From: Polyangiaceae bacterium
GTDB lineage: Bacteria; Myxococcota_A; Polyangia; Polyangiales; Polyangiaceae
Length of the DNA stretch: 40,480 nt
Assembly: GCA_020849655.1 (NCBI GenBank)
Contig: JADLFU010000110.1
Location: 1 to 40,480 of the forward strand
Direction: 5' to 3'
The notes beneath the pieces are model-generated. The model was not told the origin of the DNA. It saw nothing but the letters and a program-made list of their open reading frames with translations, and did no database searches. Shown piece by piece: positions 1 through 40,480 of the stretch; positions within the stretch are counted from its first letter, which is position 1; each line of letters begins with the position of its first letter. The position numbers were made by a program, and so were the translations under genes.

Positions 1-30
1 CGACGAGCGCGAAGGCGCGGGGCGCGCGGC

Positions 31-672
31 TCACTTCGCGGCCTCCTTCTCGGGCGGCGCGGCGGGGGGATCCCACGGCATCTGGCCCTCGGCCTTCCCG
101 GCCATCAGCCACTTGAAGAAATGGTCGGCCCACATCGCGCCGCCCTTGTCGCTCGGGTGGATCTTGTCGGGGCCGCGCGGGATGTCCCGCTCGATCGCGG
201 CGGGATCGTGCACGCGGCACGGGCCCGCCTCTCGCTTCATGATGGCGAGGATCCCGGCCTCCTTGTCGTTCCACCGCGGCGGGAGCGCCCAGACGCAGGG
301 CACCTGGGAGATCAGCTTCGTGATGTTCTTCACGGCGTGGGCGTGCTGCTCGGGCACGGGCATCGCGAGCTCGTTCGCGCCGATGGTGACGATCACGAGC
401 CTCGGCTTCAGCGTCGTGATGAGCGAGTCGAGCTTCACCTGGCGGATGAGCGTGGTCGTGTACGCCGCGGTGAACGCCGTCGACTTGTACGCGACCCCGA
501 TCTTGTCGAACCTCGACTTCAGCGCGGGCGCGAACCCGGCCCCGACGAACGAGTCGCCGACGTGGAGCACGAGCGGCCGGGTGTCGCGGGGGGCCGACGA
601 CACCGCGGGCGACAGCGACACGACGGTCGCCGCCGCGGCGAGGGAGAGCGAGGCCAGGACGGCGCGGGACAT
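31..672 (-). CDS. Exported SGNH/GDSL-family hydrolase
   Basis: This 213-residue protein starts with an Ala/Leu-rich signal peptide (about residues 1-27), so it should act outside the cytoplasm. The SGNH blocks are visible: GDS with nucleophile Ser41 (block I), GANE with Asn100 in the oxyanion-hole position (block III), and DKIH with Asp169 and His172 completing the triad (block V). The family hydrolyses esters of lipids, acylated sugars or cell-wall polysaccharides; the substrate cannot be read from the sequence. The C-terminus is Pro/Glu/Lys-rich. The ATG at 672 was chosen because it begins the signal peptide; the frame stays open upstream but reads like non-coding sequence. A TAGGGT box lies 8 bases before the start. 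The gene diverges from the L,D-transpeptidase-like gene at 776. Confidence 0.85.
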   Translation of the reverse strand: MSRAVLASLSLAAAATVVSLSPAVSSAPRDTRPLVLHVGDSFVGAGFAPALKSRFDKIGVAYKSTAFTAAYTTTLIRQVKLDSLITTLKPRLVIVTIGANELAMPVPEQHAHAVKNITKLISQVPCVWALPPRWNDKEAGILAIMKREAGPCRVHDPAAIERDIPRGPDKIHPSDKGGAMWADHFFKWLMAGKAEGQMPWDPPAAPPEKEAAK

Positions 673-680
673 CGGGCGAC

Positions 681-686
681 ACCCTA
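681..686 (-). promoter_or_regulatory. Putative -10 box for the SGNH hydrolase gene
   Basis: On the minus strand TAGGGT ends 8 bases before the ATG at 672, so transcription would begin at or next to the start codon. No clear -35 is visible. Confidence 0.3.
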
Positions 687-775
687 CCCGCCTGCGGCCA
701 CGCGGGAAAGAACCAGCGCGACCGGGGGGCGCCGAGAACTGGGCCACGCCGCGCGAAGCGTGACAAGCGCCCCTC

Positions 776-2371
776 ATGAGGACCACACTCGTCACCGTGG
801 CCGTCGCGGCCGCGGCCGCGCTCCCGCTCTCGGGCTGCGGCAAGCCCAAGGGCCCGAGCCTCACCGTCGTGGCGCCGAGCGATGGCGCGGTCGACGCGCC
901 CAGGGTCGACGTGAAGCCGGGCGGCCCGAAGCTCGCCGCGATCGCGCTCACCGCGTCCATCCGCGAGCGGCCCGACCACGCCGCGACGCCGCTCGGGTAC
1001 CTGCGCCTCGGCGAGGCCGTCGCGCGCTCCGACAAGCCGGTGCCGGGCGACAAGTGCCCCGACGGCTGGTACGGCGTCTACCCGAAGGGCTTCGTCTGCG
1101 CGGGCGAGGAGGCGTCGCTCGACCTCGGGCACAAGATCATCCGCGCCCTCGGCGTGCGGCCGGATCTGTCGAAGCCGATGCCCTACACGTACGGCTTCGT
1201 CCGCGCGAACGGCTCGCTCTACCACCAGGTGCCCACCGTGAAGGACATGGAGAAGTTCGAGTTCGCGGTGAAGGGGCACCTCGCGTCCTATCACAAGAAC
1301 AAAGTCAAGTGGAACCGCGTCGACAAGGCGGGCGCCAACCACGTGCCGCTCGACGCGCGCGGCCACGCGAAGACCGCCGCGAAGGACGAGGTGCCGCTGC
1401 CGCCGCAGCCCGACGTCGACAACCTGTTCGGCAACCTCGAGGACGGCGAGACGCCCTGGTGGCTGCGAGGCCGCCGCCAGATCCCGAACGTCTCGTCGTA
1501 CAAGTCGCCCGAGTACGCCGTGTTCGCGGGGCGCGTGTACCGGCACGCGGGGCTCGCGGTCGTCGGATCGTTCACCGCGGACGAGAAGGCGGGCCACAGA
1601 AAATTCACGGTGCTGCTCGACGGGAGGCTCGTCGGCGAGGACAAGATCAAGCCCCACTACGCGTCGCCGTTCCACGGGATCGCGCTCGACGGCTCGATCC
1701 CGATGCCGTTCGCGATGATACGGCGCGACGACGCCTACCACTTCCAGCCCGACGAGCAGTCGAAGTGGAAGCGGCTGGAGAAGATGACGTTCCGCGATAT
1801 CGTGCCGCTGACGGGCAACGTGAAGAAGTTCTCGAGCACGAAGTACTACGAGACGAAGGACGGGCGGTGGCTCCGGTACGACCAGATCTCGGTCTTCGAC
1901 ACGCCCGAGCCGCCGAAGCGCTTCGACTACAAGACGACGAAGTGGGTCGACGTGTCGATCTGGCAGCAGACGCTCGTGCTCTACGAGGGCGAGCGGCCGG
2001 TCTACGCGACGCTCGTCTCGACCGGCGTCGACGGCATGGGCGATCCCGAGACGACCAAGTCGACCATCCGCGGCGAGTTCCGCATCGACTACAAGCACGT
2101 GACGGCGACGATGGACGCCGACGATCCGGAGAACCGCTTCGAGCTGCGCGACGTGCCGTGGGTCCAGTACTTCGAGCGCGGCTACGCGCTGCACGCGGCG
2201 TACTGGCACGACGACTTCGGCCGACCGCGCAGCCACGGGTGCATCAACCTCGCCCCGATCGACGCGCGCGCGGTCTTCTTCTGGACGGACCCGCCGCTGC
2301 CCGAGCACTGGCACGCCGTGCGGTCGACCGAGCAGACGGGTGCGGGGTCGTGGGTGCGCGTGCGCGGCTGA
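776..2371 (+). CDS. L,D-transpeptidase (YkuD-like) lipoprotein
   Basis: This 531-residue protein begins with a lipoprotein signal peptide whose lipobox LSGC puts the lipidated Cys at residue 21. The C-terminal third (about residues 385-500) is a YkuD-type L,D-transpeptidase domain. It has the signature SHGCIN with catalytic Cys489, preceded by a His-containing segment (ALHAAYWHDD). The family makes 3-3 cross-links in peptidoglycan or attaches proteins to it, using a Cys nucleophile in the periplasm. The long middle region (about 30-380) is not recognised; its start resembles an SH3-like wall-binding fold, but this is a weak impression. The ATG at 776 is the only start that supplies the signal peptide. 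An exported hydrolase gene diverges from it, so both may act at the envelope. Confidence 0.88.
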   Translation: MRTTLVTVAVAAAAALPLSGCGKPKGPSLTVVAPSDGAVDAPRVDVKPGGPKLAAIALTASIRERPDHAATPLGYLRLGEAVARSDKPVPGDKCPDGWYGVYPKGFVCAGEEASLDLGHKIIRALGVRPDLSKPMPYTYGFVRANGSLYHQVPTVKDMEKFEFAVKGHLASYHKNKVKWNRVDKAGANHVPLDARGHAKTAAKDEVPLPPQPDVDNLFGNLEDGETPWWLRGRRQIPNVSSYKSPEYAVFAGRVYRHAGLAVVGSFTADEKAGHRKFTVLLDGRLVGEDKIKPHYASPFHGIALDGSIPMPFAMIRRDDAYHFQPDEQSKWKRLEKMTFRDIVPLTGNVKKFSSTKYYETKDGRWLRYDQISVFDTPEPPKRFDYKTTKWVDVSIWQQTLVLYEGERPVYATLVSTGVDGMGDPETTKSTIRGEFRIDYKHVTATMDADDPENRFELRDVPWVQYFERGYALHAAYWHDDFGRPRSHGCINLAPIDARAVFFWTDPPLPEHWHAVRSTEQTGAGSWVRVRG

Positions 2372-2399
2372 CGGGGCGCGCCGGCGGGTAGGGCGCGAA

Positions 2400-2430
2400 T
2401 TGTGCGCGCGTGACGCGATTCGACTACGCT
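2400..2430 (+). promoter_or_regulatory. Putative promoter for the gene at 2438
   Basis: TTGTGC at 2400-2405 and TACGCT at 2425-2430 are spaced by 19 bases. The -10-like box ends 7 bases before the ATG, which fits a leaderless or near-leaderless transcript. No ribosome binding site is seen between them. Confidence 0.35.
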
Positions 2431-2437
2431 GCGCCGC

Positions 2438-2863
2438 ATGGCGTCGCCGCCCGTCCCTCCTCGATGGCAACCTCTGTTCGACAGGCTCGCGCTGTTGAAG
2501 GCCGCGTGGCCGATGCGGGGGTTCAGCTGGGACGGGCGCTTCGAGTGCATCGCGTCGTCGTTCCCCGCGATGCACGAGCCGAAGGCGCGCGCCGCGTCCG
2601 CCGAGGGGCTGCCGAACGTCTGGACCTCGTCGACCCTCTCGAAGGCGCCGCCGCGCGTGCAGCAGCTCGCCGAGACCACGGGCGGCATCCGCTCGGGCCA
2701 GGCGCTGATGGTGAGCGACGCGCCGGGCGGCTACTTCGCGTACGGGCTCTGGTGGCCGTGGGGCGACGGGGTCTCCATCTCGATGCGCATCGGCCTCGTC
2801 GACGTCCACCCGGCGCGCGAGCCGTTCCCGTCGTTCCTCGAGCTGTTCAACGTCATCGTGTGA
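2438..2863 (+). CDS. Hypothetical protein, 141 aa
   Basis: A soluble 141-residue protein with no signal peptide or membrane segment. It is rich in Trp, Phe and Pro (for example LWWPWGDG near residue 110), which suggests a compact domain. I do not recognise the family. The reading frame is supported by codon use, by a -10-like box just upstream and by a hairpin at its stop codon. It is convergent with a small minus-strand gene. Confidence 0.65.
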   Translation: MASPPVPPRWQPLFDRLALLKAAWPMRGFSWDGRFECIASSFPAMHEPKARAASAEGLPNVWTSSTLSKAPPRVQQLAETTGGIRSGQALMVSDAPGGYFAYGLWWPWGDGVSISMRIGLVDVHPAREPFPSFLELFNVIV

Positions 2864-2881
2864 CGCTCCACGCCGTCACAC
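2858..2881. terminator. Hairpin between convergent genes
   Basis: GTGTGACG and CGTCACAC form a perfect 8-bp stem around an 8-base loop. The left arm contains the stop codon of the upstream gene. There is no T-run, so this is a hairpin-only, possibly bidirectional, terminator candidate. Confidence 0.45.
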
Positions 2882-2894
2882 CCTGATCGCGACG

Positions 2895-3125
2895 TCACGC
2901 CTTCGCACGATCGTTCCAGTCGAGCTCCATCCGGAACCGCGCGCCGGTGCTATCGACGTGCTCCAGCTGCTCGGGCGGGATGGGGAACAGCCCGCACAGC
3001 TCCGGCGGGGGAGGCTCGAACCGCGAGGCCTTTCGCTGCACGCCGCTCGGGCGGCGGGCGGCGCTCGAGAACGGATCGTCGAGATCCGACAGGGGCGCGG
3101 CGGGGCGGAGGGGGCTTGCAGGCAT
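2895..3125 (-). CDS. Hypothetical small protein, 76 aa
   Basis: A 76-residue Pro/Arg-rich protein without a signal peptide or recognisable domain. AAGGAGGA lies 18 bases upstream of the ATG at 3125, a strong but somewhat distant ribosome binding site. An in-frame TAA upstream makes this ATG the first usable start. It is divergent from the Ser/Thr kinase at 3226, with about 100 bp between the two starts. The function is unknown, and the gene call rests on the binding site and the open frame. Confidence 0.5.
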   Translation of the reverse strand: MPASPLRPAAPLSDLDDPFSSAARRPSGVQRKASRFEPPPPELCGLFPIPPEQLEHVDSTGARFRMELDWNDRAKA

Positions 3126-3225
3126 GTCGAAGATTTCCGTTGCTCCTCCTTAGCAATCCGTTTGCCAGAATCTTCCCGCGGGACGCCGCGAGCGGGCCGG
3201 TGATACCGTCTCGCACCTCCCAACC

Positions 3226-5997
<2,772 letters not shown>

Positions 5998-6763
5998 TCG
6001 TCGATCACGATCCTCGCGCGCGCGACGAGCGCGCTCTCGAGCTCCTGCTTGCCCGGCGCGTCGGCGCCCATCGCGTTGACGTGCGCGCCGTCGCGCACCA
6101 TCGCCGACCGGACGACGATCTCGCGGCCGGGCGTCGACGTGCAGACGATGTCGCAGCCCGCGACCTCGTCGAGCGGCGCCACGCGGCCCCCGACCTCGCC
6201 CGCGAAGCGCGCGGCCGACGCGGGGTCGAGATCGTGCGCGAGCACCTCGAGGTCGGGGAACAGCACGCGGTGCGCCGACAGGAGGAAGCGAGACTGGACG
6301 CCGGTCCCGACGAGGCCGATCGTGCGCGCGCCCCTCCGCGCGAGGTGCCTCGACGCGACCGCCGCGGCCGCGCCGGTGCGCGCGGCCGTCAGCAGCGTGC
6401 CGTCGAGGATCGCGAGCGGCCTCGCCGTCTCCGGGTCGGAGAGGACGTACAGCGCCATCACCGCGGGCAGCCCGTGCTTCTTCGGGTTGTCGGGGTGCGA
6501 GTTGACCCATTTCACGCCCGCCGCGCCGTCGAGGTACGAGGGCATCGCGCGGAAATCCCCGCCGTGCTGCGGCAGCGACAGGTACACCTTCGGCGGCATC
6601 AGCGCCTCGCCGCGGCCGTGCGCGAGGAAGGCGCCCTCGACCGCGCGCACGGCGTCGGGCATCGAGAGGAGCTTCTCGAGATCGGCCCGGGACAGGATCC
6701 GCGTCTTCATGCGGGCCAGGTAGCCCCTGGGCGAGGGGGCGGGAAGCCCCTCGTCCGCCGCGC

Positions 6764-6826
6764 GCGGGTGACGACGATCATCCACGTCCGTCGCGGGCGC
6801 GGCGGGGTGCGAGCGAACGGAGGCGG
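6764..6826 (+). repeat. Leader repeat, copy A (degenerate)
   Basis: This stretch closely matches 8369-8433. GCGGGTGACGACGATCA is identical, the next 22 bases differ at one position, and GAGCGAACGGAGGCGG is identical. Between the last two blocks copy A has CGGGGTGC, whereas copy B has TACGCTGCGC with a -10-like box. Copy A therefore looks like a promoter/ribosome-binding leader that has lost both its -10 box and its gene. It sits directly before the transposase remnant. Confidence 0.8.
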
Positions 6827-6837
6827 CGTCGTCACGC

Positions 6838-7300
6838 GTGTTGCCCGGCATCGATGGCGCCGTCGGCGCCGACCAAGACGACAGCGTCGACCAGGAACCC
6901 AACCTCGTCGCGTTGGCTGTGTCCGGTCGCACGCCGCCAGCCGGCCCCACCTGGCAACCCGGCCTGGCGCAGCTGGTGGGCAAGCCGTTCACGCTCGACC
7001 AGCATCCGTGCGCGTCGATGGACGGTTGTACCCTGCACGCGGCGGCGCGCGCCTGCGCCCTGGACACGCAAGGACGCGAGGCCCTCCTGCGCTACGCGCT
7101 GCGGCCAGCGATCGCGCAAGAGCGCGTCGAGCGGCGCTTCGGCGGACTCGTCCGCGTCCCGCGGGAGCGCGCGTCATGGCGATGGGACCGTCGCGGTCGA
7201 CATGCACCCGCCGCAGCCCGTCGCGCGCCTCGTCGCCGCCGCGGCTCCACACCGTGAAGCACGCGGGCGTCCTCGCGTCGGCGCACGAGCGGCGCGCGAC
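6838..7300 (+). pseudogene. IS91-family transposase remnant (C-terminal part, frameshifted)
   Basis: Three reading frames in succession carry pieces of an IS91-type (Y2 rolling-circle) transposase C-terminus. The first frame (about 6880-7165) encodes CASMDGCTLHAAARA and GREALLRYALRPAIAQERVE. The second (about 7170-7235) encodes DGTVAVDMHP and LVAAAAP. The third (about 7230-7290) encodes PPRLHTVKHAGVLAS. In intact family members these pieces follow one another in a single frame. At least two frameshifts and the missing N-terminal catalytic part mean the gene is dead. No terminal sequences of an IS91 element could be identified. The rest of 6711-7482 holds the leader repeat and nothing else recognisable. 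Confidence 0.75.
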
Positions 7301-7482
7301 GCGAACGTGCTCGACGTCACCGGCGAGAGCGCGGGCGCCGCGGGCGCGGCAGCAGGCGCTACGGGCGCCACGGGCGTCGCAGCGACGCGCGGCGGCGGAG
7401 ATCATCGGCGCCCTTATCAGATCGACGCGCGGTGGCTCGCGCGGGGGCACAGGTGCGGGCGCAAGCGATGGCGGGGGACGAC

Positions 7483-8199
7483 ATGGCTCGATCGGCGCGC
7501 GCGGCGTCCGCGCTCTTGTCGGCGGTCGTCGCGTCCGCGGTCGTGTCCTCGTGCAGCGCGACGACCCCGGCGGCCTCGCCCGCGCCCTCCGCGTCGAGCG
7601 CGCCCGTGGCGTCAGCGTCCTCCCCGGCCGCGGCCGCGTCGCCTCCTCCCCGGGAGGTCGCCCCTCCGATCGTCTCCGCGCCGGTCGCTTCTTCCGCCGC
7701 GCCGCCTTCCCCTCCGGTGGCCTCCGATGCCCCTCCGCCGCAGAAGAAGCGGCGGGTGGTCTCCGCCGGCGGCACGAAGCTCCCCGGGGGTACCTGGCTG
7801 GCGACTCCCTGCGTGGACCCGGTGCTCGACGTCGCCGCTCGGACGAACCAGCACCTCGAGGGCATGTTCACCGCCGACGAGTCAGCGGACCTCGACGGCG
7901 ATGGCGCCGCCGACCTCGTCGTGTTCCAGGGCGCCGCCAATCTGACCGACACGCGGAGCTTCTACGTGCGTCGCGGCCCCTGCGGTCATTTCGTGGGCGC
8001 GGTCTCGTCGAGCGCGAACCTCGCCTTCACCGACACGCGCGCGCGCGGCCTGCTGCAGCTGCGCGGCCGCAGCCGTTGCCAGGTGGAGTGCTGCGCCCAC
8101 GACGTCATCGAGACGTGGGGCTTCGACGGCGCCCGCTACCGCAAGCAGCGGGAAGAGCGGGTCCCTCCGTGCGAGAAGACGCCGCGCTCGCCGCCCTGA
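7483..8199 (+). CDS. Lipoprotein with Ala/Pro/Ser linker and Asp-rich loop
   Basis: This 238-residue protein starts with a lipoprotein signal peptide ending in VVSSC (Cys24), followed by an Ala/Ser/Pro-rich linker to about residue 90. The C-terminal domain contains DLDGDGAADLVVFQG, the calcium-loop pattern seen in FG-GAP/VCBS-like repeats, and a Cys-rich segment (CQVECC) probably disulphide-bonded outside the cytoplasm. The start at 7483 was chosen because GGGGGA lies 3 bases upstream and the signal peptide begins there. Earlier in-frame starts at 7432 and 7468 only add residues before it. It sits between the transposase remnant and a repeat-bearing intergenic region. The function is unknown. 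Confidence 0.7.
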   Translation: MARSARAASALLSAVVASAVVSSCSATTPAASPAPSASSAPVASASSPAAAASPPPREVAPPIVSAPVASSAAPPSPPVASDAPPPQKKRRVVSAGGTKLPGGTWLATPCVDPVLDVAARTNQHLEGMFTADESADLDGDGAADLVVFQGAANLTDTRSFYVRRGPCGHFVGAVSSSANLAFTDTRARGLLQLRGRSRCQVECCAHDVIETWGFDGARYRKQREERVPPCEKTPRSPP

Positions 8200-8223
8200 G
8201 GCTCACGCGGTCCGTCCCACGAA

Positions 8224-8323
8224 GTCGAGAAGAGCGTGGACGAACGTGAGCGGGCGCGGGATCAGCGCGCGAGACGCCGATCAGACTGTCCTCGCCGTCG
8301 AGAAGAGCGTGGACGAACGTGAG
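8224..8323 (+). repeat. Pair of 27-bp direct repeats
   Basis: The 27-base sequence beginning GTCGAGAAGAGCGTGGACGA occurs at 8224-8250 and again at 8297-8323, perfectly repeated with a 73-bp period. Similarity continues weakly for about 11 bases to the right. The pair lies between a lipoprotein gene and the leader of the next operon, so operator sites are possible. No protein-coding frame explains it. Confidence 0.8.
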
Positions 8324-8368
8324 GGGGTGCGGGAGGCGACCGGAACAGCGCGGGGCCGAGCTCGTGCC

Positions 8369-8433
8369 GCGGGTGACGACGATCATCCACGTCCCTCGCG
8401 GGCGCGGTACGCTGCGCGAGCGAACGGAGGCGG
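8369..8433 (+). promoter_or_regulatory. Leader repeat, copy B: promoter and ribosome binding site of the operon at 8436
   Basis: This is the second copy of the repeat at 6764-6826. It contains TACGCT at 8408-8413, a -10-like box, and a GGAGGCGGGA ribosome binding site ending 2 bases before the ATG at 8436. The -35 region is not clear. Confidence 0.5.
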
Positions 8434-8435
8434 GA

Positions 8436-10574
8436 ATGAACTCGAGGGAGTCGATGCGGAGGGGCGTGGGGACGCTGCTGGTCGGGCTGGGGATCGCGGC
8501 GTGCGGAGGTGACGAGGACGTCGCGGTCGAGGCGCGCCACGCGCAGCTCGCCGAGGGCTGCCTGCTGAACACGGACTGCACGTCGCCGCTGGTCTGCGCG
8601 TTCCGCAAGTGCCACGTCCAGTGCACGTCGACGCGCGACTGCGAGCCCGGGCTGCTGTGCGTCGCGAGCGACAAGCCGTTCTACGTGTGCCAGCTGCAGA
8701 GCGAGACCAGGTGCGCCTACAACAGCCAGTGCTCCGGGTCGCAGGTGTGCGGCGTCGACGGCAAGTGCCGAGAGCAGTGCGCGACCGAGAAGGACTGCCT
8801 GCCCGGCCAGCGCTGCGCGCAGGCGACGTGCGCGGAGCCGCCCGAGCTGACCGACGGGCGACTGCCCATCGAGGCGAGCGCGGGCGGCAGCGGCGGCGCG
8901 CCGGCCGGCGGGGCCTGCGTGTACGCGCGCGACTGCCCTTCGCCGCTCGTGTGCCGCGGGGGTCAGTGCATGGCCGAGTGCCTCGACGACGCCGACTGCG
9001 TGTCGCCGCGCGTCTGCAGCGAGAGCCGCTGCGCGCTGCCGCCCCCGCCCGACGGGACGCCGCCGCCCAAGGGCTGGGGCACGGGGTGCAACGTCAACAG
9101 CGACTGCCTGACGCCGCTCATCTGCGGAAAGTCCGGCCTGTGCGTGTTCGAGTGCAGCGCGCCGATCGACTGCGCGAGCGCGTGCTGCGTCGACCACGCC
9201 TGCGCGCCCGCGAGCGCGTGCGGCGCGGGAGGCGGCGGAGGCAGCGGCGGATCGCCGGGCGGCAGCGGCGGATCGCCTGGCGGCAGCGGAGGATCGTCTG
9301 GCGGCAAGGCGGGCGCCGGCGGCACGACGGGCGGCCCCTGCGACCTGGACGGCGACTCGCACAAGGCGGTCGGCACATGCGGAGGCGACGACTGCGACGA
9401 CACGAACGACAGGGTGTACCCGGGCGCGAAGGAGCTCTGCGACGGGGTCGACAACAACTGCGAGGGCACGATCGACGAGGGCGCGTGGGTGACCACCGGC
9501 GCGAAGACGCTCTTCGCGAACCCGCTCTCGCACGAGCTCGGCTACCAGGCTCCGCCCGCGGTGGCGGTCGTCCCCGGCTCGCCCCCGCGCGTGTTCGTCG
9601 CGGCCTCCGGCGTGGCGCTGCGGCTGTTCGAGCTCGGCCCCGACCTGGCGCAGAAGGGAGCGCCACGCGAGCTCCCGCCCGTGGGGTACTTCGGCAAGGT
9701 CGCCCTCGCGACGGACGGGTCGACGCTCGCGCTCGCGGTCTCCGTGTACTCGCCGCCGCACAGGCTGCTGGCCGCGACGTTTCCGCTCGACGCGCCGCTG
9801 CCGACGATGGCGACGGTCACCACGACCAACGACTGGTCGGTGACGCGCCCGCAGCTGCTGTGGAACGGCACCCGCTTCGTGCTCGCGTGGGTGGACAACC
9901 ACGACCAGGGACTGTGGCGCTCGTACCGGACGACCGCGCTGCCGGGTCAGGGCTTCCTGGTCCCGCAGCCGCTGTACGTGGATCCGTCGAAGAACGCGAC
10001 CGTCTCGGGCTGGCTCCCCACGTTCGCCGCCGCCGTCGGCCCGTCGTCGCTGGGGGTGGTGTCGCTGACGAACAACAAGGTCGCGCTGCTGACGACCGAT
10101 CTCGACGGTGGATCGGTCTCGTCGCCGAGCGTGGAGGACCTGGGGGTCGAACCGCTCTGGCCGTCCACGCTCGTGCGCGTCGGCGCCGACTGGCTCGCGC
10201 TCGGGCAGCCTGCGGCCGGGTCGCTGTCCCCCGTTGCGCTGCAGATCGACGCGGCGACCGGCGTGGTGCGGGCGCAGCGGCGGCTGAAGGACACGTCAGT
10301 CTCCAGCGTCCTCTTGGGCGACGCCGTCGCGCTCCCCAGCGGCGCGATGATAGCCTGGACGGCGGCCACGAGCATCATGGTGGGCGTCGTGCCGCGCGAC
10401 CTCGGGACGCGCGGCGAGACCGATCCAGCCAAGTTCGCGCCGCTCCCGATCACCGAGCTGCAGCGGGGGAGCACGGTCTCGTATCCGACCGTCGCGCGGA
10501 TCGACGACACGCACATCGCGGTCATCTGGCAGGACGGCGAGGTGGCGGGAGCGATCTTCGAGTGCGCGCCGTGA
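8436..10574 (+). CDS. Cys-rich lipoprotein with MopE-type metal-binding motif
   Basis: This 712-residue lipoprotein has a signal peptide with lipobox IAAC (Cys23). Residues about 40-260 contain repeated short Cys modules of the form C-x5-C-x5-C (for example NTDCTSPLVC, YARDCPSPLVC, NSDCLTPLIC), probably disulphide-bonded. A Gly/Ser linker made of GGSGGSPG-like repeats (21-bp DNA units near 9240-9300) follows. Next, at about 303-350, is a MopE-type putative metal-binding motif with DLDGDS, DDCDDTND and CDGVDNNCEGTIDEG. The last 350 residues look like a beta-propeller-type surface domain. The start at 8436 has a strong ribosome binding site. Its stop overlaps the GTG of the kinase at 10571 (GTGA), so the two are coupled. 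It may act as an extracytoplasmic sensor for that kinase; this is inferred from position only. Confidence 0.85.
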   Translation: MNSRESMRRGVGTLLVGLGIAACGGDEDVAVEARHAQLAEGCLLNTDCTSPLVCAFRKCHVQCTSTRDCEPGLLCVASDKPFYVCQLQSETRCAYNSQCSGSQVCGVDGKCREQCATEKDCLPGQRCAQATCAEPPELTDGRLPIEASAGGSGGAPAGGACVYARDCPSPLVCRGGQCMAECLDDADCVSPRVCSESRCALPPPPDGTPPPKGWGTGCNVNSDCLTPLICGKSGLCVFECSAPIDCASACCVDHACAPASACGAGGGGGSGGSPGGSGGSPGGSGGSSGGKAGAGGTTGGPCDLDGDSHKAVGTCGGDDCDDTNDRVYPGAKELCDGVDNNCEGTIDEGAWVTTGAKTLFANPLSHELGYQAPPAVAVVPGSPPRVFVAASGVALRLFELGPDLAQKGAPRELPPVGYFGKVALATDGSTLALAVSVYSPPHRLLAATFPLDAPLPTMATVTTTNDWSVTRPQLLWNGTRFVLAWVDNHDQGLWRSYRTTALPGQGFLVPQPLYVDPSKNATVSGWLPTFAAAVGPSSLGVVSLTNNKVALLTTDLDGGSVSSPSVEDLGVEPLWPSTLVRVGADWLALGQPAAGSLSPVALQIDAATGVVRAQRRLKDTSVSSVLLGDAVALPSGAMIAWTAATSIMVGVVPRDLGTRGETDPAKFAPLPITELQRGSTVSYPTVARIDDTHIAVIWQDGEVAGAIFECAP

Positions 10575-11911
10575 CGTTCGCGCCGGGCGACGTCGTCGAC
10601 GGCAAGCTGCGCGTCGTCCGTCAGCTCGGCGCGGGCGGGATGGGCGCCGTCTACGAGGTCGAGCACGCCGTGACGAAGCACCGGCGGGCGCTGAAGGTGC
10701 TGCACCCGGACCAGGCGGCGCGCGCGCCGGTGGTCGAGAGGTTCCTTCGGGAGGCGTCGGCCGCGGGTCGCATCGGCGATCCGCACATCGTCGAGACGCA
10801 CGACGCTGGCCGCCTGTCGACGGGCGAGCCGTACCTCGTGATGGACCTGCTGGACGGCGAGTCGCTCGCCGACGAGCTGGAGCGCGGGCCGCTGCCCCTG
10901 CCCCGCCTGCGCGACCTGCTCGTGCAGACGTGCGGCGCGATCCAGGCGGCGCACGACGCGGGGATCGTCCACCGCGATCTGAAGCCCGACAACCTGTTCG
11001 TGTCGTCACGCGGCGGCGCGCCCTGGGTCACCGTGCTCGACTTCGGCATCTCGAAGTTCGACCCCGCGCTGACCGGCGCGGCGGCGCTCACCCAGGACGG
11101 CGCGGCGCTCGGCACGCCGTACTACATGTCGCCCGAGCAGGTCGCGGGGCGGGAGGCGGACAGCCGGAGCGACGTCTACGCGCTCGGCGTGATCGCGTAC
11201 GAGGCCTCGACCGGGAAGAGGCCCTTCGAGGCCGACACGCTGCCGCACCTCGCGGTGCTGATCCACGAGGGCAAACCCGCGCCGCCGTCGTCGCTGCGCC
11301 CGGCGATCCCCGCCGCGCTGGAGGAGATCGTGCGCCGCGCGATGGCCACGTCGCCGGCCGAGCGGTACGCGTGCCCGCGGGATCTCGGGAGCGCGCTCGC
11401 CGCGCTGGAGCTCGAGCCGTCGCACCTCGACCGCTCCTTCGCGCTCGACGCGACGGCCGCCACCGACGCGCCGCCCCCGCCCGCGGCGCCGCCCCGAGAG
11501 CCTCCGGCCGCGAGCGCGACCGTGCCGGGCGCGAGCCTCGCCGAGTCGCAGGCTCCGATGTCCCGCACGCACGCCGACGCGCCGCGCGCGCCGCGACGCA
11601 CCGGGCTCTGGGTCGCGCTGGCCGCGGCCTGTGCCGCCCTCATCGGGTGGAGGGTCGCGTCGCCGCGCGCGCCGGCGCCGGGCACCGCGCCGGAGCCGAG
11701 CGCTCCCGCTCGGACGGCGATCGCGCCGGAGGTGACCCCGGCGAGCGTGCCGTCCGCGAGCGCGGCGCCTCCTGAGGCCTCCGCGAGCGCGGCGCCACGG
11801 CTGACCGCGCTGCCGGCGCAGGTGCGGGAGGTCGTCGCGCCCCGCGCCGCCGCGTCCGCGCGAACAGCGGAGCAGCCCGCAGGACTGGCCCGAGACAACC
11901 CCTATCGATGA
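10571..11911 (+). CDS. Membrane-anchored Ser/Thr protein kinase
   Basis: A 446-residue Hanks-type kinase. Domain residues 10-275 show GAGGMGAV (20-27), Lys42, HRDLKPDN with Asp136, DFG at Asp157, and GTPYYMSPEQ. All catalytic residues are present. A Pro/Ala-rich linker leads to one transmembrane helix at about 343-362, then a roughly 80-residue Ala/Pro/Ser-rich outer segment with no recognisable ligand-binding domain. The GTG start overlaps the previous stop (GTGA), and the TGA overlaps the ATG of the next gene (ATGA). Lipoprotein, kinase and TPR/PEGA protein are thus made from one coupled message. The targets are unknown. Confidence 0.92.
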   Translation: MTFAPGDVVDGKLRVVRQLGAGGMGAVYEVEHAVTKHRRALKVLHPDQAARAPVVERFLREASAAGRIGDPHIVETHDAGRLSTGEPYLVMDLLDGESLADELERGPLPLPRLRDLLVQTCGAIQAAHDAGIVHRDLKPDNLFVSSRGGAPWVTVLDFGISKFDPALTGAAALTQDGAALGTPYYMSPEQVAGREADSRSDVYALGVIAYEASTGKRPFEADTLPHLAVLIHEGKPAPPSSLRPAIPAALEEIVRRAMATSPAERYACPRDLGSALAALELEPSHLDRSFALDATAATDAPPPPAAPPREPPAASATVPGASLAESQAPMSRTHADAPRAPRRTGLWVALAAACAALIGWRVASPRAPAPGTAPEPSAPARTAIAPEVTPASVPSASAAPPEASASAAPRLTALPAQVREVVAPRAAASARTAEQPAGLARDNPYR

Positions 11912-13347
11912 CCACGCACCACGCACGCCACCTCGCCGCCGTCTCGCTGACCTCGCTGCTGCTAGCCCTCGGGAGCGGGAGCGCCCACGCGCAGGCCGAC
12001 GCCGCCCGCAAGGAGGCGGCCGAGCGGTTCGACCGAGGGCTCCGACTGTTCGACGAGCGCAACCTGCCCGCGGCGCTGGCCGAGCTCGAGCGCGCGCACG
12101 CGCTCTCGCCGAACCCGGTGGTGCTGCTGAACATCGGCCTCGTGCAGGCCTCGATGGGGCGGGCCGTCCAGGCCGTCGCCACGCTCGACCGCGTCCTCGC
12201 GGAGCCGGGGACGCTGTCGCCCGCGCGGCTCGAGCAGGCCCGACGGACCCGCGACGAGCACGCGCGGCGGATCGGCGAGATCACCGTGACGACGCAGGTG
12301 ACGGGCGCGACGATCGAGCTCGACGGCGTCGCGGTCGGCTCGTCGCCGCTCTCGGCGCCGCTCCGGGTCGCGAGCGGCGAGCACGTCGTCTCGGTCGTCG
12401 CGACCGGTTACGCGCCCGCCCGCCGCGCGGTGTCGGTCGCGGGCAACGCGCGCGTCGATGTCGCGCTCGAGCTCGTCGCGATGCAGGGGAAGGCGGGCTG
12501 GCTCGCCGTGCGCGCGGCGGTGCCCGCGGTCGAGGTGCGGGTCGACGGAGAGCTCGCGGCGCGCACGCCGGTGCCAGGCCCGCTCGCGGTCGCGCCGGGC
12601 AAGCGCCGCGTGGATCTCCGGCGCGCCGGCTACCGCGCGTGGGCGCGAGAGGTCGCGATCGCGGAGGGCGCGACGTCCGAGCTCGACGCGCAGCTCGAGG
12701 AGGATCCGTCCGCCGCGCGCGGCCGCGTGAGGTTCGTGACGTCCGAGCCGGACGCGCAGCTGACCGTGGACGGCGCGCCGCGCGGCGCAGCGACGGCGAT
12801 CGAGCTCCCGCTCGGCGTGCACGCGCTGAAGCTCGAGCGCGCGGGGTTCTTGCCGGTCGAGCGCGAGCTCGACGTGGGCGCCGCGGGCGAGACGGTCACC
12901 GTCACGTTCGAGCCGACGCCGGAGACGCGGGCGTCGTACGTCGGCCGCGCGCGCAGCAGGCGCACCTGGGGGATCGTCGCCACCGCGGTCGGCGGCGCGG
13001 CGATCGCGGGGGGCGCCGGGTTTCTCGTGTGGAACGCGTCTGCCACCAGCGACAGGCGCGCCGCGTACTTCTCGGTGTCGGACTCGTTCGAGCCCGGAGG
13101 TCGCTGCGACCGCGCGGCGGGGCTGGCGTCGGCGGCGTGCTTCGCGGAGCTGGACGCCGCGAAATCCAACTACGACGCGTCCCGCTCGCGGCGCGTGTTC
13201 GGCTGGGCCGCCGTCGGGGCCGGGGCGGCCGCGGTCGGCGTCGGCGCGTACCTGCTGGTCACCGGCGACGATCCCGCCCGCTACGACCGCCCTCGCGTCG
13301 CGGTCACCCCGTGGCCAGGCGGCGCGGCCGTGGTCGGCGCGTTCTGA
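11908..13347 (+). CDS. Exported TPR and PEGA-repeat membrane protein
   Basis: This 479-residue protein has a cleavable signal peptide ending AHAQ (about residue 29). A TPR-like helical region (about 33-110) includes the LLNIGLVQASMGR-type pattern. Three PEGA-like beta domains (about 127-195, 196-265 and 270-340) each carry the IELDG/VRVDG/LTVDG turn and a GYAP/GYRA/GFLP step. Two hydrophobic helices follow at about 352-372 and 430-455, flanking a short Cys-containing loop. PEGA domains occur in surface or periplasmic proteins, often with kinases. The gene is coupled by ATGA to the kinase, which suggests a partner or effector role at the envelope. The gene at 26829 encodes a shorter protein of the same plan. 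Confidence 0.88.
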   Translation: MTTHHARHLAAVSLTSLLLALGSGSAHAQADAARKEAAERFDRGLRLFDERNLPAALAELERAHALSPNPVVLLNIGLVQASMGRAVQAVATLDRVLAEPGTLSPARLEQARRTRDEHARRIGEITVTTQVTGATIELDGVAVGSSPLSAPLRVASGEHVVSVVATGYAPARRAVSVAGNARVDVALELVAMQGKAGWLAVRAAVPAVEVRVDGELAARTPVPGPLAVAPGKRRVDLRRAGYRAWAREVAIAEGATSELDAQLEEDPSAARGRVRFVTSEPDAQLTVDGAPRGAATAIELPLGVHALKLERAGFLPVERELDVGAAGETVTVTFEPTPETRASYVGRARSRRTWGIVATAVGGAAIAGGAGFLVWNASATSDRRAAYFSVSDSFEPGGRCDRAAGLASAACFAELDAAKSNYDASRSRRVFGWAAVGAGAAAVGVGAYLLVTGDDPARYDRPRVAVTPWPGGAAVVGAF

Positions 13348-13392
13348 CGGCTTCCCTGGCTGCCCACACCGTGCTACGCGCGCGGCCCCACC

Positions 13393-13761
13393 ATGCCGAA
13401 GACCGAGAAGCAGGCCGCGCCCGCGGCCGAGAACAACAGCAAGCTCGCCGGGTTCCTCAGCTCGAAGAAGCTCGACGCGCGCCGCGTGCTAGCCGCGTCC
13501 GACGCGATCGAGAAGCTCCGCCCCGAGGACCGCGCCATCCGCCTGCTCGCGAAGCAGCGCAGGAAGGGCGACGCGCCGAAGGACAAGAACGCCGAGAAGG
13601 TGCGCCCGCGCAGCGGCCGCCCCGTCACCCCGCGCGCGATGAGCGCCGCGCTCTCGGGCGGCAAGGTCGCCGGCCCGATGAAGACCCGCATCCTGCGCGC
13701 CGTGAACCGCCTGCTCGAGCAGAAGAAGCAGGACGCCGTGACGTTCGACGCGCTGTTCTGA
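13393..13761 (+). CDS. Hypothetical basic protein, 122 aa
   Basis: A 122-residue, strongly Lys/Arg-rich soluble protein. It begins with a low-complexity segment and ends with a predicted helical region (TRILRAVNRLLEQKKQ). No signal peptide or known motif is seen. The high positive charge would suit nucleic-acid binding, but no motif supports this. A TACG-type box lies just upstream of the ATG, and a strong hairpin follows the stop. It is convergent with ctaB. Confidence 0.65.
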   Translation: MPKTEKQAAPAAENNSKLAGFLSSKKLDARRVLAASDAIEKLRPEDRAIRLLAKQRRKGDAPKDKNAEKVRPRSGRPVTPRAMSAALSGGKVAGPMKTRILRAVNRLLEQKKQDAVTFDALF

Positions 13762-13771
13762 TCGCCGCGCT

Positions 13772-13800
13772 CGCGAGCCTGGCGGCGCGCCGGGCTCGCG
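13772..13800. terminator. Strong hairpin between convergent genes
   Basis: CGCGAGCC and GGCTCGCG pair fully. After one T-G wobble, GGCG pairs with CGCC around a 3-base loop. It occupies most of the 41-bp gap between the stops at 13761 and 13803, so it probably terminates transcription from both sides. No T-run follows. Confidence 0.6.
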
Positions 13801-13802
13801 GG

Positions 13803-14690
13803 CTACTTCGTCGCGAGCATCGCCGCGAACAGCAGCACGAGGTACGGCATCGACGCGCCGAAGAAGCTGCGCGCCCACCGGTCGCCCGCCTCCGGGCGCA
13901 GGCCGATCACGGCCCACGCGAACAGCACCGCGCCGAGGAACCCCGCCGCTGGCACGTACAGCGGGCCGACCGTGCCGGTCAGGTACGGCAGCAGCGAGAC
14001 CAGCAGCAGCACGGCCGTCGTCGCCGCGATGTGGAGCTTCGTCGCCGGCACCCCGCGCGCACCGGGCAGCACGACGAGCCCTGCGCGCGCGTAGTCCTCG
14101 CGACGAAACAGGGCGATCGCGTGAAAATGCGGGATCTGCCAGACGAACAGCACGAGGAACAGCGAGAGCCCCGCGAGATCGACCGCGCCGCGCACCGAGA
14201 CGTAGCCGAGCAGCGGCGGGATCGCGCCGGGCACCGCGCCCACGACGAGCGCGAGCCACGTGCGGGGCTTCAGCGGGGTGTAGAGGCCGACGTACGAGAC
14301 GTTCGCCGCGACGGCGAGCACGGTCGTCGGCACGTTGGCGCCCCACAGGAGCAGCGGGATGGAGCCGACCGTGGTCACCGCGCCGAACATCAGCGCCGCG
14401 TGCGGGTGCATGCGCCCGGAGGGCAGCGGCCGGCTGGCCGTGCGCTGCATATACTTGTCGCTCTCGCGCTCGAGGAACATGTTGAGCGAGTTCGCGCCCG
14501 CCACGATCATCGCGGTGCCGAGCGTGACCAGCGCGGCCGACCACGGGCGGACCTCGCCGGGCGCGAGGAACATCCCCCCGAGCATCGTGACCACGACGAG
14601 CAGCGTGACCCGCGGCTTCGCGAGCGCGACGAAATCCGCCGGGCTCGCGGCGAACGTGCGGGTGGAGATGGGGACGGCCTCCGAGCTCAT
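13803..14690 (-). CDS. ctaB: Protoheme IX farnesyltransferase (haem O synthase)
   Basis: A 295-residue polytopic membrane protein of the UbiA prenyltransferase family. It matches haem O synthase (CtaB/CyoE), which transfers a farnesyl group to haem b for haem-copper oxidases. Visible features are LAKPRVTLLVV at the N-terminus, NMFLERESDKYMQRTASRPLP (the Asp-rich prenyl-diphosphate site, with Glu in place of the usual first Asp), YVGLYTPLKPRT, GAIPPLLGY and WQIPHFHAIA. About eight to nine hydrophobic helices are present, the normal number for the family. The ATG at 14690 has GGAGGAGT upstream. No cytochrome oxidase genes lie nearby in the window, so it stands alone here. Confidence 0.93.
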   Translation of the reverse strand: MSSEAVPISTRTFAASPADFVALAKPRVTLLVVVTMLGGMFLAPGEVRPWSAALVTLGTAMIVAGANSLNMFLERESDKYMQRTASRPLPSGRMHPHAALMFGAVTTVGSIPLLLWGANVPTTVLAVAANVSYVGLYTPLKPRTWLALVVGAVPGAIPPLLGYVSVRGAVDLAGLSLFLVLFVWQIPHFHAIALFRREDYARAGLVVLPGARGVPATKLHIAATTAVLLLVSLLPYLTGTVGPLYVPAAGFLGAVLFAWAVIGLRPEAGDRWARSFFGASMPYLVLLFAAMLATK

Positions 14691-14769
14691 GGGACTCCTC
14701 CGAGCCGTGCCCGCGTAGGGAGGCGGTGCAGCCGCGTCAAGCGAGAGGGCGGCGCGGCGCGCATTCCCT

Positions 14770-14799
14770 TTGGCAAACGCGCCCGGAAGATCGTAGGTT
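14770..14799 (+). promoter_or_regulatory. Putative sigma70-type promoter for pssA
   Basis: TTGGCA at 14770-14775 and TAGGTT at 14794-14799 are spaced by 18 bases. This is the best -35/-10 pair seen in the window. A GGAGCGGAGGA ribosome binding region follows before the ATG at 14828. Confidence 0.5.
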
Positions 14800-14827
14800 C
14801 GAGGCTGGTTCGCGGAGCGGAGGACGA

Positions 14828-15649
14828 ATGGGCATCGAGCGGAGAAAGCTGTCGCGGGGGATCCGGCGCCTCGATCTGAAGAAGACGCTCTTCGTCCTGC
14901 CCAACCTGATCACGCTGAGCAGCATCTTCTGCGGCTTCGACAGCATCCGCATCTCGGCGCGGGCGACGTCGGCCGACGAGTACTACAGGGCGGCGCTGCT
15001 GCTCGTGTTCGCGATGTTCTTCGACATGCTCGACGGCCGTGTCGCGCGCATGACGAAGACGCAGAGCGCGTTCGGGCTGCAGATCGACAGCCTCGCCGAC
15101 GTCGTGTCGTTCGGCGTCGCGCCGTCGCTGCTCGTCTACAACTGGTCCATCCACAGCCTCGGCGACGCGGGCCTGATCATCGCGTTCCTCTTCACCGCGG
15201 CGGGCGCCGTGCGGCTCGCGCGGTTCAACGTGCTCAGCATGAGCGAGTCGGGGCAGCCGGCGAAGCCCAGCAAGTACATCGTGGGGCTGCCGATCCCCGG
15301 CGCGGCGGGCATCCTGATCAGCATCATCGTCGCGAACCACGCCGCCTCGACCGACCTCGGCGCGCCTCGCCACGCGTGGGTGATCGCGGGCGTGACCGTC
15401 GCGCTCGCGTTCTTCATGGTGTCGACCATCAAGTTCCGGTCGTTCAAGGAGATCAAGCTGAACGCCCGCACGCTCGCGTTCGTCGCGCTGATCATCGGCT
15501 CGTCGATCGTCGTGTCGATGCGGAGCGGGCCCGCGTTCGTGCTCGTGTGGCTGCTCGGCTGCTACATCATGATGGGCGTGAGCGAGACGGCGTTCCACCT
15601 CGTCCAGCGCCTGAAGCGCCAGCCGCGCGACTCGATCCCTCCGTCGTGA
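14828..15649 (+). CDS. pssA: CDP-diacylglycerol-serine O-phosphatidyltransferase
   Basis: A 273-residue membrane protein carrying the full CDP-alcohol phosphatidyltransferase signature: DG-x2-AR-x8-G-x3-D-x3-D, seen as DGRVAR, then G, D and D in GLQIDSLAD (about residues 66-90). The N-terminal LPNLITLSSIFCGF and the later LARFNV are typical of phosphatidylserine synthase. The enzyme condenses CDP-diacylglycerol with serine at the inner membrane, the first step to phosphatidylethanolamine. Several hydrophobic helices follow. The ATG at 14828 is preceded by GGAGGA. Its stop overlaps the yacG start (TGATG). A related phosphatidyltransferase is possible but less likely. Confidence 0.9.
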   Translation: MGIERRKLSRGIRRLDLKKTLFVLPNLITLSSIFCGFDSIRISARATSADEYYRAALLLVFAMFFDMLDGRVARMTKTQSAFGLQIDSLADVVSFGVAPSLLVYNWSIHSLGDAGLIIAFLFTAAGAVRLARFNVLSMSESGQPAKPSKYIVGLPIPGAAGILISIIVANHAASTDLGAPRHAWVIAGVTVALAFFMVSTIKFRSFKEIKLNARTLAFVALIIGSSIVVSMRSGPAFVLVWLLGCYIMMGVSETAFHLVQRLKRQPRDSIPPS

Positions 15650-15813
15650 TGCGCTGCCCCATCTGCGGCGCGCGTGAGCCGCGCGAGCCCGAGCCGCCTC
15701 GCCCCTTCTGCGGCGCGCGGTGCAAGGAGATCGATCTGCACAGGTGGCTGATCGGCGCGTACGCGGTGCCCGGCGAGCCCGTGGAGCTGGAGCCGAGAGA
15801 GCAGGACCCATGA
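15649..15813 (+). CDS. yacG: DNA gyrase inhibitor YacG-type zinc protein
   Basis: A 54-residue protein with a four-Cys zinc site: CPICG near the N-terminus and FCGARCKEIDLHRWL in the middle. This is the YacG family pattern, including the conserved helix after the second Cys pair. In E. coli YacG binds GyrB and inhibits DNA gyrase. The length is typical. Its ATG overlaps the pssA stop (TGATG), and its TGA overlaps the ATG of the next gene (ATGA), so it lies in a tightly coupled three-gene unit. Nothing shows a functional link among the three. Confidence 0.88.
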   Translation: MRCPICGAREPREPEPPRPFCGARCKEIDLHRWLIGAYAVPGEPVELEPREQDP

Positions 15814-16508
15814 CCCGTCGCCTGGCGCTGGCCGTCGTCGCGCTGACCTCCGCCGCTCACGCGCAGTGGGCGCCGCAGCAGCAGCCGTACCCGCAGCAGC
15901 AACCCTACCCGCAGCAGCAGCCGTACCCGCAGCAGCAGCGCACGGGATCGGGGCGCACCGAGGCGGAGCTGCGGGACGCGGAGCGCCGGGACGCCGGGCG
16001 GGGGCTCGAGTGGTTCTATGCGGCGCCCGAGCTGGGGGTGACCCACCTCTCGACCGGCGGCGTGCTGCCAGGGTCGAGCGCGCAGACAGGCACGCAGCTC
16101 GGCGTCGCGCTCGGCGCGCGGCTCCTCTATTTCACCGCGGGCGTGCGCGGTCGCCTCGCGGTCCTGCCGGATTTCAAGGCGTGGAGCCTCGGGCCCGAGG
16201 CGAGCTTTCACGTGCCGATGGGCAACCTCGAGCCCTATGTGCTCGCGGGCCTCGGGTACACCGCGCTCGGCGGCCTCGAAGATCCAGGGCACCTCGGTCT
16301 GAAGGTGCGAGGCGTGCACGCTCGCCTCGGCGGGGGGGCCGACTACTACCTCACGCCGAGCTTCTCGGTGGGCGGCCTCGCCACGGCGGAGGCGCTGTTC
16401 CTGGGGCGCCCGGCGGTCGCAGCGCCCGCGGCGAGCCCGCTGTCGAGCGGCGGCTCGGGCACCGGCCTCGCGCTGTCGCTCTCCCTGGTGCTGGGGCTGC
16501 ATCTTTGA
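15810..16508 (+). CDS. Putative outer-membrane beta-barrel protein
   Basis: This 232-residue protein has a signal peptide ending AHAQ (about residue 19). A tandem Gln/Pro/Tyr segment (PYPQQQ repeated three times) follows. From about residue 65 alternating amphipathic strands with aromatic residues follow (FYAAPELGVTHL, LLYFTAGVRG, YVLAGLGYTAL, ADYYLTPSFSVGG). This pattern and the final LSLVLGLHL fit a small OmpA/OmpW-like eight-strand barrel. The start at 15810 overlaps the yacG stop (ATGA). It is coupled to pssA and yacG. The cargo or function is unknown. Confidence 0.75.
   Translation: MTRRLALAVVALTSAAHAQWAPQQQPYPQQQPYPQQQPYPQQQRTGSGRTEAELRDAERRDAGRGLEWFYAAPELGVTHLSTGGVLPGSSAQTGTQLGVALGARLLYFTAGVRGRLAVLPDFKAWSLGPEASFHVPMGNLEPYVLAGLGYTALGGLEDPGHLGLKVRGVHARLGGGADYYLTPSFSVGGLATAEALFLGRPAVAAPAASPLSSGGSGTGLALSLSLVLGLHL
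15876..15938 (+). repeat. 18-bp tandem repeat encoding PYPQQQ
   Basis: Three near-identical 18-bp units encode a Pro-Tyr-Pro-Gln-Gln-Gln linker just after the signal peptide of the barrel protein. Copy number may vary by slippage. Confidence 0.7.
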
Positions 16509-16520
16509 TCGTGGATTCCG

Positions 16521-16550
16521 GGGGCCCTTCGTCGCGGCGAAGAGTCCCCG
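16521..16550 (+). terminator. Possible terminator hairpin
   Basis: CTTCG (16528-16532) pairs with CGAAG (16539-16543) around a 6-base loop, and an outer GGGG/CCCC pair closes the structure. It follows the end of the pssA-yacG-barrel unit. No T-run is present. Confidence 0.35.
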
Positions 16551-16575
16551 AGCTGCGCGCTGAGCGGCGCGCGCG

Positions 16576-17673
16576 ATGAGCAGGCTCGCGCTCGTCTGGC
16601 TGGCGACGACGTGGGCGCCGCTCGCCGCGCTCGTCGCCGCGCGCGCTCGTCGGCACCTGCGCGCCGAGTGGCCGAGGCTCACGTGGGCGCTCCTGCTCGG
16701 CGTCCTCGCCGGGGCGGTCGCCGCGAACCTCGAGCTGCGGGTGTGGCGCTCGCTGTCGCTGCGCGGCCTCGACGCGCGGGCGCCCGTGTCGCTGCTGGTC
16801 GCCCTCGCGTTCGCGGGGCCGCTGGCCGAGGGGGTGACGCTCGCGGCGGCGTGGCCGGCGACGCGCCGCGCGCTCCAGGATGGACCGCTCGCGACGGCCA
16901 GGGCGGCCGCGGCGACGGCGGGGGGCTTCGCGCTGTCCGATCACCTCGTGAGGCTCTGGCGCGGCGCGCCCGCGTCGTGGGTCGGGCACCTGCTGACGAC
17001 GGTGACCTGGGTGATGCTCGCGGGCGCGTGGGGCTACATGGCGGGGAGGCCCGGACCGGGCGCGCCAGGGCGCAAGCTCTTCCCGACGTGGCTCGCGGCG
17101 GCGCTCGTGCGCGGGCTCGTCGCGTACGTGCTCGCGCAGCCGGCGGCCCTCGCGCACCTCGCGGTCGCGCCGCTCACGCTGCTGTTGCTCACCGCGGGCC
17201 TGCTGCTGCGAGGGGAGGGCGCGAGGGGCGCGCGGCTGCGCGCGAGCGTCGACGAGGCGACCGAGGAGCTGGCGCGGCGCGACCGGCCGGTCTCGCTGCC
17301 GTACGTCCTCGTCGGGATGCTGGCGAACCAGGGCGCGCTCCTCGCGACGCTCGCCCTCGCGCTCCTCGTCGGCGGCCGCGCGGGCGTCCCGTTCGCGTCG
17401 ATCGACACGGAGGGGGCGCGGGCGACGCTGCCGCTCGCCGTCCTCGGCGGGGCGGGGCTGTCCGCGTTCCCGATCGCGGGGTTCCTCGTGACGCGCGCGC
17501 GGCGGGCGCCGACGCTGGCCGAGCCTGGGCTCTCGGCAGCGCTCGCGATCGTGGTCACGCTGCTCGCGCTCGGGGTGACGTCGCGCGTCGCGTTCGTGTT
17601 CGTGCTGACGACGGCGCCCGTCGCGCTGGTGCTAGCGTGCGCCGGGGCGTGGCTCGGGATGGGGCGCAGGTGA
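16576..17673 (+). CDS. Polytopic membrane protein of unknown function
   Basis: A 365-residue protein made largely of Ala/Leu/Val-rich helices, about nine to ten transmembrane segments, with a short charged stretch around residues 215-240. The segment FAGPLAEGVTLAAAW (near residue 80) faintly resembles the glutamate-bearing helix of PrsW-type membrane proteases. The second catalytic-type motifs of that family are not evident, so I do not assign it. The ATG at 16576 precedes the first helix. It overlaps the 3' end of the convergent glutaredoxin gene by 42 bp. Confidence 0.75.
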   Translation: MSRLALVWLATTWAPLAALVAARARRHLRAEWPRLTWALLLGVLAGAVAANLELRVWRSLSLRGLDARAPVSLLVALAFAGPLAEGVTLAAAWPATRRALQDGPLATARAAAATAGGFALSDHLVRLWRGAPASWVGHLLTTVTWVMLAGAWGYMAGRPGPGAPGRKLFPTWLAAALVRGLVAYVLAQPAALAHLAVAPLTLLLLTAGLLLRGEGARGARLRASVDEATEELARRDRPVSLPYVLVGMLANQGALLATLALALLVGGRAGVPFASIDTEGARATLPLAVLGGAGLSAFPIAGFLVTRARRAPTLAEPGLSAALAIVVTLLALGVTSRVAFVFVLTTAPVALVLACAGAWLGMGRR

Positions 17674-17928
17674 CGCGGCGAGCATCGCCGTCAGCTTGCC
17701 CTGCCGCTCGAGGTCGTGCAGCTCGTCGGAGCCGCCGACGCTGACGCCGTTGATGAAGATCTGGGGCACCGTGTGCTGCCCCGTCGCCGTCACGAGCCAC
17801 TTGCGCTTGTCGAGATCGTGGGTGACGTCGATCTCGGTGTAGGTCGCGCCCTTCTTGTCGAGCAGGCGCTTCGCCCGGACGCAGTAGGGACAGTAATTTG
17901 TCACGTAGACCTCGACGCTGGCGCTCAT
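17632..17928 (-). CDS. grxC: Glutaredoxin (Grx3-like)
   Basis: A 98-residue dithiol glutaredoxin. It shows the active site CPYC near residue 13, TVPQIFING (cis-Pro glutathione-binding loop, about 53-61) and GGSDEL (about 65-70). It would reduce disulphides or mixed glutathione disulphides in the cytoplasm. The C-terminus has an extra Pro/Ala-rich tail of about 12 residues that overlaps the convergent membrane protein gene. The ATG at 17928 is only 27 bp from the divergent start at 17956, so the two promoters must overlap. A TACACC box lies just upstream. Confidence 0.92.
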   Translation of the reverse strand: MSASVEVYVTNYCPYCVRAKRLLDKKGATYTEIDVTHDLDKRKWLVTATGQHTVPQIFINGVSVGGSDELHDLERQGKLTAMLAASPAPHPEPRPGAR

Positions 17929-17955
17929 GGCGCGGTCGGTGTAGTCCGCGCGGCG

Positions 17956-18432
17956 ATGGTTCGCCAGCTCGCGCTCGCATGGTGCGCCCTGTGCGCGCTC
18001 GCGTGCGACGGCACCCTTTCGGAGCTGCACTCGACCCGCGGGCGCGTGCCCGCCGTCTACCCCGATCCGCCGCACGAGGACGCGGCGCCGGTGGAGGCGA
18101 CGGGCCCCGCGTTCATCCGCGCGGCGCACCTCGTCGTCATGCACAAGGACAGCCGCGGCGCGCCGCCGACGATGGTGCGCACGAAGCGCGAGGCCCGCGC
18201 GCGCGCGGAGGAGGCCCTCGCGAAGTTGAAGGCGGGCGCCGACTTCGGCGAGATCGCGGCGCAGTACTCGGACGAGCCCGGCGCGGCCGAGCGCAAGGGC
18301 GATCTCGGCCAGTTCTCCCGGAAGCAGATGGTGCGCAAGTTCTCGACGGCCGCGTTCAAGCTGAAGCCCGGCGAGCTGAGCGAGGTCGTCGAGACCGAGT
18401 TCGGGTTCCACGTCATCCTGAGGACGGAGTGA
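17956..18432 (+). CDS. Parvulin-type peptidyl-prolyl isomerase lipoprotein
   Basis: A 158-residue protein with a short lipoprotein signal (lipobox ALAC, Cys17). A linker and a parvulin (rotamase) domain at about 52-158 follow. Typical segments are AAHLVVMH, FGEIAAQYSDEPGA, KGDLGQF and the terminal FGFHVILRTE. The family catalyses proline cis-trans isomerisation and assists folding of exported proteins; lipidation places it in the periplasm. It lacks the long chaperone arms of SurA or PrsA. Its TGA overlaps the mpl start (TGATG). It starts an operon-like chain continuing through mpl, allA and a DsbA-like gene. Confidence 0.85.
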   Translation: MVRQLALAWCALCALACDGTLSELHSTRGRVPAVYPDPPHEDAAPVEATGPAFIRAAHLVVMHKDSRGAPPTMVRTKREARARAEEALAKLKAGADFGEIAAQYSDEPGAAERKGDLGQFSRKQMVRKFSTAAFKLKPGELSEVVETEFGFHVILRTE

Positions 18433-19883
18433 TGCGGGTCCACTTCGTCGCGGTCGCCGGCACCGGGATGGGCGCGCTCGCGGGGCTCTTCCTCGAGGCC
18501 GGGCACGAGGTGAGCGGCTCGGACGCCGCGTTCGATCCGCCGATGGGCCCCGCGCTCGCGTCGTGGGGCGTGCGCTGCCTGACAGGCTTCGACCCTGCGC
18601 ACCTGTCGCCGCCGCCCGATCTCGTCGTCATCGGCAACGTGTGCCGTCGCGACAACCCGGAGGCGCGCGCCGCGATCGACGGCGGCCTCGCGTACACCGA
18701 CATGGCGCACGCGCTCGGCGAGCGCATCCTGCCCGGTCGATCCCCGCTCGTCGTCGCGGGCACGCACGGCAAGACGACGACGAGCGCGATGTGCGCGTAC
18801 CTGCTCGAGCGCGCGGGGCGCGAGCCCGGGTTCCTGATCGGCGGGCTGCCGAAGGATTTTCCCGCGAGCTACCGGCTCGGCCGCGCGCGCCGCGTCCTCG
18901 TCGGGCCGAGCGAGGCGCGGAGGGGCCCGCCCTTCGTCGTCGAGGGCGACGAGTACGACACGGCGTTCTTCGAGAAGACCCCGAAGTGCTGGCACTACCG
19001 GCCCGAGGTCGCGATCCTCACCTCCATCGAGCACGATCACGTCGACATCTACCCGACCGAGGCGTCGTACCTCGACGCGTTCCGCGGGTTCGTCGCGCGC
19101 GTGCCCGCGTCCGGGCTCATCGTCGCGGCCGCCGCGGACCCGCGCGTGCGAGCGCTCGTCGCGGGCGTCGAGGCCGAGGTCGCGACGTTCGCGCTCGACG
19201 GCGACGACACCGGCCAAGTCCCTCCCGACTACCTCGCGGCCATCGCGGTGAGGGACGCCCAGGGGACGACGTTTGATTTGTTCGCGGGCGGCTCGGCGTG
19301 CGGGCGCTTCGCGCTGCGGGTGCCGGGCGAGCACAACGTCCGCAACGCGGTGGCGGCGATCGTCGCCGCGGTGCACGGGTTCGGCGTGTCGTTCGAGGCG
19401 GCGCGGGCGGCGCTCCCGGGCTTCTCGGGCGTGCGGCGACGGCAGGATCTGCTCGGCGCGCCGGGCGGGGTCTCCGTCTACGACGATTTCGCGCACCACC
19501 CGACGGCGGTCGACGAGACCTTGCGCGCGCTCGCGTCGAAGCACCGGGGCGCGCGCCTCTGCGCGGTGTTCGAGCCGCGCAGCGCGACGGCGTGCCGCGC
19601 GATGCACCAGGAGGCCTACGCGCGCGCGTTCGGCGCCGCGGCGCGCGTGATCGTCGCGCCGCGCGGGCGCGCGACGGTCGACGGCGACGCGCTCGATCTC
19701 GCGCGCCTCGTCGACGATCTGCGCGCGGGCGGCGTCGACGCGACCAGCCCCGGCGATCTCGACGGCGTCGTCGGCGAGGTCGCGGCGTGGGCGCGCGAGG
19801 GGGACGTCGTCGCGCTCCTCTCGAACGGCGCCTTCGGGGGCGTGCCCGCGCGCGTCGTCGCGGCGCTCGAGGGGCGCGGGTGA
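18432..19883 (+). CDS. mpl: UDP-N-acetylmuramate:L-alanyl-gamma-D-glutamyl-meso-diaminopimelate ligase
   Basis: A 483-residue Mur-ligase family protein matching Mpl, which reattaches recycled murein tripeptide to UDP-MurNAc using ATP in the cytoplasm. The N-terminal domain carries the GTGMGALA-type nucleotide loop. The central domain has the P-loop GTHGKTT (110-116), EGDEYDTAFF and SIEHDHVDIY. The C-terminal domain has PGEHNVRNAVAA and YDDFAHHPTAV. The Mpl-specific EGDEYDTAFFEKTPKC region separates it from MurC. The ATG at 18432 overlaps the upstream stop (TGATG). It indicates peptidoglycan recycling and fits other wall-related genes in the window. Confidence 0.92.
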   Translation: MRVHFVAVAGTGMGALAGLFLEAGHEVSGSDAAFDPPMGPALASWGVRCLTGFDPAHLSPPPDLVVIGNVCRRDNPEARAAIDGGLAYTDMAHALGERILPGRSPLVVAGTHGKTTTSAMCAYLLERAGREPGFLIGGLPKDFPASYRLGRARRVLVGPSEARRGPPFVVEGDEYDTAFFEKTPKCWHYRPEVAILTSIEHDHVDIYPTEASYLDAFRGFVARVPASGLIVAAAADPRVRALVAGVEAEVATFALDGDDTGQVPPDYLAAIAVRDAQGTTFDLFAGGSACGRFALRVPGEHNVRNAVAAIVAAVHGFGVSFEAARAALPGFSGVRRRQDLLGAPGGVSVYDDFAHHPTAVDETLRALASKHRGARLCAVFEPRSATACRAMHQEAYARAFGAAARVIVAPRGRATVDGDALDLARLVDDLRAGGVDATSPGDLDGVVGEVAAWAREGDVVALLSNGAFGGVPARVVAALEGRG

Positions 19884-20383
19884 CGACGCTCGCGGCGACC
19901 CCGCTCGACGTCGCGGCGTACGCGCCGTACGGCGACGTGCTCGCGGCGGGTCGGGGCAGCGGGCGCCCCGCGAACCAGGGCACGTCGAGGAAGTTCGAGC
20001 ACCTGACCCGCCTCGAGAACCGCCGCGGCAGCGCGGCCAAGCTCCACGCGTCGGTGTTCCGCGCCACCCCCCGCGAGGCCGTGGCCTTCGAGCTCGCGCT
20101 GCTCGAGCGGCACCCCGCGTCGGCGCAGGCCTTCATCCCGATGAACGCGACGCGCTACCTCGCCATCGTGGCGCTCGGCGCGAGCGAGCCCGACCCCGCG
20201 ACCGCGCGGGCGTTCGTCGTCCCCGGCGCGGCCGGGATCACGTACCACCCGGGCGTGTGGCACCACCCGATCGTCGCGCTCGATGGGGAGACGGACTTCG
20301 TCTGCCTCGTCTGGGAGGCGGGCGGCGCGGACGACTGCGAAGAACTCCCGCTGCCGGCGGGCCGATGGAAGGTGACCTTTTGA
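19880..20383 (+). CDS. allA: Ureidoglycolate lyase family protein
   Basis: A 167-residue cupin-like protein matching ureidoglycolate lyase (AllA), which splits ureidoglycolate to glyoxylate and urea in purine breakdown. Visible family segments are FAPYGDVL-like AAYAPYGDVL, HPASAQAFIPM, YLAIVALG, ITYHPGVWHHPI and DFVCLVWE. No other allantoin genes are nearby, so the pathway context is missing. The GTG at 19880 overlaps the mpl stop (GTGA). An alternative substrate is possible. Confidence 0.88.
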   Translation: MTTLAATPLDVAAYAPYGDVLAAGRGSGRPANQGTSRKFEHLTRLENRRGSAAKLHASVFRATPREAVAFELALLERHPASAQAFIPMNATRYLAIVALGASEPDPATARAFVVPGAAGITYHPGVWHHPIVALDGETDFVCLVWEAGGADDCEELPLPAGRWKVTF

Positions 20384-21018
20384 CTGACACTCTCACGCGT
20401 CGACGTCTTCTCGCCGGGGTCGGCGCCGCCGGGCTGGGCGCGTGCGCGCCCCGCGTCCCCGCCATCGTCCGACAGCAGGACGGCAGCGACGTGCTGCGCA
20501 CGGAGGACGGCCCGGTGTCGATCGACGGCCGCGATCCGCAGCTGGGCCCACGTGACGCGCGGGTGCTCATCGTCGTGTTCAGCGACTTCGAGTGCCCGTT
20601 CTGCGCGGGCGCGGCGACGATGCTGAAGCAGCTGCAGGCGGATCGCCCGAAGACCCGCCTCGCGTTCAAGCACCACCCGCTCGTGCGTCACAACCGCGCT
20701 CGCGCGCTCGCGCTGTTCGCGCAGTCGGTGCACTTCGCGAGGGGCAACGACGCGTTCTGGCGGGTGCACGACCGCATCTTCTCGTCGGTCGAGGTGCCGT
20801 CCGACGAGGTGCTGCTCGCCTGGGCGGCCGAGCTCGGCCTCGCCAAGTACGATCTCGACGCGCAGGCGGCGTGGTCCGAGGAGAAGCTCCGCGTCGACGC
20901 CGAGCTCGCGGAGCGACTGAACATCAGCGCGACGCCGCACCTGTTCGTCAACGCGCGCAGCATCAGCGGGCTGCCGGCGTACGAGGCGCTGCGCGAGGCC
21001 GTCGACCAGGCGACGTAG
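20380..21018 (+). CDS. DsbA-like thioredoxin-fold protein with Tat/lipobox signal
   Basis: A 212-residue protein with a twin-arginine-like signal TRRRLLAGVGAAGLGAC that also holds a lipobox (Cys22). A DsbA-type thioredoxin domain with an inserted helical region follows. The active site is CPFC (Cys72, Cys75) in SDFECPFC, and the cis-Pro is in ISATPHLFVN. It resembles the Thioredoxin_4/DsbA group that forms or isomerises disulphides outside the cytoplasm. The TTG at 20380 was chosen: it overlaps the allA stop (TTGA) and has GGAAGGTGA 6 bases upstream. The in-frame ATG at 20365 is a possible alternative. The many Cys-rich lipoproteins nearby are plausible substrates, by inference only. Confidence 0.85.
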   Translation: MTDTLTRRRLLAGVGAAGLGACAPRVPAIVRQQDGSDVLRTEDGPVSIDGRDPQLGPRDARVLIVVFSDFECPFCAGAATMLKQLQADRPKTRLAFKHHPLVRHNRARALALFAQSVHFARGNDAFWRVHDRIFSSVEVPSDEVLLAWAAELGLAKYDLDAQAAWSEEKLRVDAELAERLNISATPHLFVNARSISGLPAYEALREAVDQAT

Positions 21019-21027
21019 TCCACGTCG
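21011..21027 (+). terminator. Small hairpin at end of the parvulin-mpl-allA-Dsb chain
   Basis: CGACGT and ACGTCG form a 6-bp stem around a 5-base loop that includes the stop codon. It is weak and lacks a T-run. Confidence 0.3.
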
Positions 21028-21096
21028 TCCACGCCACCCGCGCAGCCGGAGGGCAGGGGCGCGGGCGACCTCCCCGGCATGCCGGACTGGATCCGC

Positions 21097-21123
21097 TCGA
21101 CAGGGCGCGAATCGCGCTAGGCT
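21097..21123 (+). promoter_or_regulatory. Putative promoter for the lipoprotein at 21131
   Basis: TCGACA (21097-21102) and TAGGCT (21118-21123) are spaced by 15 bases. The -10-like box ends 7 bases before the ATG, as expected for a leaderless message. Confidence 0.35.
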
Positions 21124-21130
21124 GCTACCC

Positions 21131-22105
21131 ATGAAGATCATCGGCTGGCTTGGTTGGGTTGGCATCGTGGCGGTCGCGGCGTGCGGGGGCTCCTCCGACA
21201 GCACGACGAGCTCGACCGGTCCCTCGGCGGGCGCGGGCGGCGGCACCGCGGGCACGGCGGCGGCGGGCAAGGCCGGCGCTGCGGGGTCGACGTCGGGCGC
21301 AGGCGGCGCATCGGCAGGCGCGGCGGGGTCGACGTCGGGCGCGGGCGGCGCATCGGCAGGCGCGGCGGGGGCGACCGCGGGCGCCGGTGGATCGGCGGCA
21401 GGCGCGGGGGGCTCCACGGCGGGCGCGGGCGGCGCGTCTGCGGGCGCTGCGGGGGCGACCGCGGGTTCAGGTGGATCGGTGGCAGGGGCGGGTGGCTCCA
21501 GCGCGGGTGCAGGCGGCGTCTCCGCGGGCGCGGGCGGCTCCAGCGCGGGTGCAGGCGGCGTCTCCGCGGGCGCGGGCGGGTCGGCGGGCGCGGCGACGGC
21601 GAAGGCCGAGTGTGAGAAGGACGAAGATTGCTTCCTCCAGGCCGACTGCTGCGCGTGCGCGGGCGTGCCGAGCCCGGGGCCGGCCTGCGCCCTCGCGTGC
21701 GCGCTCGACCGGTGCGCGCCGCTGCAGCTGAAGGCAAAGTGCGCCGCGGGCCGGTGCGTGACCTCGGCCAACTGCGACGAGAGCCAGGTGCAGTGCAAGG
21801 CCGCCGCGCCGGACTGCGAGAAGGGCAAGACCCCGACGGTCGACCCCGCGACGGGGTGCTGGGGCCCGTGCATCGCGGTCGAGGAGTGCGCGAGCGTGCC
21901 TGACTGCAAGCGGTGCGACGACGCGGGTCAGCTCTGCGTCTCGTACAGCTCCAAGATCCAGCAGCCGCCCCACTGCGTGCCGCTGCCCAAGCCCTGCGAC
22001 AAGCCGAGCTGCGAGTGCGTGGGGCCGTCGGTGTGCGACGGCGTCTTCTCGGTCTGCAACGCGGACGACACGCATCTGTCGTGTCAGTGCCCGACGTGCG
22101 GCTGA
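21131..22105 (+). CDS. Cys-rich lipoprotein with 14-residue Gly/Ala/Ser repeats
   Basis: A 324-residue lipoprotein with a signal ending VAAC (Cys18). Residues 48-145 are seven tandem 14-residue units of the type AGAAGSTSGAGGAS, a flexible stalk. From about residue 155 a Cys-rich domain follows, with many short-spaced Cys (CEKDEDC, DCCACAG, CALACALDRC, CKRCDDAGQLC), probably disulphide-bonded. It contains an inserted segment resembling antistasin-like or EB-type modules, but no firm family is assigned. It is probably displayed at the cell surface. It is convergent with another linker-bearing lipoprotein, with a hairpin between them. Confidence 0.8.
   Translation: MKIIGWLGWVGIVAVAACGGSSDSTTSSTGPSAGAGGGTAGTAAAGKAGAAGSTSGAGGASAGAAGSTSGAGGASAGAAGATAGAGGSAAGAGGSTAGAGGASAGAAGATAGSGGSVAGAGGSSAGAGGVSAGAGGSSAGAGGVSAGAGGSAGAATAKAECEKDEDCFLQADCCACAGVPSPGPACALACALDRCAPLQLKAKCAAGRCVTSANCDESQVQCKAAAPDCEKGKTPTVDPATGCWGPCIAVEECASVPDCKRCDDAGQLCVSYSSKIQQPPHCVPLPKPCDKPSCECVGPSVCDGVFSVCNADDTHLSCQCPTCG
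21272..21565 (+). repeat. Seven 42-bp tandem units (14-residue repeat)
   Basis: Seven in-frame 42-bp units encode AGAAGSTSGAGGAS and variants, followed by a partial eighth. Units 1-2 and units 6-7 are nearly identical at DNA level, which suggests recent duplication. This is protein-coding repeat, not CRISPR. Confidence 0.85.
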
Positions 22106-22145
22106 GCGAGGGGCGCGCCGGGGCGCGATGATCGCGCCCCCTCGC
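22106..22145. terminator. Nested hairpins between convergent lipoprotein genes
   Basis: GGGGCGCG (22120-22127) and CGCGCCCC (22133-22140) form a perfect 8-bp stem with loop ATGAT. The same right arm can instead pair with GCGAGGGGCGCG (22106-22117) through CGCGCCCCCTCGC (22133-22145), with one bulged base. Either form would terminate both converging transcripts. Confidence 0.6.
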
Positions 22146-22156
22146 CCGCTCCGCCG

Positions 22157-24448
22157 TCAGGGCTTCGGCTCGGTGCAGAACCCGTTCACGCACTGATAGC
22201 CGTCCGCGAACCCGCAGCACTCGTTGGCGCTGCCGCACTTGGCGCCGGTGGGCTTGCAGGTCTGGTCGGGCGGGGTGCCGCACTTGTTGGTCGAGGGCAG
22301 GCACGTGAGCCCCGTGCAGCACTCGGACGCGGCGCCGCAGCCCGCGCCCTCGTCCTTGCAGGCGTCGAGCGCCCAGTAGCCGCGCATGTTCAGCGTCGTC
22401 AGCTCCTGGCCCGGCACCCACACCGCGGGGTGGCTGGGATCCTTGCCCGCGGCGGGGCTCTGGTCGATCGGCGCGAGCCACAGCTGCTTCGTGCCGCAGC
22501 CCTCACCGCACGACGCCTGGCCGGTGAGCGCGTTGCCGTACGTGCGGCGCGAGTGGAACACGATCCAGTAGTACCCGCCGGCCGCCTGGGGGGCGATCGT
22601 GGGCTCGAAGTTCAGGTCGCGGTCGCGGGCGCCGGCGGCGAACGGGTAGGAGGCTCCGTTGAGGCTGTCGAGGGCGATCTCCACGCCGGGGTTCTCGACG
22701 CTGGCCATGTAGAGGTTGCCCACCGAGCCCACCGACCCGAGCGCGCTGCCGCGCTGGTAGACCACCCACTTGTGATCGGGCGTGACGGAGGCAAACAAGA
22801 TCCAACTGAGCTTCGGATCGGCGCCAGGCTGCACGAGCACGCGCTCGTTCGTGGCTTTTCTCGCGACGGGATCCCAGTCCATCACGGCGAGCGCGCCCGG
22901 GCTGCCCTGGGTGTACGCGAGGAGCTTGTTGTCGGGGGAGAACGCCGGGTTGTGGAGCTGCTTGCCCTCGAGGCCCGAGCTCGGGATGGGTTGCGCCGTC
23001 ACGGCGTCGAAGGCGCCCGTGTCGACGCCCACGGGCCCGCGGATGGGGGAGAAGTTCTGGACGAGCACCGCGCCGTCCGCGCTGATGGCCGCCTGGGCCC
23101 AGCGGGACGCGCCCGAGCCTCCGGACGGATAGCCCGAGTACGTGGTGCTCTGCCCGAGCAGATCGAAGTTGTAGGACGACTCCTGCGGCCAGTTGCCGAC
23201 GTTCATGATGAGTGACTTGCCGTTCGCGCTCACCGTGTGGCACGACGGGCAGGCCATCCCCTGGGGCTGCAAGAAGTCCTCCGCTTGTTGCCCCGGCTTG
23301 ATGCGCATGACCCGGCCGGTGTTGATGGCCCAGTAGTACACCGTGCCGCGCAGGGCGCCGCTCGCCGCGTGCCAGGTCTGCTTGGCGATCTCCGTCGCGC
23401 CCGGCGCCCCGGGCGCGAGGCTGGTCACGCGGAACTGGATGGGCCCGCCCTTGCCCGACTCGAGCAGCCCCGTCCAGACGTCCTCGGGCAGCGTGAAGGC
23501 GCCCTGGCTGGGCTTCGAGTAGGCCTTGATCGACGTGAACGCCGAGGTGAAAGTGAACGCCAGCTCCTCGCCCGGGGTGTGCGTCCACATCACGCGCGGC
23601 GACGACAGCCCGCGGGGGAAGATGCTCTCGTCGTACGGATACAGCAGCGGTCCGCCGCCGCTGCCGGTCGGCGTGTCGAGCTTCGTCTGGCTGCCCGGCG
23701 GGACGTCGCCCGCGCCGAGCGTCGTCTGGATCTTGACAGTGAGCTTCGTGTCGGCGGTGAGGCCCTTCCAGGTCGCGACGACGGTCTCCTCTCCGCCGCT
23801 CTTGCCGCTCGCGGTGACGAGGCCGCCCGCGCCGATGGTCGCGAACGAGCCGGGCGAGATCTTCCACGTCGCGTCGCCGAGCGGCTGGCCGATCGATCCG
23901 TCCGAGTACACGACGCGCGCGGTGTAGCTCTGCGTCGCGGCCTTGCCGTCGACGACGGTGATCGTCGCCGAGCCCGGCGTGATCACGAGGCTCAGCGGCG
24001 TGGGCTGCGCCGCGCCCGCCGTCCCGGCCGCGCCGCTCGCGCCCGCCGAGGCCGCCGCGCCCGCCTGCCCACCTCCGCTCGCGCCTGCTTGACCTGCCTT
24101 TCCGCCGCTCGCGCCCGCGCCGCCGCTCGCACCAGCGCCGCCGCTCACACCCGCGCCGCCGCCCGCGCCGCCGCCCGCGCCCGCGGTCCCCGCCTGTCCG
24201 GCCTGCGCCTTGCCCGCGCTCCCCGCCTGCGCCGCCGCGCCGCTCGCGCCCGCCTTCGCGCCGCCCACGCCGCTCGCGCCTGCCTTCGCGCCTGCGCCGC
24301 CCGCGCCGGCCGCCGCCTTGCCCCCGCCGCCGCTCGCGCCCGTCTGCCCTGCCGCCGCGTCGCCGGGGGACGTGCCCTCCGATCCCGAGCCGCCGCAGGC
24401 GAGGGGGAGCGCGACAGCGAAGGCGAGCAGGCGAGGAAGGGTCTTCAT
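22157..24448 (-). CDS. Large lipoprotein: Gly/Ala linker, Ig-like domain, CxxCH and beta-propeller
   Basis: A 763-residue lipoprotein (lipobox PLAC, Cys18). Residues about 20-145 are a Gly/Ala/Ser-rich stalk. Residues about 150-235 look like a bacterial Ig-like (BIG2-type) domain, ending before a linker. A CPSCH motif (Cys400, Cys403, His404) matches a c-type haem site or a cytochrome-like module. WD40/TolB-like propeller blades follow (AAISADGAVLVQN, NPAFSPDNKLLAYTQG, VTPDHKWVVYQRG). The C-terminus carries two small Cys-knot repeats (CGAASECCTGLTC and CGSANECCGFADGYQC). It is likely surface-exposed. The ATG at 24448 begins the signal peptide, and TACTCT lies 8 bases upstream. Confidence 0.8.
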   Translation of the reverse strand: MKTLPRLLAFAVALPLACGGSGSEGTSPGDAAAGQTGASGGGGKAAAGAGGAGAKAGASGVGGAKAGASGAAAQAGSAGKAQAGQAGTAGAGGGAGGGAGVSGGAGASGGAGASGGKAGQAGASGGGQAGAAASAGASGAAGTAGAAQPTPLSLVITPGSATITVVDGKAATQSYTARVVYSDGSIGQPLGDATWKISPGSFATIGAGGLVTASGKSGGEETVVATWKGLTADTKLTVKIQTTLGAGDVPPGSQTKLDTPTGSGGGPLLYPYDESIFPRGLSSPRVMWTHTPGEELAFTFTSAFTSIKAYSKPSQGAFTLPEDVWTGLLESGKGGPIQFRVTSLAPGAPGATEIAKQTWHAASGALRGTVYYWAINTGRVMRIKPGQQAEDFLQPQGMACPSCHTVSANGKSLIMNVGNWPQESSYNFDLLGQSTTYSGYPSGGSGASRWAQAAISADGAVLVQNFSPIRGPVGVDTGAFDAVTAQPIPSSGLEGKQLHNPAFSPDNKLLAYTQGSPGALAVMDWDPVARKATNERVLVQPGADPKLSWILFASVTPDHKWVVYQRGSALGSVGSVGNLYMASVENPGVEIALDSLNGASYPFAAGARDRDLNFEPTIAPQAAGGYYWIVFHSRRTYGNALTGQASCGEGCGTKQLWLAPIDQSPAAGKDPSHPAVWVPGQELTTLNMRGYWALDACKDEGAGCGAASECCTGLTCLPSTNKCGTPPDQTCKPTGAKCGSANECCGFADGYQCVNGFCTEPKP

Positions 24449-24456
24449 GGCCGGTG

Positions 24457-24462
24457 AGAGTA
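24457..24462 (-). promoter_or_regulatory. Putative -10 box for the gene at 24448
   Basis: TACTCT on the minus strand ends 8 bases before the ATG, consistent with a leaderless transcript. No good -35 is seen. Confidence 0.3.
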
Positions 24463-24523
24463 GCGCAAGAAGCGTCGAACCGGCGCCCCTCCGTCGCCTC
24501 TCCGTCGCCTCGTGACAGCGGGC

Positions 24524-25372
24524 TCACACCTCGTCGACCTGGTCTGTCAGGCGCCTGAGCCAGCCCGTGACCGTGCGCTCGAGGCCCGGCGAGAGCGCCG
24601 CCTGGTCGTCCCGGCGCCACGCGAGCGCGCGCGTCAGCAGCTGCTCCTCCGCCGCGACGACCTCCGCGTGGAGCGCGGCGACCGCGCCCTCGTCGTCCGC
24701 CGTGGCGCCCGGCGGCGGGTCGATCGCCGCGCCCGCGAGGAAGTAGAGCTTCACCGGCAGCGGGAGCGGGCCGAGGCCCAGGTAGAGCGGCGTCACGTAC
24801 TTGTCACCGAGGGCCCGTGACACCCACTTTCCGAACAGCGTCGCGCGGACGCCGTCGGCGTCGAGCAGCTGGCGGTACAGCTCCTCGCTCCCGACCACCG
24901 CGAGCGGCACGATCGGCGCCTGCGCGCGCAGCGCGGCCTTCACGAAGCCCACGTGCCCGCCCCAGAAGAGCCGGTACCTGTCCTCCGATGCCGCGAGAGC
25001 CTCCCTCGCGCCCCCGGGGCAAGCCCAACATAGTTCACCACGTGACAGCAAGAGCTGCGCGTTCTCCGGGGTGCCGTCGACGCCGCCCAGGCGCCCGAGC
25101 GCGCGGCGCTGCGGCAGGGTGGCGTAGAGGACGTGGTCGCCCAGGCCGCGCAGCGGGCGGCGCGCGGCGTCCCAGACGCCCACCGACAGCGCGGCCGACT
25201 CGAGCGCGAACAGCCCGTGGTTCGACACCGTCAGCAGGCCGCCCGGTCGGCGGTAGACCTCGAAGCCCCGGTACTCCGGCCGAAAGTAGCGGGCGAGCGC
25301 CCGACCGCGGGCCATCGCGCGCTCGAACGCTCGGAGATCGAGGGGCCAGCCCTCCGTCGCGGGATCTCGCAT
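24524..25372 (-). CDS. Lysophospholipid acyltransferase-family protein (TMEM68/DGAT2-like)
   Basis: A 282-residue protein of the PlsC/LPLAT superfamily. The catalytic motif appears as SNHGLFALES (His52 with Glu58, in place of the usual H-x4-D). The second block is CPGGAREAL (119-126), like the PGG-x-E motif of DGAT2 and TMEM68-type acyltransferases. FVKAALRAQAPIVPLAVVG is the typical third block. It should transfer fatty acyl groups to a glycerolipid or alcohol at the membrane; the acceptor is unknown. The ATG at 25372 was chosen by the start of recognisable sequence. It is divergent from the FHA-sigma54 activator, about 100 bp away. Confidence 0.82.
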   Translation of the reverse strand: MRDPATEGWPLDLRAFERAMARGRALARYFRPEYRGFEVYRRPGGLLTVSNHGLFALESAALSVGVWDAARRPLRGLGDHVLYATLPQRRALGRLGGVDGTPENAQLLLSRGELCWACPGGAREALAASEDRYRLFWGGHVGFVKAALRAQAPIVPLAVVGSEELYRQLLDADGVRATLFGKWVSRALGDKYVTPLYLGLGPLPLPVKLYFLAGAAIDPPPGATADDEGAVAALHAEVVAAEEQLLTRALAWRRDDQAALSPGLERTVTGWLRRLTDQVDEV

Positions 25373-25475
25373 CGGTGGCGCGTCGTTACGAGGCGGAGGG
25401 GCGGCTGTAAAGGGGGCCGCGACGCGCTCGAGCGACAGGGTTGTCGGGCGCGCCTCCCCGCGCGAGCCTGGGCCG

Positions 25476-26798
25476 GTGACGAGGAGCAGAGACGAGGTCA
25501 CGACGCCGCTCGCGCCGCCGCCGCCTGCGCGCGCGCTCGACGCCCGGGCGCGCGTCATCGAGCCGGCGGGGCTCGCGCGACCGCTCACCCTGCGCCCGGC
25601 GCAGCCGGTGATCGTCGGCAGCGACGCCACGGCCGACTGGGTGCTCGCCGACAAGACGGTGTCGCGGCGGCACGTCGAGCTGGAGCTCGGTCCAGAGGGC
25701 GTGCGGGTGCGCGATCTCGGGAGCCGCAACGGGACGCACGTCGCCGAGCACAGGGTCGAGCAAGCGCGGCTCGCGCTCGGCGTGACGCTGCGGCTCGGGC
25801 GCGTCGTCGTGGCGCTCGACGTGGATCCCGCGACCGTCGCGGCGTCGCCGTCCCACGACGCCGACACCTACGAGCGGCTCACGTGCCGCTCGCCCGCGAT
25901 GAAGCGCGTGGCGGGCGTGCTCGCGCGCCTCGAGGCGTCGCTCGTGACCGTGCTCATCGAGGGCCCGAGCGGCGTGGGCAAGGAGCTGGTCGCGGAGGCG
26001 ATCCACGCGAGGTCTCCGCGCGCGGCGGGCAAGCTCGTGTCGCTGAACTGCGGCGCGCTGCCCCGCGAGCTGGTCGCGAGCGAGCTGTTCGGGCACGTGC
26101 GCGGCGCGTTCACCGGCGCGGGCGAGGCGCGCCGGGGCGCGTTCGAGGCGGCCGACGGCGGCACGCTGTTCCTCGACGAGATCGCCGAGCTCCCGCTGGA
26201 GGTGCAGCCCGTCTTGCTCCGCGCGCTCGCGACCGGGGAGGTGCGCAGGGTCGGCAGCGACGCCGTGACGAAGCGCCACGCGCGCGTCCTCGCGGCGACC
26301 AACCGCGATCTCGTCGAGGAGGTGCGCGCCGGGAGGTTCCGTGAGGATCTTTACTATCGCCTCGCGGTGATCCGCGTGACGGTGCCGCCCCTGTCCGAGC
26401 GGCCGGAGGACGTCGCGCCGCTCGCGCGCGCGTTCGCGGCCGAGGCGGGCGTCGAGCTGCCGCCGTCGGTGTCGTCCGCGCTCGAGGCGGCCCGCTGGCC
26501 TGGCAACGCGCGCGAGCTGCGCAACGCGGTGCAGGCGTACGCGGTGCTCGGGCACGTCCCGGAGTCAGCGTGCGCGCGAGGCGACACGCTCCAGGCCGCG
26601 CTGCGGGCGTGGCTCGATCCGCGGCGACCGTACGCCGAGCAGAAGGAGGCGCTGCTCGAGCTGTTCGCGAGGGACTACCTCGCCGCCGTGCTCGCGCAGA
26701 CGCGCGGCAACGTCTCGGCGGCCGCGAAGGTCTCCGGGCTCGATCGCGGGTGGGTCGCGAAGCTCGCCGACAAGCACAAGCTGCGCGATCCAGGGTGA
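25476..26798 (+). CDS. FHA-domain sigma54-dependent transcriptional activator
   Basis: A 440-residue regulator. The N-terminal FHA domain (about 30-112) has SRRH (63-66) and GSRNGT (82-87), which bind phosphothreonine peptides. The AAA+ domain (about 135-370) has Walker A GPSGVGKE (163-170), the sigma54-contacting GAFTGA loop (210-215), Walker B FLDEIAELP (232-240) and WPGNARELRNAV. A short Fis-like helix-turn-helix is at about 408-436. It should activate sigma54 promoters in response to a Ser/Thr kinase rather than a histidine kinase. The GTG at 25476 is the only suitable start. A sigma54-like site lies two genes downstream at 27747. Three Ser/Thr kinases in the window are candidate partners. 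Confidence 0.92.
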   Translation: MTRSRDEVTTPLAPPPPARALDARARVIEPAGLARPLTLRPAQPVIVGSDATADWVLADKTVSRRHVELELGPEGVRVRDLGSRNGTHVAEHRVEQARLALGVTLRLGRVVVALDVDPATVAASPSHDADTYERLTCRSPAMKRVAGVLARLEASLVTVLIEGPSGVGKELVAEAIHARSPRAAGKLVSLNCGALPRELVASELFGHVRGAFTGAGEARRGAFEAADGGTLFLDEIAELPLEVQPVLLRALATGEVRRVGSDAVTKRHARVLAATNRDLVEEVRAGRFREDLYYRLAVIRVTVPPLSERPEDVAPLARAFAAEAGVELPPSVSSALEAARWPGNARELRNAVQAYAVLGHVPESACARGDTLQAALRAWLDPRRPYAEQKEALLELFARDYLAAVLAQTRGNVSAAAKVSGLDRGWVAKLADKHKLRDPG

Positions 26799-26828
26799 GC
26801 CCGCTATCCTGTCTCCGCCTTGCGGACG

Positions 26829-27743
26829 ATGCTGAGAGCGATCGGCGTGCTCCTGGCGGCGACCGCCGCCGCGCGCGCGGCCGACGCGCCCCCGCTCGCG
26901 GTCGCGCGCCCCGCGGAGGCCGCGTCGGTCGCCGAGGCGCTGTTCGTCGAGGGGCGCAGGCTGATGGAGGCCGGGCGCCTCGACGAGGCGTGCGCGAAGC
27001 TCGACGAGAGCCAGCGCCTCGATCCGGGCGGCGGCACGCGGATGAACGCGGCGCTCTGCCGCGAGCGACAGGGGCGCCTGGCGACGGCGTGGGCACAGTT
27101 CAAGCTGGCGCTGAGCGACGCCCGCGACGATCGGCGCGACGATCGCGTCGCGTTCGCCGAGCAGCACCTCACCTCGCTCGAGCCTCGCCTGCCGCGCGTC
27201 GTCGTCACCGTCGGCCAGGGCGCCCCGGGCGCGTCGGTGCTGCTCGACGGGCTCGCGCTCGGCCCGGCGGCGCTCGGCGTCGCCGTCCCCGTCGATCCCG
27301 GGCGCCACGAGGTAGTCTTGCGCGCCGACGGCAGCGCGCCGCGCGTGTTCACGTTCGACGCAAAGGAAGGCGTGACCACCCGGCTCACGCTCGAGCCGGC
27401 CGCGCGCGACCACGCGCGCTCCACTCGTCAGCAGCGGGGACTGTTCTCCGCGTCCGCGGGCGCGGCGGCGGTCGTCGCGGGCGGCGCCTTCCTGCTCGTG
27501 GCGCGGTCGCGCCAGGCCGACGCGGACCGCGTGTGCCCCGGCACCTCGTGCTCGGCCGCGCAGGCGGGCGCGGTGGACGACAACGCCTCCGCGCACCGGT
27601 GGGCCCGCGCCGCGGACGTCGCGTTCGTCCTCGGCGCCGCGGGCCTCGCGGTGGGCAGCTACCTCATCGTCACGAGCGGCCCCGCGGTGTCGGCCAGCGC
27701 CGGCCCGGGCGGCGGCTTCGTCGCGCTGTCGAGGAGGTTCTGA
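26829..27743 (+). CDS. Exported TPR-like membrane protein with PEGA-like domain
   Basis: This 304-residue protein has a signal peptide (LLAATAAARAADA) and a TPR-like region (about 33-90, LFVEGRRLMEAGRLDEACAKL). One PEGA-like beta domain (about 118-180, VLLDGLALG) follows, then two hydrophobic helices (about 204-222 and 265-285) around a short Cys-containing loop. The order of parts is that of the longer protein at 11908. ATG 26829 is used; TTG at 26820 (three codons earlier) is an alternative. TATCCT lies at 26805-26810. It follows the FHA-sigma54 activator by 30 bp and may be cotranscribed. Confidence 0.78.
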   Translation: MLRAIGVLLAATAAARAADAPPLAVARPAEAASVAEALFVEGRRLMEAGRLDEACAKLDESQRLDPGGGTRMNAALCRERQGRLATAWAQFKLALSDARDDRRDDRVAFAEQHLTSLEPRLPRVVVTVGQGAPGASVLLDGLALGPAALGVAVPVDPGRHEVVLRADGSAPRVFTFDAKEGVTTRLTLEPAARDHARSTRQQRGLFSASAGAAAVVAGGAFLLVARSRQADADRVCPGTSCSAAQAGAVDDNASAHRWARAADVAFVLGAAGLAVGSYLIVTSGPAVSASAGPGGGFVALSRRF

Positions 27744-27745
27744 CA

Positions 27746-28852
27746 GTGGGCATGAGGGTTGCTTGGCCTCCGGCGTTCATGCGATCACTCTGGGGGGTGT
27801 GTTGGGTTTCTCTCGCGGGGTGCACCGCGGCCGCGCTCGATCTCGACGACAAGCGCGTCGCGGAGACGCACACGTCGAGCGCCGGCGCGCCGGGCGGAGG
27901 GGCCGCGGGCCACGGGGCGGCCGGCGCGCCGGGTGGGGGAGGCGCGAGCGGCGCCAGCGGGCACGCCGCGCAAGCAGGGCAGGGGGGCGAGGGAGGCCAA
28001 GCCAACCAGGGAGGCCAAGTCAACCAGGGAGGCCAAGTCAATCATGGAGGGCAGGGAGGCCAGGTCGACCAGGGAGGTCAGGCGGGGCAGGCGGGCGCGG
28101 CGTGCGGGGGCGGCGATCCGCGCGCGGTCGCGCTGTCCCTGGGCCCTCAGCTGTACTTCCCCCTCGACGATCCTCCGGGCGCGCCGACGGTCGCGGAGCT
28201 GGTCGGAGGGGTCGACGGCCTCGTCGTCGGCGCGGGCGTCGCGCTCGGCGCGCCTCCGGCGTTCGCGTCGGCCTCCAACCAAGGAGCGGCGCGCTTCACG
28301 CCGAGCGCCGTCGGCGCGGGCGTGCGCGTCGGCGGCGCCCTCGATCTCGGCGCCGGCCCGTACACTGTCTCGCTGTTCCTCCGGGTGCGGGGCGACGCCG
28401 GGTGTGTGTACGCCTTCGCCAAGCAGACGTTCTGGGACGAGGGGCTGGGCACCAACGGAGGCACGTCGCTGCACCTGCGCTGCGGCGGCTCGCCGACGCT
28501 GCTGTTCAACCGCGTGCCGACGTCCCAGGTCGAGGCGCTGGGGGAGTACGTGAAGCCTCCGCTCCCCGCGCCCGAGGTGTGGACCCACGTCGTCACCCGC
28601 TACGATCCGACGCAGCTGAAGGGCATGCGGGTGTTCCTCGACGGCGCGCCGTACGAGGGCGCGTCGTCGAGCGGGCTCTCGGGCGGCAGCGTCTCGACGC
28701 CCGCGCCGCTGATGCTCGGCGCCGCGGGGCGCACCACCGGCGCGCCCTTCAACACCCTCCAGGGAGATCTCGACGAGGTCGCCATCTACACGCGCGCGCT
28801 CGACGATCAGGAGATCCGCGCGATCGCGTGCGCCGCCGGCCTCGGGCCGTGA
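27746..28852 (+). CDS. Lipoprotein with LamG/concanavalin-like domain
   Basis: A lipoprotein of 368 residues, or fewer from later starts. The lipobox is SLAGC. A low-complexity linker rich in Gly, Gln and Ala (repeats of QVNQGG, about 28005-28090) leads to a C-terminal LamG-like beta-sandwich. The domain shows the typical YFPLDD, VSLFLRVRG, WTHVVTRYD, MRVFLDG and GDLDEVAIYTRALDDQEI segments. Such domains bind carbohydrate or protein ligands on the surface. GTG 27746 has AGGAGG 8 bases upstream, at the 3' end of the previous gene. ATG 27752 and ATG 27779 are alternatives; the last gives the tidiest lipoprotein signal and would follow a sigma54-like site. Confidence 0.8.
   Translation: MGMRVAWPPAFMRSLWGVCWVSLAGCTAAALDLDDKRVAETHTSSAGAPGGGAAGHGAAGAPGGGGASGASGHAAQAGQGGEGGQANQGGQVNQGGQVNHGGQGGQVDQGGQAGQAGAACGGGDPRAVALSLGPQLYFPLDDPPGAPTVAELVGGVDGLVVGAGVALGAPPAFASASNQGAARFTPSAVGAGVRVGGALDLGAGPYTVSLFLRVRGDAGCVYAFAKQTFWDEGLGTNGGTSLHLRCGGSPTLLFNRVPTSQVEALGEYVKPPLPAPEVWTHVVTRYDPTQLKGMRVFLDGAPYEGASSSGLSGGSVSTPAPLMLGAAGRTTGAPFNTLQGDLDEVAIYTRALDDQEIRAIACAAGLGP
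27747..27763 (+). promoter_or_regulatory. Sigma54-like -24/-12 element
   Basis: TGGGCATGAGGGTTGCT resembles the sigma54 consensus TGGCACG-N4-TTGCW. GG at 27749-27750 and GC at 27761-27762 are separated by exactly 10 bases. Initiation would fall near 27774, just before the ATG at 27779. It overlaps two other candidate start codons of the same gene. Confidence 0.35.
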
Positions 28853-28859
28853 CCGCGCG

Positions 28860-30599
28860 CTACTCGATGTCCGGCGGGGGCGGCGCGATCGCGATGAGGT
28901 TCAGGCCGCCCGGGTACTGGTAGCTCGTGTAGCTGCCGTAGCCCATCACCTGCAGCCCGACGGGTTTGTCAGACTCGAGCGTGTGCGCGCCCTTCTGGCC
29001 CGCGCCTAGCTTCACGCGGGCGACGCCGAAGCCGGACGAGATGGCCGTCGGCTTCGCGGTGATCGGCGCGCCGTCGAGCTTGACCGACGCGCCGTCCGGG
29101 ATGAGCAGATCGGCGTACGACACGTCGTAGTCGTCGGGCGCGAGGAACACATACTTGGTGCGGAACTGCTCGACGGCCGTCACCATGCTCATCGACGGAT
29201 CGCCGAGCTCCTTGCCGGCGCCCGCGCTCGGATCGAGCACCTCCGCGCCTGGCATGAAGGTGCCCACCGCGAACTCGTGATCGCCCTCGACCTCGAAGCT
29301 CGTCTTCACCGTGCCCGACAGCTCGACCACCTGACCGGCGTTGATGGTGGACGGCGCGTTGGCGGGCTTCGAGGGCTTGTAGGTGAGCTGCGTGCCGTCG
29401 ACGTTGCCGTAGATGCGCACGATGTGCCCCGGCGCGTTGCCCCTCGGGCCGGTCATCGGCGAGACGAAGTAGCGCTTGCCCAGCGTCTCGGCCGGGAACA
29501 CCGTCTCCTCCAGGTGATCACACGCCTGCACGCCGTCGGGCGCCTGCGCGCACGGCATGCCAGTCAACACCTGCACCGGCGCCGTCGCCTGCACGAGCGA
29601 GCCGGAGAGATCCGCGGAGGCCTCGCCGACGAGCTCGAGCACGTCCCCCTTGTTGACGGTGAAGCTGACGACCGCGCCCGCGCCGGCCGCCGCGATCCCC
29701 GCGCCGCCGAGCACCTTCGCCGTGCCGGAGAGCTTCACCTTCACCTGGGTGCCGTCGGCCGTGCCGGTGATGACCATGTACGCGCCCATGTTCGCCGCGG
29801 GCCAGCCCTTGCGGATGGTGACGCGGTAGTTGCCAGTCATCGCCGTCGAGGGCAGCAGGATGGAAGCGTCGTTGCTGAAGGAGAAGCAGCCGATCTTCGT
29901 GCCGTAGCTCGGGGACGCGATGTTGTCGCAGGCCTTGTTGCCCGCGCAGCTCGCCCAGCTCTTGCCGGGGGGGCCGCCGGCGCCTTTGTACTCGAGCGCG
30001 TTGAACTGGTAGACGGTGACGGGGCGGGTCGAGGTGAGGTGGTACGCGCCCTTCACGGCGCCGAGGGTCCCGCCGAGCGGCTTCGCGGTGCCGCAGCTGT
30101 CGGCGTCGCCGCCCTTCAGCGCCGGCACCCACGGGAGGTAGATCTTCTCGAGGCTGTTCGGCGCGACGGTGACCGTCTGCCCCACCTTCGTGCCGCCCTG
30201 CTCGACCTCGACGTCGGCGGGCTCGTTGCCGGCGTTGGCGACGATGACCGCGAAGTCGAAGGACGACCACACGTTGTTCGCCGTGACGGTGGGCCAGTAG
30301 TCGCACCCGACGTACGATTTCAGCGAGGCCGCGCCCTCGCAGGTGTTCGGGTCGCCCGTCGGAGGCTGCACGCCGCCGCCCGCGCCCCCGGCGTTGAACG
30401 CGCCGCCCTTGCCGCCCTGCGCGCCGCCGCCGGCCTGCCCGTCGCCGCCCTGCGCGCCGCCGCCCTGCGCGCTCGCGCCCGCGCTCTCCGAGTCGTCGAA
30501 CTTCGATCCCGAGGCGTTCCCGCCGCACGCTCCGACGACGGCGGCGAGCGAGAGGCAGAGCAGCGGCACGACACCACGGATCGGGGAGAAGCTTCGCAT
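28860..30599 (-). CDS. IgGFc-binding-domain-like lipoprotein
   Basis: A 579-residue lipoprotein with signal ending VGAC (Cys25). A Gly/Gln/Ala linker (about 40-80) is followed by a long domain with the layout of the bacterial IgGFc-binding N-terminal family. Typical segments are VANAGNEPADVEVEQGG, VTVAPNSLEKIYLPW, HLTSTRPVTVYQFNALE, AYMVITGTADGTQVKV and VQVLTGMPCA. These are beta-rich repeats named after a mammalian mucin-like protein; in myxobacteria they are presumed surface or adhesion proteins. Cys pairs suggest disulphides. It is convergent with the LamG lipoprotein (7-bp gap). TA-rich boxes lie directly before the ATG at 30599. Confidence 0.82.
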   Translation of the reverse strand: MRSFSPIRGVVPLLCLSLAAVVGACGGNASGSKFDDSESAGASAQGGGAQGGDGQAGGGAQGGKGGAFNAGGAGGGVQPPTGDPNTCEGAASLKSYVGCDYWPTVTANNVWSSFDFAVIVANAGNEPADVEVEQGGTKVGQTVTVAPNSLEKIYLPWVPALKGGDADSCGTAKPLGGTLGAVKGAYHLTSTRPVTVYQFNALEYKGAGGPPGKSWASCAGNKACDNIASPSYGTKIGCFSFSNDASILLPSTAMTGNYRVTIRKGWPAANMGAYMVITGTADGTQVKVKLSGTAKVLGGAGIAAAGAGAVVSFTVNKGDVLELVGEASADLSGSLVQATAPVQVLTGMPCAQAPDGVQACDHLEETVFPAETLGKRYFVSPMTGPRGNAPGHIVRIYGNVDGTQLTYKPSKPANAPSTINAGQVVELSGTVKTSFEVEGDHEFAVGTFMPGAEVLDPSAGAGKELGDPSMSMVTAVEQFRTKYVFLAPDDYDVSYADLLIPDGASVKLDGAPITAKPTAISSGFGVARVKLGAGQKGAHTLESDKPVGLQVMGYGSYTSYQYPGGLNLIAIAPPPPDIE

Positions 30600-30738
30600 C
30601 GGGTAGAGGTATCACGCGCGCGGGCGGCGGGCACAGGGGGGAAGTGGGGGAGTGTGAAGAATGTTGTGCCAGGGGAGCGCGAGCCCCGAGGCGCCAGGGG
30701 CATCGCGCGCGCCGCCGCGGCCGTGGTACGCGCGGCGC

Positions 30739-32220
30739 ATGCTCGACCCCGCGACCTTGCTGACCGAGAGCGCGACCCGCCTCGCCGCGCGCATCCGCGG
30801 CGGAGAGGCGCGCGCGCGGGACATCGTCGACGCCCACATCGAGCAGCTCGAGCGCGCGAACCCTCGGCTCAACGCGGTGGTCGAGACGCGCTTCGCCGAG
30901 GCCCGCGCGGAGGCTGACGCCGCGGATGTCCGCGCCAGGGCCGGCGCGCCGGCCGGGCCGCTCGACGGCGTCCCGTGCACGATCAAGGAGTGCTTCCGGC
31001 TGACGGGCATGCCCAACACCTCGGGCCTCGTCGCGCGTCGCGGGATCGTCGCGCGCGACGACGCGACGACCGTGGCCCGCCTGCGCGCGGCCGGGGCCGT
31101 CCCGCTCGGCGTCACCAACACGAGCGAGCTCTGCATGTGGATGGAGAGCGACAACCGGGTCTACGGCCGCACCGGCAGCGCGCACGATCCGACCCGCACC
31201 GCGGGCGGCAGCTCGGGCGGCGAGGGCGCGATCGTCGGCGCCGGGGCGAGCCCGTTCGGCCTGGGCTCCGACGTCGGCGGGTCCATCCGGATGCCCGCGT
31301 TCTTCAACGGGGTGTTCGGTCACAAACCTACCGGTGGGCTCGTGCCCAACTCCGGCCAGTACCCCGTGGCGAACCCGGGCCCGATGGAGCGCTACGTGGT
31401 GACGGGCCCGCTCGCTCGCCGCGCGGAGGATCTCTTCCCGCTGTTGCGGATCCTCGCCGGCCCGGACGGGCTCGACGGCGGCGCGCGCGCGCTCTCGCTC
31501 GGGGATCCTTCGCACGTCGATCTGCGCGGCCTCGTGGTGCTCGACGTGCGCGAGAAGATCGCGTGGCCGGTCTCGGACGAGCTGCTGGCGGCGCAGGAGC
31601 GCGCGGCGTGGCTGCTCGCGGCGCGGGGCGCGAAGGTGAAGCGGGTGCGCCTGCCTCGCCTCTCCTCGGGGCTCGAGATCTGGTCCGCCGCGATGAGCGC
31701 CGGCGGCGGCGCCTCGTTCGCGGAGCTGCTGGGCGACGGTCGCGCGGTGCGCGCTGCGCCTGAGCTCGCGCGCTGGCTCGCGGGGCGCAGCCCGCACACG
31801 CTCCCGTCGATCGGGCTGGTCGCGCTCGAGAAGGCCACGAAGCTGCTCGGCGAGCGGAACCTCCGCGCGCTCACGCTCGGCCGCGAGCTGAAGGCGGAGC
31901 TCGACGAGCTGCTCGACGATCGCACGGTGATGCTGCTCGCGCCGCACGCCACCGTCGCGCCGAAGCATGGCCACGCGCTGTTGCCGCCCGTGAAATGGGC
32001 CTACACGGCGGTGCTGAACCCGATGCTCCTGCCGATCACGCAGGTGCCGCTCGGGCTGTCGCGCGACGGCGTGCCGCTCGGCGTGCAGGTCATCGGCGGC
32101 GAGGGGCGCGACCACGTCACCATCGCCGTCGCGGAGGAGCTCGAGCGCGCGCTCGGAGGCTGGACGATGCCCGCGTGGCTGCGCTCGTCCGCCGCCTCGC
32201 GCGGGCGGATCAGACGTTGA
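30739..32220 (+). CDS. Amidase-signature enzyme, FAAH-like
   Basis: A 493-residue amidase-signature protein. The Ser-cisSer-Lys triad is visible: Lys83 in CTIKE, Ser158 in GGSSGGEGA and nucleophile Ser182 in GSDVGGSIR. The Ser158-Ser182 spacing of 24 equals that of fatty acid amide hydrolase (Ser217-Ser241). GHKPTGGLVP also follows the FAAH pattern. It should hydrolyse an amide; a lipid or other hydrophobic amide is plausible but unproven. It lacks the context of gatB/gatC, so it is not the glutamyl-tRNA amidotransferase subunit. The ATG at 30739 is closest to the family start, and TACGCG lies 7 bases upstream. Its last 11 bases overlap convergent ychF. Confidence 0.88.
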   Translation: MLDPATLLTESATRLAARIRGGEARARDIVDAHIEQLERANPRLNAVVETRFAEARAEADAADVRARAGAPAGPLDGVPCTIKECFRLTGMPNTSGLVARRGIVARDDATTVARLRAAGAVPLGVTNTSELCMWMESDNRVYGRTGSAHDPTRTAGGSSGGEGAIVGAGASPFGLGSDVGGSIRMPAFFNGVFGHKPTGGLVPNSGQYPVANPGPMERYVVTGPLARRAEDLFPLLRILAGPDGLDGGARALSLGDPSHVDLRGLVVLDVREKIAWPVSDELLAAQERAAWLLAARGAKVKRVRLPRLSSGLEIWSAAMSAGGGASFAELLGDGRAVRAAPELARWLAGRSPHTLPSIGLVALEKATKLLGERNLRALTLGRELKAELDELLDDRTVMLLAPHATVAPKHGHALLPPVKWAYTAVLNPMLLPITQVPLGLSRDGVPLGVQVIGGEGRDHVTIAVAEELERALGGWTMPAWLRSSAASRGRIRR

Positions 32221-33313
32221 ACCGGAAGTGCATCACGTCGCCGTCGCGGACGACGTACTCCTTGCCCTCGGTCGCGAGCTTGCCCGCGTCGCGGCACCTC
32301 GCCTCGCCGCCGAGCGCGACGAAGTCCTCCCACCAGATGACCTCGGCCTTGATGAACCCCCGCTCGAAGTCGGTGTGGATGACGCCGGCCGCCTGCGGCG
32401 CGAGCCAGCCCTTCTTGATGGTCCACGCGCGCACCTCGACCTTGCCGGCCGTGAAGTACGTCGCCAGCCCGAGCAGCTCGTAGCCCGAGCGGATGACGGC
32501 GTGCAGCCCGGGCTCGGAGAGGCCCGCGCTCTTCAGGAACTCGGGGCGGTCGGCGGGATCGAGCTCGGCGATCTGCGCCTCGAGCGCGGCCGAGATCGGC
32601 ACGACGCTCGCCCCCTCCTTCGCCGCGTGCGCGGCGAGCGCCTGGACGTGCCGGTCGGCGAACGGGTCGGCGAGCGCGGCCTCGCTGACGTTGGCGACGT
32701 AGAAGATGGGCTTCGCCGTCAGGAGCCACATCTCGCGCAGCACGGTCGCCGAGTGAGGATCGTCGGGCGCGGCGAACGTGCGCGCGGGCTTGCCCGAGTC
32801 GAGGTGCGCCGCGAGGGGCTCGCACAGCGCGATGGCGGCCTTCTCGAGCGGGGAGTTGCCCTTCGCGAGCTTCTTCGCGCGCTCGAGGCGCTTCTCGACG
32901 CTCTCGAGATCCTTCAGGATGAGCTCGGTGTCGATCGTGGCGACGTCGGCGACCGGGTCGACGCGGTTGTCGACGTGGATCACGTTCGGATCCTCGAAGC
33001 AGCGGACGACGTGCGCGATCGCGTCGACCTCGCGGATGTGGCTGAGGAACTGGTTGCCCATCCCCTCGCCCTGCGACGCGCCGCGCACGAGCCCGGCGAT
33101 GTCGACGAACTTGATGCTCGTCGGCACGACGCGATCGGGCGCGACGATCCTGGCGAGCGCGTCGATGCGGTCGTCGGGCACCGGGATGAGCGCGACGTTC
33201 GGATCCTTCGTGCAGAAGGGGTAGTTGGCGGCCTCCGCGTGGCCTCCGAGCGCGTTGAAGGTGGTGCTCTTGCCGACGTTGGGCAGGCCGACGATGCCGC
33301 ACGCGAATCCCAT
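32210..33313 (-). CDS. ychF: Redox-regulated ATPase YchF (Obg family)
   Basis: A 367-residue YchF/OLA1 protein of normal length. It has the P-loop GLPNVGKST near the N-terminus, DIAGLVRGAS (G3), and NVSE in place of the NKxD specificity motif, the change that makes this group prefer ATP. A coiled region and the C-terminal TGS-like domain end in VRDGDVMHFRFNV. It binds ribosomes and takes part in stress responses in other bacteria. The ATG at 33313 starts the family's MGFACGIVG sequence. It is divergent from the third Ser/Thr kinase, about 75 bp away. Confidence 0.95.
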   Translation of the reverse strand: MGFACGIVGLPNVGKSTTFNALGGHAEAANYPFCTKDPNVALIPVPDDRIDALARIVAPDRVVPTSIKFVDIAGLVRGASQGEGMGNQFLSHIREVDAIAHVVRCFEDPNVIHVDNRVDPVADVATIDTELILKDLESVEKRLERAKKLAKGNSPLEKAAIALCEPLAAHLDSGKPARTFAAPDDPHSATVLREMWLLTAKPIFYVANVSEAALADPFADRHVQALAAHAAKEGASVVPISAALEAQIAELDPADRPEFLKSAGLSEPGLHAVIRSGYELLGLATYFTAGKVEVRAWTIKKGWLAPQAAGVIHTDFERGFIKAEVIWWEDFVALGGEARCRDAGKLATEGKEYVVRDGDVMHFRFNV

Positions 33314-33388
33314 GACGGGCGCGTGCTACACCTCGTCTCGCCAGGTTTCCATGTCCATCGCGCCCGCGCTCCCCACGAGTGACGCGCC

Positions 33389-34567
33389 GTGAGGCTCGAT
33401 CTCGAGCGCCCCGAGTCGCTGGTCGGCGCGCGCCTCGCGGGGAGGTTCGACGTCGTGCGCGTGCTCGGCCAGGGTGGGATGGGCGTGGTCGTCGCGGCGC
33501 GCCACCGCGGGCTCGGCCGGCAGGTCGCGATCAAGCTGCTGAAGGGCGGCGCGCACGCGGAGGCGCACGCGAGGTTCCGCCGGGAGGCCAGCATCGCCGC
33601 GCGCCTCGTGAGCGATCGCGTCGCGCGCGTCTCCGACGCGGATCTGCTCCCCGACGGGACGCCGTTCATGGTGATGGAGCTCGCCGACGGGGGCTCCCTC
33701 GCGGACGTGCTCGCCTCTGACGGCGCGGTGCCGATCGCGGTGGCGGTGGCCTGGGTGATCGACGCGTGCGAGGCGCTCGCCGAGGCCCACGCGCGCGGCG
33801 TCGTGCACCGCGATCTCAAGCCGTCGAACCTCCTGCTGACGGGCGGCGCGCGCCCGCACGTGAAGGTGAGTGACTTCGGGGTCTCGGCGGACGCGGGCGA
33901 CGACGAGCTGACGCGCGTGGGCGCGACCATCGGCTCGCCGTCGTACATGTCACCCGAGCAGATCGACGATCCGCGCTGGCTCGACGGGCGCAGCGATCTG
34001 TTCGCGCTCGGCGTCGTCCTGTTCGAGCTGCTCGGCAAGGCGCGCCCCTTCGACGCGCGGAGCGTCTCGGGGACGCTGACGCGCGTGACCTCCCACCCCC
34101 CGCCCGATCTCGCGGCGCTGCGTCGAGACGCGCCGGTGGGCCTCGTCGCGGTGGTCGAGCGCGCGCTCGCGAAGCGGCGCCAGGAGCGGTACCAGACCGC
34201 GCTCGAGCTGGCCTCCGCGCTCGCGCCCTTCGCGGGGGAGGGCGCCCACCTCGCCGTCGCGCGGGTCGCGCGCGCGGCGGCCCTGCCGTCCGAGGAGCGC
34301 TGGCCCGGTGTCGCGCCGGCCCGACGCGCGGCGGAGGGGGGACCAGCGACGACCATGAGCGGCGCGGGGGCGCTCTCGGCGCGCGCCACCCGCGCGCCAC
34401 AGCCCTCTCGAGGTGTGTTGATATTGTTGCTAGTGGGCGTCGGCGCGCTCGCGGCGTGGGCCTGGCGGGCGGCGACCGCTCGCCCCCACGCGGCCTCGCC
34501 GGTCGTCGCGGCGTCGAGCGCCCCGTCCGCGAGCGCCGCCCCGGCGCCCCAGCTTCCCGCGCCTTGA
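33389..34567 (+). CDS. Ser/Thr protein kinase with single C-terminal transmembrane helix
   Basis: A 392-residue Hanks-type kinase. The domain (about 18-285) has GQGGMGVV (27-34), Lys49, HRDLKPSN with Asp142, SDFG with Asp162, and GSPSYMSPEQ. It is catalytically complete. One transmembrane helix lies at about 343-360, followed by a short Ala/Pro/Ser tail of about 30 residues. No outer sensor domain is present, so sensing must rely on partners. The GTG at 33389 begins it. The first codons of the membrane helix are unusually rare for this genome (TTG ATA TTG TTG CTA). It is convergent with drmC; the 107-bp gap is the likely left border of the defence block. Confidence 0.92.
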   Translation: MRLDLERPESLVGARLAGRFDVVRVLGQGGMGVVVAARHRGLGRQVAIKLLKGGAHAEAHARFRREASIAARLVSDRVARVSDADLLPDGTPFMVMELADGGSLADVLASDGAVPIAVAVAWVIDACEALAEAHARGVVHRDLKPSNLLLTGGARPHVKVSDFGVSADAGDDELTRVGATIGSPSYMSPEQIDDPRWLDGRSDLFALGVVLFELLGKARPFDARSVSGTLTRVTSHPPPDLAALRRDAPVGLVAVVERALAKRRQERYQTALELASALAPFAGEGAHLAVARVARAAALPSEERWPGVAPARRAAEGGPATTMSGAGALSARATRAPQPSRGVLILLLVGVGALAAWAWRAATARPHAASPVVAASSAPSASAAPAPQLPAP

Positions 34568-34674
34568 GCCACGAGAGCGCGGGGCGCGCGTCCGACGCGT
34601 GACCTCCACCGCCCTTCCTGCGGCGCCAACGGCCGCTTCCACAGCCACGCGGGTCGGAGCGAGGTGTTCCTCGT

Positions 34675-35445
34675 TCACGGTGCGCTCCAGTCGTGAACGA
34701 GCCCCGCCTCGATCAACCCCAACCACTGCCCCGCCAGGTAGCTCGCGAAGCTCGCGTCCTCGATCAACACCCCCACCTCGATGTTCCGCTCCTGCCCGCG
34801 CTGCGTGAAATTCGCGCTCGACACGAACGCCCTCACCCCGTCCACCACCACGCACTTCGCGTGCAGGCTGCACCACGGCGGCCCCGGCTGGAGCGCCCGC
34901 TTGTCATAGTAGATCCTCGGCCGAGGCTCCCCGAACGGCCAGTTGTCCTTCAAGAACGCCCCCAGGTGCGCGGCCAGGTGCGCCTCCTGGGCCACCCCTC
35001 GCTCGATCTGCGGCACGTCCACGAAGAACCGCGTCTCCACCGCGTGCGCCGCCATGGCGCCGTGCAGCGGCGCGAGCACGTCGCGGGCGTGGTCGAAGCT
35101 GTACCCAGCCAACACGACGCTCTCCCGGGCTCCCTCGAAGAGGGCACGCAACACCACCGCGGTGTCCCGCGCCGTCCCCGCTGACGCCTCGGGCCCCGTC
35201 CACACGAGCTCGGGCGTGGGCTTCCGGTCCTCGCGCTCGGCCAGCGTCACATGGAGCACCGCGAGGCACGCAGCCGTCTTGTGCCCGGCGAGCGCGCCCT
35301 CGATCGCGTCGAGCTGGTGCCGCACCCCGAACCCGACGAGCGATGCCCGGTCGACCGGCGGCCGCAGCAGGCCCGACGCGACCGCGGCGCGGAGCTGCTC
35401 GAGCACCGTCGTGCTGACCTGCTTGAGGCTCGCCCGCTCAGCCAT
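34675..35445 (-). CDS. drmC: DISARM protein DrmC (phospholipase D-like)
   Basis: A 256-residue protein with a single HKD motif, H195-A-K197-x4-D202, followed by SSANFTQRGQERNIEVGVLI. This is the phospholipase D-superfamily active-site block; only one copy is present, so a dimer would form the full site. The N-terminal part is helical (LKQVSTTVLEQLR), and VVLAGYSF starts the PLD-like sheet. This length and pattern fit DrmC of DISARM, where it is the least essential core gene in tested systems. Its ATG at 35445 overlaps the drmB stop (TGATG). An upstream extension of the open frame was rejected because it lies inside drmB. Confidence 0.9.
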   Translation of the reverse strand: MAERASLKQVSTTVLEQLRAAVASGLLRPPVDRASLVGFGVRHQLDAIEGALAGHKTAACLAVLHVTLAEREDRKPTPELVWTGPEASAGTARDTAVVLRALFEGARESVVLAGYSFDHARDVLAPLHGAMAAHAVETRFFVDVPQIERGVAQEAHLAAHLGAFLKDNWPFGEPRPRIYYDKRALQPGPPWCSLHAKCVVVDGVRAFVSSANFTQRGQERNIEVGVLIEDASFASYLAGQWLGLIEAGLVHDWSAP

Positions 35446-37328
35446 CACGGGCTCTCGCGGAAGAACGCGAGCTCGGGATCGTTGCCGATCGTGGGGACGA
35501 CGAGCGCTCGATCCAAGAAGCGGTTGAAGCGCTCGCACGAGCACTCGGCGATGTACAGGCACCCGTGACACGCGGCGCCCTCGGTCCGCCGGTCGCTCGA
35601 GGGCGAGCTGGGATCGTGGGCCGCGCAGACGGGATCGTTCGAGCAGAGCCGCCCGAGCTCCCACGCCTCGCGCAGGTGGTGACGGAGCCGGCGCCCTTCT
35701 TCCACGAGACCACCGAGCGTGCCCTCGCTGCCCGTCGTGCCGGTCGTGAGCATGACGGCGGCCATGTCGGGGCCGTCGGCCTCGGACTGGCCACAGTACA
35801 GGCGCTCACGGATCGCGCTGGCCGCGTACCCGCACTCGAGGCTCACCGCCGTCAGCAGCAGGTGCGACAACGAGTGCAACAAGAAGAACCGAACACCAGG
35901 GAACTCGCCGTCGGCGTCGGCCTCGAAGGCCTTCAACAACAGCTCGGCGCGGGCCTTCACGGCAGGCCGCTCCTCCCATGCCCGCACGGCCTCGAGGTCG
36001 AGCTCGACGAACACCCCCTCGCCGCGCACCTCGGCCGCGGGGAGCCACTTCTCGTTCCCGTTGGGCAGCGTGAGCACGGCGGGCTTCACGCTCCGCGCGT
36101 CCGGATCGAACTCGCCCTGGAAATCCGGGCTGACCGAGTCGAACCGGCTGAAGCTCATCTGTACTCGGACCTCCCGCAGCTCGGGGACGATCACGAGCCC
36201 GCGCACCCCGGCGGGCAGGATGACCTTGTCCTTCGGGATCCGGTAGGCGGCGAACTGCGCGCCGGCGTCGGGGACCATCCCGGGCTGGTAGCTGGGCGCC
36301 GTGGTGAGGCGCTCGTACTCCGCGCTGCGCAGGGGGCGCCCGGCCGTCGCGTCCGCGGACTCGTTCTCGGCCTTGATGGCCGCGAGGACCTTGTCGGGCG
36401 CGTGGCCCTGCACGGCGCTCGCGACGTGGTCCATGAGCTTCATCGCGAAGGCGAGGTCGCCCGCGCTCTCGATCTTGTGCACGGCCTTCCAGACGTCCTT
36501 CTCGCGAACTCGCAGCCGCAGAGGATCGGGCAGCGGGTCCGGCAGCCGGAGCGCGCTGACGACCTGGGAGAAATAGGCGTGCGACGCCGTGCGGACGAGC
36601 AGCTCGCTCTTCTGGTCGCAGCGCTCGTTGGTGGCGCGCCCGCCGAGCCAGGGGCGATCTCCGCTGCACGGGTACGGGAGCACGCTCGCCTTCGCCATCG
36701 ACGTGCTGGAGTGGCAGTTCCGACATTCGACGTAGATGGTGGCGATGTCACCGAGGGACTTTTCGATGAGGTACAGCTCCTGCCGCTCGCAGATGCCGCC
36801 CTCGCGGTCCATGTGCGCGAACGGCACCCAGGGGAAGTCAGACAGGTGGCCGCGCTTGCAGGCTGCCACGAAGCGGACGGGCACCGCGCTCGACCACTTG
36901 TTCTTCGAGCACTCGTGTCGGTAGCGGCCGCTCTTGTTCTCGAAGCCATCTACGGCACGGGCGAGGCGTCGGCACCCCTGGCACACGAACCACCGCGGGA
37001 ACTCGAGCGCCCGGATGCCGACGCCGTGGAACGGATCGCGAGAGTCTCCCTCGGGTGGCATGCGGAAATAGCCCTCGCGAGCGAGATCGAGATCCGGGTC
37101 CAGGGCCTTCAAGCGCGGCAGGAGGGACCGGCGGAGGCGCGCGTCGTCGAGCGCGACGAAGCCCTCCTTTCCGTAGCCCCAGTGCTCGAGGCCGCCGATC
37201 ACGACGGCGCGATCGACGAGGTCCACCATCGCGCCGGGCCCGAACGTGGTGACGAGCTGACTCTGGCGGAGCTGCCCCTCGGGCCGCGCCACCTTCCTGC
37301 CATCGAGCTTCTTCCGTACCTGCGCCAT
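35445..37328 (-). CDS. drmB: DISARM protein DrmB (DUF1998)
   Basis: A 627-residue protein with the DrmB opening RQSQLVTTFGPGAMVDL (about 21-37). Zinc-type Cys clusters lie at CQGC (116-119), C140, C157, CRNC (202-205) and C221. A C-terminal DUF1998 region (about 480-627) has FFLLHSLSHLLLTA, then CSNDPVC, CHGC (587-590) and CSC (596-598). DrmB pairs with the DrmA helicase in DISARM, which restricts incoming unmodified phage DNA; biochemical work on other systems places DrmA-DrmB in one DNA-binding complex. The ATG at 37328 was chosen over a start 36 bases earlier because it overlaps the drmA stop (TGATG) and begins MAQVRKKLDG. Confidence 0.93.
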   Translation of the reverse strand: MAQVRKKLDGRKVARPEGQLRQSQLVTTFGPGAMVDLVDRAVVIGGLEHWGYGKEGFVALDDARLRRSLLPRLKALDPDLDLAREGYFRMPPEGDSRDPFHGVGIRALEFPRWFVCQGCRRLARAVDGFENKSGRYRHECSKNKWSSAVPVRFVAACKRGHLSDFPWVPFAHMDREGGICERQELYLIEKSLGDIATIYVECRNCHSSTSMAKASVLPYPCSGDRPWLGGRATNERCDQKSELLVRTASHAYFSQVVSALRLPDPLPDPLRLRVREKDVWKAVHKIESAGDLAFAMKLMDHVASAVQGHAPDKVLAAIKAENESADATAGRPLRSAEYERLTTAPSYQPGMVPDAGAQFAAYRIPKDKVILPAGVRGLVIVPELREVRVQMSFSRFDSVSPDFQGEFDPDARSVKPAVLTLPNGNEKWLPAAEVRGEGVFVELDLEAVRAWEERPAVKARAELLLKAFEADADGEFPGVRFFLLHSLSHLLLTAVSLECGYAASAIRERLYCGQSEADGPDMAAVMLTTGTTGSEGTLGGLVEEGRRLRHHLREAWELGRLCSNDPVCAAHDPSSPSSDRRTEGAACHGCLYIAECSCERFNRFLDRALVVPTIGNDPELAFFRESP

Positions 37329-40300
37329 CAGCCCCTCTCGTCCAGTTGCTTGAACCGCAGCCACACGTGCACGCTCGGCTCGACATCACGCATCGACGTC
37401 GGCGCCTGGAAGGCCCGCGCGTCGTGGTCGATGGGCGGGTCGTCGCTGGCCGTGAACAGGAGCGCGGTGCCCTTGCTCTCGGCGCGGTCCATCCGGCTGT
37501 ACGTGCGGCTGGCAGCGCCGGTCTTCGCCTTCTCGGCCACGCGCTCCCACGCGTCGAGGAAGCTCCTGCCGCGGGCGCGCACGAGATCGGCGATGCGGCC
37601 CTCGGCGTCGTCGTCGTGGAAGAAGCGGTGCCCGCGAGCACGAGCGACCATCCACGTCAGGAGCTGCTCGGCGGCCGAGCGTTGCTCGTGGATCTGCATG
37701 ACGCCAGTGGGGCCCTCCATGGCCGGGATGCCGTGGCGGATCATCGACAGCATCGCGCCGACGAGCCCGCGATCGAGCGCCTGCCCGCTGAACGGCGTGA
37801 CGCTCGTGGCCTCGACCTCTCGGTAGAAGCTCTCGTGGTACGAGACGAAGCGCTCGTAGTGGGAGCGATCGCGGGGCCGCATGACGTGGAGGCACGCGAC
37901 GACGAGCCCGGGGTACTGACGCCCGACGCGGCTCGTCGCCTGGATGTACTCGCTCGAGGTCCTGGGTTGGCCGGTGACGACCATCAGCCCGAGCCGATCG
38001 ATGTCGAGGCCGACCGAGATCATGTTCGACGCGAGCACGACGTCGAGCGGCTCCGGCTCGGTGGAGGTGCGCCGGGCCGCGAGCCGCCGCTTCGTCTCCT
38101 TCACGCGCTCGGTGCTCTCGCGTGACGTGAGCTCCGCCGGCATCTTGGGCTTCCGGTCCTTCGCCCACGGGTGGGGGCCGATGAACATGCGCGGCCGCTT
38201 CTCGTGCTCGATCTCCTTCACGCGGTTCGCGACCTCGTCCTCGACGAGGCGCCGCATGCCGCCGAGCTCACGGAGGCTGTTGAAGTACCCGACCAGCGTC
38301 ATGTACGGATCGGCTGGCTGGTTGGGCTCGCCCCTCGAGTCGTAGTGTCTCTCGGCCGCTGCGAGCAGCGTCGCGTACGTACGCACGGACACGGCACGCA
38401 GGGCGCGCCCGGGCGCGCCGCCGCCGAGGTAGAGGCGGCCGGGCGCGGTCCGGAGCACCGTCGAGAAGAAGTTGTCGCCCTCGTCGATCCCGCGCGGGGG
38501 AAACAAGCTCATGGGCCGGCCGAAGAGGGCCTGGATCTGCTCCCGGGCACGACGGACCGTCGCGGTCGAGCACACGACCTTCGGGGGCCTCGCGGCGCCG
38601 CCGACGGCGCGCTCGCACAGGAAGTCCACGGCGGCCTCGTAGAGGCCCACCATGGTGCCGAGCGGCCCGCTGATGAGGTGCAGCTCGTCCTGCACGATCA
38701 GCTCGGGAGGCAACAGCCCCTCGGGCAGCGAGCGCGCCGTCGCCGGCGGATCGTGCATGACGCCGTACGCGCGATCGTCGTCCACGTGGGTGGCGCGGCC
38801 GAAGAGCATCCCGGCGTCACCCCGCCACGGCATCATGGCGAACTTGTCGACGGTCGCGACCACGAAGCTCGGGACGTCCTGGTAGATCTGCTCGTCCACG
38901 AAGAGCACGGGCAGCCCGAGGCCCGGCACCTTGGCCTCGGTGAACAGACAGCTCGTCTTGTCGCAGTACACGGCGACGCGCGCGAAGTTCTTCTTCGTGG
39001 GTTTGCCCTCGGCGTCGACGAGCTTGATGTTCTGGATCTCGATGGTGTCGCCACACCACGGGCAGCTCGTGAGCGGGAACGGAGAGTCCGTCCTGCCCGA
39101 GGTGTAGTCCGACAGCGCCTGGTGCACGTCCTTCAGCTTGTTGGCCGTGGCGCTCGCCCCGACCCACAGGCCGATGGTGAAGCGCGCGTTCCCGAGCTCG
39201 GCGGGGTACTTCGAGCGCAGCTGCTCGAGCGTGCACATCAACGTGGCCGCGCGGCCCAGCTGATCGAGGGTGAGCAGGCGCAGGGTGTACCGGAGCAACA
39301 CCGCGACGCCGCGGCCCTCGTGGAACGTCCCTTTCCCGCGCATCCGCCGGAGCAGCAGCACGAACGCGATGAGCCCGAGGTACGCCTCGGTCTTTCCGCC
39401 GCCCGTCGGGACGTAGATGAGCTCGGCGAGCTTCCGATCGGCGTGCGTGGGATCGACGACCGACGGCAGGTTCATCAGCACGAACGCGAGCTGGAACGGT
39501 CGCCACTGGGGTTGTCTGCCACCCACGTAGCGCCGGTCCTCGCGGATGCTGTCGGCCTGCACCGCGGACACGTGCATCGCCTGGTTCATCAGCCCGAACG
39601 CGCGGAGCGCCTGCGGATCCTTGCCGAGCAGCGCGATGCCCTCCGCGATCCTCGCCTTGGCCCTGTCGGCCTTGGCCATCAGATCGTCGCGCGTCGTCTC
39701 GAGCGCGGGCCGGTCGAGCTGCGTGTACCGCTGCTGATCGATCCATCTCCCGTAGGCCTCGACGAGCGGTGCCAGCGCGTTCCCGAGCCCCTTGCCGTCG
39801 AGCTTGGCGAGATCGGCCATCCCGAACGTCGCGTCCTCCACGGGCCGGTGATCGACCCGCGGCACCTCGAACCGGGGGAGCGCCGTGGTCACGATCCGCG
39901 TGACCTTCTCGGTCTTGCGCTCCACCTGCTGGACGCTCGTGTTGTGCCCGACCGCCCACTCCATGTGATCGCGGAAGAGGAGCGCGAGGACGCGCTGATC
40001 CTCGTCGGCCGCGTCTTCTCCGCGTCGATTGGGCCGGCACACGAAGCCGCGCTCGAAGGTCAGCGCCATCTTCACCTGGAAGGCGAACTGGAGGTCCCGG
40101 TCCTTCTCGATCGAGCCGCGATCGTTCACGAGGAAGATCGAGAGGACGCGCGTGCCGTCCTTCAGCCCCGCCATCGTGGTGGTGCGGAGCTCGCCGCGGA
40201 GCACGAGGCCCCGCGAGCCCGGCACCGGGATGCCGTCCTTGTGCTGCACGACGCGCGGGTCGAGCGGGACGCTCACGCGCACGGGGCCGTGGGGCACGCG

Positions 40301-40480
40301 CTTCCAGCCGGGCTTCTTCTTCTCCTCGCGATCGACCGCGACCTCGATCTTGTCGTAGTCCGCGTACCAGACGTCGACCTCGATCGCGTCGCCGCTCCCC
40401 GGCGGGAGGAACACCGAGAGCCCCATCGACGCCGGGAACCGCACCGGACGCTTCGGCTCCGGCTCCTCGGTGCCGGCGTC
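37328..40480 (-). CDS. drmA: DISARM helicase DrmA (5' end beyond the window)
   Basis: A large superfamily 2 helicase. Counting from GTG at 40444, it shows Walker A VPTGGGKT (345-352), Walker B QDELH (585-589), CSTATVRR (motif III, about 625), SNMISVGLDIDRL (motif V, about 806) and QATSRVGR (motif VI, 835-842). A Cys pair set (CPWC at 461-464 and CDKTSC at 494-499) looks like a zinc site inside the helicase. This order and the drmB neighbour identify DrmA. The frame remains open for 12 more codons to the window edge without a stop. The true start is probably outside, and an N-terminal part is missing from view. It is the first visible gene of drmA-drmB-drmC. Confidence 0.93.
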   Translation of the reverse strand, partial: DAGTEEPEPKRPVRFPASMGLSVFLPPGSGDAIEVDVWYADYDKIEVAVDREEKKKPGWKRVPHGPVRVSVPLDPRVVQHKDGIPVPGSRGLVLRGELRTTTMAGLKDGTRVLSIFLVNDRGSIEKDRDLQFAFQVKMALTFERGFVCRPNRRGEDAADEDQRVLALLFRDHMEWAVGHNTSVQQVERKTEKVTRIVTTALPRFEVPRVDHRPVEDATFGMADLAKLDGKGLGNALAPLVEAYGRWIDQQRYTQLDRPALETTRDDLMAKADRAKARIAEGIALLGKDPQALRAFGLMNQAMHVSAVQADSIREDRRYVGGRQPQWRPFQLAFVLMNLPSVVDPTHADRKLAELIYVPTGGGKTEAYLGLIAFVLLLRRMRGKGTFHEGRGVAVLLRYTLRLLTLDQLGRAATLMCTLEQLRSKYPAELGNARFTIGLWVGASATANKLKDVHQALSDYTSGRTDSPFPLTSCPWCGDTIEIQNIKLVDAEGKPTKKNFARVAVYCDKTSCLFTEAKVPGLGLPVLFVDEQIYQDVPSFVVATVDKFAMMPWRGDAGMLFGRATHVDDDRAYGVMHDPPATARSLPEGLLPPELIVQDELHLISGPLGTMVGLYEAAVDFLCERAVGGAARPPKVVCSTATVRRAREQIQALFGRPMSLFPPRGIDEGDNFFSTVLRTAPGRLYLGGGAPGRALRAVSVRTYATLLAAAERHYDSRGEPNQPADPYMTLVGYFNSLRELGGMRRLVEDEVANRVKEIEHEKRPRMFIGPHPWAKDRKPKMPAELTSRESTERVKETKRRLAARRTSTEPEPLDVVLASNMISVGLDIDRLGLMVVTGQPRTSSEYIQATSRVGRQYPGLVVACLHVMRPRDRSHYERFVSYHESFYREVEATSVTPFSGQALDRGLVGAMLSMIRHGIPAMEGPTGVMQIHEQRSAAEQLLTWMVARARGHRFFHDDDAEGRIADLVRARGRSFLDAWERVAEKAKTGAASRTYSRMDRAESKGTALLFTASDDPPIDHDARAFQAPTSMRDVEPSVHVWLRFKQLDERG

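Follow-up and report, generated by a model that had tools for sequence, protein, structure and literature searches.

The segment 34675-40480 of the window is a genuine DISARM core, an ordinary copy of a known defence; we read it, with a probability of about 0.9, as the three core genes drmA, drmB and drmC of a class-1-type DISARM whose drmA runs off the contig; the genome is myxobacterial (Polyangia-like). The window, that is, the whole 40,480-nucleotide stretch analysed here, is the complete contig C110 (G000:C110) of a 6.56-Mb, 307-contig genome bin with a contamination estimate of 4.17%; because it is a whole contig, the truncation of drmA is one of assembly and not a visible mutation. Gene identity, gene order, start/stop overlaps, intact motifs and foreign-like composition are all directly supported in the window. 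A sequence-only reading of this DNA had described three co-directional genes joined by two TGATG overlaps, and this arrangement is borne out on the minus strand of 34675-40480, beside the two chromosomal-looking genes, ychF and a kinase, that it had placed next to drmC:

37328-40480, minus strand: drmA, SF2 (YprA-like) helicase, open to the contig end, 1050 residues visible (PADLOC, 7s9v_A, N-termini of relatives)
37326-37330, minus strand: TGATG overlap of the drmA stop and the drmB ATG start (sequence)
35445-37328, minus strand: drmB, DUF1998/MZB zinc protein, 627 residues, stop at 35445 (PADLOC, PF09369 MZB, 7s9v_B)
35443-35447, minus strand: TGATG overlap of the drmB stop and the drmC ATG start (sequence)
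34675-35445, minus strand: drmC, PLD-family protein with a single HKD motif, 256 residues, stop at 34675 (PADLOC, PF13091, predicted fold)
34568-34674, no strand: 107 bp of intergenic sequence separating drmC from the convergent kinase gene, presumed edge of an acquired segment
33389-34567, plus strand: Ser/Thr kinase
32210-33313, minus strand: YchF

The starts given in the open reading frame listing (37364 for drmB and 35664 for drmC) are in-frame GTG codons upstream of these overlaps and are not likely starts.

The assignment of the three genes as an SF2 helicase (DrmA), a DUF1998 protein (DrmB) and a single-HKD PLD protein (DrmC) is supported by profiles, by alignments to 7s9v and by motifs. 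The PADLOC profile search suggested for checking it matched DrmA, DrmB and DrmC with E = 2e-263, 6.3e-74 and 4e-103, respectively, and did not place the genes in another helicase/DUF1998/PLD system, so that the DISARM core assignment holds. Among solved structures, phmmer aligned the visible DrmA with Serratia 7s9v_A (6.7e-187) over residues 14-1039, nearly its whole visible length, and DrmB with Serratia 7s9v_B (6.7e-78) along nearly its whole length. A different helicase/DUF1998/PLD system such as Druantia, Dpd, ARMADA or MrfAB could be considered, as a YprA-like helicase is common to all of them and a DUF1998 module to most (PMC12458937). In ARMADA, Druantia and Dpd, however, any DUF1998 module typically forms a fusion with the helicase, whereas the window has a separate drmB gene; DISARM is the system in which OB-CON-DUF1998 makes up a gene of its own (PMC12458937). 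In addition, PADLOC gives exclusively Drm models for DrmA and for DrmB, and the YprA/MrfA structure reaches only 8.5e-05 with the window DrmA in phmmer, against 6.7e-187 for the DrmA structure. We regard another system as extremely improbable and retain the DISARM assignment.

The active-site motifs, claimed from the letters to be intact in all visible parts, are so in each of the three proteins (helicase motifs, DrmB zinc cysteines and DrmC HKD):

39389-39409, minus strand: DrmA Walker A, PTGGGKT (sequence motif)
38675-38689, minus strand: DrmA motif II, DELHL (sequence motif)
38558-38569, minus strand: DrmA STAT motif (sequence motif)
37919-37942, minus strand: DrmA motif VI, QATSRVGR (sequence motif)
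35559-35645, minus strand: DrmB four-cysteine zinc site (C562, C568, C587 and C590), aligned with Serratia DrmB C559/565/581/584
34840-34863, minus strand: DrmC catalytic motif HAKCVVVD, one HxKx4D (sequence motif)

Alignment to the Serratia complex shows that K803 and R810, DNA contacts that were mutated in PMC9142583, are kept in the window system. DrmB also matches PF09369 MZB and DrmC matches PF13091, and both drmB and drmC have full-length open frames. The catalytic residues H195, K197 and D202 of DrmC are invariant in 13 DrmC sequences, and its predicted model (mean pLDDT 86) resembles the bacterial nucleases Nuc (1byr) and NucT (6ehi) and other PLD-family proteins.

A close known counterpart is the class 1 DISARM of Serratia sp. 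SCBI (DrmAB, 7s9v/7s9w; PMC9142583), which shares with the window a near-full-length alignment and the catalytic, DNA-contact and zinc residues. Serratia DrmA has a trigger loop at residues 176-232 (PMC9142583). Relatives of the window DrmA carry, N-terminal to the core, an acidic linker (PDAEDRDSTDD..AGSESQAEDAG) that is conserved among them and aligns with this loop. Compared with full-length relatives, about 77 N-terminal residues of the window DrmA are missing and the visible part begins at about residue 78; judged from the same relatives, most of the acidic linker falls in the missing part. DrmA of the window clade differs from the Serratia protein in being about 150 residues shorter at the N-terminus. 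In all myxobacterial DrmA copies where FPASMG was found this motif is preceded by 76-100 residues, against 230-242 in the Deinococcus and Microvirga copies. An EVE-like N-terminal domain has been reported for class 1 DrmA (PMC12458937); neither the long nor the short DrmA forms gave an EVE match in a Pfam scan, and given the 76-100 residues before FPASMG, such a domain does not, judged by length, seem to fit the myxobacterial DrmA lineage.

By analogy with the solved Serratia complex, it is proposed that DrmA and DrmB form a helicase heterodimer, which the acidic trigger loop close to the N-terminus of DrmA would keep inactive. The loop would be displaced by incoming unmodified DNA that has a free single-stranded 5' end, and the ensuing ATP-driven translocation would block phage replication; DrmC or another nuclease may then degrade the invading DNA. 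Host DNA would be marked by the adenine methyltransferase DrmMI, whose gene is expected upstream of drmA, beyond the contig end. Our literature search found no functional data on any myxobacterial DISARM, and the activity of the window system is predicted from this analogy.

A DISARM operon includes a DNA methyltransferase gene, drmMI or drmMII, and class 1 is defined by drmMI together with drmD, which encodes an SNF2-like helicase. Neither drmD nor drmMI is present on the contig, their expected position lying beyond its end. Among the 18 nearest loci (DrmA 66-81% identical), drmMI lies upstream of drmA in 14; L008 has a drmMI remnant, and L011, L014 and L138 offer too little upstream sequence. 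With drmMI upstream in these relatives, class 1 is the likely assignment of the window locus, and drmD and drmMI are probably present upstream of its drmA. The gene drmD is seen in close relatives where that region is visible, and also on contig C254 of the same bin, beside a different drmA allele. In the class 1 systems of Sorangium cellulosum So0157-2 and Polyangium fumosum DSM 14668, DrmA is 79% identical to that of the window and drmMI lies upstream of drmA, as a remnant only in one of the two P. fumosum loci. Class 2 DISARM is characterized by drmE and drmMII; it shares the drmABC core and differs in that the close relatives of the window locus have drmMI and, where visible, drmD. Most DrmMI proteins of the window clade (L003:4406-8521 and relatives) carry a Lys/Ala-rich tail closing in QxxLF (QKKLF, QGKLF or QGELF), which we take to resemble a sliding-clamp binding motif.

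The window could instead hold a partial and possibly inactive DISARM, with drmABC and without intact drmD and drmMI. The second of the two P. fumosum loci (L008) is a precedent: it retains a drmMI remnant only, about the last 63 residues, ahead of cargo and drmABC, and thus drmABC can occur without an intact methyltransferase gene adjoining. We consider this unlikely for the window, as drmMI is upstream in 14 of the 15 nearest loci whose sequence reaches far enough in that direction, the visible motifs are all intact, and DrmB and DrmC are encoded in open, full-length frames. A class 1 locus continuing beyond the contig end is the reading we keep.

A second DISARM piece in the same bin, C254 (L003, 9653 bp), holds, one after another, drmD (its 3' part), drmMI, a gene for a Schlafen/AlbA_2 protein, PDC-M31A (AAA_21 ATPase), PDC-M31B and drmA up to codon 117; the AlphaFold model of M31B (two sequences, mean pLDDT 35.9) was not usable. 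C254 and the window might be taken as halves of one operon, in which drmD-drmMI-SLFN-M31A-M31B-drmA(5') would be joined to drmA(3')-drmB-drmC: they are the only DISARM pieces found in the bin, are nearly complementary, have ends in drmA that lie no more than about 120 bp apart, and have a similar G+C (0.698 and 0.7005). Where the two drmA sequences overlap, however, just 59 of 78 ungapped bases are identical and the longest shared exact string is 11 bases, which indicates two alleles; two loci in one isolate do occur, as in P. fumosum. The join was rejected on this ground: with a different drmA allele, C254 is not the missing half of the window operon, and a single operon is very improbable. 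C254 represents a second DISARM system of this genome, or else it stems from a second strain or contaminant in the bin. The window end at 40480 and the start of L003 lie in the same roughly 120-bp region of drmA in these different alleles, and no assembly reason for this was found.

The composition of the segment supports its acquisition. Its G+C is 0.7005, against 0.739 for the rest of the window, and every 5.8-kb window of 1-34567 exceeds it (minimum 0.719). The sequence-only reading had expected a junction near 34568-34674, and this stretch is a plausible boundary of the presumably acquired segment. A scan of 34568-34674 gave nothing resembling a terminator or promoter, and no tRNA was found in the window. 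A same-genus genome (G001) has a YchF 96% identical to that of the window and gave no DrmA match; as G001 has a completeness of 84% and the contig that matches stops within the kinase gene, the insertion edge stays an expectation. The continuation of that contig could not be identified among the 126 kinase matches of G001, and the more distant YchF neighbourhoods examined revealed no DISARM gene. Elsewhere in the window, about 8.6 kb (22106-30721) have no counterpart at the corresponding position (7988 to 8081) of L100, a contig from the same genus; this may be an insertion or deletion.

The joint between drmMI and drmA is a variable cargo slot in Myxococcota DISARM. Joint lengths were measured by tblastn on loci from Myxococcota genomes, a joint of at least 500 bp being counted as filled; the counts include related genomes and are not independent events. 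On this scale the drmMI-drmA joint is filled in 36 of 46 loci (median 2.3 kb, range 0.8-11 kb), compared with 4 of 34 drmD-drmMI joints, 0 of 69 drmA-drmB joints and 0 of 62 drmB-drmC joints; L110, L012 and L137 are among the loci without cargo. Slot genes were called by a simple composition-based caller whose score includes the G+C of the first and second codon positions. The modules differ between close relatives, and many are of defence or toxin-antitoxin type. Septu PtuA-PtuB occupies the slot of L007, with homologues 72% and 57% identical in Sorangium cellulosum L017, and PDC-M31A/B are found in the slots of L003 (350-4392), L008 and L011, the last of which also holds AAA and RhuM (PDC-S05). 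Other contents include an M78-peptidase protein with a short gene downstream (L016), M78 and PIN (L019), DUF433 and PIN_10 (L112) and an HD-domain protein (L107), and some slots hold genes without evident defence role (L006). Across 94 slot ORFs, AAA_21 and AAA_15 are the most frequent Pfam families (7 each), and AAA_22, M78, DUF433, PIN_10, Fic and PDDEXK_7 have two to four members each. S. cellulosum So0157-2 carries Septu PtuAB in this position and P. fumosum PDC-M31 or unrelated genes, whereas the corresponding slot of the window locus is off the contig. In plasmid records from other phyla or classes, the slot is filled in Methylocystis, Sinorhizobium, Microvirga and Thiodictyon and empty in Nostoc C057, Sphingomonas and Deinococcus. 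A literature search that did not cover the original 2018 DISARM paper found no report of cargo inside DISARM.

Two plasmid loci show other arrangements. In L180, a Sphingomonas parapaucimobilis plasmid, the cas3 and casA genes of a type I-E CRISPR locus flank a drmD-methyltransferase-drmA-drmB operon. In L184 (17356-17902), a Pseudanabaena plasmid, a BrnT/BrnA toxin-antitoxin pair lies between drmB and drmC, the one such case seen.

Several loci carry signs of exchange at the slot. Between the Schlafen-like gene and PDC-M31A, L003 has a fused remnant (2337-2466, minus strand) in which 24 bases of the drmA start are directly followed by about 130 bases of the drmMI end, the latter 90% identical; it looks like a recombination scar, the joint expected from tandem insertion of a unit bounded by the drmMI end and the drmA start. 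The isolate P. fumosum DSM 14668 has two loci, L006 and L008, with unrelated cargo; they are 92.8% identical over the 6040 bp that begin some 20 bp ahead of drmA and include drmC, and 89% identical over 184 bp of the drmMI end. L008 also has a second, diverged drmMI-like tail ahead of M31A (read by eye, not scored), and in L112 a drmMI piece, 79% identical, lies just before drmA. An imperfect-repeat array follows the drmMI 3' remnant of L008 (1487-1960). From these remnants and flanks we infer that cargo may be exchanged by recombination through flanking homology.

We lean slightly towards a broader proposal, in which the stretch between drmMI and drmA would be a built-in exchangeable bay of class 1 DISARM: small modules of defence or toxin-antitoxin type would be swapped there as complete units by recombination through the flanking drmMI 3' and drmA 5' ends, the core and a changing second-line module would be inherited together, and the window DISARM would have such a module upstream of drmA. 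The window locus adds a myxobacterial member to known DISARM, from a short-N-terminus DrmA lineage unlike the sole solved structure. If the slot is general, reading what lies between drmMI and drmA would be a direct route to new small defence modules, and the slot would make it possible to test whether one operon can carry two layers of defence.
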